Below, in pieces: positions 1 to 64,000 of a DNA stretch of 64,000 nucleotides. Numbering within the stretch: position 1 is the first letter of the stretch; every line of letters starts with the position of its first letter. Source of the stretch: Actinomycetota bacterium (GTDB taxonomy: Bacteria > Actinomycetota > Humimicrobiia > Hakubellales > JAMDDV01). Below the pieces are notes generated by a model. That model searched no databases, was not told the DNA's origin, and saw only the letters and a list, made by a program, of their open reading frames with translations. Location of the stretch: NCBI GenBank assembly GCA_023488455.1, contig JAMDDV010000045.1:1-64000 (forward strand). Direction: 5' to 3'. Both the position numbers and the translations under genes were made by a program.

Positions 1-99
1 GCTAATCCCCTTATAAAATTAAGGTTATTAAAGTTAAATGGAGAATGGGATGCATATTGGGAGCATCGTAATAAGGAGTTCGCTCAATATGCTGCTTAA
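1..99 (+). CDS. C-terminal end of a transposase-like protein, cut by the window edge
   Basis: An open frame runs in from the left edge and stops with TAA at 97-99, leaving 32 residues. The tail contains a stretch N-G-E-W-D-A-Y-W that resembles the ends of some DDE transposases, but too little is present to name a family. It sits about 20 bases from the broken end of the ATPase gene on the other strand, which fits an insertion element whose right end lies near 100-125. The identification is tentative and rests on resemblance and context. Confidence 0.3.
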   Translation, partial: ANPLIKLRLLKLNGEWDAYWEHRNKEFAQYAA

Positions 100-121
100 T
101 GCTCTCACGGAAAAGGAGATG

Positions 122-433
122 CTAACGGAACTCCAAATAAGTTTCAAAAATTTTTTGAAGTAGTATAGAATCTATTTGTGTAAATCGTGGGTCCTCAAAA
201 TTAACAAACAGTATATTTTTTTTATCTATACCTTTTTCCATTAATAACTTTGCCAATTGCTTCATTATGTATGACTTTCCACTTCGTCTGGCACCTGTTA
301 TTACTGTTACTTGTTTAGTCGTAATTAACTTTTCTAATCTTTCTAAATAGTAGTTTCTATTAATCCCAGTATCCTGTGACTTATTCCAAAAATTCCAGTC
401 ATTTAATATGGTAATTATCTCAGATTTATTCAT
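122..433 (-). pseudogene. Truncated AAA+ ATPase (DUF4143-type family), N-terminal part only
   Basis: The product is 103 residues from the ATG at 433. Its N-terminal pattern, including a W-N-F-W segment and a Walker A motif G-A-R-R-S-G-K-S, is typical of the ATPases with a C-terminal DUF4143 domain, which are usually about 400 residues. The frame ends at a TAG just after the strand that follows Walker A, so Walker B, the sensor regions and the whole C-terminal half are missing. The transposase-like tail at 1-99 lies directly beyond the break, so disruption by an insertion element is the simplest reading. An ATG further upstream (505) is possible, but it overlaps the -35 box and adds an atypical hydrophobic leader. 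Confidence 0.65.
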
Positions 434-476
434 ATTATTTATTAATATTATATAAAATATGTTGATTTTGTTTAGT

Positions 477-505
477 ATAGTATTTAATATTACACATTTT
501 GTCAA
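477..505 (-). promoter_or_regulatory. Sigma-70-like promoter of the truncated ATPase gene
   Basis: On the minus strand TTGACA (500-505) is followed after 17 bases by TACTAT (477-482), 44 bases upstream of the ATG at 433. The -35 box is perfect and the spacing ideal. It lies in the 85-base gap after flxA. Confidence 0.5.
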
Positions 506-518
506 TAAAAAGGTTAGT

Positions 519-1361
519 TTAGAGGTCGTTTGGTAATTCTTTTAGTTGGGCGAGGGTGAAGACGGGGCCGTCAACGCAGACGTATTTGTGACCGATCCCA
601 CACCTTCCGCACTTGCCGATACCGCACTTCATCCTTTTTTCAAGCGTGGTTATTATCTGCTCGTGTTTGAAGCCAAGTTTTTCCAGCTCCTCGAGCACGT
701 ACCTGATCATTATCGGCGGCCCGCAGGTGACGGCAACTGAGTTTTTTGGAGTCGGGGCAAGCTCTTTGAGCACGGCAGGGACGAAGCCGATGCGCCTGTC
801 CCAGCCAGGATATTCGTTGTCGATAGTGAGCACGACGTCAAGGTTCTCGCTGCATTCCCACTCTTTTCTATCATCCATGTAGCACATATCACCCGGTGTT
901 TTGCATCCGTAGAGTAGCTGGATGTCGCCGTAGTCCTTTTTATTATCCAGCAGGTAAACCAGCAGTGATCGCAGAGGAGCCATGCCGATCCCGCCGCCAA
1001 TTATGTAGACATCCTTGCCCTTCATATCGTCAACTGGGAACCAGTTGCCAAGCGGTCCCCTGAAACCGAGCCGATCACCATCACGCAGTTCGTGGATTGC
1101 TGCCGTGTTTTCACCGATCTTCATTATGCTGAAGAGCATATGATCCTTGCGCGTGGGTGATGAGGCAAAACCGAATGTTGACTCTCCGAAACCGTATACG
1201 GAGAGCTGCGCAACCTGGCCTGGCATGTAAGTGAACGTATCCATCCTACCCGGATGCTCGAAAACAAGCTCAAAGGATTTAATGTTAGGTGTCTCGTTGA
1301 TCACCCTTTTTACTATGGCTGTTTCTGGTTTGTATGGGTTCTCGTAGATTTGATCGTTCAT
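519..1361 (-). CDS. flxA: FlxA-like FAD/NAD(P)H-binding oxidoreductase subunit
   Basis: This 280-residue protein has the ferredoxin-NADP reductase fold: an FAD-binding barrel, then an NAD(P)-binding domain with the glycine-rich run G-G-G-I-G-M-A-P-L-R and a C-G-P-P motif, then a C-terminal four-cysteine [2Fe-2S] cluster (C-G-I-G-K-C-G-R-C and a later C). Family knowledge makes it the subunit that exchanges hydride with NAD(P)H in FlxABCD-HdrABC complexes and in group 3b hydrogenases. It is the last gene of hdrCBA-flxDCBA and overlaps flxB by four bases. It is a paralogue of the hydrogenase subunit at 8517-9362; its neighbours assign it to the Hdr complex. Confidence 0.85.
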   Translation of the reverse strand: MNDQIYENPYKPETAIVKRVINETPNIKSFELVFEHPGRMDTFTYMPGQVAQLSVYGFGESTFGFASSPTRKDHMLFSIMKIGENTAAIHELRDGDRLGFRGPLGNWFPVDDMKGKDVYIIGGGIGMAPLRSLLVYLLDNKKDYGDIQLLYGCKTPGDMCYMDDRKEWECSENLDVVLTIDNEYPGWDRRIGFVPAVLKELAPTPKNSVAVTCGPPIMIRYVLEELEKLGFKHEQIITTLEKRMKCGIGKCGRCGIGHKYVCVDGPVFTLAQLKELPNDL

Positions 1362-2398
1362 CTATCCATGTTCCTCTTAAGGACATCCCTGATGTCTATT
1401 CCAACAGGGCAGGCTGCTATGCACCTGCCGCACCCCGTGCAGAGATATTCGTTAAAGTTCCGCGGGTAATAGCTGAATTTGTGGTTAAACCTGTTCTTGA
1501 ATCTTTTATCCCTGGTATCCCTCGGGTTATGTCCGCTTGCCTCAAGTGTAAAGAGCGGAAACATACATGCGTCCCAGCTTCTTGTCCTCTCTCCAGCAAG
1601 GCCAAACCTGTCATCGGTTATATTGAAGCAGTGGCATGTCGGGCAGAGATATGTACATATACCGCAGTTCAGGCAGGCAGAAGATAGATCCTCCCATATG
1701 GTATCTTCAAAGTTTGCAAGCAGTTTCTCCTTTATGCCGCTCAGTTCGATCCTTTCGATCGCAGATTCTGTTTTTTTTGCTATTTCTTCTGATCTTGCTA
1801 TATTTTTTTCGTCTGCGGTCGCGAACTGGTTCATCGATAGTATCTCCTCACCCGCAGGTGAGAGCGATTTTGCGAGAAAAGAATTACCATCGTCGTCTAG
1901 GCTTACCAGAATTATATCAGAATAGGTCTCATCAAATGGGCCGCAGCCAACGCTTGTGCAGAAACAGGTCGAAAGCGGATTTGTGCATCCGATCGTTACG
2001 AAGATTGCATTTTCCTTCCTTTTATTGAAGTAGGGGTCCTTGAATTCTCCTCCCGAATATAGGTTATCAAAGAGCTTGACCGCCTTAACATCGCATGGTC
2101 TTGCCCCAAAGATGAGCCTTGTCTCATATTCCAGATTTGTATCGACCTCAATTGAAGTCGGCTTGAACGGATCCTCCAGATCCTTTTTGTATTCGTATCT
2201 GAGCAGAAGTTCTGTCTGCGGGAATGTCATCTCCTTTGTGGATAGCCTGGTGTTTCCATTGGCTGCTGCGAAGGTCGATTCATCTCCAGCAAAGCAGGTA
2301 GAACCGTGCTGTGCAGAGGGCAGATATACGGAATAGTTTGATTTCAGTTCGCTTAACAGCGGATTAATATTCTCTTTTCTTAAAATTTTATAAACCAA
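1358..2398 (-). CDS. flxB: FlxB-like iron-sulfur subunit (4Fe-4S dicluster)
   Basis: The 346-residue protein is related to the beta subunit of group 3b hydrogenases. The middle carries a C-D-V-K-A segment and a cysteine-rich C-F-C-T-S stretch. The C-terminal part has two ferredoxin motifs (C-L-N-C-G-I-C-T-Y-L-C-P and C-T-G-C-G-R-C-I-A-A-C-P). It probably passes electrons between the flavin of FlxA and the Hdr clusters. The start is TTG at 2398, preceded by AAGGGG at a good distance. It is a close structural twin of the protein at 7471-8517 in the divergent hydrogenase operon. Confidence 0.8.
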   Translation of the reverse strand: MVYKILRKENINPLLSELKSNYSVYLPSAQHGSTCFAGDESTFAAANGNTRLSTKEMTFPQTELLLRYEYKKDLEDPFKPTSIEVDTNLEYETRLIFGARPCDVKAVKLFDNLYSGGEFKDPYFNKRKENAIFVTIGCTNPLSTCFCTSVGCGPFDETYSDIILVSLDDDGNSFLAKSLSPAGEEILSMNQFATADEKNIARSEEIAKKTESAIERIELSGIKEKLLANFEDTIWEDLSSACLNCGICTYLCPTCHCFNITDDRFGLAGERTRSWDACMFPLFTLEASGHNPRDTRDKRFKNRFNHKFSYYPRNFNEYLCTGCGRCIAACPVGIDIRDVLKRNMDR

Positions 2399-2411
2399 AT
2401 TTACCCCTTGT

Positions 2412-3368
2412 TCAAGGAATGTTTTCCTCAGTTTTCTTGAACGTCAGGAGCGGCGGCTGTTCATCGATATTCTTGCCTGCGACGTATCCAAATAATCTCT
2501 CGACTATCTCATCGTTCTTTCTGAACAAAAGCGAGATCGGGATGTTCATGGGGCAGACCCGCTCGCACTCCTGACAGCCGGTACACCTTCCAATGAGATG
2601 TGTTGCCCTTATCATGTGAAACATTGCATTTTCCTGGAAGGTTGTTCTTTCGCTCAGCCATTTGGGATCGCGGGTGTTTGCCAGGCAGTTGAACTGGCAG
2701 TAGCACATGGGGCATGCATTTCGACAGGCGTAACATCTTATACACCTTTCGAACTCAGTGCGCCAGAAGTCAAACAGCTCATCGCTTGACTTCGACTGAA
2801 GTTCGAGCACATCAAAATAGCCATCTTTTGTTGCAATTGGAGGTTTTTCGAAGTCACCTGCTGCCTCATCCATTGTTGCTGGTTCATGGTAAGAACATGA
2901 TAAACACTTATCAAATACCGCCTCCTCGAGTGGCACCTCGATATCTTTATCTTCATCATACGAATTAATGATTAAGGTGGAACCTTCAACCCTCGCTGCC
3001 CTTATTGGGAGTCCATTTAGTTTTCTTTCTACCTTCTTGGGATGTATTGTGCCTAAACAGGGCATAGCGAGCACGAAAAGATCCTCTCTTCTTACCCTTT
3101 CTTCCACGATTAACTGGTTAATCGCCCGGCTGTCGCAACCCTTTACGACCAGGCCTATTTTCCCCTTGTAGTAAGTGAGATATTGCGGGAGACTTTGTGA
3201 GCTGAAGAATCCATACTCGAATCTCTCTACGTCATCTGCCTTTCTGATGAATAATGGGGAATTAGAGATTGGATTAACACCTTTCTGGTAACCTATGATA
3301 AGGTCGAGCTCATCAAGCTTATTTTTTAATATGTCCTTTGTTCTGTCTAATAGATCAGTGTTTAGCAT
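2412..3368 (-). CDS. flxC: FlxC-like iron-sulfur subunit
   Basis: This protein of about 318 residues has an N-terminal domain like the F420-hydrogenase/formate dehydrogenase beta family (G-L-V-V-K-G-C-D-S-R-A). Two ferredoxin motifs follow (C-I-R-C-Y-A-C-R-N-A-C-P with extra cysteines, and C-T-G-C-Q-E-C-E-R-V-C-P). It lies between flxD and flxB and should be an electron-wiring subunit of the FlxABCD-HdrABC complex. I chose the ATG at 3368, eight bases after AAGGAA; a TTG one codon earlier is also possible. It contains no obvious hydrogenase or formate dehydrogenase active site. Confidence 0.75.
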   Translation of the reverse strand: MLNTDLLDRTKDILKNKLDELDLIIGYQKGVNPISNSPLFIRKADDVERFEYGFFSSQSLPQYLTYYKGKIGLVVKGCDSRAINQLIVEERVRREDLFVLAMPCLGTIHPKKVERKLNGLPIRAARVEGSTLIINSYDEDKDIEVPLEEAVFDKCLSCSYHEPATMDEAAGDFEKPPIATKDGYFDVLELQSKSSDELFDFWRTEFERCIRCYACRNACPMCYCQFNCLANTRDPKWLSERTTFQENAMFHMIRATHLIGRCTGCQECERVCPMNIPISLLFRKNDEIVERLFGYVAGKNIDEQPPLLTFKKTEENIP

Positions 3369-3378
3369 CAATTTTTCC

Positions 3379-3828
3379 TTATTTTATGGATACTGGCCCT
3401 AACTCCTGAATTCTTTGCGTAAACTCGGTTATTGTTTCCTGCCACTTTGTGCCTTCTGTTGCCGATATCCAGGTATATTTAAACCTATCTGGTTCTATGC
3501 CGAGAAATGGCAGGAAGTTCTTGAGCACCTCTAATCTCCTTCTCGCGTAATAGTTTCCCTCGACGTAATGGCAGTCTCCAGGGTGACAGCCAGATACTAA
3601 CACGCCGTCCGCACCATCGAAGAATGCGCGCAGGGGAAACAGCAGGTTCAACCTTCCTGAGCAGGGTATCCTTATGATCCTGAAATCATATGGCTGTTTC
3701 AGTCGTGCAACACCTGCGCTGTCAGCACCTGCATAGGAACACCAGTTGCAGAGAAATGCAACTATCTTGACTGGTCTTCCTGTGTTTTCGACTGAAGTTT
3801 TATCAGTTTCTTCTACTACATCTACCAT
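3379..3828 (-). CDS. flxD: MvhD/FlxD-type delta subunit linking HdrA to the Flx module
   Basis: The 149-residue protein matches the MvhD family: an early F-L-C-N-W-C motif, I-P-C-S-G-R in the middle and V-S-G-C-H-P-G-D-C-H-Y for cluster binding. In methanogens and anaerobic bacteria this small [2Fe-2S] protein bridges HdrA and its electron-input partner. It starts four bases after hdrA ends and is followed at once by flxC, so it sits where Hdr and Flx genes join. In many genomes this domain is fused to HdrA; here it is separate. Confidence 0.85.
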   Translation of the reverse strand: MVDVVEETDKTSVENTGRPVKIVAFLCNWCSYAGADSAGVARLKQPYDFRIIRIPCSGRLNLLFPLRAFFDGADGVLVSGCHPGDCHYVEGNYYARRRLEVLKNFLPFLGIEPDRFKYTWISATEGTKWQETITEFTQRIQELGPVSIK

Positions 3829-3831
3829 AGT

Positions 3832-5787
3832 TTAAACAAACAACCCTTCCAGTTCGTTTATTAACTGTTCGTCGCTGAAGCCGCTCAGGTCTATCGCACC
3901 GGTTGGACACGCCGCAGTGCATGTCCCGCATCCCTGGCAAACAGAACTGATAACATTTGCGACCTCGCATCCATTTCTCAATAAAGCCTTTTCGATTGCC
4001 TTGTACGGGCAGACCTTCTGGCACTTAAAGCATCCGGCGCATCTGCTGCTGTTAACAAATGCGACCAGGGGGCTTGATTCCAGCTTATCTTTTGAGAGCA
4101 GACTCAGTGCCTTTGCTGCTGCAGCACTACCCTGTGCGACGCTCGCTGGGATGTCCTTTGGCCCCTGACATGTTCCAGCTAAAAATATTCCAGCTGTATT
4201 GGTCTCAACAGGCTTCAACTTGGGATGACCCTCTACCAGGAATCCATAGCTATCGTAAGATATATTCAGCTTCTGGGCGAGCTCCGCCGCTCCTGGCGAT
4301 GATGTAAGGCCGACGGACAGCACTACGAGATCCGCTTCTATGTCAACCTGCTCGCCGAGCAGGGTATTAACTCCTCTTACGATCAACTTATCACCTTTTT
4401 TGAATATCCTTGAGACCCTTCCTCTTATATACTGCGCCCCATAATTCTCTCGCGCCCTGTCGATAAACTCCTCGTATTCCTTTCCCGTGGCGCGAACATC
4501 AATGTAGAAGAGATAGGGAGTGGAGTCAGGCAGATGCTCCTTTGTGAGTATCGCATGTTTGGCCATTATCATGCAGCAGACGGATGAACAGTAAGGCCTC
4601 CCGACGGAGTTGTCCCTGGAACCGATACAGGAGAGAAATACCACGTTCTTCGGCTCCTGGTTGTTCGACGGCCTCAGGATGTGGCCATGCGATGGTCCTG
4701 AGGCGCACATCATTCTTTCGTACTGAAGCGTGGTGACGACATCATCATATCTCCCATAACCGTATTCGACGTACTGACTTGCATCAAATATGTCGTTTCC
4801 TATGGCAACAATAATTGCACCGACCTTTCGCTCGAATATTTCATCCTTCATATCAAAATCTATGGCACCAGCAGGGCATACCTTTTTGCAGTTTCCGCAT
4901 TTGCCTTCTGTTATGAACCTGCAAACAGTTCCATCTATCACAACGCGGTTTGGTATTGCCTGCGGGAAGGCTTTATTTATTGCCCTGGTCTTGCCGATCC
5001 CCTGGTTGAACTTATCAGGTATCCGTGTGGGGCATTTTGAAATGCATTGCTCGCAACCAGTGCATTTTGACCAGTCTACAAAAGTTGCTTTTTTTCTTAT
5101 CTTGACGGTGAAGTTACCCACGTAACCGCTGACATCCTCGATCTCGGAGTATGCAAACAGCTCGATGTTCTCATCAGAAGCGACATCCACCATCTTTGGG
5201 GTGAGAATGCACGCAGAGCAGTCTATGGTCGGGAAAGTCTTGTCAAGCATTGCCATCTTACCGCCGATGGTCTGATCTCTTTCCACAAGTACCACCTTAT
5301 GACCACCGGCCGCTGCGTCTAGTGCAGCCTGGATCCCGGCGATGCCTCCTCCAATTACCAGCACGTCTTTACTGATCTCAAAGGTAGTTGAGAAAAGCTC
5401 TCTGTTCATTGCCACTTTGTAAACGGCTTTCTTGACAAGGTCTATGGCTTTATCCGTGGTATCTTCCATATCCGAGTGTATCCAGGAGCAGTGCTCGCGT
5501 ATATTGGCCATTTCAAACATATATGGATTCAACCCGCCTCTTTTTATCGCGCGCTGGAAGGTAGGCTCGTGCATCTTTGGTGAGCAGGACGCGACCACAA
5601 CCCTGTCGAGGTCGTGCTCCTTTATCGCCTTTATTATCAGGTCCTGACCGTTTTCTGAGCACATGTATGTGTAGTCGGTCGAGTAAACGACGAACGGAAA
5701 TTTGTATGCCTCCTGGGATACCTTCTTGCAGTCAACAGTTCCTGCGATGTTAGAGCCGCAGTGACATATGAACACGCCTATTCTCAT
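3832..5787 (-). CDS. hdrA: HdrA, flavin-containing bifurcating subunit of heterodisulfide reductase
   Basis: The product is 651 residues, the usual length of a single HdrA. The N-terminal region is cysteine-bearing, the FAD site G-G-G-I-A-G is at residues 146-151, and a cysteine-rich insertion (D-C-S-A-C) follows. Ferredoxin-type motifs are C-T-G-C-E-Q-C-I-S-K-C-P and C-G-N-C-K-K-V-C-P in the middle and a classical pair at the C terminus. HdrA carries the flavin that splits electron pairs between a high-potential and a low-potential acceptor. It overlaps hdrB by four bases (ATGA) and continues to flxD, so the complex is probably made as one unit. The partner ferredoxin and the natural disulfide are not identified here. 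Confidence 0.93.
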   Translation of the reverse strand: MRIGVFICHCGSNIAGTVDCKKVSQEAYKFPFVVYSTDYTYMCSENGQDLIIKAIKEHDLDRVVVASCSPKMHEPTFQRAIKRGGLNPYMFEMANIREHCSWIHSDMEDTTDKAIDLVKKAVYKVAMNRELFSTTFEISKDVLVIGGGIAGIQAALDAAAGGHKVVLVERDQTIGGKMAMLDKTFPTIDCSACILTPKMVDVASDENIELFAYSEIEDVSGYVGNFTVKIRKKATFVDWSKCTGCEQCISKCPTRIPDKFNQGIGKTRAINKAFPQAIPNRVVIDGTVCRFITEGKCGNCKKVCPAGAIDFDMKDEIFERKVGAIIVAIGNDIFDASQYVEYGYGRYDDVVTTLQYERMMCASGPSHGHILRPSNNQEPKNVVFLSCIGSRDNSVGRPYCSSVCCMIMAKHAILTKEHLPDSTPYLFYIDVRATGKEYEEFIDRARENYGAQYIRGRVSRIFKKGDKLIVRGVNTLLGEQVDIEADLVVLSVGLTSSPGAAELAQKLNISYDSYGFLVEGHPKLKPVETNTAGIFLAGTCQGPKDIPASVAQGSAAAAKALSLLSKDKLESSPLVAFVNSSRCAGCFKCQKVCPYKAIEKALLRNGCEVANVISSVCQGCGTCTAACPTGAIDLSGFSDEQLINELEGLFV

Positions 5788-6683
5788 ACCGCAACCTTCT
5801 TGAAATCTTTTACTTTTTCGCTCAATATCTCCCTTGAGCTGACCAGGTGTTTATTGAGCATCAGCTTTGAGTAACCTATCCCAAAGGAGAGCCCAAGCAA
5901 CTGTGTGAAATACAGCACAGGTATTTTGTAATTTGTCCTGTATTTGCTGTTTGTCTGTCCTTCACGCATATCCAGGTTTTGCTGGCAGAGTGGACATGCC
6001 ACTGCGATGGCGTCAGCTCTACAGTCTACAGCCATCTCAAAGATATCGCGCGCTTTTTTTATAACAAACTCTATGTGCGGTGCTATGCCAAATGCTCCTC
6101 CGCAGCACTCCACTTTGTACTGGAAATCGACGGGCTCTGCACCACAGTGAAATATCAGCTCATCCATCGATATCGGGTTTTCGGCATCATCAAATTGAGT
6201 CACCTCAGGTGGCCGTGTGATAAGGCATCCGTAATAACAGGCAACCCTCAGACCTTCAAGTGGGACTTTAACAGCAGCTCTTATATCTTCCTCTTTTACT
6301 TCTTCATAGAAGGCCTGCAATATCGTTCTTACGCTGACACCTAGCTCGTAAGGCTCATCCAGCAGATTGTTAACTTCTTTAAAGAATTTTTCGTTTTTTC
6401 TCATCTCATAGTCGGTTGTCTTGAGGCGGTTATAACACGATGGACATGGTGTTGTCAGTGATGATGAGCCTGCTTTTTCTGCCAGGTAAAGGTTCCTTGC
6501 TGCAATGCCAGCAGCAAGTAGTTCATCAAGATTGTGCGCTGGGTGAGAACCGCAGCAGCTCCAGTCCTCGAGTTCACGCAGCTCTAATCCCACTGCAGCC
6601 GCAGCAGCTTTTGAAGAAACGTTAAATTCTTTTGCCATTGAATGCAGGGAACATCCAGGGTAGTAAGATAACACCTTATTCAA
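5784..6683 (-). CDS. hdrB: HdrB, CCG-domain catalytic subunit of heterodisulfide reductase
   Basis: The 299-residue protein has two CCG domains. The first includes P-G-C-S-L-H near the start, W-S-C-C-G-S-H and P-C-P-S-C; the second has Y-Y-G-C, V-E-C-C-G-G and A-C-P-L-C-Q. These cysteines bind the unusual noncubane [4Fe-4S] clusters that cleave disulfides in HdrB. Both sets look complete, so the protein should be catalytically competent. It overlaps hdrC and hdrA by four bases each. In a non-methanogen the substrate is unlikely to be CoM-S-S-CoB; a DsrC-like protein or another thiol pair is possible but not seen in the window. Confidence 0.93.
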   Translation of the reverse strand: MNKVLSYYPGCSLHSMAKEFNVSSKAAAAAVGLELRELEDWSCCGSHPAHNLDELLAAGIAARNLYLAEKAGSSSLTTPCPSCYNRLKTTDYEMRKNEKFFKEVNNLLDEPYELGVSVRTILQAFYEEVKEEDIRAAVKVPLEGLRVACYYGCLITRPPEVTQFDDAENPISMDELIFHCGAEPVDFQYKVECCGGAFGIAPHIEFVIKKARDIFEMAVDCRADAIAVACPLCQQNLDMREGQTNSKYRTNYKIPVLYFTQLLGLSFGIGYSKLMLNKHLVSSREILSEKVKDFKKVAV

Positions 6684-7225
6684 ATTTTCACCTTCGACCT
6701 CTGAAATATCCTTCTAAAGTCCGCAAGATCTTTAATCCTCTGGGGGAAGTATCCGATCTTGTTTTTAAGGAGAACCTTAGGTCCAACGGCTGCATTGGTA
6801 AATGGAGCACCAGAGGTCAGGTTATATGCGCTCACCAGTCCGACCTCGTAGACTCTGCCGTGTCTCTTTATGGACTTCAGAAAAGATTTATAAAAGGTCA
6901 GGATCTTCCTGTCCTTTATTATGTTATTTGAGATGGCCTCTCTAAGCATAACCGTCATAATATTGGCTATGTCGATTTCTTTGGGGCATCTTGTAGAGCA
7001 GGTATAGCATGTAGCACAGTACCATATGGTTTTTGAATTAAGTACCTTTTCGGTCTGACCAAGCCTTATTAACTCAATGACCTCGTTGGGATTTAGATCG
7101 AAGGTGAAGTCCATCGGGCAACCTGCCGTACATTTGCCGCATTGATAGCATTTTGAAAGAGAGGTTTGCGCCTTCTCCTCTATTGACCTTAAAAAATTTT
7201 TGTCCATAGCATTAATTTTGAACAT
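6680..7225 (-). CDS. hdrC: HdrC, two-cluster ferredoxin subunit of heterodisulfide reductase
   Basis: The 181-residue protein carries two [4Fe-4S] motifs, C-Y-Q-C-G-K-C-T-A-G-C-P and C-A-T-C-Y-T-C-S-T-R-C-P, in the N-terminal half, followed by a helical tail. HdrC relays electrons from HdrA to the catalytic clusters in HdrB. It is the first gene of the seven-gene hdrCBA-flxDCBA operon and shares its upstream region with the divergent hydrogenase operon. I see no membrane anchor, which fits the soluble HdrABC type rather than HdrDE. Confidence 0.9.
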   Translation of the reverse strand: MFKINAMDKNFLRSIEEKAQTSLSKCYQCGKCTAGCPMDFTFDLNPNEVIELIRLGQTEKVLNSKTIWYCATCYTCSTRCPKEIDIANIMTVMLREAISNNIIKDRKILTFYKSFLKSIKRHGRVYEVGLVSAYNLTSGAPFTNAAVGPKVLLKNKIGYFPQRIKDLADFRRIFQRSKVKI

Positions 7226-7281
7226 GGCTTATCAAACTATAGCCACGAAATTTAGCATATTTATCTCTCAAATTCAATTAA

Positions 7282-7299
7282 AAGTGTTAAATTTCACAA
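7282..7299. promoter_or_regulatory. Rex-like operator, proximal to hdrC
   Basis: The 18-base site AAGTGTTAAATTTCACAA keeps a complete right half (TTCACAA) of the Rex consensus TTGTGAA-N4-TTCACAA and GTG of the left half. It lies 57 bases upstream of hdrC. Its centre is 43 bases, about four helical turns, from the better site at 7325-7342, so the two could act together. It is the weaker of the pair. Confidence 0.4.
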
Positions 7300-7324
7300 A
7301 ATAAGTAACAACTTTGAGACAAAC

Positions 7325-7342
7325 TTGTGTATATATTCACAA
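7325..7342. promoter_or_regulatory. Rex-like operator between the hdr and hydrogenase operons
   Basis: TTGTGTATATATTCACAA matches the 18-base Rex operator consensus (TTGTGAA-N4-TTCACAA) at all but one fixed position. Rex is a NADH/NAD+ sensing repressor found in Actinomycetota, Firmicutes and other bacteria. The site lies in the 245-base spacer between two divergent operons that both encode NAD(P)H-reacting enzymes, which supports the assignment. No rex gene is in the window. Confidence 0.55.
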
Positions 7343-7470
7343 TATTATTGAATAGGTTTTTCAATCCTGTTATTATGCACAAGATATGATTTAGGGACTT
7401 GATGACGCAGGACGCTTTAAGGTTTTTAATTTTTTGTTTATAGATCATAAAAGAGGAGGATCAAGAGTTA

Positions 7471-8517
7471 ATGTTATATAAGACCTTACCTAAGAATGAA
7501 TTGAAGCCTTTTGTGGAGGGGTTGATAAGGGATTATAGAGTTGTTGGCCCGAAGAAGATAAACAGCCAGCACATCCTGAGCGATATATCCAGGTTTGAAG
7601 ATCTTGACCTGGATTATCATATGACCATATTGCCTCCCAAAAAATACTTCTTCCCGCAAAAGGAAACTCTGTTTAATTATTCGATAGGAGATAAGATCGA
7701 GATAAAGGAGACTCTTGAAACAGAGCCAGTGATACTGTTCGGCTTGCACTCCTGTGACATAAAGGGCATCGAGATGCTTGACTATGTCTTTACCAACAGG
7801 TATGTGGATCCCTATTATGCAGAGCGCCGCAGGAAAAATATCATAATAGGGATAGACTGCGAGCCCAGCGACACATGCTTTTGCAAGAGCATGGATGCTG
7901 ACCAGGTAGACAGCGGCTTTGACCTTTTCTTAGTCGATTTGGGAGAAAGATACCTCGCGAGAATTGAAACGAGCATGGGAGATTATCTGTTGAACATGTA
8001 CACCAAGATACCGTATTACAGGTATCTGACCTCTGAAAATGATCCTTATAACGATATTGCTGCGTACAAGAACAAGATCAAGAAACACAGTGAGAAGTTT
8101 ACGCTCGAGATAGAGGCAGCTGAACTCGCAGACCTCATGGATCTCTCATATGAATCAAGAGTCTGGGAGGATACGGCAAAGGTGTGTTTCGGATGCGGAG
8201 GGTGTTCTTTTGTATGTCCTACCTGTTACTGTTTTAATGTAGTGGATAACGTTGATCTGAGTATGACGATGGGTCAGAGAGAGAGACAGTGGGACTCCTG
8301 CCTCCTGACTGATTTTGCCAGGGTTGCTGGTGGTCATAATTTCAGAGAAGACCGCGCGACCAGGCTGAAGCTCCGCTATTATCACAAGCAAAAGGGGTTT
8401 GTTGAGATGTATGGCAGGCCTGCATGTGTCGGATGCGGAAGGTGCATTCTTTACTGCCCTGCTAAGATCAACAAGGTCGAAGTACTCAAGATGATAAAAG
8501 GTGAGGTGAGGGTCTGA
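7471..8517 (+). CDS. hydB: [NiFe] hydrogenase beta subunit, iron-sulfur (HydB-like)
   Basis: The 348-residue protein has the sulfhydrogenase beta architecture: an N-terminal domain with H-S-C-D-I-K, a C-F-C-K-S stretch, then two ferredoxin motifs (C-F-G-C-G-G-C-S-F-V-C-P and C-V-G-C-G-R-C-I-L-Y-C-P). It wires the flavin subunit to the hydrogenase core. GAGGAGG lies just before the ATG. It is the first gene of hydBGDA, the same order as in Pyrococcus sulfhydrogenase, and overlaps hydG by one base (TGATG). It is a paralogue of flxB on the divergent operon. Confidence 0.88.
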   Translation: MLYKTLPKNELKPFVEGLIRDYRVVGPKKINSQHILSDISRFEDLDLDYHMTILPPKKYFFPQKETLFNYSIGDKIEIKETLETEPVILFGLHSCDIKGIEMLDYVFTNRYVDPYYAERRRKNIIIGIDCEPSDTCFCKSMDADQVDSGFDLFLVDLGERYLARIETSMGDYLLNMYTKIPYYRYLTSENDPYNDIAAYKNKIKKHSEKFTLEIEAAELADLMDLSYESRVWEDTAKVCFGCGGCSFVCPTCYCFNVVDNVDLSMTMGQRERQWDSCLLTDFARVAGGHNFREDRATRLKLRYYHKQKGFVEMYGRPACVGCGRCILYCPAKINKVEVLKMIKGEVRV

Positions 8518-9362
8518 TGGTCGATATACCACAAAAGGTAAATGAGTATCTGCCTAATATTGCAACCATAACCAGGAAACAAACACTTACTGATATGGAG
8601 AAGCTGTTCGAAATAAGGTTCAATGATGAGGTTGTCAGGAATTCGTTTAAGTTCAGGCCCGGTCAGTTTGTTGAGGCCAGCATCTTCTCAATTGGAGAGG
8701 CGCCAATATCGATATGCTCCTCTCCAACCAAGCAGGGTTTCTTTCAGTTGTGTGTTAGAAATGTTGGGAATGTCACCAACGCCATGCATAATATGCCGGA
8801 GGGCTCGATTATTGGCGTAAGGGGGCCGTATGGCAACGGTTTTCCTGTGGAACAGATGGTTGGTAACGACCTTCTTTTCGTTGCTGGTGGTATTGGCCTG
8901 GCTCCGCTTCGTTCTTTGATCAACTACACGCTTGATGAACGGTCAAGGTTCAAAAATGCCACTATTCTTTACGGCGCGAAGTCACCAAAAGAGCTTCTAT
9001 TTGAGTCTGATATAAGATGGTGGCAGGAGCGTGAGGATATAGATCTTCGGGTCACTGTGGATAACCCTGATGACAGGTGGACGGGTGAGACTGGTGTTGT
9101 CACCAAATTCATCCCAGACCTGGATATCCATCCCGGTCAGACTTACGCGATAATTTGTGGACCTCCAGTTATGTACAAATTTGTGGTCAAGGAGCTGTTA
9201 AAGAAGAGGTTTATGAAGGAAAACATATACGTCTCGCTGGAGCGCCTGATGAAATGTGGAATAGGTAAGTGCGGTCATTGTGGTGTCGGATATAAATACA
9301 CATGTCTGGATGGGCCAGTATTCAATTACTGGGATGTACTTAATTTACAGGAGGCAATCTAA
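8517..9362 (+). CDS. hydG: [NiFe] hydrogenase gamma subunit, FAD/NAD(P)-binding (HydG-like)
   Basis: The 281-residue protein carries an FAD-binding domain, an NAD(P)-binding domain with A-G-G-I-G-L-A-P-L-R and C-G-P-P, and a C-terminal [2Fe-2S] set (C-G-I-G-K-C-G-H-C-G-V-G and a later C). In group 3b hydrogenases this subunit exchanges electrons with NADP(H). It overlaps its neighbours by single bases on both sides, as expected for a fixed stoichiometry. It is a paralogue of the FlxA-like protein at 519-1361. This HydG is the hydrogenase gamma subunit, not the radical SAM maturase of [FeFe] hydrogenases. Confidence 0.88.
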   Translation: MVDIPQKVNEYLPNIATITRKQTLTDMEKLFEIRFNDEVVRNSFKFRPGQFVEASIFSIGEAPISICSSPTKQGFFQLCVRNVGNVTNAMHNMPEGSIIGVRGPYGNGFPVEQMVGNDLLFVAGGIGLAPLRSLINYTLDERSRFKNATILYGAKSPKELLFESDIRWWQEREDIDLRVTVDNPDDRWTGETGVVTKFIPDLDIHPGQTYAIICGPPVMYKFVVKELLKKRFMKENIYVSLERLMKCGIGKCGHCGVGYKYTCLDGPVFNYWDVLNLQEAI

Positions 9363-10099
9363 TGAAGCCCAAAATCGGTGTTTTTGGATTTACGAGTTGT
9401 TCGGGCTGTCAGCTTCAGATAGTTAACCTTGAGGACGAGGTACTCGATCTGCTTGGTGCTATAGATATCGTCTATTTTAAGATGGCGATAAGCGAGCATA
9501 CAGATGATTACTCGATTGCTTTTGTGGAAGGCGCCATCACGCGCGAATCCGAGATTGACGATTTGAAATGGATTAGAGAGCGCGCAAACAGGGTAGTCGC
9601 GCTTGGTGCTTGTGCGTGTATAGGCGGTATTCCGTATATTAAAAATTTCATCGGTGTGGATAAGGCCAGAAAAACAGTTTATGGCGAGGATGCCAAATAT
9701 TTTGACTCCATACCCACAAAGTCCATCGATCAGGTGATAAAGGTGGACGGTTATATAAGGGGTTGTCCGATCAATAAAAATGAGTTCTTGAAGGTGACGA
9801 AGTCGCTCTTACTGGGCGTAAGGCCGTCGATACCAAATTACCCGGTCTGTGTGGAGTGCAAGTTAAATGAAAATGTGTGTGTTTTTGATGAAGGGTTAAC
9901 CTGTCTTGGGCCAGTTACACGCGCGGGATGTAATTCTGCTTGTCCGAATGTTGGCAATCAGTGCTACGGTTGCCGTGGACTATTGGAGGATGCCAATCTT
10001 ACTTCCGAAAAGGACATCCTTGTCAAGCACGGTCTTACGGTTAATGATGTTCTTTCGAAGTTCAGGTTGTATGACGGCTATGCGGAGGTGTCAAAATGA
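9362..10099 (+). CDS. hydD: [NiFe] hydrogenase small (delta) subunit
   Basis: The 245-residue protein begins with the small-subunit signature F-T-S-C-S-G-C-Q-L-Q. It has G-A-C-A-C-I-G-G and R-G-C-P-I-N as proximal-cluster ligands and many further cysteines in the C-terminal third for extra [4Fe-4S] clusters. There is no twin-arginine signal, so the enzyme is cytoplasmic. It overlaps hydA by four bases (ATGA). Confidence 0.9.
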   Translation: MKPKIGVFGFTSCSGCQLQIVNLEDEVLDLLGAIDIVYFKMAISEHTDDYSIAFVEGAITRESEIDDLKWIRERANRVVALGACACIGGIPYIKNFIGVDKARKTVYGEDAKYFDSIPTKSIDQVIKVDGYIRGCPINKNEFLKVTKSLLLGVRPSIPNYPVCVECKLNENVCVFDEGLTCLGPVTRAGCNSACPNVGNQCYGCRGLLEDANLTSEKDILVKHGLTVNDVLSKFRLYDGYAEVSK

Positions 10100-11385
10100 G
10101 TTCGGTTGATGTAAACGTCGAACATGTTGCCCGTGTTGAGGGGCATGGAAATATCATAGTAAATGTAAAAGATGGCAAGATAGAGGAACTCAAGCTGGAA
10201 ATCGTTGAATCACCCAGGTTCTTCGAGGCGATGGTCGTAGGCCGGCGCTTTGATGAAGCTCCGCATATCACCTCAAGGATATGTGGTATCTGTTCAGTTG
10301 GCCATACCCTGACATCCGTAAAAGCTGTTGAATCTGCAATGGGAATTAAACCTTCGAAACAGACGATCAGGCTGCGCAGGCTTTTGACCTATGGAGCTAC
10401 GATACAGAGCCATATTTTGCACGAGTATTTTCTTGCTGCACCTGACTTTCTGGGTGTGGGAAGCGTGGTTCCACTTGCAGTAAGCTATCCGGATGTGGTT
10501 AAAAGAGCGCTCTGGCTCAAGAAGCTTGCAAACGATATGTGCGACTTGATAGGTGGGAGGACTGTTCATCCTATATCTGCAGTCATCAACGGTTTTACGC
10601 GGATACCTGCAGTCGATGAGCTCGAAGGGCTGAAAAAAAAGCTGATCGGCTCTGTTCCCGATCTAGAAGCCACGGTTGAGCTGTATAAAACTCTTTCCAT
10701 TCCTGACTTTAACCGGCAGACCGAGTACTTAGCTCTGAAATCAAAGGCAGAATATGCATTATACGATGGTGATCAGATAGCGTCATCAGATGGTGGTTTA
10801 ACTCCTGTTGAAAAGTACAGGGAAAAGGTGTGCGAAAAGGTCGCACCTCACTCAACCGCGAAACATTGTAATTCACTCAGGGAATCGCTGATGGTTGGTG
10901 CACTGGCACGAGTGAATATTAATTATGATCAGTTGTCGCCGATGGCAAAGCGGGTTGCTGGAGAACTTGGACTTGAGGCGCCGTGCTACAATCCGTATAT
11001 GAACAACGTTGCGCAAATTGTTGAAGCGGTGCACTGCGCTGAAGAAAGCATTAGCCTCATTGATGAACTTCTAAGTGATGGCCTAAAGAAAGAGGACAGA
11101 AGCTTCAAGATTAAGGCGGGCAGAGGGGTAGGCGCATGCGAGGTACCCAGGGGCACTCTCTATCATGAGTACGAGATAGACGATAAGGGGATAATCACGC
11201 GGGCTAATCTGATAATCCCTACTGGCCAGAACCTCAAGAACATTGAGATGGATATGGAGGCGTTGATTCCTACGATAGTTGACAAAGACAAAGATGAAAT
11301 CACGCTTGCGCTTGAGATGCTGGTAAGGGCATATGATCCCTGCATCTCCTGTTCGACGCATCTTCTGGATGTGGAGCTGAGATAG
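10096..11385 (+). CDS. hydA: [NiFe] hydrogenase large (alpha) subunit, group 3b type
   Basis: The 429-residue catalytic subunit has both nickel-binding pairs: R-I-C-G-I-C with C63 and C66 and a following histidine, and D-P-C-I-S-C with C416 and C419 near the end. A seven-residue tail follows H422, which the maturation protease encoded just downstream would remove. The hydBGDA order and the NAD(P)-binding partner subunit point to group 3b (NADP-linked, reversible, also reported to reduce sulfur). The exact group and physiological direction need a tree and assays. Confidence 0.93.
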   Translation: MSSVDVNVEHVARVEGHGNIIVNVKDGKIEELKLEIVESPRFFEAMVVGRRFDEAPHITSRICGICSVGHTLTSVKAVESAMGIKPSKQTIRLRRLLTYGATIQSHILHEYFLAAPDFLGVGSVVPLAVSYPDVVKRALWLKKLANDMCDLIGGRTVHPISAVINGFTRIPAVDELEGLKKKLIGSVPDLEATVELYKTLSIPDFNRQTEYLALKSKAEYALYDGDQIASSDGGLTPVEKYREKVCEKVAPHSTAKHCNSLRESLMVGALARVNINYDQLSPMAKRVAGELGLEAPCYNPYMNNVAQIVEAVHCAEESISLIDELLSDGLKKEDRSFKIKAGRGVGACEVPRGTLYHEYEIDDKGIITRANLIIPTGQNLKNIEMDMEALIPTIVDKDKDEITLALEMLVRAYDPCISCSTHLLDVELR

Positions 11386-11414
11386 CGATCAACGAAACAA
11401 AAAGTACAAGAAGT

Positions 11415-11849
11415 TTGCTTGTTATAGGGACGGGCAACCCGATGCTGTCTGATGAGGGCGTCGGGTTGCGCGTTATTGACGAAATTTTGGCCAGAAATGC
11501 AGCGGGTGTCAAAGCCATAAAAGGCTTCTCGATTGGCATCGATCTTTTGTTCGAGGCAAGAAAACGTGAAAAAATACTGGTCGTCGATGCCATGCGGGCA
11601 GGTCTTGAGCCGGGTGACTTCAGGCTTTTAAGTGAAGATGATATAACAGCAAAACAGCTAAAGTGGTTTTCAGCTCACGACATAAGCCTGCCAGATGCGA
11701 TCGCACTGAAGAAAAGTCTGGGCATTAAAGCGAAGATTTACGTACTGGGCATTCAGGTGAAAAATGTAGAAGTTGGCGAAGAGATTTCAGATGAACTTCT
11801 TGCCAGGATTCCCGAATATGTTGACTTTATAGTTGGGCTTGACTTTTGA
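11415..11849 (+). CDS. Hydrogenase maturation protease (HycI/HyaD family)
   Basis: The 144-residue protein has the family start G-T-G-N-P-M-L-S-D-E-G-V-G and the three nickel-contacting residues: the glutamate in D-E-G, the aspartate in V-V-D-A-M and the histidine in S-A-H-D. It clips the C-terminal tail of the large subunit after nickel insertion, and hydA lies directly upstream with an intact cleavable tail. The first start codon in frame near the family start is TTG at 11415, without a convincing ribosome binding site. The hyp genes for cofactor synthesis are not in the window. Confidence 0.88.
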   Translation: MLVIGTGNPMLSDEGVGLRVIDEILARNAAGVKAIKGFSIGIDLLFEARKREKILVVDAMRAGLEPGDFRLLSEDDITAKQLKWFSAHDISLPDAIALKKSLGIKAKIYVLGIQVKNVEVGEEISDELLARIPEYVDFIVGLDF

Positions 11850-11867
11850 ATTGCAAATTACTATACA
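11839..11867 (+). promoter_or_regulatory. Promoter of the first complex I operon
   Basis: TTGACT (11839-11844) and TATACA (11862-11867) are separated by exactly 17 bases. The -35 box overlaps the end of the protease gene and the -10 box lies 59 bases before the nuoA start, so the nuo operon probably has its own promoter apart from read-through from hyd. Confidence 0.5.
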
Positions 11868-11925
11868 ATACAGCCCAAATATGTTATCTTTTGCGATTGT
11901 TTTGGCCTGACCTGTGGGGAACTGA

Positions 11926-12294
11926 TTGGCAGATCAATATTTTGTTAATTACATTGTACTACTGATTTTTGTAATTACTGGTCTAGCATTTGTGCCGTTT
12001 GTTGTTACTCTCAACAGGCTGGTTGGACCAAGAAATCCAAGCCCCGAAAAGCTCATGTCGTATGAGTGCGGCATGACTCCGATCGGGGATCGGTGGTCGA
12101 ACATTCATGTCAGATACTACATATATGCACTGCTATTCCTCATCTTCGATGTTGAGACAGTTTTTATCTTCCCGTGGGCTGTCTATTTTAAGGCGCTTGG
12201 ACTGTTTGGCTTTGTTGAGATGATGACTTTTATTGCGATACTGATTCTTGGACTGATATATGCGTGGAAGAAGGGTGTTCTTAAATGGGTGTAA
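11926..12294 (+). CDS. nuoA: Complex I subunit A (NuoA)
   Basis: The 122-residue membrane protein has three predicted transmembrane helices. It has the conserved segments S-Y-E-C-G in the loop and [11 protein letters not shown] in the second helix, both characteristic of functional NuoA. It starts at TTG 11926 and overlaps nuoB. It is the first of eleven contiguous genes nuoABCDHIJKLMN. It differs sharply from the second NuoA-like protein at 21561, which lacks both motifs. Confidence 0.92.
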
Positions 12295-12773
12295 TGGATG
12301 ACCGGTTCACTATACCAAATATAATAACCGTTCCTTATGATAAGTTTGTCAATTGGGCAAGGAGAAATTCGCTCTGGTGGCTGCTGTTTGGACTCCGCTG
12401 CTGCGGCATCGAGCAGATGGCAGCAGGAGGACCGCACTATGATGTCGACAGGTTTGGGTTCTTCTTCCGTGCAACTCCACGCCAGGCGGATCTTATGCTT
12501 ATCTCAGGGACGGTTACCCATAAGATGGCACCTGCCATAGAGAGGATTTACAAGCAGATGGCCGAGCCAAAGTACGTTGTTGCCATGGGTGCATGTGCGA
12601 TAAGTGGAGGGCCATTCGTGAGCTCTTATTCCGTGGTGAAGGGTGTGGACCTTATATTACCAGTTGACGTTTATATACCAGGCTGTCCACCAAGACCGGA
12701 GGCGCTCTATTATGGTCTGATGAAAGTGCAGGAGAAGATAAAGGGTGAGACGATAGTTGTCAGGAAGCAGTGA
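12285..12773 (+). CDS. nuoB: Complex I subunit B (NuoB), N2 cluster
   Basis: The 162-residue protein has the four ligands of the terminal N2 [4Fe-4S] cluster: the tandem C39-C40 in L-R-C-C-G-I-E, the cysteine in G-A-C-A and the cysteine in P-G-C-P-P-R-P-E. It hands electrons to quinone at the NuoB-NuoD interface. The gene overlaps nuoA by ten bases and is followed two bases later by nuoC. Confidence 0.95.
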
Positions 12774-12774
12774 A

Positions 12775-13275
12775 ATGTTGAAACCTGGCGAGCTTTATCT
12801 GAACAGGAGTTTTGACAGGGACGAGCTGCTTGGAAAAATAGAATTGTCTCTGGCAGGAATTGAGTACGCTGTCCGGGAAAATTTCGGTGAGGTCTTTCTC
12901 GTAGCTGGTAGAGAAAAATTATTCGAAACGCTCTCAATTTTAAAAGAAAAGCTGGACTTTAATTATTTAAAGTGCCTCACTGCTGCTGACTATGTGGAAT
13001 ATCTTGAGATAATCTACTGTCTTTACTCCTTCTCGAATGCATATTCACTTACCGTGAAATCGAAACTTGATGCTAAAAACCCTGAGGTCCAGAGCGTCTT
13101 CTCCTTATGGCAGGGCGCGGATTGGCATGAAAGGGAGGCTTTTGATCTATTTGGAATAAATTTTATCGGGCATCCGAATCTGAAGAAGCTCGTGCTCTGG
13201 GATGGGTTTGATGAGCATCCACTGCGAAAATCTTTTGCACTTGAGCTGCCTGGTGAGGAAGGTGGTGATTCCTGA
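12775..13275 (+). CDS. nuoC: Complex I subunit C (NuoC, 30 kDa type)
   Basis: About 166 residues, containing the family signature W-H-E-R-E-A-F-D-L-F-G-I and the C-terminal H-P-L-R-K. It packs against NuoD in the connecting module. I chose the ATG at 12775, with AGGAAG a few bases upstream; a TTG at 12757 lies in frame but inside nuoB. It is separate from NuoD, unlike the fused NuoCD of enterobacteria. Confidence 0.92.
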   Translation: MLKPGELYLNRSFDRDELLGKIELSLAGIEYAVRENFGEVFLVAGREKLFETLSILKEKLDFNYLKCLTAADYVEYLEIIYCLYSFSNAYSLTVKSKLDAKNPEVQSVFSLWQGADWHEREAFDLFGINFIGHPNLKKLVLWDGFDEHPLRKSFALELPGEEGGDS

Positions 13276-14393
13276 TGCCGTTTGATATCACAAAAGATAT
13301 TGACACTGAGGTAATGGAGATTAATTTTGGACCTCAGCATCCGAGCTGTCACGGGGTGTTCAGGTTTATTGCAAAACTTGATGGCGAGGTTGTGATCGAT
13401 ATCGAGCCGTACATCGGGTACCTGCACAGCGGTATTGAGAAGATCGCGGAGACGAGAAGGTATCTCCAGTTTTTACCGCTCGTCAACCGGCTTGATTACA
13501 CGGCTTCGCTGACCTACGAACTCTGTTTGTGCCTTATGCTTGAGAAGATGATGGAGATAGAGGTTCCAGAGCAGGCGCAGTTCATGCGGGTTATGCTTAC
13601 CGAGCTGCAGAGGATCGCGACCCACCTCATATTTTTTGGCACCACTGGCCTTGAGGCTGGGGCATATACGCCATTTGTATATGCGTTCCGCGAAAGGGAG
13701 GTCATATTACGGCTGATTGAGATGACCTGCGGCTCCCGTATGACGACTAACTATTTCAGGGTTGGCGGCTGCAAGTGGGACCTTCCCAAGGGGTTTGAGG
13801 ATCTGTGTCGTAAATTCATAAAGAGGTTCAGTAATAGACTTATTGAGTACGACTGGCTGTTATCTGACAATGAAATCTTCAGGGAAAGGACAATCGGTGT
13901 GGGCAGGCTTGATGCAGACCTTGCCATAAATTTGGGTGTGAGTGGGCCTACTTTGCGCGGCAGCGGTGTCAGGTTTGATATAAGAAAAGCTGAACCTTAT
14001 TCGGGCTATGACAGGTTCGACTTTGATGTGCCGTACGGATTGAACGGTGATGTCTATGACAGGTTCATGGTAAGGGTAAAGGAGATGCGCCAGTCACTTC
14101 GGATTATTGAGCAGGCGCTTGATGGAATGCCGGGTGGAGATCATGTAGCAAAGGTTCCAAAGATTTTAAAACCGCCGCCTGGTGAGCTTTACTATCGTAA
14201 TGAAGGCACAAGGGGAGAGATAGGTTTCTATATAGTGAGCGATGGTTCTTCAGCTCCATATCGGTTGAAGATAAGGGCACCTTCCTTCTCAAATTTGATG
14301 TCACTTCGCCATATGATGGTTGGGCACAGCATTCCGGATATCATTCTAATTTTTGGAAGCATTGACATCTGTGTTGGTGAGGTAGATCGGTGA
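13275..14393 (+). CDS. nuoD: Complex I subunit D (NuoD, 49 kDa type), canonical quinone site
   Basis: The 372-residue protein has the textbook N-terminal motif G-P-Q-H-P-S-C-H-G. H22 and H26 match the quinone-site histidines and Y75 matches the quinone-contacting tyrosine of well-studied complex I (mammalian His59 and Tyr108). The C terminus ends in D-I-C-V-G-E-V-D-R. There are no [NiFe] cysteine pairs, so it is a quinone-type subunit rather than a hydrogenase. It shares one base with nuoC and overlaps nuoH. It serves as the reference for the altered paralogue at 22879. Confidence 0.95.
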   Translation: MPFDITKDIDTEVMEINFGPQHPSCHGVFRFIAKLDGEVVIDIEPYIGYLHSGIEKIAETRRYLQFLPLVNRLDYTASLTYELCLCLMLEKMMEIEVPEQAQFMRVMLTELQRIATHLIFFGTTGLEAGAYTPFVYAFREREVILRLIEMTCGSRMTTNYFRVGGCKWDLPKGFEDLCRKFIKRFSNRLIEYDWLLSDNEIFRERTIGVGRLDADLAINLGVSGPTLRGSGVRFDIRKAEPYSGYDRFDFDVPYGLNGDVYDRFMVRVKEMRQSLRIIEQALDGMPGGDHVAKVPKILKPPPGELYYRNEGTRGEIGFYIVSDGSSAPYRLKIRAPSFSNLMSLRHMMVGHSIPDIILIFGSIDICVGEVDR

Positions 14394-15364
14394 TCATACA
14401 AATATTGACAGTCTTGTTAAAAGTGGTTGGGGCAGTTGCATTTGTAATGCTTAGTGCACTGATTCTTATATTAATGTTACGAAAAGTCATGGGGCACGTA
14501 CAGTCAAGGGTTGGGCCAAACCGCGTTGGCCCATTTGGTCTCCTTCAGACGGTCGCGGATGCGTCAAAACTTCTCTTTAAAGAAGATATAATGCCAGCCA
14601 GCGTTGACAGGTGGTTGTGGCGGATAGCACCGTCCGTGGTCGTGATGGCGTCGATGACCTCGTTTTCGTTTATCCCGTTTGCGAAAAATTTAACAATGGT
14701 CAACTCAGACATAAGCCTGTTCTTCATCTTCGCGATGTCGTCGTTGACATCGGTTGGCGTAATAATGGCCGGCTGGTCATCGAATAACAAGTACTCGCTG
14801 ATTGGCGGCTTGAGGAGCGCAGCTCAGGTCTTGAGCTATGAGGTTCCCCTTGTCCTATCGACTGTTGGGGTCGTCATGATGGCCGGCAGCCTGAACCTCG
14901 TTGATATTGTGGAGAAACAGAAGCACCTGTTCAACATATTCCCCCAATTTTTGGGATTTCTCGTTTTCATGACGGCATCACTGGCTGAGCTTAATCATAC
15001 TCCTTTTGACATCTCTGAAGCGGAGTCGGAGCTTGTGTCAGGGTTTAATACTGAATACTCTGCAATACGGTGGGGGATGTTTTTTTTAGCAGAGTTCTTT
15101 AATGTATTCGTGGTTTCGGCGCTGGGGGCTATTGTTTTCCTGGGCGGATGGAATCCGATCTTTATCCCGCTTCCCGGATTTGTGTGGCTGATAATAAAGT
15201 CATACGTGTTAATTTTTGTGATAATGTGGATACGCTCGACATTCCCGCGGTTTCGTGCCGACCAGTTGTTGAATATAGGCTGGAAACTGCTCTTACCTGC
15301 TTCCCTGATAAATATATTTGGGACTGGAATTGTGCTGCTGATAGTTAAGGGAGGCATCTCCTGA
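14390..15364 (+). CDS. nuoH: Complex I subunit H (NuoH)
   Basis: The 324-residue polytopic protein has the conserved R-V-G-P-N-R-V-G-P entry motif, S-Y-E-V-P-L in the fifth helix and the acidic loop P-F-D-I-S-E-A-E-S-E-L-V-S-G. The glutamates of the E-channel are present. It forms the membrane side of the quinone tunnel. GTG start at 14390 overlaps nuoD by four bases. Confidence 0.94.
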   Translation: MIIQILTVLLKVVGAVAFVMLSALILILMLRKVMGHVQSRVGPNRVGPFGLLQTVADASKLLFKEDIMPASVDRWLWRIAPSVVVMASMTSFSFIPFAKNLTMVNSDISLFFIFAMSSLTSVGVIMAGWSSNNKYSLIGGLRSAAQVLSYEVPLVLSTVGVVMMAGSLNLVDIVEKQKHLFNIFPQFLGFLVFMTASLAELNHTPFDISEAESELVSGFNTEYSAIRWGMFFLAEFFNVFVVSALGAIVFLGGWNPIFIPLPGFVWLIIKSYVLIFVIMWIRSTFPRFRADQLLNIGWKLLLPASLINIFGTGIVLLIVKGGIS

Positions 15365-15852
15365 TGAGGGGAGTCAGTCTGCTGAAGGGACTATTCATAA
15401 CGATCCACGAGTTTTTCAGGCGCAGGGTGACGGTCTATTATCCTGAAGAGATGATCGAAGTTCCTGTGCGTTCTGGTATGCCGGCACTTTTGATCGATTT
15501 TGAAACCTATAATCCTGAAACAAAAGAATATTACTTAAAATGCACTGCATGTGGTGTTTGTGCCAAAAACTGTCCTGACAGGGTGATAACGGTCACAAAG
15601 GCGGAGGGAGAGAGAAAGCAACCTGAAGTTTATCAAGTTGACTTTAGGGGATGTATGTTCTGCGGGATATGCATCGAGGTTTGCCCCTTTGATGCACTGG
15701 GCATGCAGCGTTTTTACGAAAATGCTGCTTACAATAAGGACGATCTGATATTTGATAAGGAAGAGTTGATATACAAAGAGGATTACCCCGAGCTTATGAA
15801 CGATAGGGAAAGAGATTTTTTTGAGAGGAAAAGGAAGGAGTTCAGGTTCTAA
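15364..15852 (+). CDS. nuoI: Complex I subunit I (NuoI), two [4Fe-4S] clusters
   Basis: The 162-residue protein has the pair C-T-A-C-G-V-C-A-K-N-C-P and C-M-F-C-G-I-C-I-E-V-C-P that binds clusters N6a and N6b. Because nuoEFG are missing from the operon, NuoI is the likely entry point for electrons, for example from ferredoxin. That is inference from gene content, as in other 11-subunit complexes. It shares a base with nuoH. Confidence 0.93.
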   Translation: MRGVSLLKGLFITIHEFFRRRVTVYYPEEMIEVPVRSGMPALLIDFETYNPETKEYYLKCTACGVCAKNCPDRVITVTKAEGERKQPEVYQVDFRGCMFCGICIEVCPFDALGMQRFYENAAYNKDDLIFDKEELIYKEDYPELMNDRERDFFERKRKEFRF

Positions 15853-15855
15853 GAG

Positions 15856-16347
15856 TTGGTTGAGCTGATATTTTTTGGCATCTTTACGATCCTTTTGCTA
15901 TTTGCCGCGGTCAAGGTAGTCACTTCGCGAAATATCGTTCACTCCGCATTTTTTCTTATACTTGTGTTGTTCTGTGTCGCAGCGTATTTTATATTGCTAT
16001 TTGCTGAGTTTTTGGCCGCGGTGCAGATTTTGATTTATGCCGGTGCAGTCGTCATACTTGTTCTGTTTGCCCTGATGTTGACACGCGCCAGGGTTGGCGA
16101 GAACACCGAGGTTGCAAACAAGCAGATCATACCAGCAGCAATAGTTTCCCTGGTGCTATTTGGGGTTTTAGGGTACTTCTTTTACATGGAGAAATGGAAT
16201 GTAACACCAGTGCTTATTAAAAGGCCATCTCTCCAGGAGATCTCGGGGTCACTGTTTACAAATTTCGTGCTGCCATTTGAGGTTGCATCCGTGCTTTTGC
16301 TGGCTGCGCTTGTCGGAGCCATAATGCTTGCAATCAAGGAGCAATGA
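15856..16347 (+). CDS. nuoJ: Complex I subunit J (NuoJ)
   Basis: The 163-residue protein has five predicted transmembrane helices and the conserved third-helix motif Q-I-L-I-Y-A-G-A-V-V-I-L-V-L-F, which contains the tyrosine and the pi-bulge region involved in coupling. TTG start at 15856, four bases after nuoI, and a four-base overlap with nuoK. Confidence 0.92.
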   Translation: MVELIFFGIFTILLLFAAVKVVTSRNIVHSAFFLILVLFCVAAYFILLFAEFLAAVQILIYAGAVVILVLFALMLTRARVGENTEVANKQIIPAAIVSLVLFGVLGYFFYMEKWNVTPVLIKRPSLQEISGSLFTNFVLPFEVASVLLLAALVGAIMLAIKEQ

Positions 16348-16655
16348 TGTTAAGGCTGGAATATTTTTTAATTATATCTGCAGCGTTATTTTGCATAGGT
16401 GTATTCGGCGTGCTTTCCCGCCGCCACGTGATTCAACTGCTTTTATCAATAGAGCTGATATTAAATGCGGTCATCATCAATTTTGTCGCCTTTTCGGCTT
16501 TCATGCCCACCGCAAAGCTCACGGGTCAGGTCTTCGCGATTTTCATAATAACCATCGCGGCTGCGGAGGTTGGCGTTGGTTTGGCAGTAATAATATCGAT
16601 ATATAGAAATATTAAAACCGCAAAAATTGAGGACATGAATATATTGAAATGGTAG
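16344..16655 (+). CDS. nuoK: Complex I subunit K (NuoK)
   Basis: The 103-residue protein has three predicted helices. Both membrane glutamates needed for proton pumping in characterised NuoK are present, in L-S-I-E-L-I-L-N and in A-A-A-E-V-G-V-G-L-A. It overlaps nuoJ and nuoL by a few bases. Confidence 0.93.
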   Translation: MMLRLEYFLIISAALFCIGVFGVLSRRHVIQLLLSIELILNAVIINFVAFSAFMPTAKLTGQVFAIFIITIAAAEVGVGLAVIISIYRNIKTAKIEDMNILKW

Positions 16656-18610
16656 ATTTAAATAAGATCGTCTTGATATTTACAGTAGCAATAGTTGGCC
16701 TTCCTGCTCTGAGCTTCCTTTTGCTATTGCTCTTACGAAGGTTCATGCCTAAAAAGGGCTCAGTGCTTGCAACTACACTTGTCGGCATATCGTTATTATT
16801 GTCATTCTTCATCCTTTTCGCAGTACTAAGCACTGGCAACTTTGCATACAGGTTTGCGTGGTACGTCTGGGGAAATCTGAATGTAAGCTTTGGCTTAAAC
16901 ATCGATGAGCTAACCGCGTTAATGCTCGTGGTGGTGTCAGCCATCAGCTTCCTTGTTCACCTCTATTCGATCGGATACATGCACGGTGATAAGCGATTTG
17001 GCTGGTACTTTGCAGTGCTGTCGCTCTTCTCGTCTGCGATGTTGGGTCTTGTTGTTGCGGATAACTACCTACAGATGTACATATTCTGGGAGCTCGTCGG
17101 TCTCTGCTCTTATCTGCTCATAGGGTTCTGGTTTGAGAAGAAGTCGGCAAGCGATGCTGCTAAAAAGGCGTTCATAGTAACCAGGTTAGGTGATGTGGGT
17201 TTTGGGCTTGGAGTGATCTTGCTGTTCACATCAACAGGTTCCTTTGCGTTTAGCGAAATTTTTAGAGCGGCAGAAGGACTGGCTCCCCACATGATCACTG
17301 CTTCTGCCTTACTAATTTTCTGTGGTGCAGTTGGCAAATCAGCACAGTTCCCGCTGCACGTTTGGCTGCCTGATGCCATGGAGGGCCCTACTCCGGTAAG
17401 TGCACTGATACATGCCGCTACCATGGTAGCGGCTGGGGTTTACCTGGTGGCAAGAAGCTTTCCGCTGTTTGAGTTGTCGAAGGTATCCATGAGCGTTGTT
17501 TTATGGATAGGAGCATTTACAGCTCTACTGGCGGCAACCATGGCAGTAGTGATGACTGATATAAAGAAGGTCCTGGCTTATTCGACCATAAGCCAGCTGG
17601 GTTATATGATGGCGGCGCTCGGTGCTGGCGGCTATTTCGCAGGTGTTTTCCACCTGATGACCAACGCCTTTTTCAAGGCGTTGTTGTTCCTGGGATCTGG
17701 AAGCGTCATTCATGCGATTGGAACCCAGGAGATAACCGAGATGGGCGGCCTTGGTAAGAAGATGAAAACCACCGCGATAACCTTTGTCCTGGGTTCTCTT
17801 TCCATAGCGGGCTTTCCGCTCTTTTCGGGCTTCTGGAGCAAGGATGAAGTCCTGGTTGATGTCTTCAACAATAACCTGTTTGCATTTATCATACTTGCCT
17901 TTACTGCTTTTCTAACCGCTTTTTATATGTTCAAGCTCGTATTTTTGACATTTTTTGGAAAATCATCTGATAAAACCGACCATGCACACGAGTCACCTCG
18001 CGTCATGAGGATTCCGCTGATAGTACTGGCTATCTTTGCGGTTGCAGTTGGTTTTATCGGATCACCGCTTCTCCCGGAGGGATTCAGGTTTGCGGTGTTA
18101 TTTTCTCCCAATAGTTTTGAAGCACATCACACTACCCTGAACTATCTGGTCATGATTATATCGGTTGTGCTGGGTCTTGGTGGGATTGCGCTTGCTTATG
18201 GTATGTATGGAGCAAACCGGATCCAAAGGGACTGGCTATCCAGGTTCATAATGCCCTATTACCGACTGCTCAAAAACAAGTACTATTTGGATGAAATTTA
18301 CATGCGAGGAATAGTCAGGCCAGTGCTGTGGATTGCTGATGTCGTCTTTGCGTTTGACCAGAAGGTGATCGATTGGATTGTGAACATGTTTGGTAAGCTT
18401 ACCATCGTTATCAGCAAGGCTATTGGCGTTTTTGACCTGAGTGGCGTAGATGGAGCTGTCAACTGGATTGGAAAGATTACGATGGGCAGCGGTATGAGGG
18501 CAAGAAAAGTACAGACTGGCTATGCGTTGAACTATGCACTTATATTTTTTGCTGTGGTAACTGTGATGATAATATGGATTTTAGTCGTGGGAGGCTTATA
18601 TGCAGGTTGA
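16649..18610 (+). CDS. nuoL: Complex I antiporter-like subunit L (NuoL)
   Basis: The 653-residue protein is of normal NuoL length, with the core antiporter fold and a C-terminal extension that would form the lateral helix. Visible motifs include F-W-E-L-V-G-L, F-P-L-H-V-W-L-P-D-A-M-E-G-P-T-P and K-K-V-L-A-Y-S-T-I-S-Q-L-G-Y-M, which carry the channel glutamate, histidine and lysines. It is the distal pump unit of the first complex and has no counterpart in the second operon. Confidence 0.94.
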   Translation: MVDLNKIVLIFTVAIVGLPALSFLLLLLLRRFMPKKGSVLATTLVGISLLLSFFILFAVLSTGNFAYRFAWYVWGNLNVSFGLNIDELTALMLVVVSAISFLVHLYSIGYMHGDKRFGWYFAVLSLFSSAMLGLVVADNYLQMYIFWELVGLCSYLLIGFWFEKKSASDAAKKAFIVTRLGDVGFGLGVILLFTSTGSFAFSEIFRAAEGLAPHMITASALLIFCGAVGKSAQFPLHVWLPDAMEGPTPVSALIHAATMVAAGVYLVARSFPLFELSKVSMSVVLWIGAFTALLAATMAVVMTDIKKVLAYSTISQLGYMMAALGAGGYFAGVFHLMTNAFFKALLFLGSGSVIHAIGTQEITEMGGLGKKMKTTAITFVLGSLSIAGFPLFSGFWSKDEVLVDVFNNNLFAFIILAFTAFLTAFYMFKLVFLTFFGKSSDKTDHAHESPRVMRIPLIVLAIFAVAVGFIGSPLLPEGFRFAVLFSPNSFEAHHTTLNYLVMIISVVLGLGGIALAYGMYGANRIQRDWLSRFIMPYYRLLKNKYYLDEIYMRGIVRPVLWIADVVFAFDQKVIDWIVNMFGKLTIVISKAIGVFDLSGVDGAVNWIGKITMGSGMRARKVQTGYALNYALIFFAVVTVMIIWILVVGGLYAG

Positions 18611-20063
18611 TCTCTTATCCCTTTTATTATTTTTACCGCTGGTAGGGGCAATCATAATTCTGTTCCTGCCCAGGAAATCAATAGCTGGAGTGAAGTGGGT
18701 GAGCCTCCTATTTTCAATGCCGTCACTGGTCATAAGTTTTGTGCTCTATTTCTTAATGGATCACTCCAAGGGGGGGATGCAGTTTTCCATAAATCTACCC
18801 TGGGTGAGGTCGATAGGTCTTTCCTACCATCTTGGGGTTGACGGGATCAGCCTACCGCTGGTCATCCTAACTGCTATTTTGACCACGATTTCCATAATTG
18901 CATCATGGAACATCGATGAAAAGATAAAGGGATACTTTTCGCTCATGTTGCTGCTTGAGACAGGTATGCTCGGCGTGTTTGTAGCGCTTGATTTCATCCT
19001 ATTCTACATATTCTGGGAGCTTGTCCTGCTTCCGATGTTCTTTCTGATAGGGGTATGGGGAGGGCCTCGAAAAGATTATGCAAGCATAAAGTTCTTTATA
19101 TACACTCTTCTTGGTAGTGTGCTAATGCTGGTCGGCATCCTGGTCCTTTATTTCAATTCCGGGCTAGGTACTTTTGATATGGTTGCACTCGTAGGAGCGA
19201 AATTAAAGCCCGCGATCGAAAATCTGGTATTCATCCTGACATTTCTTGGCTTTGCAGTTAAGGTGCCGATCTGGCCATTTCATACATGGCTTCCAGATGC
19301 CCACGTTGAGGCACCAACAGCTGGCAGTGTTCTGCTTGCGGGCATATTGCTCAAAATGGGGACTTATGGGTTTGTTAGGATTTCGCTTCCCATCCTGCCT
19401 GAGGGCTCCAGGTTCTTTTCATCCATGGTTGCGATCCTGGCTGTCATCAGCATAATATATGGCGCGCTGGCTGCCATGGCGCAGAAGGATCTAAAAAAGA
19501 TGGTCGCGTACTCAAGCGTGAGCCATATGGGCTATGTAATGCTCGGAGTTGCGGCCAACACTCCTGCGGCACTTAACGGCGCGGTCATTCAGATGGTGAG
19601 CCATGGTCTTATCACAGGTATGCTGTTTTTGCTCGTCGGATTGATTTACGAGAGGACGCACACGCGCATGATTGTTGAGCTGGGTGGACTTGCCACAAAA
19701 ATCCCGATCATATCGGGCGTACTTGCATTTACGTCTTTTGCATCGCTTGGACTTCCGGGCTTAAGCGGGTTTTGGGGAGAATTTTTCGTTTTGCTGGGCG
19801 CGTTTTCAAGGGCAACCATGTTTTATAAGATCATGGTTTACATTGCTGCAACCGGAATAGTCATAACTGCGGGATATCTGCTGTGGATGCTTCAGCGCGT
19901 TATCCTTCAGACATATAAATTGAAAGAGGAAAGTTTACCGCGTATTAATGGAAGAGAGATGCTGACACTGGTACCAATAATTATTCTGATAACTCTGATC
20001 GGCGTTTATCCTGCTGTAATCTTAAGAATGATAAACAGCGCGGTTTTGTTGATATCGAGTTAA
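18600..20063 (+). CDS. nuoM: Complex I antiporter-like subunit M (NuoM)
   Basis: The 487-residue protein shows F-W-E-L-V-L-L-P-M-F-F, P-F-H-T-W-L-P-D-A-H-V-E-A-P-T and D-L-K-K-M-V-A-Y-S-S-V-S-H-M-G-Y, all standard NuoM features with the channel residues in place. It overlaps nuoL by 11 bases. Confidence 0.94.
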   Translation: MQVDLLSLLLFLPLVGAIIILFLPRKSIAGVKWVSLLFSMPSLVISFVLYFLMDHSKGGMQFSINLPWVRSIGLSYHLGVDGISLPLVILTAILTTISIIASWNIDEKIKGYFSLMLLLETGMLGVFVALDFILFYIFWELVLLPMFFLIGVWGGPRKDYASIKFFIYTLLGSVLMLVGILVLYFNSGLGTFDMVALVGAKLKPAIENLVFILTFLGFAVKVPIWPFHTWLPDAHVEAPTAGSVLLAGILLKMGTYGFVRISLPILPEGSRFFSSMVAILAVISIIYGALAAMAQKDLKKMVAYSSVSHMGYVMLGVAANTPAALNGAVIQMVSHGLITGMLFLLVGLIYERTHTRMIVELGGLATKIPIISGVLAFTSFASLGLPGLSGFWGEFFVLLGAFSRATMFYKIMVYIAATGIVITAGYLLWMLQRVILQTYKLKEESLPRINGREMLTLVPIIILITLIGVYPAVILRMINSAVLLISS

Positions 20064-20073
20064 GGACGGTCAA

Positions 20074-21480
20074 GTGAACCTGGATGCGCTTTTACCGGAA
20101 ATATCCATATTTGTTTTTGCAGCGATTGCGCTCTTCGCTGCTCTAATTGGAAAGAGCAAAAGCAGGCTGGTCGCTCCGCTGATATCCGTGCTTGGGATAA
20201 TCGTATCGATAGCCTTGCTAATTTTCGTGGTACCCTTTAACAGACAGGCGCTTTATGGGTGGTTCTCTGCGGATGCATTTTCTTACTTTTTCAGGATACT
20301 TTTCATGAATATCGGCATCTTGATGATATTTTTGTCCGCAGATTTCATAAATGATGACGATAGACATCATGGAGAGTACTATTTCCTCCTTTTGATGGTC
20401 GTGCTTGGTGCGATGTTGATTTCATCTGCTAATGACCTGATAATGATATATATATCAATAGAGCTCATAAGTTTTCCTGCTTATATCCTCGCCGGTTTCA
20501 GAAAGAGGGATGTCAGGTCCAATGAAGCTTCGATCAAGTATTTTATCCTTGGTGCGCTTGCCTCTGGACTGCTTCTGTACGGTATGTCGCTTGTTTATGG
20601 TTTGACGGGTACCACTAACCTTCTTGAGATAAGCCAGGCGCTTCCTCGTGGGCTTGATCCTATATTCCTGATCTCGGTGGTCATGATAATTGCAGGTGTC
20701 GGTTTTAAGATTGCCGCGGTCCCATTCCATTTCTGGAGTCCTGATACGTATGAGGGAGCTCCGATCACGGTTACCACGCTACTTGCCACGATGTCCAAAC
20801 TTGCTGGTTTTGTCGCACTTTATCGCATTTTGATATTTGCCTTTGGTGATTTTGCTGGAATATGGGCCAAGGTCATCGCAGTGCTGGCAGTTCTTTCGAT
20901 GGTATTTGGTAATTTAATTGCACTGCCTCAAAATAACATGAAGCGACTTTTGGCATATTCCGGCATTGCGCATGTCGGATATATGTTGATAACCTTTACC
21001 TTTTTCTCCGCAGATGCGAGGTGGTCACTCATAGTTTATTTTCTTGCTTATATTTTCATGAACATCGGAGCTTTTTCAGTTGCAATGATCGTTGAGAAGA
21101 CAAAGAAGTCAAGCGAGTTATCTTCTTTTGCAGGTCTTGGTTATTCTAATCCTTATCTTGGAGTGGCGATGACCATATTCATGATGTCACTGGTAGGGCT
21201 TCCACCTTTTGCTGGGTTTATCGGGAAACTTTACGTTTTCAAATCCGCCGTGGAGAATGGACAGCTTTACCTGGTTATAATCGGCGTGATAACAAGCGTA
21301 ATATCGCTTTATTTTTATTTGAAAGTCGTAAGACAGATGTATTTTGAAAAAGGAGATGGTATAAAAGTCGAGGTGCCAATCCTGACATTAGTTGTCATAA
21401 CTATTTGCGTTATATATACTCTTTTGATAGCATTATACCCTGAGTTTTTCACAAGGATCGCTATTTCGGCAACCTCCTGA
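20074..21480 (+). CDS. nuoN: Complex I antiporter-like subunit N (NuoN)
   Basis: The 468-residue protein has S-I-E-L-I-S-F-P-A-Y, G-F-K-I-A-A-V-P-F-H-F-W-S-P-D-T-Y-E-G-A-P and M-K-R-L-L-A-Y-S-G-I-A-H-V-G-Y, with all expected channel residues. GTG start at 20074, ten bases after nuoM. It ends the first complex I operon and is the comparison for the altered NuoN-like protein at 26206. Confidence 0.93.
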   Translation: MNLDALLPEISIFVFAAIALFAALIGKSKSRLVAPLISVLGIIVSIALLIFVVPFNRQALYGWFSADAFSYFFRILFMNIGILMIFLSADFINDDDRHHGEYYFLLLMVVLGAMLISSANDLIMIYISIELISFPAYILAGFRKRDVRSNEASIKYFILGALASGLLLYGMSLVYGLTGTTNLLEISQALPRGLDPIFLISVVMIIAGVGFKIAAVPFHFWSPDTYEGAPITVTTLLATMSKLAGFVALYRILIFAFGDFAGIWAKVIAVLAVLSMVFGNLIALPQNNMKRLLAYSGIAHVGYMLITFTFFSADARWSLIVYFLAYIFMNIGAFSVAMIVEKTKKSSELSSFAGLGYSNPYLGVAMTIFMMSLVGLPPFAGFIGKLYVFKSAVENGQLYLVIIGVITSVISLYFYLKVVRQMYFEKGDGIKVEVPILTLVVITICVIYTLLIALYPEFFTRIAISATS

Positions 21481-21506
21481 TTTGGGGTTGCTATTTTTTG
21501 TCAGTT

Positions 21507-21539
21507 AGGGCGATCACCGAGGGGGATTTTGATTGCCCT
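21507..21539. other. Inverted repeat in the gap between the two complex I operons
   Basis: AGGGCGATC (21507-21515) pairs with GATTGCCCT (21531-21539) with one G-T pair and a 15-base loop. It lies in the 80-base gap. It has no T-run after it, so it is not a clear terminator; read-through into the second operon is plausible. Confidence 0.3.
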
Positions 21540-21560
21540 TAAAAATAGAAAAAATGAGAT

Positions 21561-21926
21561 ATGGAACCTGAAATTAGTTTTAGTCTTGTAAACTTGCTAA
21601 TATTTGTTGGCACGGTATTTTTTTTGTTTGCTCTCATCACTTTCATCTCAAGAAGGATCAGGCCAAAGACAATTCTAAGCGAGACAAAATATGTGGATTC
21701 TGGTAGATTTGAGATAAAGGCAAGCGATGATCATTCTTACAGGTTTTTTAGCGCCTCTATTTTTGCCGCGATATCAATTTTTCTCATGGTCTCGCTGCTT
21801 GCACTTGGGGCAGTTTCTGCGATGTCAACTGGCTTTGACAAACTGCTTGTTTTTGGAATACTTTATTCAATCTTTTTGCTTCTGGTGGGTGTTACGTTTC
21901 TGATAGAAAAGGGAATATTTAGCTAA
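21561..21926 (+). CDS. NuoA-like subunit of the second complex I-like operon
   Basis: The 121-residue protein has three predicted helices and the length and position of NuoA, but its signature residues are gone. Y-E-C-G has become Y-V-D-S-G, and the helix motif F-D-V-E-T-V-F aligns with hydrophobic A-I-S-I-F-L-M. It is assigned to NuoA from topology and gene order (first gene before NuoB-, C- and D-like genes). The loss of both acidic residues suggests the loop and helix no longer take part in quinone-linked coupling. Confidence 0.7.
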   Translation: MEPEISFSLVNLLIFVGTVFFLFALITFISRRIRPKTILSETKYVDSGRFEIKASDDHSYRFFSASIFAAISIFLMVSLLALGAVSAMSTGFDKLLVFGILYSIFLLLVGVTFLIEKGIFS

Positions 21927-21928
21927 TT

Positions 21929-22387
21929 ATGAACGATGATAAAAATATATCTTTAGTCGGTGAATATTTTAGGTCTTTTGTAAATTGGGGAAGATGCCAC
22001 TCCATTGGCATATACCTGGTAGGCAGTGGGTGCTGCGCGCAGGAGATGGAGTCCATATTCAATCCGAGCTATGATGCGGAGAGGCTAGGCATCTATCATG
22101 TTTCATCTCCTCGTCATGCAGATCTACTGGTTGTGGGGGGTCCAATAAATAATAAGATGACAGGCGAGATAGTTAAGATTTATTCGGAAATCGGCATGCC
22201 TAAATGGGTCATAGCAAACGGTGCGTGTTCGTGCGGTGGGGGTTTGTTTAACAGGTATGGGAATTTGAAAAAGTTGCGTGATCTTGTTAAGGTGGACCTT
22301 TTCGTTCCGGGGTGCCCTCCCAGGCCCGAGGCACTTATATATTCTATTCTACGCCTCAGGCTTAAGATAAAATTGACGGCGCATTGA
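21929..22387 (+). CDS. NuoB-like N2-cluster subunit of the second complex
   Basis: The 152-residue protein keeps all four cluster ligands: C35-C36 in G-S-G-C-C-A-Q-E, a cysteine in G-A-C-S-C-G-G-G and one in P-G-C-P-P-R-P-E. The extra cysteine giving C-S-C resembles the C-A-C of energy-converting hydrogenase small subunits. Electron transfer to the NuoD-like partner should therefore still be possible. It starts two bases after the NuoA-like gene. Confidence 0.85.
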   Translation: MNDDKNISLVGEYFRSFVNWGRCHSIGIYLVGSGCCAQEMESIFNPSYDAERLGIYHVSSPRHADLLVVGGPINNKMTGEIVKIYSEIGMPKWVIANGACSCGGGLFNRYGNLKKLRDLVKVDLFVPGCPPRPEALIYSILRLRLKIKLTAH

Positions 22388-22406
22388 TCTCCGGAGAGGT
22401 AGTGTT

Positions 22407-22886
22407 TTGATAGAAAATATAGAACAGCTATATCTAAAGGGTAAATTAGCCAAGCTTCTACTGGAAGAAGAGATTTCAAGGGTTCCTTCTGGCAGGGAAG
22501 TTGACGTTAAGGTACTTGAAAAGCGGATAGATATAAAGCTGGATGGGCGTGATCTTATAGATGTGCTTAAGAAACTTCGTGAATCCGAGAAGCTTTCTTT
22601 TGATTTCCTGGACTGCATAATCTGCTATCAGGAGAAGGATAATTTCTCGCTTATCTATCTGATATACTCCACTGAGACGTGGCAGACATTGAACATAAAA
22701 GCAGTTTTGTCAGCAGGCATGAGTTCAATTGAGTCAGTCACAAGTATTTATCCTGCTGCATTTCTCATGGAACACGAAATCTTTGAAATGTACGGGATTG
22801 ACTTCGAGGGAGTCAACTACGACACCAATCTGTTTCTCACTCCTGGAGATAGTAGTTTTCCCATGAGGAGAAATACAGATGGCTGA
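22407..22886 (+). CDS. NuoC-like subunit of the second complex
   Basis: The 159-residue protein has E-H-E-I-F-E-M-Y-G-I-D-F in place of the canonical W-H-E-R-E-A-F-D-L-F-G-I and ends in a weakened P-M-R-R-N, so it is a divergent member of the 30 kDa family. The N-terminal 60 residues are charged and have no clear match. It overlaps the NuoD-like gene by eight bases. TTG start at 22407. Confidence 0.78.
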   Translation: MIENIEQLYLKGKLAKLLLEEEISRVPSGREVDVKVLEKRIDIKLDGRDLIDVLKKLRESEKLSFDFLDCIICYQEKDNFSLIYLIYSTETWQTLNIKAVLSAGMSSIESVTSIYPAAFLMEHEIFEMYGIDFEGVNYDTNLFLTPGDSSFPMRRNTDG

Positions 22887-23976
22887 GCGCGATGTGGTTG
22901 TTCTGAACCTCGCCAGTCCTCTTCCGGGGCTTGACAGATATTTCAGGCTTAAAATCAAGGTAAAGGGTGAAGTTGTGGAGGACTGTGAGCCCGAGATAGG
23001 ATTTTCTCATAAGGGTCTTGAGAAAACTGCGGAGTTAATGATATCCAAGCAGATTCCATTTCTTGCTTCAAAGATCGATTCATCAAGTGGCATTTCAGGT
23101 GAGGTGGCTTACGCTACGGCTGTGGAGTCCGCGCTGTCGCTGAAAGTGCCAGAGCGGGCAAATACGATCAGGGTGGTTTTGATGGAGATCTCCAGGATTG
23201 CCAGCCATCTTGGTTGGCTGTCCAACTTTTCGCTGGCAGTTGGGTTTGTCACCTGCTATCACTATGCCCAGCGTGATAGGGAGATGGCGCTCAGGTTCAT
23301 AGAGCTTTTAACTGGCTCAAGAATTTCCCCCAATTTCTGTGTGCCCGGCGGTGTCAAGAGCGATTTAAAATCAAGTGTCATATTTGAACTCCTGGACTTT
23401 CTGACATACCTGGACGGGCGAATGCGTGAGTTCGACCTTTTATTGACCGAGAATAAATTTTTCAGGGGAAAGGTTGATAATATTGGCCGCATCCAGCGTG
23501 AACATGCAATGACTCTTGGATTGACAGGACCGAATCTTCGTGCATGTGGTGAGAGAATGGACATCAGAAAGATTGCACCGTATTGTGGTTATGAAAACTT
23601 GAACTTCAAGATACCCGTCGGCAGGAGAGGTGACTGTTTCGACAGGTATCAGGTACGGATGAAGGAGATCAGGGAATCATCTGACATCTTGAAGAGTCTT
23701 TTAAGCAATATGCCAGATGGGGATGTTTATATAAAACCGTTAATTGATGTACGCAGCCGTGAGGTCGAGGAGTATGCACGGGTGGAATGTCCACATGGAG
23801 AACTCGGAATTTTTATCAAGTATGATCTACAGGACGTTCCTACGAGATTCAAGGCGAGAACTCCTTCACTGGTATCCGTGTCGCTGTTAAAAGATGCGCT
23901 GGTCAATCAACGTATTTCTGATGTAGGAGTGATCGTGAGCAGCTTTGACATCTGTTTAAGTGAGGTTGACCGTTGA
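22879..23976 (+). CDS. NuoD-like subunit without the quinone-site residues
   Basis: The 365-residue protein aligns with NuoD at 13275 without gaps over the N-terminal region. The quinone-site motif H-P-S-C-H becomes L-P-G-L-D (H22 to L15, H26 to D19) and the quinone-contacting tyrosine becomes S68. The [NiFe] cysteine pairs of hydrogenases are also missing; the C terminus is D-I-C-L-S-E-V-D-R, like the first NuoD. It is thus neither a normal quinone-reducing subunit nor a hydrogenase. The frame is intact and well conserved elsewhere, so it is probably functional with another acceptor or as a coupling subunit. Confidence 0.82.
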   Translation: MAERDVVVLNLASPLPGLDRYFRLKIKVKGEVVEDCEPEIGFSHKGLEKTAELMISKQIPFLASKIDSSSGISGEVAYATAVESALSLKVPERANTIRVVLMEISRIASHLGWLSNFSLAVGFVTCYHYAQRDREMALRFIELLTGSRISPNFCVPGGVKSDLKSSVIFELLDFLTYLDGRMREFDLLLTENKFFRGKVDNIGRIQREHAMTLGLTGPNLRACGERMDIRKIAPYCGYENLNFKIPVGRRGDCFDRYQVRMKEIRESSDILKSLLSNMPDGDVYIKPLIDVRSREVEEYARVECPHGELGIFIKYDLQDVPTRFKARTPSLVSVSLLKDALVNQRISDVGVIVSSFDICLSEVDR

Positions 23977-24941
23977 TTTACTTTTATTCATTTCTTAAGT
24001 CGCTCGGCTTGCTTGCTTTGATGCTGATAGCAGTCTATGTGATGATATATTTAGACCGTAAGCTCGTCGGGCACCTTCAGGCAAGGCATGGTCCTATGGC
24101 CGGCTTTCACGGTATTGTGCAGCCGCTCACGGACTGGCTAAAGATGACCTTCAAGGGCAGGTCAGTATCTCAGAATAGTAGAGGAGCATTGGTGATATTT
24201 GCTCCGGCGTTTGCCCTGATTCCTGCGACCCTTATTTACACAATAATTCCCGTCTCAAGAAAACTGCTTTTATACAGGATGGATGTCGGCCTGATGTTGA
24301 TTTTTGCGTTGCTCTTCCTATCGATCCTGGGAATTTCAGTCGCAGGTTTGTCATCCGGCAACAGGCAATCTGCTTTTGGGTCGCTTTATGTGGTGGCAAA
24401 TGCGCTTGGTTTTATTCTCCCGATGATAATATCAACCATAAGTGTGATGTTTCTGTCCGGGAGCATGGATGTGATTGACATAATCAATGCTCAGAACAAG
24501 GCATGGTTTGTGTTGACTCAGCCCATAGGTGCGTTGATTTTTTTGATGTCCACTATCCAGCTTGTGGGTCGCAGTCAACTTGAGATACCTTCGATAGATC
24601 TGCAAAATATTGCGGGGTTTGATGCGGAGTTCTCGGGAGTTAACCTGAATTTTCTCAGGCTCACTGAATACATCAACGTGCTTACGCTGATCGGGCTCAC
24701 TACGATGATATATCTGGGCGGATGGTTAGGCCCAATAAACCTGCGCTCCATCGGATGGTACATAGTTAAAACTTATGCGGTGCTCTTACTGGTGCTCTGG
24801 ATTAAGAATAGCATACCCTGGCCGCGGTTTGAGGCATCCATGAGCAGGATTTCGTGGAGGTTTTTGTTCCCGCTATCTGTTTTTAACCTGATCCTGACGA
24901 TTGTGTTCGTTGTTTTTATTAAACCTTTGATACGGGTGTGA
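23973..24941 (+). CDS. NuoH-like membrane subunit with altered E-channel
   Basis: The 322-residue protein has the NuoH topology and an R-H-G-P-M-A-G entry motif related to R-V-G-P-N-R-V-G-P. The fifth-helix S-Y-E is replaced by G-F-I, and the acidic loop E-A-E-S-E aligns with S-I-D-L-Q; only the later E of D-A-E-F-S is kept. These glutamates carry protons in canonical complex I, so coupling must differ. It overlaps the NuoD-like gene by four bases. Confidence 0.8.
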   Translation: MIYFYSFLKSLGLLALMLIAVYVMIYLDRKLVGHLQARHGPMAGFHGIVQPLTDWLKMTFKGRSVSQNSRGALVIFAPAFALIPATLIYTIIPVSRKLLLYRMDVGLMLIFALLFLSILGISVAGLSSGNRQSAFGSLYVVANALGFILPMIISTISVMFLSGSMDVIDIINAQNKAWFVLTQPIGALIFLMSTIQLVGRSQLEIPSIDLQNIAGFDAEFSGVNLNFLRLTEYINVLTLIGLTTMIYLGGWLGPINLRSIGWYIVKTYAVLLLVLWIKNSIPWPRFEASMSRISWRFLFPLSVFNLILTIVFVVFIKPLIRV

Positions 24942-24942
24942 T

Positions 24943-25368
24943 ATGGAAAGCATTTTAAAAAGTATGTGGCAGACCTTGAAGAACATGTTCAGGAGATCGG
25001 TAACTGTGCTGTATCCCTATGATAAGATAGTTGTTCCTGAGACGAGTAGGGGGATGATAATCCTGAGGGTTGATCCGGATTCTCATGAGCTGCTTTGCAC
25101 GGGCTGTGGTGAATGCAAAAGGGTATGTCCGACAGGTGTGATAGATGTTTCATCTGTTAACGATGGCGAAAAGCAGCAGGCATCGACTTTCAAGCTTGAT
25201 ATTTCAAACTGCGTTTTCTGTGGTTTATGCGTGGATGTCTGTCCATATTCTGCTATCGAAATGACGTATAAGTATGAGCTCACTGCCTCTCATGCTGATT
25301 ATTTGCAGTATGAGCTTGAAGAGCTCGTCGAGTACGGTAAACAGAAGCCAAGAGAGTTCTGGATATGA
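24943..25368 (+). CDS. NuoI-like ferredoxin subunit of the second complex
   Basis: The 141-residue protein has two intact motifs, C-T-G-C-G-E-C-K-R-V-C-P and C-V-F-C-G-L-C-V-D-V-C-P, so the electron wire to the NuoB-like subunit is complete. The N-terminal R-R-S-V-T-V-L-Y-P resembles the R-R-V-T-V-Y-Y-P of the first NuoI. No electron-input gene accompanies it, so a soluble donor such as ferredoxin is the simplest guess. Confidence 0.88.
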   Translation: MESILKSMWQTLKNMFRRSVTVLYPYDKIVVPETSRGMIILRVDPDSHELLCTGCGECKRVCPTGVIDVSSVNDGEKQQASTFKLDISNCVFCGLCVDVCPYSAIEMTYKYELTASHADYLQYELEELVEYGKQKPREFWI

Positions 25369-25850
25369 TAGTGCTGTTTTCTATCTGCGGTGCAGCGATA
25401 TTTATTTCCTCAATAATGGCCATGGTGTCAAAAAGGCCCTCTTCTGCAATAATCTTCTCGCTAATTGCTGGTTCTGCTTCATTTGGACTTTTTACCATGG
25501 TTGTCTCGCACACCGTCGGCCTGTTCGCACTGATCTCGGTATTTGTATTCGCAGCAGTTGCCTATGTTCTTGAACTTGGAGAGAGGGGAACTCCTGAGAA
25601 GATTAACATCGAAACAGTCAACTTAGCCATATCGCTTATTGCTGCAATTGGTATTGGAGCACTGCTGGTGGTCTCTTTTTATTATTCAAGTATCGAGGTA
25701 AATGTGGGAGATAGTGCAGTTCCGATAAGGCCACAGGAGATTGGCAGGTTCATTTTTATTGATGCACTGTATCCCTTTATCATGTTATCGAACCTCGTTC
25801 TTCTGTCGCTTCTTGCGGTTGCGGTGAATGCTGTGAAGCGCAGACAGTAA
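25365..25850 (+). CDS. NuoJ-like membrane subunit of the second complex
   Basis: The 161-residue protein has five predicted helices and follows NuoI, as NuoJ does. The third-helix motif Y-A-G-A-V of the first NuoJ is replaced by A-L-I-S-V, so the conserved tyrosine and glycine are missing. The family call rests on position, size and topology more than on sequence. Confidence 0.65.
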   Translation: MIVLFSICGAAIFISSIMAMVSKRPSSAIIFSLIAGSASFGLFTMVVSHTVGLFALISVFVFAAVAYVLELGERGTPEKINIETVNLAISLIAAIGIGALLVVSFYYSSIEVNVGDSAVPIRPQEIGRFIFIDALYPFIMLSNLVLLSLLAVAVNAVKRRQ

Positions 25851-25862
25851 AGGAGTATTAAT

Positions 25863-26213
25863 TTGATAGATCTAAAGTGGGTTATATATGCTGCAGTATG
25901 GTTGATGATGGTCGGGACTTTTGGGCTGGCATTTAAACGGCGAATGTCCATGCTCGCCCTATCTTTTCTTTTTCTGGTTATTGGAGTTGAACTGATTTTG
26001 ACCACGATATCAGTTTATGTGAAGCCTGATAGTCCATCTGGCCCAGCCCTGGCGATTATATCTACGATAATTTTTGCTTTGGTTGGTCTTTTAGGCATTA
26101 TGTCGAGCGTGACCATGTGGTCAGATGGACACAGCAAGCGCGAATTTTCGTTGTTCGCTTTTAAGCTAACTGACATTGAGGAAATAAGGGACGGAGAAGA
26201 AGAAATTGGATAA
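25863..26213 (+). CDS. NuoK-like membrane subunit of the second complex
   Basis: The 116-residue protein has three predicted helices. The first membrane glutamate is kept (G-V-E-L-I-L-T), but the second (A-A-A-E-V-G-V in NuoK1) aligns with leucine in I-I-F-A-L-V-G-L. It has a charged C-terminal tail of about 25 residues that NuoK1 lacks. TTG start at 25863; it overlaps the antiporter-like gene by eight bases. Confidence 0.7.
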   Translation: MIDLKWVIYAAVWLMMVGTFGLAFKRRMSMLALSFLFLVIGVELILTTISVYVKPDSPSGPALAIISTIIFALVGLLGIMSSVTMWSDGHSKREFSLFAFKLTDIEEIRDGEEEIG

Positions 26214-27672
26214 TCTTTTGAACTGGCAAACACTGCTGTCAGATTATAAATTACTGTCTCCTGAACTTTCGCTGGCTGGAGGCTTACTTCTTACCATAAT
26301 TTTTTTAATTCTTTTCCCGCGCAGGAAGTGGATTGCCGTCTGGCCAATGATTTCGATTCTGGCGTCCGGATATTTTAACTTCTGGAGCCTTGATATCAGC
26401 GGCTACGCTTTAAACAACATGATAGTATCCAATCCTAACGTTACGATCACCAAATTTGCGGTGCTGCTCAGTGGGCTTGGCCTGATCATTCTGCTTTTGC
26501 TTTTCATCAGGCGATCAGATGACCGATTTGGGTTTTTCCTGATAATATTTTCCTCGCTCATCTTTGGGGTAAACGCGGTAGCAGCGAGCTCCGACCTCAT
26601 ATCCGTTTTTGTGTCCCTTGAGTTGGTCTCCTTTTCGATATATGCTGCTCTTAATTTTTCTACGCAAAACGGTGGAGGCAGGGAATTTTCGGTTAGATTT
26701 ACCTTGATAGGGCTTCTGTCATCAATTTTCATGTTATTGGGATTTGCACTTGTCTTTGGCCTTGCGAACACGACAATAGTCACGGATGCCCTAGCCAATA
26801 TGCCGCTGAACCATCCGCTGACTTATGCATCGGTATGGCTGATAAGTCTTGGACTCATAGCTAAACTCGGCATGATCCCGTTTTTCGCATATCAGCAGGA
26901 TGCAATCGGGGCCTCTAATTCGATGATCGGTGTTGCGTTGACCTCTCTGTTCCTACCCTCTGTAGCTCTCGTTTTCTTCAAGTTTGCTCCTGGCTTCAAT
27001 GTATTAGCTGGTGGCTATTTTATGTGGAGTATGGTGGGTGCATCTGGACTCACTATTCTGACCACTGGCGCTTTTCTGTTCTTTCAGAGAAGTATCAGGC
27101 GTATATTATCACTATTATCGACGCTGATATTTTTTGGAATACTTACAATATTTGTAACAGGCATTACTGATATTTCCACGCCAGCTTATGTGCTTGTAAT
27201 CATAACTTCGTTCAATCTGTCGGCGATATGGATTACCTGTGGGATTGTTGAACGAAGTTTTCCAGGTTTAAAGCTAAGAGACATTAACGGTCTCATCAAG
27301 ACCAGCCCATTCTTTGCTGTGATCTTGACCATCCTGTTGTTGACTCTGTCTCTCATGCCTTTGTTCATTTCTAACTATTTCGCATTGTACAGGAACCTAA
27401 CAGCATTATACTATGCATACCCTCCTACATATCTTGCGTTGATTGCAACTGTATCAATAATTATTGTTCTTGGTTGCTCCATATACATTGCGTACATCAT
27501 GATCCTACGGAAACCAGAGGTAGGACCTGAATTTATGGTACCCAGGTTTTCGTACGTATATCTTTCTCTCGCATCGGCCATAATGCTCGGCATCTATGTT
27601 CTTGGTTATCTGGACATTTTTGGCGGAATTAACTATTTTTATTATGCGATGAAGCTCTTATCAACGTTTTAA
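26206..27672 (+). CDS. Single antiporter-like (NuoN-type) subunit of the second complex
   Basis: The 488-residue polytopic protein keeps the fifth-helix glutamate (S-L-E-L-V-S-F) and the lysine in I-A-K-L-G-M-I-P-F. However, P-F-H-F-W-S-P-D-T-Y-E-G is replaced by P-F-F-A-Y-Q-Q-D-A-I-G-A, and the later K-R-L-L-A-Y-S-G-I-A-H by R-R-I-L-S-L-L-S-T-L-I. It is the only antiporter-type subunit in the operon, so at most one ion channel is expected, against three in the first complex. It ends the second operon. Confidence 0.75.
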   Translation: MDNLLNWQTLLSDYKLLSPELSLAGGLLLTIIFLILFPRRKWIAVWPMISILASGYFNFWSLDISGYALNNMIVSNPNVTITKFAVLLSGLGLIILLLLFIRRSDDRFGFFLIIFSSLIFGVNAVAASSDLISVFVSLELVSFSIYAALNFSTQNGGGREFSVRFTLIGLLSSIFMLLGFALVFGLANTTIVTDALANMPLNHPLTYASVWLISLGLIAKLGMIPFFAYQQDAIGASNSMIGVALTSLFLPSVALVFFKFAPGFNVLAGGYFMWSMVGASGLTILTTGAFLFFQRSIRRILSLLSTLIFFGILTIFVTGITDISTPAYVLVIITSFNLSAIWITCGIVERSFPGLKLRDINGLIKTSPFFAVILTILLLTLSLMPLFISNYFALYRNLTALYYAYPPTYLALIATVSIIIVLGCSIYIAYIMILRKPEVGPEFMVPRFSYVYLSLASAIMLGIYVLGYLDIFGGINYFYYAMKLLSTF

Positions 27673-27782
27673 ATTTTCCATGCCGCAAGTGGTATAATAC
27701 TTTTAGCATCAAAGTTACATTTGTTTCAAAGTGCCAAGGTCTTTCATTTTATAATATTCTTATGTGCTAAATAGAGGCGGAA

Positions 27783-28322
27783 ATGACTAAAAAACCTGAT
27801 GAAGTGCTCTTAATCATTGATATGTTGAATGACTTCACATTGAAAGGTGCTCCGATTGAGGTGCCCGAAAATTCGCGGATATTATCAAATATAAAAAAAC
27901 AGATTAAGGCAGCGCATGAAGATGGAGTCCCAGTGATATTCATAAATGACAGCCACGATCCTAATGATCGTGAATTTAAGGTCTGGCCAAAGCATGCAGT
28001 AAAGGGGACGCGAGGAGCACAGGTAGTGGATGAAATTGCACCAACAGTCAAAGATCTTATCATCGAGAAAAACACTTTATCAGGATTTTATAATACAAAG
28101 CTGGAATCGATTCTGAAGGACCTTGGAGTTAAGAAGATTAAACTATGCGGCTGTATCTCAAACATATGTGTGTTATACATTGCGTTTGATGCTACTTTAA
28201 GGGGATATAATGTTGAAGTCATAGAAGATTGCATTGCTGCACTGAACAAAGAGGATCACAATTTTGCCATGAAACAGCTTGAAAACGTGATTGGGGCAAA
28301 AGTTATCAGGAGAAAAAGTTGA
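27783..28322 (+). CDS. pncA: Nicotinamidase-type cysteine hydrolase
   Basis: The 179-residue isochorismatase-superfamily protein has the catalytic triad: the aspartate in I-I-D-M-L-N-D-F, the lysine in I-E-K-N-T-L-S-G-F and the cysteine in G-C-I-S-N-I-C-V. Nicotinamidase converts nicotinamide to nicotinate for NAD salvage. The next gene, overlapping by four bases, is nicotinate phosphoribosyltransferase, which uses that product, so the function is well supported by context. A TATAAT at 27693-27698 upstream could be its -10 box, with a poor -35. Confidence 0.87.
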   Translation: MTKKPDEVLLIIDMLNDFTLKGAPIEVPENSRILSNIKKQIKAAHEDGVPVIFINDSHDPNDREFKVWPKHAVKGTRGAQVVDEIAPTVKDLIIEKNTLSGFYNTKLESILKDLGVKKIKLCGCISNICVLYIAFDATLRGYNVEVIEDCIAALNKEDHNFAMKQLENVIGAKVIRRKS

Positions 28323-29527
28323 AATCGTTATTTTATACTGCGACTGATGATGAGATTAAAAACGGCAGGACTGCGGATGTATATTTTCAGAGGGCATTTG
28401 AAATAATAAAAAAAGAAGGCATGGATAGGCGCGCCAGGTCTGAGATAATTTTGAAGAAGTTCAATGATGGAGGCAGTTGGGGTGTACTCGCTGGCATGGA
28501 GGAAGCACTCAATCTCCTTGAAGGGGTCAATGTAAATGTCGAATGCATGCAGGAGGGTGCAGTCTTTAGGACATGGGAACCCGTGATGACCATTGATGGC
28601 ATGTACTGCGATTATTGTGTTTATGAAACTGCCCTGCTTGGGCTGCTCTGTCAGGCCTCCGGGATAGCGACTAAGGCTGCAAGATGTCGTATAGCGGCAG
28701 GCGAAAAGTTGATGATCTCTTTTGGTGCCAGGCGTATGCACCCTGCCATATCCCCGATGATCGATAAGAACGCTTATATTGGCGGATGTGATGGGGTTTC
28801 GGTGATCAAATCGGCCGAACTTCTTGGCGTCGAGCCGACCGGTACCATCCCACATGCACTCATAATAATTTACGGTGATACCGTGAAAGCAGCGCAGGCT
28901 TTTAACGAGATTATCGATAAGAAAGTAAAACGCGTCATTCTCATAGATACCTTTAACGATGAGAAGTTCGAGGCTTTGAGGGTCGCAAAGACGCTTGGCG
29001 ATGATCTCTTTGCGGTGCGACTCGATACCCCGAGTTCACGGAGAGGTGATTTCAAGCAGTTGATTAAAGAGATCAGGTGGGAGCTGGACCTGCGCGGGTT
29101 TAAGGATGTGAAGATTTTTGTAAGCGGTGGCCTAAACGAAAAGTCAATTGCAGAGCTTGTAGATGTGGCTGACGCATTTGGGGTTGGGACATCGATTAGC
29201 AGCGCTCCTGTGCTTGATTTCGCGCTTGACATAGTTGAGGTGGACGGTGAGCCGATCGCAAAGCGGGGCAAATCCTCAGGAGTCAAGGCGGTTTTGAGGT
29301 GTAGCGAGTGCCACAACGACCGTGTTGTTCCATATGATGTCAGTTTATATGACAGGTTTGGGTTTTCTAGTAAACAAAAAGAGGATCTGAGATGTGATTG
29401 TAGTGGTGATCTACTTGAGCTACTTGATGTTGCGATTTCAGATGGTAGGTTATTGAGACCGTACTGTTCGCATAGTGAAACACGTGAATTTGTCCTTTCA
29501 CAGCTCCAGTGGGCAAAAAATATCTAA
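28319..29527 (+). CDS. pncB: Nicotinate phosphoribosyltransferase
   Basis: The 402-residue protein has the family segment F-G-A-R-R-M-H-P-A and a barrel with D-T-F-N-D-E and V-S-G-G-L-N, matching bacterial and archaeal nicotinate phosphoribosyltransferases. It makes nicotinate mononucleotide from nicotinate and PRPP. The C-terminal part carries a small cysteine set (C-S-E-C-H, later C-D-C), possibly a zinc site. It overlaps pncA, forming a two-gene NAD salvage operon next to NAD(H)-dependent redox genes. Confidence 0.88.
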   Translation: MKSLFYTATDDEIKNGRTADVYFQRAFEIIKKEGMDRRARSEIILKKFNDGGSWGVLAGMEEALNLLEGVNVNVECMQEGAVFRTWEPVMTIDGMYCDYCVYETALLGLLCQASGIATKAARCRIAAGEKLMISFGARRMHPAISPMIDKNAYIGGCDGVSVIKSAELLGVEPTGTIPHALIIIYGDTVKAAQAFNEIIDKKVKRVILIDTFNDEKFEALRVAKTLGDDLFAVRLDTPSSRRGDFKQLIKEIRWELDLRGFKDVKIFVSGGLNEKSIAELVDVADAFGVGTSISSAPVLDFALDIVEVDGEPIAKRGKSSGVKAVLRCSECHNDRVVPYDVSLYDRFGFSSKQKEDLRCDCSGDLLELLDVAISDGRLLRPYCSHSETREFVLSQLQWAKNI

Positions 29528-29634
29528 AAATATAAAAAATTCTTTGTAATTTTCTAAAGTATTATTTATACTATGACGATAATAAAATAAATCTATATAT
29601 GTAGCAATACAGATACTTGATTTTAAAAAGATTG

Positions 29635-29662
29635 TTGACAATTTAATATAAACACTTATAAT
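29635..29662 (+). promoter_or_regulatory. Consensus sigma-70 promoter of the Tad pilus operon
   Basis: TTGACA (29635-29640) and TATAAT (29657-29662), both perfect, are separated by 16 bases, 33 bases before the first tad gene. It lies in a 167-base AT-rich gap. Confidence 0.7.
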
Positions 29663-29682
29663 AACCGATAATAGCAGTTATT
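29660..29682. promoter_or_regulatory. Dyad overlapping the tad promoter -10 and start region
   Basis: AATAAC (29660-29665) and GTTATT (29677-29682) form an inverted repeat with an 11-base spacer. It starts inside the -10 box and ends just before the ribosome binding site, so it may be an operator or a leader hairpin. Confidence 0.35.
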
Positions 29683-29694
29683 AAGAGGTATTAA

Positions 29695-31053
29695 TTGAGG
29701 ATATTAGTAATAGACGAAGAATTTGATGTAGCAAAGGATAGGGAAACTTATAGGAACCGCGGTATTAACCTCATTTCGATAGCCAGCGTGCAAGCTGCGC
29801 GCTTGATATATCAGGATTGTGATCCTCACTTCATATTCATCAGGTTGAAAGACCAAGATTCTAATTCTCTCCTCAGAGAAATTCTCAAGAAGAGCAGGGC
29901 GAAAGTTGTAGTTGTGAAGGATGAGGATTTTCGAATAGATTTTCGACGCTCAAATCCTTTTGAAGTAATAGAACCTCCACTGGATGCAGCAACTATTTTG
30001 ATGATCCTGAGTTCCGAGGATCAGAAGCATAACGTCGAAGCTATTGAGGCCAGGGATGGAAATGCTGATGGAGGTAAGGAGTTAACGGGTTCCAATAAGG
30101 ATGTCAAGTTTCAATGGATTAAGGATCTTGACAGAAACTTTGAGGGATTTGAGCGTCGAGCCACTAGTTTTGAGCTGGAAGACAATGGTCATTCTAAAGA
30201 TGCTGATGAGGAAGATGAGGTTTCCCGCGGTAATGCAAATAGCAAGAAGCGTAAACAGCGCTCACGTGAGTCTATCAATATTTACCAGAGGCGCAGCTCA
30301 AATTTGCGTAAGAGGTTTGTAAGGCAGGAGGTAATTTCAGTTTTCTCGTGCAAGGGTGGCGTCGGCAAAACTTCAATTGCAGTAAGCCTTTGTCACCTTG
30401 CAGGTGAATTAGACCCGCTATTGATTGATCTTAATTTTGCTGAGGGCTCTAGCGATGTAGCTATCATTTTACAACTTCCCAAGATCCCCCACCTTGGTAA
30501 ATTTATCTCCGAATTAGGTAACAATGAAAGAGCCCTCAGCGATATTTTAGTTAAACCAGGTATGTCCAGCTTTTCGGTGATCCAACCACCGCCGACTCTA
30601 AAACAGAGCGATCGATTCAATATAGATCACCTTGCAGCTCTTCTTGATGAGGCGAAGAGACAGTTTGGTATGGTTGTTCTGGATTTACCATGTAGATATG
30701 ATGACTTAACTTTAATGGGACTGAGAATGTCCAGCTGTGTGTTGCTGGTAGCTGCATGCGATTTTGGATCTGCAATTAGGTTGAAAGAGCTGGTTTCCAT
30801 GCTTGACCCAGATCAAAGAAAAATTCTTGCTGTGAACATCTGCTCTCAGGATGTGCAATTAAAACCGAAGGATATCTCAAATTACTTGAACATACGGGAA
30901 GCAGTACTGATAAATTATGACAGCGAGTGCCATGAATACTTCAGTGGGAATAGATTGTTGCCTGCTGGTACAGTATTTGGTAGTGGAGTAGAGAAGTTGT
31001 TAAATGCTATCTTCAGAGATGAGACGGAATCGAGCTACTATTTTGGGGGTTGA
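29695..31053 (+). CDS. tadZ: TadZ/CpaE-like MinD-family ATPase with receiver-like N terminus
   Basis: The 452-residue protein starts with a receiver-like domain (I-L-V-I-D-E-E-F), continues through a charged linker at roughly 120-210 and ends in a MinD/ParA domain with K-G-G-V-G-K-T near residue 220 and D-L-N-F-A after it. TadZ proteins place the pilus machine at a cell pole. The Walker A is intact, unlike the second TadZ-like protein at 32244. TTG start at 29695 after an AAGAGG site. It is the first gene of the pilus operon. Confidence 0.78.
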   Translation: MRILVIDEEFDVAKDRETYRNRGINLISIASVQAARLIYQDCDPHFIFIRLKDQDSNSLLREILKKSRAKVVVVKDEDFRIDFRRSNPFEVIEPPLDAATILMILSSEDQKHNVEAIEARDGNADGGKELTGSNKDVKFQWIKDLDRNFEGFERRATSFELEDNGHSKDADEEDEVSRGNANSKKRKQRSRESINIYQRRSSNLRKRFVRQEVISVFSCKGGVGKTSIAVSLCHLAGELDPLLIDLNFAEGSSDVAIILQLPKIPHLGKFISELGNNERALSDILVKPGMSSFSVIQPPPTLKQSDRFNIDHLAALLDEAKRQFGMVVLDLPCRYDDLTLMGLRMSSCVLLVAACDFGSAIRLKELVSMLDPDQRKILAVNICSQDVQLKPKDISNYLNIREAVLINYDSECHEYFSGNRLLPAGTVFGSGVEKLLNAIFRDETESSYYFGG

Positions 31054-31057
31054 TTGA

Positions 31058-31501
31058 ATGAATGATGACTATAGGGATGATTTTATAAAAGAGATCGAAG
31101 ACGATTTTAAAGCCCGTTCGATGGGACTTGATGATGATAGGGAACTTTATACTATAGAACAGGTCGCGGACATTTTGGGGCTGAGCGAGAGGGAAACTGC
31201 CAGGTTGATAAGCCTTGGTGAGATGCAGACAGTTCTTGTTGGCAGGAAGATAAGGGTTACGCAGGAGTCGCTTGATAACTTTAAGTCAACCCTGATATCG
31301 GCCAGGCCGTCGGCCGAGGGACCGATTTTGTATTCTGCAGAACAGGTTGCTGAGATTTTGCAACTTTCGCTGGATAATGTTTGGAAGTTACTAAAGGAAA
31401 AAAGGATTAAGGGTTTTAAGATAAGAGAGGGGAGGTCTTCCTGGAGAATACCGAAAGATGCTCTTGATGAGTTCATCAGGGAGAAGATGAAGAAGGGATA
31501 G
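31058..31501 (+). CDS. Tandem excisionase-type helix-turn-helix protein
   Basis: The 147-residue protein contains two MerR/excisionase-like winged helix domains: Y-T-I-E-Q-V-A-D-I-L-G-L-S near residue 28 and Y-S-A-E-Q-V-A-E-I-L-Q-L-S near residue 89, the second followed by W-R-I-P-K-D-A-L-D-E-F. Such domains bind DNA in excisionases and small regulators. It lies four bases after tadZ and nine before the cpaB-like gene, inside the operon. A regulator of the pilus operon is the simplest role; an adaptor role is also possible. Confidence 0.75.
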   Translation: MNDDYRDDFIKEIEDDFKARSMGLDDDRELYTIEQVADILGLSERETARLISLGEMQTVLVGRKIRVTQESLDNFKSTLISARPSAEGPILYSAEQVAEILQLSLDNVWKLLKEKRIKGFKIREGRSSWRIPKDALDEFIREKMKKG

Positions 31502-31509
31502 ATTAAATC

Positions 31510-32229
31510 ATGGAATTCGTCGAAGTATTTAAACGCAGAAGCTTTAAATTAGCAGCAATGTCAGCAGTGATCGCAGGTGTAGCAGCATTTTTTATCCTGA
31601 ACGCACTTATAAGTAAAAAAGAGGTTGTCACAGCAAAAGTTTTCATTCCTGCTGGAATCCCAGTTCAGAAGGAATGGTTAAGCGTATCTCGCATTGACCC
31701 AGCCGGTGTCTATGGGACCTCCTCAGTTGGGGAGGTATTGGGTAAGAGCCTATCGACACCCAGGTTCCCCGGGGATCAATTTACTCCTGATATGTTTAAT
31801 GAGGGAAGCAATGCGAATTCAGTCGATGAAATCGACCCCCTTGAGAGGGTTATTTCAATTCCAGTCGAGAGGATTGATTTATCCGGTGGTTATTTGGAGA
31901 AGGGGGATAAGATCGATCTTATAGCAATCTACGGTGGAGACCTTGGGTCCGATGTCATCGCCGAAACAGTGCTCAAAGGTTCTGAACTGATCAGCTTTTC
32001 TGATCTAGAAAGTTCCGAAGTTGATTTTAGTGATTCAGACTATGTTGTCGTTCGTGTTTCACAGTACGAAGCCGAGTTGCTGTCCCTACTTGGCAAGATC
32101 GGCTCATTTAAAGTCGTAGGGCGTCCCCAGAACGCTATTAACGAGAATGTAGAAAGTATTTCGATTAATCTTGGTAGTTCGTCAGGCCAGCAAGAGATTG
32201 AAGAAGAAGTAGAGCAGAACGCAGAATAG
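31510..32229 (+). CDS. cpaB: CpaB/RcpC-like SAF-domain pilus assembly protein
   Basis: The 239-residue protein has one N-terminal transmembrane helix (A-V-I-A-G-V-A-A-F-F-I) and then an SAF domain (V-F-I-P-A-G-I-P-V near residue 45). It ends in an acidic, glutamate-rich tail. CpaB proteins sit on the outer face of the membrane in Tad systems. In a cell without an outer membrane it would face the wall. Its place between the two tadZ-like genes supports the call. Confidence 0.8.
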   Translation: MEFVEVFKRRSFKLAAMSAVIAGVAAFFILNALISKKEVVTAKVFIPAGIPVQKEWLSVSRIDPAGVYGTSSVGEVLGKSLSTPRFPGDQFTPDMFNEGSNANSVDEIDPLERVISIPVERIDLSGGYLEKGDKIDLIAIYGGDLGSDVIAETVLKGSELISFSDLESSEVDFSDSDYVVVRVSQYEAELLSLLGKIGSFKVVGRPQNAINENVESISINLGSSSGQQEIEEEVEQNAE

Positions 32230-32243
32230 AAAAGTAGCAATAA

Positions 32244-33020
32244 TTGAATAGTTTGATAAAAGAAGCAAAGATCGTAGTAGTGAAATCATGCAAAGGTGGT
32301 AATGGATCAACCACTCTTGCTTATCTTCTATCCAGAGTTTCTGCTAGCTTGGGATATAAGACTGCAATAATAGATCTAGATCTGACCTCATATGGAAATT
32401 TATCGATCATTTTCGATAGCGGTCCGGAATTCGGTATCCAGATAGTGGCAAACAGGGGACGAATATCCTGTGACGATTTCAAAAAAATCTCTGATGAACT
32501 TTTCTTTTTATCGTGCCCTGCTACGCCAGATATAAGTGAAATATTAAGTCAGGCGAGCATTCTGGATCTCATTAGCGGCTCAGCTAAGATATTCGATTTA
32601 ATTATTATGGATCTTCCAAGCAAATTTTATCCAAAGGATTCGATCTTCTATTATCAATTGATAGAGCTTGCAGATATTAGTCTACTTGTTTCAGACTTTT
32701 CGTTGTCCTCAATGTTCCTGCTGCAAAAATTTGTATGTTATTCCAGAAAGATCCTTGCAATGGAAAACTGTAAGCTGGTTCTGAATAAAAAGAATGGTAC
32801 AGCAGAAATGGGGTTGCAAGAATTTTATTCAATTATTGATCTACCAATTCAGTTTGTTGTAGATAAAATTGCGTACCTAAATAAGGAGGTTGAATCTGGG
32901 CTTTTTCCCAAAAGACTTAAAAAATCAGCAATATCAAGAAGCATCACCTTATTTCTCATGAGTCTTTTTAGGGGCAGCGCAGAAACGCTATCCTCTAGTG
33001 ACGGGAAATTCAAGAGATGA
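32244..33020 (+). CDS. Second TadZ-like MinD-family protein with degenerate Walker A
   Basis: The 258-residue protein has a MinD/ParA fold, but the Walker A reads K-G-G-N-G-S-T-T: the phosphate-binding lysine of G-K-T is serine (S22), while the signature lysine K17 is kept. D-L-D-L-T-S follows at the next strand. ATP hydrolysis is probably impaired, so it may be a structural partner for the first TadZ. TTG start at 32244; it overlaps tadA by four bases. The C-terminal 60 residues are lysine- and serine-rich. Confidence 0.72.
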   Translation: MNSLIKEAKIVVVKSCKGGNGSTTLAYLLSRVSASLGYKTAIIDLDLTSYGNLSIIFDSGPEFGIQIVANRGRISCDDFKKISDELFFLSCPATPDISEILSQASILDLISGSAKIFDLIIMDLPSKFYPKDSIFYYQLIELADISLLVSDFSLSSMFLLQKFVCYSRKILAMENCKLVLNKKNGTAEMGLQEFYSIIDLPIQFVVDKIAYLNKEVESGLFPKRLKKSAISRSITLFLMSLFRGSAETLSSSDGKFKR

Positions 33021-34219
33021 ATGGCAAGAGCCTTCTAAATTTGAGTGAACGTTTAAAAGAGATTTCAGTGCTTGATAAGGGTGCAATTTTTGAGAAATCA
33101 AAGAAGATTTTGTTCGATTTATGCGTCAATGGGGCCACGCGGGAAGATTTGGAGAAGCAGAAATCGGAGATTAAAGATAGGGCGGTGGATATTTTGAACA
33201 TCCAGGCCCAGAAGATGTTAACTGTGCTCAGCGATGAAGAGTTAGAACAGATGGCACAGAATATGATCGATGAGGTAGTAGGGCTTGGAGTAATTGAGAA
33301 ATATCTAAGGGATTCAAGCATCACAGATATTTTAGTCGATGGGTCTGCTCTGAGGATCTCCAGGAATGGAGAGAATGCGGTCTTAGCGGAAGAGTTTGGC
33401 AGTGCTGAAAATGTTAATTACCTGATTGACAGACTTCTGTTCTTTTCAGGCAAGAGCGTTACCTTTAAAAATCCAATAACAGAATTCAAACTCCATGATG
33501 GGTCAAGAGTATGTATAGTAATCCCGCCTGCCAGTGATGTTCCACATATTTCTATAAGAAGATTCAACTGTCTTGATCTGGAGATCGAAACTCTGCAGAG
33601 AGATGGGTTCATGTCGCACCTTCAGTTGGAGGTTATAAAGGATGCGATAAAAGAGAAGATGAATGTTCTAGTATCAGGAGCCACTGGCAGCGGTAAAACC
33701 ACCATGGTTAATGCTTTATTGAAGAAAGTGAATTCAAGCGAAAGGATCATATGCATCGAAGACCCACCTGAACTTTATATAACTCAACCCAATTTTGTAA
33801 GGTTGATGGCCTGGCACTCATCAAGCGAAGACATCAGGGATTTGGGCTTCAGAGAGCTGGTCAAGACGGCCTTGAGATTGAACCCGGACAGAATAATCCT
33901 GGGTGAGGTGAGAGGTGCTGAGGCATTTGATCTGCTGAGGGCACTCAATACTGGACATCGGGGCAGCTTTACAACAATCCATGCAAATAATCCGGAGGAC
34001 GCACTTTATGCACTTGAAACTTTGGTTCTCATGGCTGAGAGCGGGCTAACGTTAATAGCTATTAAAAAATTAATTACAAGAAATATAAATTTCATACTTC
34101 AGGTTGAGAAGGTTTATGACTCTGGACTAAATATATTCACAAGAAAGCTGGGCGGTCTGGTCTTTCTGAGACATACATTATCAAGGGATGGGGAATATCG
34201 ATTGGAGGAGGTCAAATAG
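33017..34219 (+). CDS. tadA: TadA/CpaF secretion ATPase
   Basis: The 400-residue protein is a VirB11-type ATPase with Walker A G-A-T-G-S-G-K-T-T near residue 220, E-D-P-P-E-L after it, the Walker B-like R-I-I-L-G-E-V-R-G and the histidine box T-I-H-A-N. The N-terminal region is the usual CpaF domain with an I-T-D-I-L-V-D-G segment. It powers pilin assembly. All motifs are intact. Confidence 0.92.
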   Translation: MNGKSLLNLSERLKEISVLDKGAIFEKSKKILFDLCVNGATREDLEKQKSEIKDRAVDILNIQAQKMLTVLSDEELEQMAQNMIDEVVGLGVIEKYLRDSSITDILVDGSALRISRNGENAVLAEEFGSAENVNYLIDRLLFFSGKSVTFKNPITEFKLHDGSRVCIVIPPASDVPHISIRRFNCLDLEIETLQRDGFMSHLQLEVIKDAIKEKMNVLVSGATGSGKTTMVNALLKKVNSSERIICIEDPPELYITQPNFVRLMAWHSSSEDIRDLGFRELVKTALRLNPDRIILGEVRGAEAFDLLRALNTGHRGSFTTIHANNPEDALYALETLVLMAESGLTLIAIKKLITRNINFILQVEKVYDSGLNIFTRKLGGLVFLRHTLSRDGEYRLEEVK

Positions 34220-34221
34220 CT

Positions 34222-35085
34222 TTGGAATTGAACGCGATAATACTGTTGATCATGTTTTCGGGGTTTATTGCTGTCTTATCCATAACAGCTTATATCGCGG
34301 AGAGAAGGAATGTCATTGCCAACAGGATAAACAAGCAGATAGAAACTGACTCCAACGGAACGAAAATTAGCAATGACGTTTATGTCAATGCTTACGAACC
34401 ACAGGTTTTTACCTCGATGCTTGTCTGCTCAATATTTATTTTGATAATGATTGTTCTAAGGCTTCCCCTGGTATTTTCAATATTTGCTATTTTGCTTGGG
34501 GTTTATCTCCCATTTTTGATCTTCGATATATTTAGAAAGAAGAGAACGGCGAAACTGGAATCCCAGTTTGAAATTGCGCTTCTAGATATGGCAAATGCTG
34601 TGAGAACAGGTGCTAACTTGATACAGTGCTTCGAAGTTGCAAGGGAAGAAGCACCAGCACCTTTAAGTAGTGAACTTGAAATAGTGATTAACGAGGTTGA
34701 AATGGGAGGAGATATTGATGAGGCATTAAGGTCACTTTCCAGGCGAGTCGGGAGCAAGATTGTAGATATCGCTGTAAACTCGATGATGATACAGAGGAAA
34801 ACCGGTGGGAACCTCCCCAGGTTGCTGGAAGAACTGTCAAAAAGGTTGAGGATTGAAAATAACCTAAAGTCGCAGATCAGCGCGGCGAGTACTCAGCAGA
34901 AGACTCAAGCCGTAATCATTTCTATATTCCCGGTGCTCTTTATGCTCGCTGTGAGCATTTTCAATCCTCATTATCTTAACTATCTTAAGAGTGATGTGGG
35001 AACGGTGGTAATAGTTTATTCAATACTATCAAATATCATAGGATATTTTTTGATAAGACGTTTCACATCTCTGAAAAGGCTTTAG
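34222..35085 (+). CDS. tadB: TadB-like inner-membrane platform protein
   Basis: The 287-residue protein has N-terminal helices, a cytoplasmic GspF-type domain (L-D-M-A-N-A-V-R-T-G-A-N-L and M-M-I-Q-R-K-T-G-G-N-L) and two C-terminal helices. It forms the membrane platform with TadC, on which TadA acts. TTG start at 34222, two bases after tadA. Confidence 0.9.
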   Translation: MELNAIILLIMFSGFIAVLSITAYIAERRNVIANRINKQIETDSNGTKISNDVYVNAYEPQVFTSMLVCSIFILIMIVLRLPLVFSIFAILLGVYLPFLIFDIFRKKRTAKLESQFEIALLDMANAVRTGANLIQCFEVAREEAPAPLSSELEIVINEVEMGGDIDEALRSLSRRVGSKIVDIAVNSMMIQRKTGGNLPRLLEELSKRLRIENNLKSQISAASTQQKTQAVIISIFPVLFMLAVSIFNPHYLNYLKSDVGTVVIVYSILSNIIGYFLIRRFTSLKRL

Positions 35086-35090
35086 GGTTT

Positions 35091-35936
35091 ATGAACATTA
35101 TAGCGTTCTGTTTTATCTTTGCCATTTTTGCTTTTTCTATTATTAGCTTGATATTTGAAATGAGAAGGTTTCCGATAAAGACGAAACTTGCAAGACTTTC
35201 GCATTTTAGAGCTCAAGCAGATGAGGATGGTGGATTTTTAAAAAGATTGCTTCCGGGATCATATCTGACGAGGTTGGAGGATAAATTTAAAGTCCTGGGT
35301 GGTTTAAAAATCGCAGGTTTTAGAGTTAGTGACCCGATCATGTTTGTGACATTAAGGATATTTACTACATTAATGGTGCTGATAATTACATTGATGATAA
35401 GTACTTTCACTGGAAATTGGCTGGCAATTATATTTTCTCTGATTGCATGGTTTCTCCCAGGTTACCTTCTTGAGAGTTCTTTAAGGATGAGGAAAGAAAG
35501 AATTTCGGCGGATATCCCTGATTTTGTCAGCGCAGTTAATGTGTGTCTGAGTTCGGGTATTAACCTTGATGAAGCGCTTCTTGAGATATCGCAGAAGTAT
35601 GACGGGGAAATCTACAGTTTACTTAAGAAGGCTATGGTGGATGTAGAAATGGGGAGAAATAAGAGGGATGCACTGCGTGACTTTGCTTCAAGAGGTGGAG
35701 TAGATGAGCTGAAAATGCTGATAAAAAGCATCATTTTTGCTCAAAATAGCGGTGCTGATATAAACAACGTGATGGAGTCGGTTTCGGAAAACGTAATTGA
35801 GCGGCGAAGACTGAAGAGTTATGTAAGAGGTCAGAAGTCACCAATCCTGGTGATCGCAATGATCATAGTATTCATCGTTCCACCAACGCTAATTTTAATG
35901 TTCATGCCAGTATTGTTAAATTTAAGAAATCTGTGA
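35091..35936 (+). CDS. tadC: TadC-like inner-membrane platform protein
   Basis: The 281-residue GspF-family protein (V-S-A-V-N-V-C-L-S-S-G-I-N-L and I-F-A-Q-N-S-G-A-D-I) has paired helices near the N terminus and one at the C terminus. It starts five bases after tadB and directly precedes the pilin gene. Confidence 0.9.
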   Translation: MNIIAFCFIFAIFAFSIISLIFEMRRFPIKTKLARLSHFRAQADEDGGFLKRLLPGSYLTRLEDKFKVLGGLKIAGFRVSDPIMFVTLRIFTTLMVLIITLMISTFTGNWLAIIFSLIAWFLPGYLLESSLRMRKERISADIPDFVSAVNVCLSSGINLDEALLEISQKYDGEIYSLLKKAMVDVEMGRNKRDALRDFASRGGVDELKMLIKSIIFAQNSGADINNVMESVSENVIERRRLKSYVRGQKSPILVIAMIIVFIVPPTLILMFMPVLLNLRNL

Positions 35937-35951
35937 TTAAGGAGGGAAGGA

Positions 35952-36110
35952 ATGAAAATTGTAAGGAAAATTTTCAAACAAGAGGTCGGCTCAGAAGTGT
36001 TGGAGCAGATTGCCTGGATAGGCGTAATTCTGGTAGTACTTCTGATCGCTGCAATTGCTATCAGAGATAAGCTTCAAACGCTTGCTAATACCTTTTTGAA
36101 CTGGCTTTAA
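35952..36110 (+). CDS. flp: Flp-type pilin
   Basis: This 52-residue protein starts at the ATG at 35952, with GGAGGGAAGG just upstream. It has a 13-residue basic leader (K-I-V-R-K-I-F-K-Q-E-V-G), then S-E-V-L-E followed by a long hydrophobic helix. Cleavage after G13 would put glutamate at position 5 of the mature protein, the hallmark of type IV and Flp pilins. The classical Flp core glycine-alanine start is not present, so it is a divergent member. Location between tadC and tadE supports it as the pilus subunit. No prepilin peptidase gene is seen in the window. Confidence 0.72.
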   Translation: MKIVRKIFKQEVGSEVLEQIAWIGVILVVLLIAAIAIRDKLQTLANTFLNWL

Positions 36111-36114
36111 CTTG

Positions 36115-36531
36115 ATGAAATCTGAAAGGGCATCAACTATAGTCGAAACTATATTTTGGCTTCCAGTCTGGGTGATAATATTGATGCTTATGCTTCAGGG
36201 CGGAGCGGTGCTTTATGCCAAGATCATTGTTTCGCAGGCTGCACGGGAAGGTGCACGAGCGGGAGCAGTCTCTCTTAGTCCGGTTTCAGACGCTAAGTAC
36301 GCGATAATAGATTATGGAGGCAACAGGCTACCGGGGTGGAAAGATTTAAGTAAATTATCCATCTCAGTGGAGACGCCCAATGGGGCTTTACCTGGTAACG
36401 AAATCAGTGTAAGCGTCAGGTACGGAGTGCCCGTAATATTCTCTGCACTGTGGAGATCTTCTAATTTGAATCCTCCATCGTTCTTGAATATTGAAGGCAA
36501 TAGTTCAATGATCATCGAGTTCAAGGAGTGA
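36115..36531 (+). CDS. tadE: TadE-like pseudopilin
   Basis: About 138 residues: an N-terminal E-R-A-S-T-I-V-E-T with a hydrophobic helix (I-F-W-L-P-V-W-V-I-I-L-M-L-M-L), then A-A-R-E-G-A-R-A-G, the TadE family signature. Pseudopilins of this kind are needed for Flp assembly. ATG at 36115 follows a TTG at 36112 in frame; either could start it. It overlaps the next gene by four bases. Confidence 0.8.
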   Translation: MKSERASTIVETIFWLPVWVIILMLMLQGGAVLYAKIIVSQAAREGARAGAVSLSPVSDAKYAIIDYGGNRLPGWKDLSKLSISVETPNGALPGNEISVSVRYGVPVIFSALWRSSNLNPPSFLNIEGNSSMIIEFKE

Positions 36532-37031
36532 GGTGTAGGCTGCTGGCTATGTGTAAAATTTTAAGAAAAGAGTTGGCTTGTGAAAAAGCTACTTCCACAA
36601 TCTGGTCAATTATATGGATACCAGTCTGGATTCTTATGTTGCTGATAGTCCTTGACCTTGGGCGAATTATGGCAGCTGAATCCGTTATCGAATCAGCCCT
36701 TGACGCGGGAGCACTTGCAGGGGCTTTCCAGGTAGACGGGAAATATTTCAAATCGTCTGGTGGAGAGATAAGATTCACTCAACGTTATGGCGAATTTATT
36801 AAGGATTATTTTGATAGAAGCATGTCCGCTATTTTTGGGGCGAAAACTGACGTTCTCGTGACCAGGGTTGAAAATAATAAGATCCAGGCGAGAATTGAAA
36901 TTAAAGTTCCTCTTTTATTTGGGAAGATAGTCGGCAGGGATCAGGTATCATTTGTGAGAGAGGTTACCTCAAGTGCCCACAGGGTCAGGCTGGATGGCTA
37001 TTTGCCTGCTGATCCAAGTCTTGGCGGTTAA
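36528..37031 (+). CDS. Second TadE/TadF-like pseudopilin
   Basis: The 167-residue protein has a helix near residue 30 (I-W-I-P-V-W-I-L-M-L-L-I-V-L) after a short A-C-E-K-A-T-S-T segment, then E-S-A-L-D-A-G-A-L-A-G. It is similar in layout to the preceding TadE, as in the tadE-tadF pairs of other loci. GTG start at 36528; an ATG at 36549 would give a more typical short leader. Confidence 0.7.
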   Translation: MRCRLLAMCKILRKELACEKATSTIWSIIWIPVWILMLLIVLDLGRIMAAESVIESALDAGALAGAFQVDGKYFKSSGGEIRFTQRYGEFIKDYFDRSMSAIFGAKTDVLVTRVENNKIQARIEIKVPLLFGKIVGRDQVSFVREVTSSAHRVRLDGYLPADPSLGG

Positions 37032-37033
37032 GA

Positions 37034-37657
37034 ATGCATAAGATTTTTTCGTTCAAGATGTTCTGGCCTTTTGTCATTTTTTTAACTTTGGCTTTGTCTT
37101 TTGGTTCTCGGATGGCAAAACCGTTCAGGTTTGATCCATTTGAAGACAGCAATATTTCGACCTGTTTAAGCTCTGTTATCCCTGCGAACTCAATTTATGG
37201 GTTCAAAAAATGTTTCAGGGATGAGCTAATAAAGGAATATATAGCTAACGCTGATCTGATATCAAGAGAATTCATCGAGCTTGTGGATGTCGAAGGCGAG
37301 AGAAAACTGGATGAGATTTTTAGCATGATGACGCCCGAAGCGGCTCTTTGCAATAAGGGTTATGAAAAAGACTGGATGTATATGAATAGTGACAGGGAAG
37401 TCATGGTTAGAACTGAGATCGTTGATCTTGATTTTAATGAGGAGAAATCGATTGTCAGGCTAACGGATGGAAACGAGCTTATCGAGATAATCTTGCCTTA
37501 TGAAGAGAGGATTTGCGCTTATCTGAATGACGGAGGAATATGGGAGGCTATTAAGTATGTGGAAATAACGCTGGTAGAGAGAAGTGAAAAGTTACTGATC
37601 AGGAAATTTTTTGCTGAACAAAGAGAGGAGGCTGCATTCATAGGAAAATGGAAGTAG
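37034..37657 (+). CDS. Membrane-anchored protein of unknown function in the tad operon
   Basis: I do not recognise a family for this 207-residue protein. It has one N-terminal hydrophobic helix (F-W-P-F-V-I-F-L-T-L-A-L) acting as an anchor or signal, then a soluble acidic domain with three scattered cysteines. It starts two bases after the pseudopilin and overlaps the next gene by ten, so it belongs to the pilus operon. A surface or periplasm-facing accessory protein is likely. Confidence 0.7.
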   Translation: MHKIFSFKMFWPFVIFLTLALSFGSRMAKPFRFDPFEDSNISTCLSSVIPANSIYGFKKCFRDELIKEYIANADLISREFIELVDVEGERKLDEIFSMMTPEAALCNKGYEKDWMYMNSDREVMVRTEIVDLDFNEEKSIVRLTDGNELIEIILPYEERICAYLNDGGIWEAIKYVEITLVERSEKLLIRKFFAEQREEAAFIGKWK

Positions 37658-38583
37658 CAAGAAAGGTAGCACTGGTTTTTTTATTGATGATATTTTTTCC
37701 ATCAATGGCAACGGCATTTCCTGTTGTTACGTCAAAGGTTGGTTCAAGCTTGAAGAGCAGAAGTACTTGGTTAAGCCACACATCGAGCAAGCCGATCGTA
37801 ACCTACACTAATGGCTTTGCAAAAACGGTATCTGGAAAAAGCGATAAGCAGCGCAATGCTGAGGATGTAGCTGCCATGGTGCGGGAGGGCTTCTCGAAAG
37901 AATACGCTTTGAAATTCGTTAATAAATCAGACTATTACACCAATAATAGAGGCGGCTTATCTTTTGTAAATTATTCAAATTCCAAGGCTGCTCAAACCAA
38001 GGCCTATTATCCACCAGGTAAATCGTCATACACTTTTGTTGATCCTGTGAAGAACCCGGGGATTAAGATAACGGGAGGCAGTGTCAGTAAAAACATATTG
38101 GCAATACCTGGAAATGAATTGCATAACAATAATGAAAAAGTGGCATCTGGTAGTAATCCTGTGATTGATAAAAGTGTAACAGTGCCCGGTGAAGGTAATT
38201 CTTCAGTTGACAACCCTTCATATCAGCAAGAGCAAGAGGCGGTCTGGAATATTAGCATAGTTCCTGAAGGTAATTTGCATGTAACGGATCATTTCGATCC
38301 CGATGGTGAAAATTTTATTATAAGAATTGAATGCAGCATACCTTTTAATAAAATATCACTGGAGTTCTGCGGTTATTCTCAGGATTTTGATGGTCGTGGT
38401 AGGCTTATAATTTCTAGGGATATAGACCCTGTTAATTTTACTGAGTTCATCCAGAATGTGCACTATAGGTGGCCAGTGAACGACGCAGCTGTCACCGTAT
38501 GCGCATGGACGATCGATGGCGACATGAACTATTCCAGGATCTTCGTCGATGTGAACGCATTCAACCCGTATCTGAAGGAATAA
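37648..38583 (+). CDS. Secreted protein of unknown function ending the tad operon
   Basis: The 311-residue protein begins with a clear signal peptide ending near A-T-A-F-P. The first half is rich in serine, lysine, tyrosine and asparagine with repeated short polar segments. The last 110 residues look like a beta-sandwich domain. I know no family match. As the last gene of the operon and exported, it may be a tip adhesin or wall anchor of the pilus; that is inference only. Confidence 0.65.
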   Translation: MEVARKVALVFLLMIFFPSMATAFPVVTSKVGSSLKSRSTWLSHTSSKPIVTYTNGFAKTVSGKSDKQRNAEDVAAMVREGFSKEYALKFVNKSDYYTNNRGGLSFVNYSNSKAAQTKAYYPPGKSSYTFVDPVKNPGIKITGGSVSKNILAIPGNELHNNNEKVASGSNPVIDKSVTVPGEGNSSVDNPSYQQEQEAVWNISIVPEGNLHVTDHFDPDGENFIIRIECSIPFNKISLEFCGYSQDFDGRGRLIISRDIDPVNFTEFIQNVHYRWPVNDAAVTVCAWTIDGDMNYSRIFVDVNAFNPYLKE

Positions 38584-38664
38584 TAATAGGAAAGACAGCA
38601 AAGAGTATCTGCGCATAATAGCCACATCATCAAATATTGTAAGTATTGAGTTGTATATATATTG

Positions 38665-38685
38665 TTGTGTAAGATATTTATACAA
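38665..38685. promoter_or_regulatory. Inverted repeat, likely antitoxin operator
   Basis: TTGTGTAA (38665-38672) and TTATACAA (38678-38685) form a near-perfect dyad with a five-base spacer, 18 bases upstream of the antitoxin ATG. Ribbon-helix-helix antitoxins usually repress their own promoter through such sites. Confidence 0.45.
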
Positions 38686-38703
38686 TTTGATGTGGAGTGT
38701 TGG

Positions 38704-38955
38704 ATGTCAAAAAAGGTGATACAGGTGCCTATTGAAGAAGAGCTTCTTGGAGCCTTGGATCAGGTGTCTAGGAAACGGAATGTAGCAAGATCGGAAATAA
38801 TTCGGAAGGCCTGCCGAAGTTACTTAAAGCAAATTGAGTCTGAGGAGTTAGACAAGCTCTATCAGCGCGGGTATGAGAAAGTTCCCGAAGAATCAGGATT
38901 GGGTGAGGCTCAAATAGAGCTATCTGCTCAGATCTTAGGCAAGGAGTCCTGGTAG
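38704..38955 (+). CDS. Ribbon-helix-helix antitoxin
   Basis: The 83-residue protein has the RHH strand K-K-V-I-Q-V-P-I-E-E-E-L near the start and helices with R-K-R-N-V-A-R-S-E-I-I-R-K-A, typical of MazE/CopG-like antitoxins. The ATG at 38704 has GGAGTG upstream; an earlier TTG at 38662 lies inside the operator. The stop overlaps the toxin region, a typical coupled pair. The antitoxin looks intact although its toxin partner is broken. Confidence 0.8.
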   Translation: MSKKVIQVPIEEELLGALDQVSRKRNVARSEIIRKACRSYLKQIESEELDKLYQRGYEKVPEESGLGEAQIELSAQILGKESW

Positions 38956-39276
38956 TTGAGGCGCGTGAGGTATGGTGGGCTGACTTACCCTTGCCTCTTG
39001 GCAGACGACCTGTGCTTCTGCTATCTAGAAATGCTGCATATAAAGTAAGGACTTCAGTTATTATCGCAATCATTACGCGCACAGTGCGCGAAATTCCGGT
39101 TGAGGTACTGATAAGCCAGGATGATGGAATAATAACTACGTGTGTGGTGAACCCTTGATAATATCTTAACAATTCCAAAGTCCAGGTTGACGGAGAGAAT
39201 TACTGTTCTTTCTGATATTAAAATGGCTGAGGTTTCCAGGGCAGTTATCTTTGCCTTGGATCTTAACTTTTTCTAG
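38949..39276 (+). pseudogene. MazF/PemK-type toxin gene with a frameshift
   Basis: The frame read from about 38952 gives E-V-W-W-A-D-L-P-L-P-L-G-R-R-P-V-L and T-T-C-V-V-N, the N-terminal signatures of MazF mRNA interferases, and then stops at TGA 39156-39158. One frame over, from 39154, L-D-N-I, T-I-P-K-S-R-L and I-K-M-A-E-V-S-R continue the family pattern to a TAG at 39274-39276. One extra C in the run 39152-39154 explains the break. AAGGAG at 38941-38946 is well placed, but the frame has no standard start codon there (CTG 38949 or GTA 38952). The toxin is probably inactive. Confidence 0.72.
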
Positions 39277-39291
39277 ACTATTTCATTATAA

Positions 39292-39323
39292 GTATTAAGG
39301 AATACGCACACTATTCTTAATAC
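39292..39323. promoter_or_regulatory. Inverted repeat upstream of the isomerase-like gene
   Basis: GTATTAAGGAATA (39292-39304) pairs with TATTCTTAATAC (39312-39323) except for one bulged base, with a seven-base loop. It lies 53 bases before the isomerase-like start and has no T-run, so an operator is more likely than a terminator. Confidence 0.35.
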
Positions 39324-39375
39324 AAATGATAATGTATATTTGAAAATTTAAATTGTTTAAAAGAATCGGAGGGAT

Positions 39376-40869
39376 ATGTTGAGGGATGAAAGAATTATCG
39401 TAGGGTTGGTTTCGCTGACGGATACACCAAGAGCAGCAGCACTGGTCGAGGAGCGCGAGCAGTTCATTGCCAGTAAGCATATGGAGCTTGTAGATTTTCT
39501 TGAGAAACAGGGTTTCAGGGTTGTGAATGCGGCTAAGGACATTCCAAAGCTTGGTTCTAATATAGTTTCGATCTGCACGCCCGGTGAGGTGGCGAAGGCC
39601 GTAGATGTCATGAAGGCTGAGCACACAGAATGCGTCATCATCGGGGCGTGGCACTGGACAGAGCCGATGCTTGGTGTGCAGATAGCACGTGAGATGAACA
39701 AACCGCTTTTGCTCTACGCTGAGGATGACCCTGCATGGGCAGCGCCATGTTTCATCGGTGCTACGGGTGCTTCGCTCTGGCAGGTTGCTCCAAATAGTCA
39801 TAGCCTGACGCATGAGAGGATAGTGGGAGATAAGGATACAGTTGTAAGATGGGTTAGGGGGGTTGGCTCGCTGGAGAAACTAAAAAAGAGCACCTTCGTG
39901 CTTTGGGGAGGTTCGTATGCTTTGCGGATGGAATATCTGAATGACGATTTCTCAAGGCTCAAATCCTTCCTGGTTGATGACATACTGGTGGAGGACCAGT
40001 ATTTGCTGATAAGAGCTGCTGAGAATGTCTCAGGGGAAAGACTCGATGATTTCATCGGATGGCTTGAGAGCAATGGCACGAAGTTCAGATTTGATGGGCA
40101 GATGCTCACTCCTGAGGTTCTCAGGAAGCAGGCAGCACTTTACCTAGGTGCTCGTGACAGACTGAATGAGCTCAAGGATTTTAATATTTCCGGTGCATCA
40201 GTTAAGTGTTTCTCTGAACTATCTGATATTTACGGCATTGACCCCTGTTTTCTTCCTGCTTTCATGCCTTTCCCTGAGGACTCTGAGGGTAAACGTGAGA
40301 TTATTCCAATGGTTTGTGAGGGCGATATCAAGATGCTCATAACAAATCGTCTATTGCAGAACATAGTTCCAGGGGTACCTGCCCAGTGGGGTGATGTTTC
40401 ATATGTGGGGAGAGATTACTTCGTGATATCGAACTGCGGGGCTTCATCCATCTATTATGCAGGTCTTTCTGGTGATCCTAAGAAGTCGCTTCCGAAGGTG
40501 ATCATAGCGCCTAACTGTGAGGGCTGCGCTGGTGGAGCTGTTGGATATAAATGTCCACCTGGCCCGGTTACGCTTGCAAGGCTGATAAAGGTTGCGGGAA
40601 AATATATAATGCAGCTGGGGCTGGCGGAGGCGATAGAGATAACCGGCGAGATTGAGGGAAGATTCTTCTATGGTAAGACCTGGCCGCACACTGCTGTAAG
40701 GCTGAATGTCGGTCAACAGCTGCTCATTAAGGTTATGGGCTCAAACCACATGGGAGCGATCCCAGGTGATAAGATAAGAGAAGTCATCTATGCCTGCCGC
40801 GAAGCTGGAATCAATGTCCTCAGGATAGACAGGGAAGAGGATATCCTTTCCTGGCTAAAGCTTGACTAA
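39376..40869 (+). CDS. L-fucose/L-arabinose isomerase-like protein
   Basis: The 497-residue protein resembles the fucose/arabinose isomerase family in length and in its N-terminal Rossmann-like region (I-I-G-A-W-H-W-T-E-P; I-A-R-E-M-N-K-P). A conserved acidic region E-D-D-P-A-W-A and a later C-E-G-D-I-K-M-L follow. A C-terminal domain carries N-H-M-G-A-I-P-G. Proteins of this type interconvert aldoses and ketoses or related sugar acids, but many family members are uncharacterised. It converges with the RuBisCO-like gene 67 bases away. CGGAGGG precedes the ATG. The exact substrate cannot be read from the sequence. Confidence 0.7.
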   Translation: MLRDERIIVGLVSLTDTPRAAALVEEREQFIASKHMELVDFLEKQGFRVVNAAKDIPKLGSNIVSICTPGEVAKAVDVMKAEHTECVIIGAWHWTEPMLGVQIAREMNKPLLLYAEDDPAWAAPCFIGATGASLWQVAPNSHSLTHERIVGDKDTVVRWVRGVGSLEKLKKSTFVLWGGSYALRMEYLNDDFSRLKSFLVDDILVEDQYLLIRAAENVSGERLDDFIGWLESNGTKFRFDGQMLTPEVLRKQAALYLGARDRLNELKDFNISGASVKCFSELSDIYGIDPCFLPAFMPFPEDSEGKREIIPMVCEGDIKMLITNRLLQNIVPGVPAQWGDVSYVGRDYFVISNCGASSIYYAGLSGDPKKSLPKVIIAPNCEGCAGGAVGYKCPPGPVTLARLIKVAGKYIMQLGLAEAIEITGEIEGRFFYGKTWPHTAVRLNVGQQLLIKVMGSNHMGAIPGDKIREVIYACREAGINVLRIDREEDILSWLKLD

Positions 40870-40936
40870 GAAGGACATCCAGACGGATGCAAAAGAGATT
40901 CCATAGCTTTTAATATATGGCCAAGTATCGAAGCCG

Positions 40937-42277
40937 CTATTCGATCTTCATTGGCTTGGGGAGATATGTTGGAGAATACCTTCCCCATGGAGTATGTGGT
41001 CTTTCGAGCACACCCCACTTCTCGATTGCGCGCTTCAACTCGTTATGGGTCTTTGCGTATTCAACAAGTGCTATACCTTTCACTACTGCATCTATCGCCT
41101 GCTGCCATGCTCTTGCCCCTGCGGTATAACCGTCAGGGTGCCCTAGCATTCCACCGCCTGCAGGAATGACCTGATCGTCTCCATATTCTCCGTAGAGGAC
41201 TTCCATCAATCCAGGATACATTCCTGCGGCCGGCATCGGCCATACACGCTTTATATGGTACATGGGAGCAACTGAGACATGTGCAGTTCGGTAGCCCTCC
41301 TCAAGGCCAGTTGCAGGAGTGCTGGACCATATGGTCGGTGAGAGCATGAAGTCCGCACCACTTAACCTGCAGATCTTGGTGAAGACCGGGAAGGCAACCC
41401 TGTCCAGACTTGCAAGCATGTGTGATGGATGCAAAAAGAGTGGAACGTTTATCTTGGGATCTTCTGCCAGCACTCTCAGGATCGAGGGACCGGCGGAGTA
41501 AGCTATAAGCAGCCCGTTTGCTCCTGCTTCTATCGCTTTTTTGGCTTTTTCAGAAAGTTTGTCCACGTCATCAGTTATCGAGCAGAAATATATTACTTTT
41601 TTCCCGGTCTGTTTTTCAGCTTTCTTCAGTGCTGCCATGACGTGCTTAACCCTGTCTATATAGTTGCTATTAAACGGATCGCTTGTCATCTCGTCATCTT
41701 TAATCAGGTCAACACCGCCAATCGCTGTTTGGTAGCATTGATCTGCAGTTTGCTCTGGTGTCATCCCCATCTTGGGTTTTATTATATGTAGGCTTAGAGG
41801 ACGGTCATAAACACCAATCATATCTCTTGTGCCTTCAATACCGAATTTTGGTCCCTTGAAGCTATCGCAGATCTTTTTGGCGAAACTAACATCAATGAGT
41901 TTTAATTTCTCCGGATAGATGAAACAGTTTCCAGCAAAAGACATGAAGATCATGGGGATGTTCATGTTGTTTTCAAAAGTTTTGGTGGGGAACGCCAACT
42001 GAACAACTGCCTTTTTGGATCCAGCTGGAGCGGGAACCTCGTAGTAACCTACTACTTTTGCAGAAAGAGCTTCCCTTACTTCTGCCGTATCATCCTTGAT
42101 CTTTTCCCATGTGCCAGTGGAACCCTCGAGTGCCATTGCCTGTATCATTGCCAGGTGGTCAATAAACTCGTAACCAGGGAGGTTATCCTCAACATAGTAA
42201 GTTGCGATCGTATAGTCGTCACGATCAATGCTCTCCAACATATTTTCGAATATAATTGGGTCATAGTACCGTTTCAT
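40937..42277 (-). CDS. RuBisCO-like protein (form IV type)
   Basis: The 446-residue protein from the ATG at 42277 (preceded by GGAGG) has the RuBisCO large-subunit fold. Residues equivalent to E60, T65, W66 and N123 are kept (E51, T56, W57, N117), as are K175 and K177 (K167, K169) and the carbamate-metal motif K-D-D-E (K193, D195, E196). The positions of H294, R295, H327 and K334 are changed (P, S, L and no lysine), so it should not fix CO2. RuBisCO-like proteins catalyse enolisation, isomerisation or decarboxylation of sugar phosphates. An isomerase-like gene and an aldolase flank it, suggesting a sugar or sugar-acid route. Its subgroup needs a tree. Confidence 0.85.
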   Translation of the reverse strand: MKRYYDPIIFENMLESIDRDDYTIATYYVEDNLPGYEFIDHLAMIQAMALEGSTGTWEKIKDDTAEVREALSAKVVGYYEVPAPAGSKKAVVQLAFPTKTFENNMNIPMIFMSFAGNCFIYPEKLKLIDVSFAKKICDSFKGPKFGIEGTRDMIGVYDRPLSLHIIKPKMGMTPEQTADQCYQTAIGGVDLIKDDEMTSDPFNSNYIDRVKHVMAALKKAEKQTGKKVIYFCSITDDVDKLSEKAKKAIEAGANGLLIAYSAGPSILRVLAEDPKINVPLFLHPSHMLASLDRVAFPVFTKICRLSGADFMLSPTIWSSTPATGLEEGYRTAHVSVAPMYHIKRVWPMPAAGMYPGLMEVLYGEYGDDQVIPAGGGMLGHPDGYTAGARAWQQAIDAVVKGIALVEYAKTHNELKRAIEKWGVLERPHTPWGRYSPTYLPKPMKIE

Positions 42278-42723
42278 AAATTTCCTCCAGATAGAATTTG
42301 ATTTGTTAAATAATAACATATATATAGCTTATTTTTATATTTTTTATCATTTATTAGCCATATAAGATTTAAAAATTAATAAATAAAAAGTCACGGTGAC
42401 GAAAGCAAGACCAAGCTCATAATAGAAAAACCGTTCAGGCTGTTTCTTAATACAGCAAAACTACAGAATATGGTCATACTGCCAATGAGGTAGCTGGCCT
42501 TTCGTACAGGTGTCTTATAGGAAGAATGATGGTCATTATTGGTCTCCGTCTAATTGGGAAGAACGCAGTGAACTTCCCTGTTGTAAAACGTTTGATCTCA
42601 CTGGAGTCGAATAAGTAATTGCCTGTATATTGCCATTTATGCTCGATTTTGCTTGATTTTTATGTTACCCAGTGATACAGTATCGACATGAAAGTTCCAC
42701 AATAGCTATTCCTGGAGGTTTAA
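42278..42723. other. 446-base divergent spacer between RuBisCO-like and aldolase genes
   Basis: No convincing gene is seen; the longest open stretches are about 30 codons with no family resemblance. The left third is very AT-rich. The perfect 11-base palindrome GTCACGGTGAC lies at 42390-42400. A TGGAGGT ribosome site is just before the aldolase start. The spacer probably holds the divergent promoters and operators of the two genes, perhaps bound by the DeoR regulator at 43867. Confidence 0.5.
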
Positions 42724-43653
42724 GTGTTGAACACTGGTAAGACCCTTAGAATGAGTCGAATTCTTGGACCGGATAAGAGATCGTTCATTCTTCCTGTGGA
42801 CCACGGCATTCCGCTTGGCCCTGTAAGGGGAATTGAAAACCCCATAGACATACTTTCCTGTGCCGTCAATATGGGTGTTGATGCTTTATTGTTGAATCCG
42901 GGTCTTGCAAAGCGGGCAGCAAATGTATATAAAGGGAAAGTCGCGCTTGTCCTGAGGATAGGCGCGTTTACGGTGCTTGGCCCCGATCCGAGTTACGAAA
43001 TTCCATTTATCGAAGTTGAGGATGCCCTGGCACTTGGAGCTGATGCGGTGTGCATTACTGTGAACATAGGCTCGCAATCCGAACCCCAGCAACTACAGGG
43101 GATGGGGAAGATCTCCAGCAAGTGCGAGCGATATGGCGTCCCGTATATTGCCGAGATGATGCTGGATCCCAAGCATGTTAAGGATGTATATGATGCTGAG
43201 TATATAGCTTGGGCGGCACGCATTGGTGAGGAGACGGGAGCGGATATGCTCAAGGTGCACTATTCTGGAGACCCGAAATCGTTCAAGAGAGTTATTGACT
43301 CTGTTAACATACCTGTAGGAATAGCGGGCGGAGCAGCAATCGATTCAGAGGAGAAGCTTTATAAAATGGTAGAAGGCTCGATCCAGGCCGGGGCGGCGTG
43401 CGCTTTCATTGGTAGAAACGTGTTCCAGGCAGAGAATCCAAGGGCAGTTTTAAAGAGGTTAATAGATATTGTGCACTCCAATCCTGCTGCTGCTGAGCCT
43501 TTGTGTACAGCAAAGTGCACTAGTTGCGGCATCTGCGGCCAGAATGTCGGTAATGCAATTTCCAGGACGGCAATATCTGAGCCCGGCATGCTAAATGAAC
43601 AGAGCATCGCAAGCATTGCAAGAGAAGTTGCAATAAAAATCCTGGGCAAGTAA
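42724..43653 (+). CDS. DhnA/LsrF-family class I aldolase with C-terminal cysteine motif
   Basis: The 309-residue protein matches class I aldolases of the DhnA/LsrF group: F-I-L-P-V-D-H-G-I-P at the start, D-M-L-K-V-H-Y with the probable Schiff-base lysine, and G-I-A-G-G-A near the phosphate site. It would cleave or form a ketose phosphate. Unusually, it has a CX3CX2CX2C motif at C261, C265, C268 and C271, which could bind an iron-sulfur cluster or zinc and is not part of the usual fold. GTG start at 42724 after TGGAGGT. It follows the RuBisCO-like gene across a divergent spacer. Confidence 0.82.
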   Translation: MLNTGKTLRMSRILGPDKRSFILPVDHGIPLGPVRGIENPIDILSCAVNMGVDALLLNPGLAKRAANVYKGKVALVLRIGAFTVLGPDPSYEIPFIEVEDALALGADAVCITVNIGSQSEPQQLQGMGKISSKCERYGVPYIAEMMLDPKHVKDVYDAEYIAWAARIGEETGADMLKVHYSGDPKSFKRVIDSVNIPVGIAGGAAIDSEEKLYKMVEGSIQAGAACAFIGRNVFQAENPRAVLKRLIDIVHSNPAAAEPLCTAKCTSCGICGQNVGNAISRTAISEPGMLNEQSIASIAREVAIKILGK

Positions 43654-43866
43654 AGTTTATTTCTTTCTTATTAATATGAAAGATGGACCTTGGGCTTATC
43701 TTTATCTTTCGACCTTATTTTTCTGCAAAAGTCCTATAGTTTAAATTAAATTGCTGATAAATATTAATAATAAATGGTATATAATTGTTAAGAAATATAA
43801 TTTATTTATAATCTTATGTTGATGTTAAACACAAACCAGTTAAATATCAAGGAATCAGTTTTTTAG

Positions 43867-44664
43867 ATGCTTTCGCAGAGAGAACGACGGGATAAGATAG
43901 CTGAGATAATAAATATAAAGGGGTTTGCTAGGATCGATGATCTGAAGGAGATGTTTGGTGTTTCGGAAATGACGATATACCGTGACCTTCAGGAGCTCGA
44001 AAACGATGGGTTGTTGAGGAAGACCATCGGTGGTGCTATAAAAAGCATAGATTTTTTTGTTGGTGGTGAATCGTCTTTCGCGCAGCGCCTAAAGACTAAC
44101 TGGGAGGAGAAGCGGGCAATAGCTCGCAAAGCTATTCAGATGATTGAAAACGGTGATTCGATAATTATTGATGCTGGTTCGACACCGTATGCACTGGCAA
44201 TGGAGATATCCAAATCGAACCTCAAAGAGCTTACAGCCATTACCAATTCCGTTATTGGACAGCTCGAGCTTTCGAAGAACAGGGATGTAAAGGTTATATC
44301 AACTGGAGGGATGATGCGCTACAATGCTCTCTCGCTCGTCGGATCGTCTGCGGAGAAGTTCATTGAGAAGATATCGGTAGACAGGCTGTTCCTCTCTGCA
44401 AAAGCGATCACCAATGATGGAAGGTTGATGGATCCCGATATCGATGAGTCGAGGGTTAAGGAACTGTATATTAAGTCAGCGAAAGAGGTGGTTTTGCTTG
44501 CTGACCACAGCAAATTTGGCAAGGATGCGCTCTATAATTTTGCAAGCTCTTCAGATGTCGATGTGTTAATTACAGATGCGGGAACGGAGAATGAGTCGCT
44601 TAATGCTTTTAAGGAGGGAGGGGTGCAAGTAGTCAAAGCAGGTTTGCAATTGATAAATATCTAG
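43867..44664 (+). CDS. DeoR-family transcriptional regulator
   Basis: The 265-residue protein has the DeoR helix-turn-helix (R-R-D-K-I-A-E-I-I and V-S-E-M-T-I-Y-R-D-L-Q-E-L) and a DeoRC sensor domain (I-I-I-D-A-G-S-T and L-L-A-D-H-S-K-F-G). Such repressors respond to sugar phosphates. Its placement after the aldolase and RuBisCO-like genes suggests it controls that sugar cluster. The 213 bases before it are AT-rich without a clear promoter. Confidence 0.9.
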   Translation: MLSQRERRDKIAEIINIKGFARIDDLKEMFGVSEMTIYRDLQELENDGLLRKTIGGAIKSIDFFVGGESSFAQRLKTNWEEKRAIARKAIQMIENGDSIIIDAGSTPYALAMEISKSNLKELTAITNSVIGQLELSKNRDVKVISTGGMMRYNALSLVGSSAEKFIEKISVDRLFLSAKAITNDGRLMDPDIDESRVKELYIKSAKEVVLLADHSKFGKDALYNFASSSDVDVLITDAGTENESLNAFKEGGVQVVKAGLQLINI

Positions 44665-44706
44665 TTCCCGTTTGAGCGTGCATCGATGTATTACTTTCAT
44701 TAAAAA

Positions 44707-44735
44707 TTGACATTAAATTGGAAATATTGTATTTT
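44707..44735 (+). promoter_or_regulatory. Promoter of the corrinoid-ABC operon
   Basis: TTGACA (44707-44712) and TATTTT (44730-44735) are separated by 17 bases. A LacI-type operator pair starts ten bases downstream. Both the -35 sequence and the spacing are shared with the lacI promoter at 50882. Confidence 0.55.
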
Positions 44736-44745
44736 AATAACTTAT

Positions 44746-44771
44746 AAAAACGTTTTTTAAAAATCGTTTTA
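44746..44771 (+). promoter_or_regulatory. Paired LacI-type operators upstream of the corrinoid protein gene
   Basis: AAAAACGTTTTT (44746-44757) is followed by a second, weaker half, ATCGTTTTA, with its CG centre 14 bases downstream (44751 and 44765). The central CG palindrome is typical of LacI-family operators. The arrangement matches, in reverse orientation, the pair at 50911-50936 before the lacI gene. Confidence 0.55.
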
Positions 44772-44872
44772 TTAATTTGTTACAAGGCCTGTTTGCCAGT
44801 TTGCGTAAATGGGGTCATTGGGAATGCAAAATCAATGTAAGCAGGTTTCAGATCTCGTTTTAGGAGGTTTCC

Positions 44873-45517
44873 GTGGCAATACTTGAAGATATTAAAAATG
44901 CGACGATGTACGGCAAGTGGAAAGAGATCAGCGAGCTCATCAATACAGCACTAGAACAAAGAATAGATGTTCTGGAGATAATTGATAATGCACTTACGCC
45001 AGCGATGACAGAGGTTGGAGATAAATTTTCTGTTGGTGAGATGTTCATGCCTGATATGTTACTGGCTGCGAAGACCATGAAAACTGCTATGGAGATTTTG
45101 AAGCCAAAGTTGGTAGGCAGGACTATTACGGAAAAAGGAACGGTTGTAATGGGCACCATTGAAGGCGATCTGCATGACATAGGTAAAAATATGGTGCTGT
45201 CAATGCTCGAAGGCGTGGGCTATAAGACGATAGATCTGGGAATTGACCAAAAACCTGAGCGTTTTATTGAGGCAATTAAGCAATATAAGCCCGATGTGGT
45301 GGGATTTTCTGGTCTATTAACTACGACGCTAGCTGGGATTCCGAAGTTCGTTAAAGCCCTTGAGGATGTAGGTCTGAGAGATAGCGTTATCCTGGCGGTG
45401 GGAGGTGCGCCAGTGACTCAGGATTTCGCGGACAGGAACAAAATAGATCTCTATGCTCCTGATGCGAGCATGGCCGTGAAAGTAATTAATAAAGCGTTAA
45501 CTGAAAGGAAAAAGTAA
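44873..45517 (+). CDS. Corrinoid (B12-binding) methyltransfer protein
   Basis: The 214-residue protein has the two domains of MtaC/MtbC/MttC-type corrinoid proteins. The N-terminal helical cap ends near residue 88, and the B12-binding Rossmann domain has D99-L-H101-D-I-G104, whose histidine ligates cobalt, and a G-F-S-G-L-L-T-T segment. It carries a methyl group between two methyltransferases. GTG start at 44873 with AGGAGGT before it. It is the first gene of the operon with the ABC transporter; the two UroD-family genes at 52022 and 53237 are its likely partners. No reductive activase gene is seen in the window. Confidence 0.9.
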   Translation: MAILEDIKNATMYGKWKEISELINTALEQRIDVLEIIDNALTPAMTEVGDKFSVGEMFMPDMLLAAKTMKTAMEILKPKLVGRTITEKGTVVMGTIEGDLHDIGKNMVLSMLEGVGYKTIDLGIDQKPERFIEAIKQYKPDVVGFSGLLTTTLAGIPKFVKALEDVGLRDSVILAVGGAPVTQDFADRNKIDLYAPDASMAVKVINKALTERKK

Positions 45518-45596
45518 CTTTTAGTATTAATTTCGAACTTTTGCTGGTCAGGGACCATTTTATATATTAAGGATGAGAGGGGGTGAAAAAACTTTT

Positions 45597-45615
45597 AATT
45601 AGTTAAGTACTAATT
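45597..45615 (+). promoter_or_regulatory. Inverted repeat in the leader of the substrate-binding protein gene
   Basis: AATTAGT (45597-45603) and ACTAATT (45609-45615) form a perfect seven-base dyad with a five-base loop, directly before the AGGAGG ribosome site of the binding protein. It may fold in mRNA and control translation, or be an operator. Confidence 0.35.
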
Positions 45616-45630
45616 TAGGAGGAAGAGAAT

Positions 45631-46755
45631 ATGTTAAAGACAAGAACCTTTATTTTTGCAGTAATATCGCTGATCGCGGTTTTGATGTTTGTGCTTCCTG
45701 CGTGTGCTCCTAAACCACCGGCTGCTACAGAAACTGCGGCTGAGACCGCAGCGACAGAAACTGCAGCTGCGACTGAAACGGCCGCTGCCCCGATGACTTT
45801 TGAGGAACTGCGTCAGGTAGCCAAGGAGGACAAGGAATATCCCGGTGCACCTCTTGCAGGAAAGAAACTTGCATATACCGATATCATGGGCGGTATTCCA
45901 TTCTGCATTGCCACTGGTAACAGCACCAAGAGTGAGTTTATGAAAGCTGGTGGCACTGAGGATAACTGGATCTATGCCGATAACCAGTATAACTCCACGG
46001 TTGGACTGCAGAACTCAGACATCATTCTTGCGAAAAAGCCCGATGTATTCATCGAGTTCCAGGCAGATGCCAAGGTTAACGCTATAGTTGGGCAGAAATT
46101 TGGCGCAGCTGGAATTCCTGTAATCGCTGTTGACGTGCCGGTTCCCGGTGCTCCGTTCATGGGTGTTAATAACTGGAAAGTTGCTTACTTGGCTGGTGAA
46201 ACTGCAATTAAACTCGTGGATGAAAGATGGGGTGGCTGGGATGCCGTTGATATCCTTGTATTGGGCCAGATGCCAGCAGGTGGGGAGGTTACTATGCTGA
46301 GATCTGAGGGCTTTGCTCAGGCTTTCGCTGATAAATATGGCGTAACTGTTGATGATCCAAAGATTGTAAGATCTGACTTTGGAATGGGCGAGGCAGAGGA
46401 AGCTAAGGCAGCGATGAGCGATGTGCTGGCCGCAAACCCAGATGCTAAGAAAATAGTGCTCACATCTATAAACGAGGAAACAATGCAGGGAGCGATTGCA
46501 GCGATCGAGACGGCTGGAAGGTGGAACAAGGACGATATCATCATTATCACCCAGGGTGTAGATGATGTTGGCAAGACCCAGCTAAGGGAAGGAAAGACTG
46601 ATGCAGGCATCGCCTACTTCCCTGAGACATACGGTAAATATCTCATTCCTATGGCTATTGCAATGCTGACCGATCAGAAAATACCACCGGCTGTATATAT
46701 TGAGAATGAGGTAATTACCAAGGATAACATCGATCAGTTCTATCCAGAGCAGTAG
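45631..46755 (+). CDS. Sugar-type ABC transporter substrate-binding lipoprotein
   Basis: The 374-residue protein has a lipoprotein signal with lipobox L-P-A-C and the anchoring cysteine at C25, then an alanine/threonine/glutamate-rich linker at about 30-54, then a periplasmic-binding-protein type 1 fold (A-G-I-P-V-I-A-V-D-V near 160). It belongs to the ribose/galactose binding group but has no clear sugar signature. The corrinoid protein upstream and permeases downstream define the context. Confidence 0.85.
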   Translation: MLKTRTFIFAVISLIAVLMFVLPACAPKPPAATETAAETAATETAAATETAAAPMTFEELRQVAKEDKEYPGAPLAGKKLAYTDIMGGIPFCIATGNSTKSEFMKAGGTEDNWIYADNQYNSTVGLQNSDIILAKKPDVFIEFQADAKVNAIVGQKFGAAGIPVIAVDVPVPGAPFMGVNNWKVAYLAGETAIKLVDERWGGWDAVDILVLGQMPAGGEVTMLRSEGFAQAFADKYGVTVDDPKIVRSDFGMGEAEEAKAAMSDVLAANPDAKKIVLTSINEETMQGAIAAIETAGRWNKDDIIIITQGVDDVGKTQLREGKTDAGIAYFPETYGKYLIPMAIAMLTDQKIPPAVYIENEVITKDNIDQFYPEQ

Positions 46756-46785
46756 TATTGAGTTCTAGATAGCTGTGAATTTGGA

Positions 46786-46823
46786 AAAAGGAGGGGCGTA
46801 TCTCTCGATATGCCCCTCCTTTT
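46786..46823 (+). promoter_or_regulatory. Stable hairpin between binding protein and ATPase genes
   Basis: AAAAGGAGGGGCGTAT (46786-46801) pairs with ATATGCCCCTCCTTTT (46808-46823) with a short loop. The T-run is only four bases and the operon continues, so it is probably a partial terminator or mRNA-stabilising hairpin that keeps binding protein levels above those of the transporter core, as often seen in ABC operons. Confidence 0.6.
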
Positions 46824-46853
46824 GAGAATGTGATTATCTATTTTTAATGGGCG

Positions 46854-48356
46854 GTGAATATTTTGGATGGCAACAACGTAGTCCTGGAGATGAAATCGAT
46901 CACCAAAGCCTTTCCCGGGGTTTTGGCTTTAAATAGTGTCGATATAGATTTGAGAGGGGGAGAAGTTCTTGGGATACTTGGGGAGAACGGTGCAGGGAAA
47001 TCGACCCTCATAAAGATTTTAGCTGGTGTATATCAGATGGATTCTGGCGAAATTATCATGGAGGGCAGGCACATAACCTTTAAAAACCCACAGGATGCCA
47101 ACAATGCGGGGATAAGAGTTATATATCAGGAGTTAAATACTCTTGAAGCGCTGACAATAGCTGAAAACATATTTTTAGGTGAGTTAAATAACGACACAAT
47201 ACTCAGAACGGTCAACTGGCGAGAGCTTAATAAGATGGCAAGTGAAGTTTTGGCCATGTTGGATGTTGATTTGAGTCCTAAAACCGTCATGGAGGATCTC
47301 ACGATTGCCGAGAAGCAGGTGGTTGAGATCGCAAAAGCAATATGGAAAGAGGCCAAGATCATCGTCATGGATGAGCCAACAGCTGCCCTGAGCGAAAAGG
47401 ATACACAGACACTTTTTAATGTTATTCGACTGTTAAAAAAGTCAGGTCATTCAATAATTTACATATCTCACAGACTTGATGAAATTTTTGAGATAACCGA
47501 TCGTGTTACGGTTTTAAGAGATGGAAACAAGATAGCAACTGTTAATACATCCAAGACAGATAGAGATGAACTGATCAGGATGATGGTTGGTCGTGAGCTC
47601 AAGGACATGTACCCAAAGAAGAAGGTACCTATTGGTGGTATTGTGCTAGAGGTTGAGAATTTAAATGTCGAGGATAGGCTTTACGATATAAGTTTTTACC
47701 TGCGTGAAGGGGAGATACTTGGAATATTCGGCCTTTTGGGTTCGGGGAGGACAGAGTTGGTAAACGCCCTTTTTGGAGCAATACCCAAGCTGAGCGGTAA
47801 GATCAGGGTCAACGGTAGGGTCGTGAACATCAAAAACCCGATAGACGCGAGGGCAAATAAGCTCGGGCTTGTCCCACTTGACAGGAAAAACGAGGGTCTT
47901 GCCCTCATTTTATCGGTCAAAGAAAATCTCACCCTATCCAACATTGAGGACCTCGGTCCTGGGATGCTGATAAATAAAAAGAACGAGGAACAGAAGGCTA
48001 TTAGGTGGATTAACGAAGTAAACATCAAGACACCCAGCATATTGACTGAGATAAGTTCTCTATCCGGTGGTAACCAGCAAAAGGTGGTGCTTGCGAAGTG
48101 GCTGGAAAGCGGATCTAAGATAATAATCTTAAATGAACCCACACGTGGGATTGATGTCGGTGCTAAGGTGGAGATATACCAGCTTATGGAAAATCTCTGC
48201 GAGAAAGGTGCTGGAATTATCATGGTTTCTTCTGAGCTGCCGGAGATCCTTTCTATAGCTGATCGGATCATCGTTTTGAACGAGGGCAAGCTCATGGCTG
48301 AATTTAAGCAGGAAGAAGCATCTCAGGAAAAATTGATGAGCGCAGCCTGCAGGTAG
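46854..48356 (+). CDS. ABC transporter ATPase, two nucleotide-binding domains (RbsA/MglA type)
   Basis: The 500-residue protein has two ABC domains. The first has Walker A G-E-N-G-A-G-K-S-T and D-E-P-T-A-A-L-S; its signature motif is replaced by L-T-I-A-E-K-Q. The second has the altered Walker A G-L-L-G-S-G-R-T-E and signature L-S-G-G-N-Q-Q. That asymmetry is normal for the sugar importer class. GTG start at 46854. Confidence 0.92.
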   Translation: MNILDGNNVVLEMKSITKAFPGVLALNSVDIDLRGGEVLGILGENGAGKSTLIKILAGVYQMDSGEIIMEGRHITFKNPQDANNAGIRVIYQELNTLEALTIAENIFLGELNNDTILRTVNWRELNKMASEVLAMLDVDLSPKTVMEDLTIAEKQVVEIAKAIWKEAKIIVMDEPTAALSEKDTQTLFNVIRLLKKSGHSIIYISHRLDEIFEITDRVTVLRDGNKIATVNTSKTDRDELIRMMVGRELKDMYPKKKVPIGGIVLEVENLNVEDRLYDISFYLREGEILGIFGLLGSGRTELVNALFGAIPKLSGKIRVNGRVVNIKNPIDARANKLGLVPLDRKNEGLALILSVKENLTLSNIEDLGPGMLINKKNEEQKAIRWINEVNIKTPSILTEISSLSGGNQQKVVLAKWLESGSKIIILNEPTRGIDVGAKVEIYQLMENLCEKGAGIIMVSSELPEILSIADRIIVLNEGKLMAEFKQEEASQEKLMSAACR

Positions 48357-48366
48357 GAGGAGTTAT

Positions 48367-49380
48367 ATGAATCAGATTACGGATTCAATGGACAGCACGA
48401 AGATTGAAGAAAAAGTTGCCAAAAAATTCGCTCTCAGCAACACCCTCATACTCCTCATCATGCTTGCAGTGCTGATACTCTTCTTTTCGCTTACGAGTAA
48501 AAGCTTTCTAACATGGCTAAATATTTCCTCCATGCTTGCTAATCTCTCCTTCATTGGGATAACTGCATCAGCCCTAACACTAGTGCTCATCACAGGTGGA
48601 CTGGATATATCGATTGGAGGAACCATTGGTCTTGTTAGCAGCACGGTTGCCTGGCTTTATCAGGGAGGAATGAATGCGGGTTATGCAATGTTGATTGGCC
48701 TTGCTGTTGGAATGGCAGTTGGTGCTTTAAACGGAGTGCTGGTCACGGCAGTTGGATTAAATCCGATCATCACAACCTTGGGTACGATGGGCATCACAAG
48801 GGGGCTTGCATTTGTCATCACCGATGGTCGTTCGATCTTAATTTTTGAGAAGACACTTGGGCTTCTGGGACGCGGTGGAATCAAATTATTCCAATCTGGT
48901 GATACTCTTATCACTTTTCCGATACCCGTGGTGCTTTTAATAGTTGTTTACGCAATTTACTGGTTCTTGATGGAAAAGACAAAATTTGGCCGCCAGATAT
49001 ATGCAATTGGGGCTAACACAAGGGCTTCATATCTTTCTGGAATCAGGACGAAGAGGACGACGTTTATCGTATATCTCCTTTCAGGCACGATGGCAGCGAT
49101 CGGTGGGCTGATCCTGACATCATTAACCGCAGTTGGCATGCCACAACATGGAATGGGTCAGGAATTAATCATCATCGCAGCAGTCATTCTTGGTGGTACT
49201 ACACTTGGAGGCGGCAGAGGGAAGATCCTTGGGACGCTACTGGGAGTTCTAATAGTAAGCGTTCTTTACAACGGACTGGTTATGTTGAATGTGTATTTCT
49301 ATTTTGTGTCAATTGCTCAGGGTGCCGTGCTCATTGCAGTGGTTGCTGCTTATGAGGCGAGAAAACGACGAGTTGCCTGA
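48367..49380 (+). CDS. ABC transporter permease 1 (RbsC type)
   Basis: The 337-residue protein has about nine to ten predicted helices and the family motif G-G-L-D-I-S-I-G-G-T-I-G near residue 80 and a G-G-T-T-L-G-G-G-R-G-K segment near 280. It pairs with permease 2 to form a heterodimeric channel. It starts ten bases after the ATPase. Confidence 0.92.
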   Translation: MNQITDSMDSTKIEEKVAKKFALSNTLILLIMLAVLILFFSLTSKSFLTWLNISSMLANLSFIGITASALTLVLITGGLDISIGGTIGLVSSTVAWLYQGGMNAGYAMLIGLAVGMAVGALNGVLVTAVGLNPIITTLGTMGITRGLAFVITDGRSILIFEKTLGLLGRGGIKLFQSGDTLITFPIPVVLLIVVYAIYWFLMEKTKFGRQIYAIGANTRASYLSGIRTKRTTFIVYLLSGTMAAIGGLILTSLTAVGMPQHGMGQELIIIAAVILGGTTLGGGRGKILGTLLGVLIVSVLYNGLVMLNVYFYFVSIAQGAVLIAVVAAYEARKRRVA

Positions 49381-49411
49381 TATTGAATGAAAAGTATTGC
49401 TGGAGGTGCTT

Positions 49412-50413
49412 ATGATCGATGATGCTGAAACTGTTAAGAGAAGTGGTTGGACAAAAGCCATCAGGCTGATAACCCGGGCGAAGACATCTGCTCCTTCGCT
49501 GGTAATTATGTACATCCTGATGGTCATCTTCTTTGCGCTCATGTCAAAGAACTACCTCACCCTTACCAACTTCACCAGCATAATGAGTAACCTGACGGTC
49601 CTTGGAATTGCTGCTGTTGGAACGGCCATAGTTATACTGTCTGGCGGCATAGACCTGTCAATAGGTTCAATACAGGGCTTCACCGGGGTTATACTTGCGC
49701 TTTTGTTTAACATTCCTTTTAGATTACCTATTCCTGTAATAATCCTGGTAGGGATGATCGTTGGTTCAGCTATCGGTGCGATAAACGGATTTTTCGTCAC
49801 CAAGGTCAGGATAAATCCCGTGATTACAACTCTTGGCACGATGTCGATATTCAGGGGACTGTGTTATATATTTGCAACTAAATATGTGGGAAGGATATTC
49901 GATCCGACTTACCTTGCAATGAACCGGCTGTACGTCTTTAACGCACTTCCGATTTCTCTTATCTATATGCTTGCCTTCATGGGGATAATGGCAATAGTAT
50001 TAAAATTCACCAAGTTCGGAAGAAATGTATATGCAGTCGGCGGTAATCTGCTAGCCGCTCGGCTGGCTGGCATAAATACGGATAGAATCCAGTTCGTAGC
50101 GTATGTATTATCTGGCCTATTCAGCGCCCTATCCGCGGTTGTCCTGACCGGACAGCTTGGGATGGGTAGGCCCGAGTTCGGTACCGGTAATGAGCTTGAG
50201 GTTATCACGGCAGTCGTTCTTGGGGGTATAAGCCTTGCAGGAGGAAGGGGGGACTTCCTCGGTGTACTGATTGCTGTTTTGATACTGGGTTCAATTAGTA
50301 ATGGCATGGTTCTGCTTAATGTTCCCATATACTGGCGTCAGGTAGTCAAGGGCTTCATTCTGATAATTGCTGTTTCAATTGACGTTATAAGGCATAGAAG
50401 ATCAAGAAGTTAA
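49412..50413 (+). CDS. ABC transporter permease 2 (RbsC type)
   Basis: About 333 residues from the ATG at 49412, which has TGGAGGTG upstream; an upstream TTG at 49397 is less likely. It carries G-G-I-D-L-S-I-G-S-I-Q-G and G-G-I-S-L-A-G-G-R-G-D. Two distinct permeases, rather than one dimerising with itself, suggest a dedicated import system. It ends one base before the stop of the convergent cupredoxin gene. Confidence 0.9.
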   Translation: MIDDAETVKRSGWTKAIRLITRAKTSAPSLVIMYILMVIFFALMSKNYLTLTNFTSIMSNLTVLGIAAVGTAIVILSGGIDLSIGSIQGFTGVILALLFNIPFRLPIPVIILVGMIVGSAIGAINGFFVTKVRINPVITTLGTMSIFRGLCYIFATKYVGRIFDPTYLAMNRLYVFNALPISLIYMLAFMGIMAIVLKFTKFGRNVYAVGGNLLAARLAGINTDRIQFVAYVLSGLFSALSAVVLTGQLGMGRPEFGTGNELEVITAVVLGGISLAGGRGDFLGVLIAVLILGSISNGMVLLNVPIYWRQVVKGFILIIAVSIDVIRHRRSRS

Positions 50414-50414
50414 T

Positions 50415-50822
50415 TTACTTGACCGTAATCACACCGTTCATTTCTGGATGTAACGAACACGAATAAGGGTATTCACCGGGGTTGCTTATTACAGTAGTCC
50501 ATTTCTGTCCTGGTTCGAGATCTCCGGATTCAAATGCCTCTGCTTCGGCTTTTACATGATGGGTGACGCTATCGTTGTTAATGAAAGTAATTACAGTTCC
50601 GGTTTTCACTTCAGCATTTGCCGGGTCAAATTTATTATCCTTCATCGATATCTCTAATTTTTCGCCACCTCTGACCACTTTGACACCTTCGAGTTGTGCA
50701 GTTTGCGCCTCCTGTCCTGCTGCACCTGGGGGTTCTGCAATAACGATTAGACCGCAGCCTGCTGTTACCAACATGATCAAAAGGCTAATCGTTATAAATG
50801 TTAGGATTGCAGTTTTTTTCAA
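50415..50822 (-). CDS. Cupredoxin-like lipoprotein (plastocyanin family)
   Basis: The 135-residue protein has a hydrophobic signal ending in T-A-G-C with C23 as lipid anchor, a short linker and a cupredoxin domain with the probable type 1 copper ligands H88 (or H89), C122, H125 and M128 in C-S-L-H-P-E-M. It would be an exported electron carrier or copper-binding protein. It lies convergent to permease 2 and divergent from lacI, on the opposite strand to both. A copper electron carrier is unexpected next to strictly anaerobic genes. Confidence 0.85.
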   Translation of the reverse strand: MKKTAILTFITISLLIMLVTAGCGLIVIAEPPGAAGQEAQTAQLEGVKVVRGGEKLEISMKDNKFDPANAEVKTGTVITFINNDSVTHHVKAEAEAFESGDLEPGQKWTTVISNPGEYPYSCSLHPEMNGVITVK

Positions 50823-50881
50823 CTTTTATCCTCCTATTTCATGAACATATTTTACAATAGCAATCAATTATTGAAAATTTG

Positions 50882-50910
50882 TTGACAATCAAGCTCTCCT
50901 AATGGAAAAT
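50882..50910 (+). promoter_or_regulatory. Promoter of the lacI-UroD operon
   Basis: TTGACA (50882-50887) and GAAAAT (50905-50910) are separated by 17 bases and followed at once by the operator pair. The -10 is weak, as is common for repressed genes. Confidence 0.5.
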
Positions 50911-50936
50911 AAAAACGTTTTATAAAAAACGTTTTT
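50911..50936 (+). promoter_or_regulatory. Paired LacI-type operators upstream of the lacI gene
   Basis: AAAAACGTTTTA (50911-50922) and AAAAACGTTTTT (50925-50936) have CG centres 14 bases apart, directly after the -10 box and 24 bases before the lacI start. The same pair in reverse orientation is at 44746-44771, implying one regulator for both operons and self-regulation. Confidence 0.6.
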
Positions 50937-50959
50937 ATTTATACTCTAAGGATTAGCTT

Positions 50960-52003
50960 TTGTCAAAGAAAAAGGAGAGCAGTCAGGTAACAATACGGGA
51001 TGTCGCAAAGAGGTCTGGAGTTTCAATTTCAACGGTATCGAATGCGCTCAACAAGTCCCGTTATGTAAAAAAGGAAACGCTGCAAAAGATTAAGAATGCA
51101 GCGGAAGCTCTTGGGTATAAACCGAATGTGATAGCCCGAAGTCTTAGAATTAAGAGCACTCATTCAGTAGGAGTTATAATTCCCGACATCGCCAACCCTT
51201 TTTTTGCTGAAATGGTAAAGGGAATGGAGGAGGTCGCACGGAATCTTGGTTTCACCCTTATTTTATGCTGCACTTATTATGACTCTGATGAGGAGCGAAT
51301 ACAGCTTGATCTGCTGAAAAACAAATGGGTTGACGGATTTATATTTGCATCTGGATTTAACACGGATGACCATATTGTAGAGCTTGTTGATCAGAAGATT
51401 CCAGTGGTGGCGGTTGACCGAGAGATAACCAAATTTGAGGTACCGTCTATTCTTATTGATAACGTGGAAGCGATAAAAAAGAGCGTAAACTATCTCTGCG
51501 GATTGGGACATAGGAGGATCGGCTATATTACATTCTCAACTAAGAATATAAGAACGGTGGAAAATCGCTTTATGGGATATAAAGAGGGTCTTAAGGAAAA
51601 GGGTATTGATTTTGATGAGGATCTTTTGATTATTGACGAAAGCCTCAGGATGAACGAGATAAAGGGAGCCTACAATGCTATTGAGAAAATGTTCAAGATC
51701 GAGCATCCTCCTACAGCTATTATTACCATGGCTGATGTAATGGCAATTGGTGCGCTGAAAGCATTGAAAGATATGGGGTTTAAAGTTCCACAGGATGTCT
51801 CTTTGATAGGTTTTGACAATATCGCATATACTGCCTTCACAGACCCACCGCTCACCACCATAAAGCAACCCAAAAAGCGCATGGGAAGTATTGCAATGAC
51901 GCTTCTCATCGATCTCATCAAGAAAAAGAAAGTAGGGGAAAAACATATCATCGTACCTACCGAACTGATAATCAGGGAATCAGCAGGGCGATGTCTACGA
52001 TAA
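50960..52003 (+). CDS. LacI-family transcriptional regulator
   Basis: The 347-residue protein has the LacI helix-turn-helix (T-I-R-D-V-A-K-R-S-G-V-S-I-S-T-V-S-N-A-L), the hinge A-R-S-L-R and a ribose-binding-like effector domain. TTG start at 50960. It is followed 18 bases later by the first UroD-family gene. The paired operators at 44746 and 50911 are its likely sites, so it would couple methyltransferase and transporter expression to a small-molecule inducer. Confidence 0.92.
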   Translation: MSKKKESSQVTIRDVAKRSGVSISTVSNALNKSRYVKKETLQKIKNAAEALGYKPNVIARSLRIKSTHSVGVIIPDIANPFFAEMVKGMEEVARNLGFTLILCCTYYDSDEERIQLDLLKNKWVDGFIFASGFNTDDHIVELVDQKIPVVAVDREITKFEVPSILIDNVEAIKKSVNYLCGLGHRRIGYITFSTKNIRTVENRFMGYKEGLKEKGIDFDEDLLIIDESLRMNEIKGAYNAIEKMFKIEHPPTAIITMADVMAIGALKALKDMGFKVPQDVSLIGFDNIAYTAFTDPPLTTIKQPKKRMGSIAMTLLIDLIKKKKVGEKHIIVPTELIIRESAGRCLR

Positions 52004-52021
52004 TAGATTGGAGGTCTCATC

Positions 52022-53209
52022 GTGTTTGTGCGAAGGTTTAAGGATGAGATGACAAAAAGGGAAAGAGTTGAACTCACTTTTGACTTCAAGGAAACTGACA
52101 GGGTGGTAAACTTTGATCTGATGCATAATCCAGGCACGATTGAGTTCTATGCACAGGAAAAGCTTACCAGAGAAAATGCTCCACGTGTTGTTGGAAAGGC
52201 AATTGAGAACTCTCTTGATCTTGTAAGAAACATAATCTATCCAGATATTCCGCGAAGAGAGGTCAGGAGTGACGGTTTCACCATAAGATATGAGGAGTGG
52301 ACTACCTGGCTTGAGGATAAGCCATTTCATGACGTTAAAGAGGCGAAGGAATGGATTAAGCGCAATATAGCGGAGGTCAGGGACTGGCATCCAGGTGAAC
52401 AGTGGACCTTTTTTGGTAAGACGACTGCCAGCAGGCTGGAGACCGGCGAAAAGTATAATTACAGGGAAAACTTTCTCAATCGTCAACGCACGATCGGTGA
52501 TGCGGTTCTATATCATGATGAAAGTCCAGTCGGACTCGATACGGCGATGGATATCTGCGGGATAGAGCTTTTTACTTATCTGCATAATGACGATCCTGAT
52601 CTGATCTCCGAGTGGCTGGAGGCCCTAAATGAGCATGAGATCAAAAGAGTACATGATGTAGCTGATTACAAATTATCTCCGGTTGCTATGCCTTATGCGG
52701 ATATCGCATACAAAACCGGTCTTATCTTCCCGCCAAGCTTATTGAGAAAAGAATTTTTCCCTAGGTTGAAGAAACTGGTTGAAACATGGCATTTGTATGG
52801 AATCAAGTGCATATTTCATTCTGATGGAAACTTTATGGAGGTGCTTGATGATTTTGTGGCTGCTGGAGTTGACGGAATAAATCCAATAGAGCCGCTGGCA
52901 GGCTGGGACTTGATTGATGTCAGGAAGAAATATCCGAGACTTGTACTTCAGGGCAATATAGATTGCAGTCAGCTCTTGCCCTTTGGCAATGAGAAAGAAG
53001 TTAAGGAAGCTGTTAAGAAGGCTATCGATGATATCTACCCAACCGGGGGGCTGATACTTGGTTCATCAAGTGAACTCACCCCAGCAGTTAACCCTCAAAA
53101 TGTGGTTACGATGATTGAGTTTGCACGGCAGTATTCTCGCAGTAATCCTTTCAAGCCTCGCTCTGTTGAGGAGATCAAACTCGAGTTTGAATATGAATCT
53201 CTTGGCTAA
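52022..53209 (+). CDS. UroD-family methyltransferase-like protein 1
   Basis: The 395-residue protein belongs to the uroporphyrinogen decarboxylase superfamily, which includes corrinoid-dependent methyltransferases (MtaA/MtbA and ether-cleaving types) besides true decarboxylases. It has F-H-S-D-G-N with H266 and G-N-I-D-C with C315. The zinc signature HxC...C of MtaA/MtbA is replaced (H-S-D and S-S-S-E), so it is probably another subtype, perhaps one acting on the methyl donor substrate. No heme synthesis gene is nearby; the corrinoid protein is in the same regulon. GTG start at 52022 with TGGAGGT upstream. Confidence 0.78.
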   Translation: MFVRRFKDEMTKRERVELTFDFKETDRVVNFDLMHNPGTIEFYAQEKLTRENAPRVVGKAIENSLDLVRNIIYPDIPRREVRSDGFTIRYEEWTTWLEDKPFHDVKEAKEWIKRNIAEVRDWHPGEQWTFFGKTTASRLETGEKYNYRENFLNRQRTIGDAVLYHDESPVGLDTAMDICGIELFTYLHNDDPDLISEWLEALNEHEIKRVHDVADYKLSPVAMPYADIAYKTGLIFPPSLLRKEFFPRLKKLVETWHLYGIKCIFHSDGNFMEVLDDFVAAGVDGINPIEPLAGWDLIDVRKKYPRLVLQGNIDCSQLLPFGNEKEVKEAVKKAIDDIYPTGGLILGSSSELTPAVNPQNVVTMIEFARQYSRSNPFKPRSVEEIKLEFEYESLG

Positions 53210-53236
53210 ACTGACCGGCTTTTTTATGGAGGCCTT

Positions 53237-54472
53237 GTGAACACAAGAGAGCTATTTATTGAGACAATGAAATTTAATAGAAAAGTGAGGTCTCTGAAAT
53301 GGGAATTCGGTTACTGGGGTGAGACGGTTAAGAACTGGTACCAAGCAGGGCTTCCTAGAAATAACCCTCCGATAATCGATACCAGGATAACTACTCCAAC
53401 TTCAAGCCTTTACAAGGCCGTGTGGCCGCATGGAGTCAAATCGAAAGATGACATCCCAAACGGCATCGCAGTTGTTGCTGGTGGCCTGTACTGGCCCACG
53501 CAAGGTTTTCCAATGGATAGAGATGTCAGGGACTATTTTGGAATGGATAAATGTCAGATCCTTGTTGACGTTAATTACCTTTTTTGTCCCCAGTTCGAGC
53601 CCAAAATTGAGTATGAAGATGATAGATCGATTGTTTACGTTGACATCGATGGGGTAAAGCGCAGGTTTTTAAAGCAGGAGGCTGTGATCCCGGCAGGGAT
53701 GGATTGGCCCATAAAAGATTGGAAGAGCTGGCTGGAGCTGAAAGAGGAGCGACTTAATCTTGAAAATGTGAGCAAGAGGTTCCCAAAAAATTGGCCAGAA
53801 CTTCTGAACGCATATAAAAACAGGGACTATCCGCTTGCTCTAGGCGGCTACCCACAGGGATTTTTTGGAACGTTGAGTCATCTAATGGGATATGAGAACC
53901 TGTTCTACGCATATTTTGACCGACCAGATCTTGTTCATGATGTACTCAATACTTTTACCGAGATCTGGATAGCGGTATGGTCGGAGGTCATCGCCCAAAT
54001 CGATGTTGACCTCGTTCACATATGGGAGGATATATCTTTTGGCCGGGGCTCGATGGTTTCTCCACAACAGTTTAAGGAGTTCATTAGTCCTTATTACAGG
54101 AGGGTTACTGATTTCTTAAAAAGCAGAGGCGTAGGCGTAATCCTCGTTGATACGGATGGAGACTGCAACGAATTGATACCTCTATTTATTGAGACTGGGA
54201 TTACGGGGATGTACCCGTTTGAGGCCAGTGCAGGTATGGATATAGTAAAGGTACGCAAGTTATATCCTGATCTTCAGATGCTAGGTGGCATACCGAAGTC
54301 AGAGATCGCTCTTGGCAGGAAGAGAATAGATGAGATCCTTGAGCCAATTACGTGGATGCTCAAGCAGGGCGGGTATATTCCTTTTGGGGATCACCTGATA
54401 CCACCCGAGGTTCCCTGGGATAATTTTAGATATTACAGGGAAAAATTAAATAGAATCATAGAGTCAAAATAA
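53237..54472 (+). CDS. UroD-family methyltransferase-like protein 2
   Basis: The 411-residue protein is a divergent UroD-superfamily member with the barrel segments L-V-H-I-W-E-D-I and V-D-T-D-G-D-C, M-L-G-G-I-P-K and F-G-D-H-L-I-P-P-E. It also lacks the HxC...C zinc site. The C-terminal half aligns in layout with the first UroD-like protein, but the N-terminal 150 residues differ. Two such proteins beside a corrinoid protein fit a methyl-donor and a methyl-acceptor half reaction. GTG start at 53237. A strong terminator follows. Confidence 0.72.
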   Translation: MNTRELFIETMKFNRKVRSLKWEFGYWGETVKNWYQAGLPRNNPPIIDTRITTPTSSLYKAVWPHGVKSKDDIPNGIAVVAGGLYWPTQGFPMDRDVRDYFGMDKCQILVDVNYLFCPQFEPKIEYEDDRSIVYVDIDGVKRRFLKQEAVIPAGMDWPIKDWKSWLELKEERLNLENVSKRFPKNWPELLNAYKNRDYPLALGGYPQGFFGTLSHLMGYENLFYAYFDRPDLVHDVLNTFTEIWIAVWSEVIAQIDVDLVHIWEDISFGRGSMVSPQQFKEFISPYYRRVTDFLKSRGVGVILVDTDGDCNELIPLFIETGITGMYPFEASAGMDIVKVRKLYPDLQMLGGIPKSEIALGRKRIDEILEPITWMLKQGGYIPFGDHLIPPEVPWDNFRYYREKLNRIIESK

Positions 54473-54626
54473 GTAAAATAGGTCAACAAATCAACTGATA
54501 TCGCCGGAAGAAAATTGATTTGAACCTATTTTTGAAGATACTTAAATAATTTAACTAATTATACTTGACAAGTTAATAACTGATAGTTACAATAACGCCG
54601 TTTTGACTTGACCCCTTATCCCCTCA

Positions 54627-54666
54627 TACTGTTGGCAGGCTGCAAGGCCTGCCAACAGTATTTTTT
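54627..54666 (+). terminator. Rho-independent terminator after the lacI-UroD operon
   Basis: TACTGTTGGCAGGC (54627-54640) pairs perfectly with GCCTGCCAACAGTA (54647-54660) over 14 bases with a six-base loop, followed by TTTTTT. It ends the plus-strand operon between the second UroD gene and the convergent mgtC gene. Confidence 0.88.
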
Positions 54667-55330
54667 ATTCAACTACTGCTTTCAGGACACCTTTTATTCT
54701 TGAGACCTGCTTCAAAGTCTCGATAACTCCGATCTTTTTCTTTGCTGCTACCGTGAGCTCTATTAAGATGAGGTTGTCCTGTATATGGCTTTCGATTTTT
54801 GTTCTAATGAGCTTAATGCCAAGAAAGCTTAGCTCATCTTCCAGGTTTACGAGGTTGCCGACGCTTTCATCAAATTCGATATTAATCTTAAATTCTTCGG
54901 GTTTTGATAAATATCTATCCTCAAATATTTTGAATATCGTTAGCACCAGGAATACCAGGATAGTGGTAATGACTGCGCCCAGGTAATAGCTGATGCCCAC
55001 TGCGAGGCCGATTGCGGAGACAACCCATATGCTGGCTGCAGTGGTAAGGCCTTTAACTATGCTGCCCTGTCTGATGATGGTACCAGCTCCGAGGAAACCT
55101 ATTCCGGTGACGACCTGTGCTGCTATCCTGGTCGGGTCAACGGTAGGGTTTCCCTTGAAACCCTCCGCTGATATTAACATGATCAGCGTAGACCCAATGC
55201 ATACGAGCACATGTGTGCGAAAACCTGCAGGACGCTCAGCCCTTTCTCGTTGTAGCCCTATTATTCCGCCAAGCACTGCGGATATTACCAACTTTATCAA
55301 CATCTGCCAATCAAAAATCATATTGATCAC
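54665..55330 (-). CDS. mgtC: MgtC/SapB-family membrane protein
   Basis: The 221-residue protein has four to five predicted helices and the MgtC core G-L-Q-R-E-R-A-E-R-P-A-G-F-R-T-H, followed by a C-terminal ACT-like domain. MgtC proteins are linked to magnesium limitation and ATP synthase control; the transport role is unclear. The PHP gene lies 14 bases upstream on the same strand. Low-magnesium regulation is not visible in the sequence. Confidence 0.85.
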   Translation of the reverse strand: MINMIFDWQMLIKLVISAVLGGIIGLQRERAERPAGFRTHVLVCIGSTLIMLISAEGFKGNPTVDPTRIAAQVVTGIGFLGAGTIIRQGSIVKGLTTAASIWVVSAIGLAVGISYYLGAVITTILVFLVLTIFKIFEDRYLSKPEEFKINIEFDESVGNLVNLEDELSFLGIKLIRTKIESHIQDNLILIELTVAAKKKIGVIETLKQVSRIKGVLKAVVE

Positions 55331-55344
55331 CCCGCATTGTCAGG

Positions 55345-56001
55345 TTAAATTTCAGAACAGTTCCTTATTGGTGTGGTGTTTTTATTCTTGATCTGTTCTA
55401 TGAAGTTGAGTGCTGAAGTGACCTCGTAATCAAATCTTGTGGCACAGGAAAAAACACTCTCGATGTCGTGACAGTCGCTTCCCCCGGTTTTTGCTGCGCC
55501 AAGGCATTCGGCAATGCTTTTTGCTTTTTCTATGAAATGTGCTGAGATTTGATAATGACTGTTATAGATCTCAACGCCATCAACATATCCCTTTAAATTG
55601 TCTATGTACGAATCGCTGTAAACAGCACCACTCATACCTCCACCCATGAGTGGATGTGCCCAGACCACGGCTATATCAGGTCTTGGTAACAGTGAGAATG
55701 GAAAGTCCATTCTGGCGTTAAGTTTCTTCAGGAACTCTTCATCGTCGCTGTAGAATAAAAAGTCGCCATATTGTGTGGAGACCTCGATACCGGGGATAAA
55801 CAGTATATTTTTTTGCTTGAAGAACATTCTTAACGAAGGGTTAGCTAGGATGGTTCCATGGTTTGTTATGGTAGCCACGCTTGCGCCCTCTTTGTATATG
55901 GCAATTACATATTCATAAGGATCAATCATCGAGCATCTGCTTGCAGGGTAAGTATGTGCGTGGAGATCGATGAGTTTTTTGTCCAATATCCTGTCCTTCA
56001 T
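55345..56001 (-). CDS. PHP-domain metal-dependent hydrolase
   Basis: The 218-residue protein has the PHP metal sites L-H-A-H-T, G-I-E-V-S, W-A-H-P and G-S-D-C-H. These proteins are usually phosphoesterases (histidinol-phosphatase-like) or nucleases; the substrate cannot be told here. It lies between the Rrf2 and mgtC genes on the minus strand, with 31 bases to the Rrf2 gene. Confidence 0.85.
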   Translation of the reverse strand: MKDRILDKKLIDLHAHTYPASRCSMIDPYEYVIAIYKEGASVATITNHGTILANPSLRMFFKQKNILFIPGIEVSTQYGDFLFYSDDEEFLKKLNARMDFPFSLLPRPDIAVVWAHPLMGGGMSGAVYSDSYIDNLKGYVDGVEIYNSHYQISAHFIEKAKSIAECLGAAKTGGSDCHDIESVFSCATRFDYEVTSALNFIEQIKNKNTTPIRNCSEI

Positions 56002-56032
56002 CGCAATAAGAGCTAGGCTAAATTAATCTTTG

Positions 56033-56473
56033 TCAATCAATTATGGTTTCCAGAAACCGCTTTTTTTTATCATGGGAAGATTTTAGTGCTGTGAGGGTAG
56101 TGCTCGCCAAGGTTCTTAGCATATCTCCCTGAATTTTTACCCAGACTTCATGAATGGGGCAATCATCCTCTTTCTCGCAGCCGCCTTCCCTGAGCAGGCA
56201 TATGTTAAGCGATATCGGTCCCTCGATTGCTTCGACGATATCCTTAAGGCTGATATCATCTGAACTCTTTGCCAATCTCACGCCACCATGAGCTCCGCGA
56301 TTTGTGTGAACCAGGCCGCTACGACTTAGATCAAGTATTATCTGCGCAATATATTTTGGAGGGATCTGCTGCCTCTTGGCAATCTCTCTTGAGTAAGTTA
56401 TGCCATCCTCTTCATGCATGGCGAGGTCGTACATCGCTCGCATTGCGTATTCTCCACGTCTCGTCAGTTGCAT
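56033..56473 (-). CDS. Rrf2/IscR-family regulator
   Basis: The 146-residue protein has the Rrf2 winged helix (M-Q-L-T-R-R-G-E-Y-A-M-R-A) and three cysteines in C-L-L-R-E-G-G-C-E-K-E-D-D-C near residues 92-105, matching the [2Fe-2S] site of IscR. It probably senses iron-sulfur status or redox. It is the first gene of the minus-strand trio and has a dyad at 56485-56505 just upstream. No isc or suf genes are in the window. Confidence 0.88.
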   Translation of the reverse strand: MQLTRRGEYAMRAMYDLAMHEEDGITYSREIAKRQQIPPKYIAQIILDLSRSGLVHTNRGAHGGVRLAKSSDDISLKDIVEAIEGPISLNICLLREGGCEKEDDCPIHEVWVKIQGDMLRTLASTTLTALKSSHDKKKRFLETIID

Positions 56474-56484
56474 AATTCCTCAAT

Positions 56485-56505
56485 ATATAATCAATAAGAT
56501 TATAT
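56485..56505. promoter_or_regulatory. Dyad upstream of the Rrf2-family gene
   Basis: ATATAATC (56485-56492) and GATTATAT (56498-56505) form a perfect eight-base inverted repeat with a five-base spacer, 12 bases before the Rrf2 start. It is a good candidate for self-regulation. Confidence 0.45.
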
Positions 56506-56575
56506 TTATTATAAAACACTATTGTCGGTTTGCTACTGAAATATTTTTTGTTTTCGTAATTTTATAAAATATTAC

Positions 56576-56603
56576 TTGACACATCAATATGTTGTTGTTT
56601 AAT
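56576..56603 (+). promoter_or_regulatory. Promoter of nrdR-nrdD
   Basis: TTGACA (56576-56581) is followed after 16 bases by TTTAAT (56598-56603), about 40 bases upstream of nrdR. The -35 box is perfect. The promoter is flanked by the two NrdR-like boxes. Confidence 0.55.
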
Positions 56604-56630
56604 ATCCCACTGTAACACAACATATTGAAG
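56582..56630. promoter_or_regulatory. Pair of NrdR-like boxes
   Basis: Box 2, ACACAACATATTGAAG (56615-56630), and the reverse complement of box 1 (56582-56597) share ACAACATATTGA. They resemble the NrdR consensus ACAC-W-A-TATAT-W-GTGT and have centres 33 bases apart, the usual three-turn spacing. The flanking CAATATGTTG and CAACATATTG are perfect inverted repeats. They bracket the -10 box. Confidence 0.5.
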
Positions 56631-56643
56631 CAAGAGGGGTAAT

Positions 56644-57123
56644 ATGAAGTGTCCTTACTGTTTTTCCATAGAGAACAAGGTAATTGACTCCAGGTTGACA
56701 GAATCAAGTGATACCATCAGGCGAAGGCGTCAGTGTCTTGATTGTGATCAGCGCTTCACCACATATGAACGCGTAGAGGAGATACCTGTTACGGTCATAA
56801 AGCGAAATGGGGAACGTCAGCCTTTTGATAGAAACAAGATTTTAAATGGTCTGATAAGAGCCTGTGTGAAGCGTCAGATCTCAATAAGTATGCTTGATGA
56901 TATTGTCACCGATATCGAGAACGAGATCAGGAGTCAGTTCAAGTACGAGATAAGTTCGCAGGAGCTGGGTGAAATGGTGCTTGAGCGTTTGAAAAATCTG
57001 GACAAAGTCGCCTATGTGAGGTTTGCCTCTGTATACAGGCATTTTGAGGATATAAAGCAGTTTTCGGAAGAGCTGGAAAGGTTGGAGAGCAGATCAAAGG
57101 CTAGAAATAGCGCTCGAGGTTAA
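56644..57123 (+). CDS. nrdR: NrdR, ATP-sensing repressor of ribonucleotide reductase
   Basis: The 159-residue protein has the NrdR zinc ribbon (C-P-Y-C near the start, C-L-D-C in the middle), followed by the ATP-cone (V-I-K-R-N-G-E-R-Q-P-F-D-R-N-K-I). It is the usual length. It overlaps no gene and is followed ten bases later by nrdD, its expected target. The NrdR-like boxes upstream point to self-regulation. Confidence 0.95.
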   Translation: MKCPYCFSIENKVIDSRLTESSDTIRRRRQCLDCDQRFTTYERVEEIPVTVIKRNGERQPFDRNKILNGLIRACVKRQISISMLDDIVTDIENEIRSQFKYEISSQELGEMVLERLKNLDKVAYVRFASVYRHFEDIKQFSEELERLESRSKARNSARG

Positions 57124-57133
57124 GGAGAAGAGG

Positions 57134-59209
57134 ATGATAAGAGTAATCGATAAGTCAACAAGCTATAAAAGCCCAACTGATGCAAGTCTCCTGATAAGTT
57201 CGATATCCCAGGAGACACTTGGTCCCTTTGACAGCAACAGGATTTATAACGCACTGCTCAGAGAAACGGATATCTCCCCCAAGAAAGCACTTGAGGTGAC
57301 GAATCGAGCTTCTCAGATAATACTGGCATCGGGCTTAAGATCTATAACCCCTGCTTTGATAAGAAGCGTCGTGAATACGGTTCTTTTGGAGATGGGTCTG
57401 GATACCGAATTAAAGCAGCAGTCTCAGGCAAACATCCCACTCAGTACGATAGATGGCTTTCTTCACATAAAGGATAGGAATAACTCCAATACCCAGCATA
57501 ACCCGGCTTCATATGACTATGCTCTCTCAGAATACGTGATGAAGCAGTATGCATTGCAGCGAGTTTTCAGTAAACCAGTTGCCGATGCTCATCTGACTCA
57601 GCAGATATATCTTCATGACCTGGGTAAGCCAACTCTTCCGTATTGTGCTGCATTTTCGCTGGCGTATATTGCGAAGTACGGAATACAGCTTGATACGATG
57701 GATACTGTTTCAAAGCCCGCAAAGCATGCCGATATTCTCGTCAGGCATCTCGTAACATTCCTGGCGAGCATGTCAAACTACTTTGCTGGTGCCATGGCGG
57801 TCATGTATGCAAATACGTTTATGTCACCGTTTCTGGTGGGGATGGAACGCGACCAGATAAAGCAGATAGCACAGCATCTGATATTTAGCATTGCACAGGA
57901 GTCGTTCAGCAAGGGCCAGATAATATTTACGGATTTGAATCTCTATACGGGCTGTCCTCTATACTTGCGCAATACTAAGGCAATATTACCCGGCGGGAAG
58001 GTAGGAGATAATACTTACGGTGATTTCGAACGTGAATCACAGATATTCCTGGAATGCCTGTTAGAGGTAGCCAGGGATGGGGATGCCAACGGTTGTATCT
58101 TTACTTTCCCGAAGCTTAACTGCAATTTGACCGAGGGTTCGTTTACAGATCCTGCGCAGATAAGGTTGGTGAATAAGATATGTGATGTCATTTCGCATAA
58201 CGGGATGCCATATGTTATTCCTGAGAGGAACAATGGGTTACTTAAAGTCTCTTCCTGTTGCAGGTTAACGATGTCAATCGATGATAAGATAGAACGCTTT
58301 GCAGCGAACCAACCTGAATCCCTGCGCCAGTTTGGAATCCAGAATGTCTCCATAAACCTGCCGCAGGCAGCTTTTCACGGTAATATCTACGAGGAGCTGG
58401 ACAGGGTGATTGAGATATCTGTTCAAGCGCACAGGGAGAAGAAGGCTTTTCTGCAATCGTTCTATCATGAGGGCAGAAGGAGTATGATCTCAGCAGTCAC
58501 GCATGCAGCAGACGGCATGCCATTTGTTGACCTCGATGATAACACTTATCTTATTGGCATTGTTGGTCTCGATGATGCTGTCAAGTTCGTAGCTGGTCAT
58601 AGGATGCACGAGAGCAAGGAGGCACTGAGGACTGGTTTAAAAATAATTTCACACATGAAACTCGCGGTCGACATGCTTTCAAAGCAGACTGGGATGAAAT
58701 TGGCCCTTGTCCAGTCACCAGCGGAAAGCGCTGCGCACAAGATGGCGATAACCGATTTTCAGCGATACCCTCAGGAGGTAGCAATGATTGCTCAGGGAGA
58801 TATAACCAGGCCTGAAACTATCTACTACACTAACTCAACACAGCTTTCTTTTTCTGAAGATATACCGCTCGGAGAGAGGATCGATATTGAGGGCAAGTTT
58901 CACGGCTTCGTGAGTGGTGCAATCACGCACTTATTTCTTGGTGAGAATAAACCTGATCCAGCTTCAATATTTAGTGTCATAAAAAAGACTTTTTATAACA
59001 CCAATAACACACAGCTTGCATTCAGCCCGACTCTTTCACAGTGTGAGGACTGTGGGTTCATGCAGCGTGGCGAAAAGAATTCATGTCCAAATTGCGGGTC
59101 GCAAAATATTGAGTTCATCACGCGCATAGTCGGTTATTATTCCCGGGTTAAGTCAAGATGGAGCAGTTCTAAACAGCAGGAGTTTGTAGATCGGTCCACC
59201 TACGCGTAA
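57134..59209 (+). CDS. nrdD: Anaerobic (class III) ribonucleoside-triphosphate reductase
   Basis: The 691-residue protein has an N-terminal ATP-cone-like region, the catalytic barrel, a zinc ribbon C-E-D-C ... C-P-N-C near residues 645-662 and a C-terminal glycyl-radical site R-I-V-G-Y-Y-S. It makes deoxyribonucleotides without oxygen, consistent with an anaerobe. The activating enzyme nrdG is not next to it, so it must lie elsewhere. Its position after nrdR is typical. Confidence 0.92.
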   Translation: MIRVIDKSTSYKSPTDASLLISSISQETLGPFDSNRIYNALLRETDISPKKALEVTNRASQIILASGLRSITPALIRSVVNTVLLEMGLDTELKQQSQANIPLSTIDGFLHIKDRNNSNTQHNPASYDYALSEYVMKQYALQRVFSKPVADAHLTQQIYLHDLGKPTLPYCAAFSLAYIAKYGIQLDTMDTVSKPAKHADILVRHLVTFLASMSNYFAGAMAVMYANTFMSPFLVGMERDQIKQIAQHLIFSIAQESFSKGQIIFTDLNLYTGCPLYLRNTKAILPGGKVGDNTYGDFERESQIFLECLLEVARDGDANGCIFTFPKLNCNLTEGSFTDPAQIRLVNKICDVISHNGMPYVIPERNNGLLKVSSCCRLTMSIDDKIERFAANQPESLRQFGIQNVSINLPQAAFHGNIYEELDRVIEISVQAHREKKAFLQSFYHEGRRSMISAVTHAADGMPFVDLDDNTYLIGIVGLDDAVKFVAGHRMHESKEALRTGLKIISHMKLAVDMLSKQTGMKLALVQSPAESAAHKMAITDFQRYPQEVAMIAQGDITRPETIYYTNSTQLSFSEDIPLGERIDIEGKFHGFVSGAITHLFLGENKPDPASIFSVIKKTFYNTNNTQLAFSPTLSQCEDCGFMQRGEKNSCPNCGSQNIEFITRIVGYYSRVKSRWSSSKQQEFVDRSTYA

Positions 59210-59223
59210 ACTGATTTTGAGCA

Positions 59224-61479
59224 ATGGAGCACTTTTTTAAAAGCTCTTCGCAAAAAAACGACATTGTAAATTTCATAAAGTTGCTTCTCGGTGAGAGGTG
59301 GACTGAGAAGAGAATATGCTATGTGAAGGAGATCCCGCCGCGGGAGGCGATCTTTACTGAGTTTCCCTCGGTTGTTAATCCCTTGATAGTCAGTGCGCTT
59401 AACTCCCTTGGGATTGATAAGCCCTATCTACACCAGGGGAGAGCTTTTGAACTGGCGATCAGCAATGAGGACATCGTCGTCGTAACCCCGACTGCATCAG
59501 GCAAGACGCTGTGCTATAACGTGCCTGCTTTGAACAAATTCATCGAGGATCCCAGGTCAACATTCTTATACGTATTTCCGACGAAGGCCCTTTCACAGGA
59601 CCAGCTAAAGACGCTTTCTCAGTTAGCTGAAAAATTAAACCTGAAGATCAGCGGGCAGACATTTGACTCTGATACTCCACCAACATCGCGCCAGCAGGCA
59701 AGAGCAGAGTCACAATTCATAATGACAAATCCCGACATGTTGCACACGGGAATTCTGCCCAATCATATGAAGTGGGCAAGGGTTTTATCTAATCTTAAGT
59801 ATGTAGTTATTGACGAAATACACACATATCGTGGTGTTTTTGGAAGTCATGTCACAAATATAGTCCGGAGGCTGAAAAGGATCTGTCAATATTATGATTC
59901 GAATCCGACATTCATATGCTCATCGGCAACCATAAAAAACCCAAAAGAGCTTGCGGAGAAGATAATTGAGCGCCCTGTCATACTAATCGATGAGAATGGA
60001 GCTCCATCAGGCAAAAAGCTGTTCATTCTCTGGAATCCTCCGCTGCGCGCTCCCGAGCTTGGTGAGTTCATCAGGGTTGACTCGTTACTTGAGGCAGAAA
60101 AGATCATAAGGTCAGCGATGGAAAATGATGTCAGCACGATAGCATTTATGCGGAGCCGCAATGACGTTGAGCTACTGACGAAATATTTGCGTGAGAGCTT
60201 ACCACCTGAAAGATCTTCAAAGCTCCGTTCCTACAGGGGCGGATATTTGAAAAACGAGCGACGACAGATTGAAAATGATCTGTTCACAGGAAAGGCAAAT
60301 AGCGTGATAAGCACAAATGCCCTGGAACTCGGAATAGATATAGGAAGTCTCGACCTTTCAATTATCGTCGGATATCCAGGTTCTATGGCCTCTATTTGGC
60401 AAGAGGCGGGAAGGGTCGGGAGGCGTGATGATCTGTCACTTGCCATTTTTGTCGCAACCGACTCACCCATAGACCAGTTTTTGGTCAATAACAATAACTA
60501 CTTTTTCGGACGTCCCGTCGAGTCGGGATATGTGAACCCCAATAATATATATATTCTGCAGAGTCACATTAAGTGCGCGGCCTTTGAGCTCCCGTTTATA
60601 GATGGGGAGTCGTTCGGCGATGAGGAGATACTCCCACTTTTGGAGCTTCTTGATTCGAATGGCATATTAAGACATTCCAATGCAAGATGGCACTGGTGTG
60701 CAGAAGGCTATCCTGCTGATAATGTAAAGCTTCGTTCTGCTACCATTGAAAACTACACGATAGTAAACGATGAAAGCAAAGAGATAATCGGGGAGGTGGA
60801 TGAGGACTCCGCGTTCTGGTTGATATATCCTGGAGCGATATATTTTCACCAGACAGAGCAGTTTATAGTGAAAAGCCTGGATCTTGAGAATCATATCGCG
60901 CATGTGGAGCCAAGCAATGTTGACTATTTCACGCGGCCACGCGGCGAATATGCGATTAAAGTTTTATCAAAAGAAAATGAAAAGGAGAACGACTTATACA
61001 GGGCAGGCTTTGGGGATGTGCGAGTAAACAGCAGGTGTGCTGCTTATATGAAAATAAAATTTGATACTCATGAGCTCGTCGGCTTCGGAGAGGTGTCACT
61101 TCCAGAGATGGAGTTGCAGACACGGGGCACGTGGTTTAGCTTTCCGGGATTAAAGATGGATAAACCGGAGTATCTGGCTTTTTTAAGTGGGTTTGCAAAT
61201 GTGCTATCGAACATCCTTCCATTTTATCTTATGAGCGACAGCACGGATGTGCGCGCTTTTGTTGAGAATCAACTTTACGTCTATGATCAGGTTCCCGGTG
61301 GTATAGGATTTTCCAATAGAATCTTTCACAATTTTGCTGATGTCGTAAAGATGGCGGCTGATGCAGTTGCGAATTGTAAATGCGAGTCCGGTTGTCCTGC
61401 CTGTGTTGGGCCTGTGGCAAGATCAGGTTTGAAAAGGCTTTGTCTGGATGCTTTAGCGCAACTTGCTGATAAAATATAA
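59224..61479 (+). CDS. mrfA: MrfA/YprA-like DEAD-box helicase with DUF1998 domain
   Basis: The 751-residue helicase has T-P-T-A-S-G-K-T (motif I), D-E-I-H (II), S-S-A-T (III) and G-R-V-G-R-R-D (VI). The C-terminal DUF1998 region has a four-cysteine cluster (C-K-C-E-S-G-C-P-A-C). MrfA with its exonuclease partner MrfB repairs mitomycin C-type lesions in Bacillus. It is followed three bases later by the MrfB-like gene, so the pair is complete. Confidence 0.9.
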   Translation: MEHFFKSSSQKNDIVNFIKLLLGERWTEKRICYVKEIPPREAIFTEFPSVVNPLIVSALNSLGIDKPYLHQGRAFELAISNEDIVVVTPTASGKTLCYNVPALNKFIEDPRSTFLYVFPTKALSQDQLKTLSQLAEKLNLKISGQTFDSDTPPTSRQQARAESQFIMTNPDMLHTGILPNHMKWARVLSNLKYVVIDEIHTYRGVFGSHVTNIVRRLKRICQYYDSNPTFICSSATIKNPKELAEKIIERPVILIDENGAPSGKKLFILWNPPLRAPELGEFIRVDSLLEAEKIIRSAMENDVSTIAFMRSRNDVELLTKYLRESLPPERSSKLRSYRGGYLKNERRQIENDLFTGKANSVISTNALELGIDIGSLDLSIIVGYPGSMASIWQEAGRVGRRDDLSLAIFVATDSPIDQFLVNNNNYFFGRPVESGYVNPNNIYILQSHIKCAAFELPFIDGESFGDEEILPLLELLDSNGILRHSNARWHWCAEGYPADNVKLRSATIENYTIVNDESKEIIGEVDEDSAFWLIYPGAIYFHQTEQFIVKSLDLENHIAHVEPSNVDYFTRPRGEYAIKVLSKENEKENDLYRAGFGDVRVNSRCAAYMKIKFDTHELVGFGEVSLPEMELQTRGTWFSFPGLKMDKPEYLAFLSGFANVLSNILPFYLMSDSTDVRAFVENQLYVYDQVPGGIGFSNRIFHNFADVVKMAADAVANCKCESGCPACVGPVARSGLKRLCLDALAQLADKI

Positions 61480-61481
61480 CC

Positions 61482-62765
61482 ATGAGCATCATTGATGATT
61501 TAAGACGTCTTGGTATCTACTCTGAGAAGCTGGAAGAAAGAATAGAGTCAAATAAAATCCTGAAAGCTGAAATTGAGCTGGGCAATTCTGATGCTCTAGA
61601 TTACGAGATAGTTGACTATGATGCTGGACGGTTCAAGTTATATAAGGCAGATTTCTTGTCAGAGTATCTGCACGGCTCATTTCCCCTGTCATCTATTTTT
61701 GAGATGAACCCTTTTGAAATATATGATTTCAGCAGGGTACTCTTTCTTGACAGCGAGACTACTGGGCTTGGCGGGGCAGGTACGGTTGTGTTTTTGATCG
61801 GAATTTTATATTTCGATGGTTCTAAATTCATCTTGGAGCAGCTTTTGATGCGTGATTATGAAGACGAGATAGCAATGCTTGAATATTTCAGGGAGCTTTT
61901 GAGCAGATTTGATGTCATCGTCAGTTTCAACGGGAAATGCTTCGATATCCCGGTGATAGTAGACAGGTACTTTTATAACAGGATTGTTCCGCTTGAATGT
62001 GAGCGGCTTGAACACATCGATTTATTGAATTTTTCAAGAATGCTCTGGGCAGGACTGATTGAGAACTGTAAGCTGAAGACCATTGAGCGCGAACTACTAG
62101 GTTTTGAGCGTAATGGAGATATTGACGGATGGCAGGTTCCATGTATCTATTATGACTATTTGAGAAGCGGTGATGAAAGCAGGCTAAAAGAGGTTATACT
62201 TCACAATAGGTATGATCTATTGTCACTTGTTTCGTTATTGAGCAGGGTCAGCAGATTATTAAACTCGCCTCAGGAGATGGATTTAAGCGATTTTCAGCGG
62301 TGTTTGAAGATCGGGAGATATTACGAGCGAAGAAAAAAGCAAGAAAAGTGCATAGATTTTTATTCCTGGGCTTTTACTACTACATCAAGCCTCAGGGAGA
62401 AGCTCCAGGCAGCTTGCAAATGTTCGTTAAATCTTAAGCGGGTGGGTAAAAATGATGAGGCAGTGAGGTATCTGGAGAGGGCAATCGAGTGCGGATGTGA
62501 GGATGCTTATTTGCTTCAGGAGATCTCAAAGTATTATGAACATAAAAAGAAGGACTATATTCTTGCTCTGGAATATGCAGTGCGTGGATTAGGGGCGCTT
62601 GATGTGTCGAAGAGGAGCGCGTATAGCCCCACGCGCGCGGATTTTATTAAACGAATTTCAAGGATTGAGCGAAAGATTGGCAAGACTGACAGAAAATATA
62701 GGGCGGACGATGGAGGAAAGAATGCAGGGAATAGAGGGCAAGAAGGTTATTCTTCGTGCGCTTGA
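61482..62765 (+). CDS. mrfB: MrfB/YprB-like exonuclease with TPR-like C terminus
   Basis: The 427-residue protein has a DEDD-type exonuclease domain with D-S-E-T-T-G, F-N-G-K-C-F-D and H-N-R-Y-D metal-binding motifs, and a helical, TPR-like C-terminal part from about residue 270. Together with MrfA it forms a DNA repair pair. Its last 40 codons overlap the start of the GNAT gene in another frame. Confidence 0.88.
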   Translation: MSIIDDLRRLGIYSEKLEERIESNKILKAEIELGNSDALDYEIVDYDAGRFKLYKADFLSEYLHGSFPLSSIFEMNPFEIYDFSRVLFLDSETTGLGGAGTVVFLIGILYFDGSKFILEQLLMRDYEDEIAMLEYFRELLSRFDVIVSFNGKCFDIPVIVDRYFYNRIVPLECERLEHIDLLNFSRMLWAGLIENCKLKTIERELLGFERNGDIDGWQVPCIYYDYLRSGDESRLKEVILHNRYDLLSLVSLLSRVSRLLNSPQEMDLSDFQRCLKIGRYYERRKKQEKCIDFYSWAFTTTSSLREKLQAACKCSLNLKRVGKNDEAVRYLERAIECGCEDAYLLQEISKYYEHKKKDYILALEYAVRGLGALDVSKRSAYSPTRADFIKRISRIERKIGKTDRKYRADDGGKNAGNRGQEGYSSCA

Positions 62766-63279
62766 GAAGGAAGATCTGGTCAAGTGTCATCAGTGGATAA
62801 ACGATCTTGAGGTGACAAAATATCTTGAATCGTTTCTTTTTCCAACATCGATGACTCAGGAAGAAAAGTTCTACGAGGAGTTAATTCAAAAAGAAAGTAA
62901 AACAAAAGCTTTTGCCATAGTTAACAGGGAATCGGGGGAGCATATTGGCAACATCGGTCTTGAGAATATAGATCTATACAACAGAAACGCTGAAATCGGT
63001 CTTTTTATTGGCGAAAAACAGTATTGGGGTAAGGGGTTTGGGACTGATGCCATTATTATCCTGATGGATTTTGCCTTCAAACATCTCGGGTTGCATAAGA
63101 TTTATCTTGTAACCTATAAGTTCAATGAGCGCGGGGAAGCCTGTTATCTTAAGTGCGGGTTCAGGGAAGAGGGCATATTAAGGGATCAGAGATTCTGGGA
63201 TGGCAGGTATTGGGATGTGATATTCATGGGTATTCTTGAAGATGAGTTCAGGAAAGTAAGGAAAAGACTTGGGTATTGA
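62722..63279 (+). CDS. GNAT-family N-acetyltransferase (RimJ/RimL-like)
   Basis: The 185-residue protein has the RimJ/RimL pattern: V-I-L-R-A-L-E-K-E-D near the start, N-A-E-I-G-L-F-I-G and Y-W-G-K-G-F-G-T-D for acetyl-CoA binding, and a C-terminal G-F-R-E-E-G. I chose the ATG at 62722, preceded by GGAGGA; earlier in-frame starts overlap mrfB further and give an unlikely basic leader. The substrate is not known. It overlaps mobA by 11 bases. Confidence 0.85.
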   Translation: MQGIEGKKVILRALEKEDLVKCHQWINDLEVTKYLESFLFPTSMTQEEKFYEELIQKESKTKAFAIVNRESGEHIGNIGLENIDLYNRNAEIGLFIGEKQYWGKGFGTDAIIILMDFAFKHLGLHKIYLVTYKFNERGEACYLKCGFREEGILRDQRFWDGRYWDVIFMGILEDEFRKVRKRLGY

Positions 63280-63913
63280 AAAGATTTCCGGGATAATACT
63301 TGCAGGTGGAAAGTCATCCCGGTTTGGTGTTAATAAAGCAGTTCAGAAAACATCTTCAGGCAAGCTGCTTATTGAATTCGTAATTGAGGCTTTAAGCCAG
63401 TTTTGTAATGAAATAATAGTCGCAGGGTCAGGCAGTCCGTTTTTGGACTCACTGGATAAAGTCAGAATTGTAAATGATGAACCTGGACTAAAAGGTCCGA
63501 TTGCCGGTATGGTGTCCGCACTCCGCCTGGCAGAAAACAATATATGCGCAGTTGTTGGATGTGACATGCCATTTGCAAGCCCATCACTTTTTAGAGGACT
63601 TATTACGACGTTAGAAGAAAGTGCTGCACTTATTTGCGTTCCCAGGTGGGATGATTTCCTGGAACCGCTTCATGCTGTTTATTCCAGAAAAACGTTGCCC
63701 ATGCTAATGGATTTTGTAGAAAGAGAGGGTAGGTCGTTGACTGAGTTTATAAAGTGGTGTCATGATAATGCCGAGATTTCCGTTCGTAGGAATGTCGTAT
63801 TTTATAGATATGAGCTTAAAAAGCATGGGGATGACAACTGTGATCCCTTTTTCAATATAAACACAACAGGGGAATTTGAATTTTTTGAAAACTATTGCCA
63901 AAAAGGACTTTAG
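63269..63913 (+). CDS. mobA: MobA, molybdenum cofactor guanylyltransferase
   Basis: The 214-residue protein has the nucleotidyltransferase motif L-A-G-G-K-S-S-R-F-G-V-N-K, the metal-binding G-C-D-M-P-F and a C-terminal N-I-N-T-T, as in MobA. It adds GMP to molybdopterin for enzymes such as formate dehydrogenases. TTG start at 63269, overlapping the GNAT gene by 11 bases. No molybdoenzyme is in the window. Confidence 0.85.
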   Translation: MGIEKISGIILAGGKSSRFGVNKAVQKTSSGKLLIEFVIEALSQFCNEIIVAGSGSPFLDSLDKVRIVNDEPGLKGPIAGMVSALRLAENNICAVVGCDMPFASPSLFRGLITTLEESAALICVPRWDDFLEPLHAVYSRKTLPMLMDFVEREGRSLTEFIKWCHDNAEISVRRNVVFYRYELKKHGDDNCDPFFNINTTGEFEFFENYCQKGL

Positions 63914-63958
63914 GGTTTAAATTATCTCTTATTTTTCTGTGCGGATATCTGCTTATTG

Positions 63959-63987
63959 TTGACACCTGTATGGTGAGAGAATAAGAT
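63959..63987 (+). promoter_or_regulatory. Possible promoter for a gene beyond the right edge
   Basis: TTGACA (63959-63964) is followed after 17 bases by TAAGAT (63982-63987). No coding start is visible before the window ends at 64000. Confidence 0.3.
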
Positions 63988-64000
63988 AAGCATATTAGTT

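Follow-up and report, generated by a model that had tools for sequence, protein, structure and literature searches.

Coupling in complex I has been debated largely through point mutants. The excerpted text of PMC13324432 names E157 of H, D79 of A, and E36/E72 of K, together with the His and Tyr of the site, as the coupling path, and that of PMC9474812 describes a canopy Arg/Lys shared by hydrogenases and complex I. A complex I relative can also work by other means: in MBS, as described in the excerpt of PMC7684303, the proximal cluster is used without quinone or NiFe.

The window analysed here is a stretch of 64,000 nucleotides from an Actinomycetota bacterium (contig JAMDDV010000045.1). It contains a canonical nuo operon and, after a gap of 80 bases between nuoN and A2, nine plus-strand ORFs in the order A, B, C, D, H, I, J, K, N, which span 21561–27672, are closely packed or overlapping, and have no internal stops. 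The first-pass annotation, which had described nine genes in nuo order with intact frames 80 bases past a complete nuo operon, was thus right on these points. The features are as follows.

11926..21480, + strand: nuoABCDHIJKLMN, the neighbouring canonical 11-gene operon without EFG
21468..21492, + strand: terminator-like hairpin with a T tract (consensus match), overlapping the end of nuoN, before A2
21561..21926, + strand: A2, NuoA-like; acid missing from the D79/E81 positions, loop Cys position occupied by Ser
21929..22387, + strand: B2, NuoB-like; 4/4 N2 cluster Cys retained
22407..22886, + strand: C2, NuoC-like; its own gene in the window
22879..23976, + strand: D2, NuoD-like; HPSTHG lost, no [NiFe] Cys set
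23973..24941, + strand: H2, NuoH-like; lacks E157 and several carboxylates of the loops, retains E222 (reference numbering)
24943..25368, + strand: I2, NuoI-like; all eight [4Fe-4S] Cys retained
25365..25850, + strand: J2, NuoJ-like; TM3 Y/G motif lost
25863..26213, + strand: K2, NuoK-like; Leu at the E36 position, Val at the E72 position
26206..27672, + strand: N2, NuoN type, the sole antiporter-like subunit; TM5 Glu and TM7 Lys kept, TM8 and TM12 Lys lost

The hairpin is weak evidence, because the seven terminator-like sites found in the region are no excess over the 6.9 expected from shuffles. The hydrogenase upstream of nuoA is of the sulfhydrogenase type. DUF1287, which trails N in many type 3 operons of the family described below, was considered as a subunit and rejected, as it does not stand beside the window block.

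ORFs, Pfam, and profile comparison together identify nuo subunits A, B, C, D, H, I, J, K, and N in nuo order. Pfam matches B, C, D, H, I, and N; J stays under the gathering score, and there is no Pfam match for A2 or K2. In profile–profile comparison of family types 2, 3, and 4 combined, A, J, and K find NuoA, NuoJ, and NuoK with probabilities of 95.7, 95.1, and 97.8, respectively, the next best being at most 1.0. N finds NuoN (E 2.3e-34), followed by M (2.9e-15) and L (1.2e-13), and the structure model of N2 has NuoN/ND2 chains as its best matches. This is the only antiporter-type gene of the block, as had been noticed from the sequence; the block lacks the L, M, N set of three antiporters of complex I. 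The structure model of D2 matches complex I 49-kDa chains (TMq 0.90–0.92 among the 50 matches listed). C is a separate gene in the window and in Hakubella, is fused to D in type 3, where the NuoC part was detected by profile comparison and not by Pfam, and was not found in type 4 loci.

Consistent with the earlier statement that the iron–sulfur wire is kept, a residue-by-residue check finds the ligands retained almost without exception. In the family alignment, the four N2 cluster Cys of B, tandem pair first, are present in 28/29, 29/29, 29/29, and 29/29 rows. All eight Cys of I are present in 22/22 family rows, counted once a duplicate and a row belonging to a non-carrier genome had been removed.

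The pocket of D is rebuilt. Specifically, D2 has lost HPSTHG, DY has become DS, and E-x-x-R/K-G has become E-C304-P-H306-G. Throughout the family, the positions of His34 and His38 (Tth H38), the quinone-site residues that protonate quinone, carry His in 0/31 D rows, an invariant Cys-Pro is gained, and the canopy Arg/Lys position is His in 28/31, while the canopy Asp is retained in 25/31 and His110 in 31/31. At the Y87 position, Tyr occurs in 0/5 rows of types 2 and 4 and in 16/26 rows of type 3, where Tyr together with nine Trp makes up 25/26. A motif scan found neither RxCGxC nor DPCxxC, the [NiFe] Cys motifs, in 74 D rows; L168, a hydrogenase D of Hakubella's class that served as a positive example, keeps ERICGIC, EAPRG, and DPCIGC. 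An [NiFe] hydrogenase identity is rejected on these motifs.

The membrane arm has lost the carboxylates of the E-channel, with NuoH E157 in 0/31 family rows, NuoK E36 and E72 each in 0/23, and NuoA D79 in 0/24; the A and J alignments are weak. A Glu of K2 sits seven residues past the E36 position and not at it. The loop Cys position, Ser in window A2, is Cys in 30/44 and Ser in 14/44 canonical NuoA rows. Among family N rows, the TM8 Lys is present in 0/21, the TM7 Lys in 1/21 (Arg in three), and the TM5 Glu in 4/21; the TM5, TM7, and TM8 charged residues are all gone in type 3. The residue check bears out the claimed loss of hallmark residues in A, D, H, J, K, and N with two corrections: the Glu of K2 lies beyond the E36 position, and window N2 still has its TM5 Glu and TM7 Lys, which are two of the four charged residues of canonical subunits.

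Candidatus Hakubella carries the same tandem, with A2-B2-C2-D2-H2 and the start of I2 before its contig ends; N2 was not found in S34, whose contig stops inside I2. Identity between the window and Hakubella is 52% for B2, 32% for C2, 48% for D2, and 47% for H2, while A2 aligns at 38% across 29 residues only (E 0.036). A D subunit of the block type is present in 32 of 40 draft genomes of Hakubella's class, and canonical nuoD was not found in 26 of these 32 carrier drafts. Among the 26 loci read, which are those of types 3 and 4, 18 show the full set of eight shared subunit types, in a common order and with a single N-type antiporter (N clipped by the contig end in four of the 18), and BLAST found no L/M-like ORF in any of the 26. 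The block is thus a member of an old family. Reach beyond the phylum was by protein searches only, requiring shared 5-residue words and taking the best 120 matches. A literature search for "Hakubella" gave no match, and no published account of the nine-gene operon was among the matches listed, judged by titles and abstract openings, with subscription papers outside the search.

The D trees that include a [NiFe] hydrogenase place the family outside every canonical NuoD in the sample (support 98/92); these trees have long branches and one outgroup row, D being the sole subunit treed with hydrogenase. Judged from the D trees, the family looks like a sister lineage. A concatenated B+D+H+I tree isolates the canonical rows weakly (SH-aLRT 93, UFBoot 51), and the argument about recent duplication is therefore carried by the D trees. 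Rest-of-family profiles score above canonical ones for A2, B2, I2, and K2, and canonical profiles score above the rest of the family for D2, H2, J2, and N2; C2, with no type 3/4 partner, was left out of this contrast. A recent copy of the neighbouring nuo operon is thus disfavoured by the D trees, the per-subunit profile evidence being mixed. The term "paralogous", used in the first-pass annotation, is loose, since D2 is not placed inside canonical NuoD and most carriers yielded no canonical nuoD.

Selection was estimated from pairs of relatives outside the window's own lineage, with dN/dS of 0.12–0.49 in 46 of 48 comparisons and of 0.64 and 0.67 in two J pairs at dS of 0.03–0.04. Frames are mostly intact in other family members; in the type 3 operon of G233, N is split over two frames. 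Decay is disfavoured by frames, conservation, and dN/dS, and the Hakubella tandem likewise speaks for the specialised machine proposed earlier. As its relatives are present in numerous draft genomes of the class, the block seems to be a machine in its own right that has been preserved over a long time, and not a copy in decay. Neither dispersed, frame-broken homologues nor, for D and for the lineages in which dN/dS was estimated, nesting in recent canonical duplicates under relaxed selection is seen.

MenD and PF02621 (MqnA/D) are both absent above cut-offs in 25 of the 32 carriers, and one or the other is above its cut-off in seven, Hakubella among them; G298 has a partial MenD match under the cut-off. 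A UbiA-type prenyltransferase is found in 25 of 40 class genomes. Because four of seven canonical-nuoD genomes are also without either marker, a lack of quinone fails to tell the one complex from the other, and quinone genes offer no contrast as a discriminator.

The residue loss suggests a different acceptor or coupling mode. On the leading reading, for which we hold the balance to be even, the block encodes a redox complex fed by ferredoxin that has a single antiporter, uses an acceptor other than the canonical one, and shows slight complex-I-type coupling or none. Because the NADH module is absent, a reduced carrier such as ferredoxin would hand electrons to I2, from which they would travel by way of two [4Fe-4S] clusters to B2 and its N2 cluster. 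In the rebuilt B/D/H pocket, near C304, H306, H110, and D357, they would then reduce an acceptor that is not ordinary quinone, while the membrane arm would be an anchor, with coupling via the complex-I route weak or nil. The kept Fe-S ligands, the lost quinone-site, E-channel, and pump residues, the canopy His, dN/dS, the D clan support, and the 25/32 carriers without both markers above cut-offs argue for this reading. The type 3 Tyr/Trp at Y87, the quinone markers in 7/32, the UbiA-type prenyltransferase in 25/40 class genomes, the TM5 Glu and TM7 Lys of window N2, the canonical-leaning scores of D2, H2, J2, and N2, the weak concatenated tree, and the one split type 3 N argue against it.

Alternatively, the complex may have remained a (mena)quinone reductase whose site has been rebuilt, in which Ser, His306, or water would supply protons and N2 would pump one ion. 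The fit of the D2 model to 49-kDa chains, the canopy Asp (25/31) and His110 (31/31), the type 3 Tyr/Trp, the seven carriers with MenD or MqnA/D, and the TM5 Glu and TM7 Lys of N2 are consistent with it; however, both quinone-loop His are missing in 31/31 rows and 25/32 carriers are without both markers above cut-offs, and we consider it rather unlikely. It is more doubtful still that the complex works like MBS, its N2-like cluster itself passing electrons to sulfane sulfur or to some other small soluble oxidant and its membrane arm carrying a residual ion path. According to the excerpt of PMC7684303, MBS catalysis needs a cluster with one non-Cys ligand and MBS has two antiporters, whereas B here has the complex I tandem Cys and the block one antiporter; the MBS precedent, the new Cys/His where the active-site canopy was, and the sulfhydrogenase-type hydrogenase upstream of nuoA count in its favour. 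A non-catalytic or regulatory pseudo-enzyme, such as a complex-I-derived assembly scaffold, would explain the wide loss of functional residues in membrane subunits and the split N of one relative, but is very improbable given that the Fe-S ligands are almost all in place, that dN/dS in relatives is low throughout the operon, and that canonical nuoD was not found in 26/32 carriers, so that the block does not merely accompany complex I.

We tentatively suggest, as a possibility somewhat short of an expectation, that the family forms one more branch of the complex I superfamily, the sister of the canonical one, with the wire kept, the quinone site and pump dismantled, a Cys-Pro-His pocket that reduces an acceptor not described before, and a role in many Wood-Ljungdahl actinobacteria as their chief complex-I-like enzyme. 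The family is a natural experiment, in which the quinone-loop His, the E-channel, and most pump residues were apparently removed by evolution, to a degree that differs between types 2, 4, and 3, while the operon was retained under selection. From it one could learn whether a redox wire is useful without a pump, which substrates the ancestral pocket can be adapted to reduce, and how anaerobic actinobacteria of Hakubella's class manage low-potential electrons.

Among known systems, group 4 [NiFe] hydrogenases differ from the block in that its D has no [NiFe] Cys motifs and has His for the canopy Arg. A single antiporter is shared with Mbh, and the C–D fusion of type 3 with HycE. MBS sulfane sulfur reductase is likewise a complex I relative without [NiFe] or quinone residues, but its excerpted description gives two antiporters and a three-Cys proximal cluster (PMC7684303), against one antiporter and a four-Cys site here. 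Ehr, compared by description only and from an excerpt (PMC6349859), resembles the block in a D without Ni-Fe ligands and an antiporter-like subunit; unlike Ehr so described, the block has A, J, and K subunits and tandem Cys, which are complex I traits. Compared with complex I itself, the block is without L or M, the quinone His, and the E-channel residues, and its family D lies outside canonical NuoD in D trees. With complex I (NDH-1/Nuo, the 11-subunit form that lacks NuoEFG included) it shares gene order, subunit types, the tandem-Cys N2 site, and the lack of [NiFe] ligands, and the models of D2 and N2 find their best matches among complex I chains.

The window holds two complex I-type gene sets, one directly beyond the other. 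The first-pass annotation had claimed a second, nine-gene block, and this block is present with its frames intact, 80 bases beyond the 11-gene nuo operon.

11926-21480, canonical nuoABCDHIJKLMN operon, 11 genes
21561-27672, second block, nine intact genes of the A, B, C, D, H, I, J, K and N types

Subunits of the block are designated A2 to N2 and canonical copies carry the suffix 1; the antiporter-like N2 subunit is distinct from the Fe-S cluster N2, which is Cys-ligated in B. Pfam matches B, C, D, H, I and N of the block, with J below the gathering score and no match for A2 or K2. With NCBIfam, B is above one subfamily cut-off, and C, D, H, I and N match their respective Nuo models under all cut-offs shown. 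In profile-profile comparison using the wider family, each of the nine pairs with its own Nuo counterpart, and the antiporter ranks NuoN ahead of M and L. Single-chain AlphaFold2 models point the same way: predicted D2 (mean pLDDT 91.5) resembles complex I 49-kDa chains (TMq 0.90-0.92 across the 50 rows listed), and the predicted N2 subunit (mean pLDDT 80.5) resembles NuoN/ND2 chains (TMq 0.76-0.82, 25 best rows).

Other genes of the window are as follows.

519-7225, minus strand, HdrA- and HdrB-like genes, likely HdrC, and HydB/HydG-like Fe-S and flavin modules (HdrC, HydB and HydG assigned by eye), divergent from the hydrogenase operon
7471-11849, plus strand, group 3, sulfhydrogenase-type [NiFe] hydrogenase beta, gamma, delta and alpha subunits (named from best NCBIfam matches, below cut-offs) and maturation protease, abutting nuoA upstream
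27783-29527, plus strand, isochorismatase-family and QPRTase-family genes immediately 3' of the block, possibly for nicotinamide salvage
40937-42319, minus strand, RuBisCO-like protein; top NCBIfam match 2,3-diketo-5-methylthiopentyl-1-phosphate enolase, under cut-off

A search for the same block in related genomes, which the annotation had proposed, covered one genome for each species and found one locus. It lies in Candidatus Hakubella thermalkaliphila S34, where A2, B2, C2, D2 and H2 begin 58 bases beyond nuoN and the contig stops 23 residues into I2, 18 of which match the window identically. Identity to the window is 52% for B2, 32% for C2, 48% for D2 and 47% for H2, versus 71% (B1), 54% (C1), 71% (D1) and 65% (H1) for the canonical copies on the same contig; A2 is alignable across only 29 residues. 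Protein searches, which carry no gene context, return closer relatives of D2 (93 and 90%), H2 (94 and 89%) and the N2 subunit (89, 80 and 87%, the last spanning 81% of the query). Among 120 D proteins listed of 663, the ECPHG motif of D2 occurs only in database proteins P0001-P0003 and P0072.

A D profile matches 33 of 40 draft genomes of Hakubella's class, and 32 carry the family: one with the window/Hakubella form (type 2), 28 with type 3 and three with type 4 (sequences read for 31; G244 counted from frame length alone). Type 3 has the order A-B-CD-H-I-J-K-N, with C fused to D (about 500 aa); profile comparison identifies the fused part as NuoC (probability 95), and Pfam gives no NuoC match in the one protein tested. 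Type 4, in which C was not found, has the order A-B-D-H-I-J-K-N with a single antiporter, and occurs in three small genomes (G035, G060 and G180). All eight subunit types are present in 18 of 26 type 3/4 loci, N being clipped by a contig end in four of these; the remaining loci are clipped at contig ends or have no detectable A. Like the window's block, for which a single antiporter had been claimed, these 26 loci show no L- or M-like ORF. Canonical nuoD is present in seven of the 40 genomes (G001, G094, G233, G297, G299, G303 and G305), six of which are also carriers, and the remaining D matches of G223, G255 and G299 have [NiFe] hydrogenase motifs. Because the genomes are drafts, these absences are soft. 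In a phylum sample of 396 genomes, family-type matches at E 1e-85 or better all fall within Hakubella's class, as assigned from frame length and end position where the sequence was not fetched.

Two genes of the class appear to span two frames: a type 3 N gene (G233, contig L153 5616-7233, minus strand; possible frameshift or draft error) and a seemingly broken [NiFe] hydrogenase D homologue (G299, contig L172 504-1524).

An acetyl-CoA synthase gene adjoins the type 4 block in G060 (assigned by eye) and G180 (above the CODH/ACS alpha/beta cut-off); the G035 contig begins too close to show. Next to type 4 blocks (at L101 5884-9233, L100 227-508 and L081 12609-14789) there are CODH/ACS genes in L101 and, by eye, L081, or a small DUF1858 redox-disulfide protein in L101 and, by eye, L100. 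Of the 26 type 3/4 loci, 17 have a member of one ORF cluster 3' of N on the same strand (locus L104 10443-11213 and equivalents), within 40 bases of N in 12 of 16 listed places; the ORF encodes a DUF1287 protein in both tested loci, L104 and L081. Conserved neighbours also include LarC and an AI-2E family transporter, both of which were tested in L104 alone.

A D tree of 73 rows, which leaves out rows spanning <300 positions, splits into the 47 canonical rows (100/99) and those of types 2, 4 and 3. When the canonical set is cut to 20 of the 47 rows and a same-class [NiFe] hydrogenase D serves as the one outgroup, the hydrogenase groups on the canonical side (98/94). A third tree keeps this outgroup and combines 10 of 19 type 3 rows with 37 canonical rows, of which 12 come from the 47 and 25 from the 120 listed database proteins. 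In it a branch at 98/92 sets the 17 family rows apart, and the branch for canonical rows by themselves has 87/87. Because the tree program flagged long branches (1.85-2.12 for the outgroup), the split is evidence, not proof. The ladder recurs in a concatenated B+D+H+I tree built from 35 operons, but there the branch isolating the canonical rows has only SH-aLRT 93 and UFBoot 51. When the window's subunits are scored singly, the rest of the family gives the better fit for A2, B2, I2 and K2, and the canonical profile for D2, H2, J2 and the N2 subunit.

The dN/dS comparison proposed earlier gives low values in type 3 and type 4 relatives: 46 of 48 Nei-Gojobori values lie at 0.12-0.49 (eight subunits; five pairs from type 3 genomes G083, G126, G202 and G213, plus type 4 pair G035/G180), the others being 0.64 and 0.67, both from J comparisons in which dS is only about 0.03-0.04.

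Residues were counted after removal of identical rows and rows with <75% query coverage, with one row per genome for types 2-4 except in NuoI. Consistent with the claim that the iron-sulfur wire is kept, the N2-cluster Cys of B are present in 28, 29, 29 and 29 of 29 rows, and I has all eight Cys in 22/22 (of 24 family rows, one duplicate and one from a non-carrier genome were dropped). Residues are named after E. coli or T. thermophilus: a printed alignment supplied the T. thermophilus numbers in D, match ranges gave the E. coli names for A, H and K, and the names in N are in part provisional. Lost are D His34 and His38 (family 0/31, canonical 47/47), NuoH E157 (0/31, 48/48), NuoA D79 (0/24, 43/46), NuoK E36 and E72 (0/23 each, 31/31 and 30/31) and NuoN TM8 Lys (0/21, 22/23). 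Nearly or partly lost are NuoA E81 (2/24, 45/46) and, in NuoN, TM7 Lys (1/21, Arg in three more; 23/23), TM5 Glu (4/21, 22/23) and TM12 Lys (6/21, 23/23). The claimed loss of hallmarks in N holds for TM8 Lys, but the window N2 subunit and its three relatives retain TM5 Glu and TM7 Lys, which argues against a clean loss, as does the Y87 position of type 3 D (Tyr in 16, Trp in nine; 25/26).

Above cut-off, MenD is found in 7/40 class genomes and PF02621 (MqnA/D) in 3/40; a UbiA-type prenyltransferase is found in 25/40. Seven of 32 carriers have MenD or PF02621 above cut-off (G001, G005, G072, G094, G116, G159 and G244), G298 has a partial MenD match below cut-off, and 25 carriers, all drafts, have neither above cut-offs. 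Menaquinone synthesis is therefore undetected in most drafts that carry the block, yet canonical Nuo of the class is no different (4/7 nuoD genomes likewise lack both above cut-offs), and quinone genes do not discriminate between them.

A 2025 survey covers complex I variants (PMC12361115; PMC9751293 is cited beside it as prior work). The single-cell genome paper on the Hakuba actinobacterium mentions the Wood-Ljungdahl pathway, Rnf and an NADH-quinone oxidoreductase (PMC7325909), with no second operon described in the passages matched. The family is undescribed among the literature matches listed, from a search covering few subscription journals.

NuoH E157, NuoA D79 and NuoK E36/E72 are treated as the route linking the quinone site to the pumps (PMC13324432), and MBS, the sulfane sulfur reductase of the complex I superfamily, shows that such a complex can use its proximal cluster to reduce a substrate with neither quinone nor [NiFe] (PMC7684303). 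Set beside the residue data, these suggest that ferredoxin would donate electrons to I2, which would pass them to the N2 cluster; a non-canonical acceptor would then take them up in a rebuilt pocket, and complex-I-type coupling is probably weak or absent. Donor, acceptor and assembly of the complex are putative.

New in family D are C304 and P305 (31/31 each) and H306 (28/31), the last at a position with Arg or Lys in 38/47 canonical rows. By motif, H306 stands where hydrogenases and complex I have their canopy Arg/Lys (PMC9474812). The window's group 3 [NiFe] hydrogenase and a hydrogenase D of the same class (L168) retain PRG there, whereas the family has Cys-Pro followed mostly by His.
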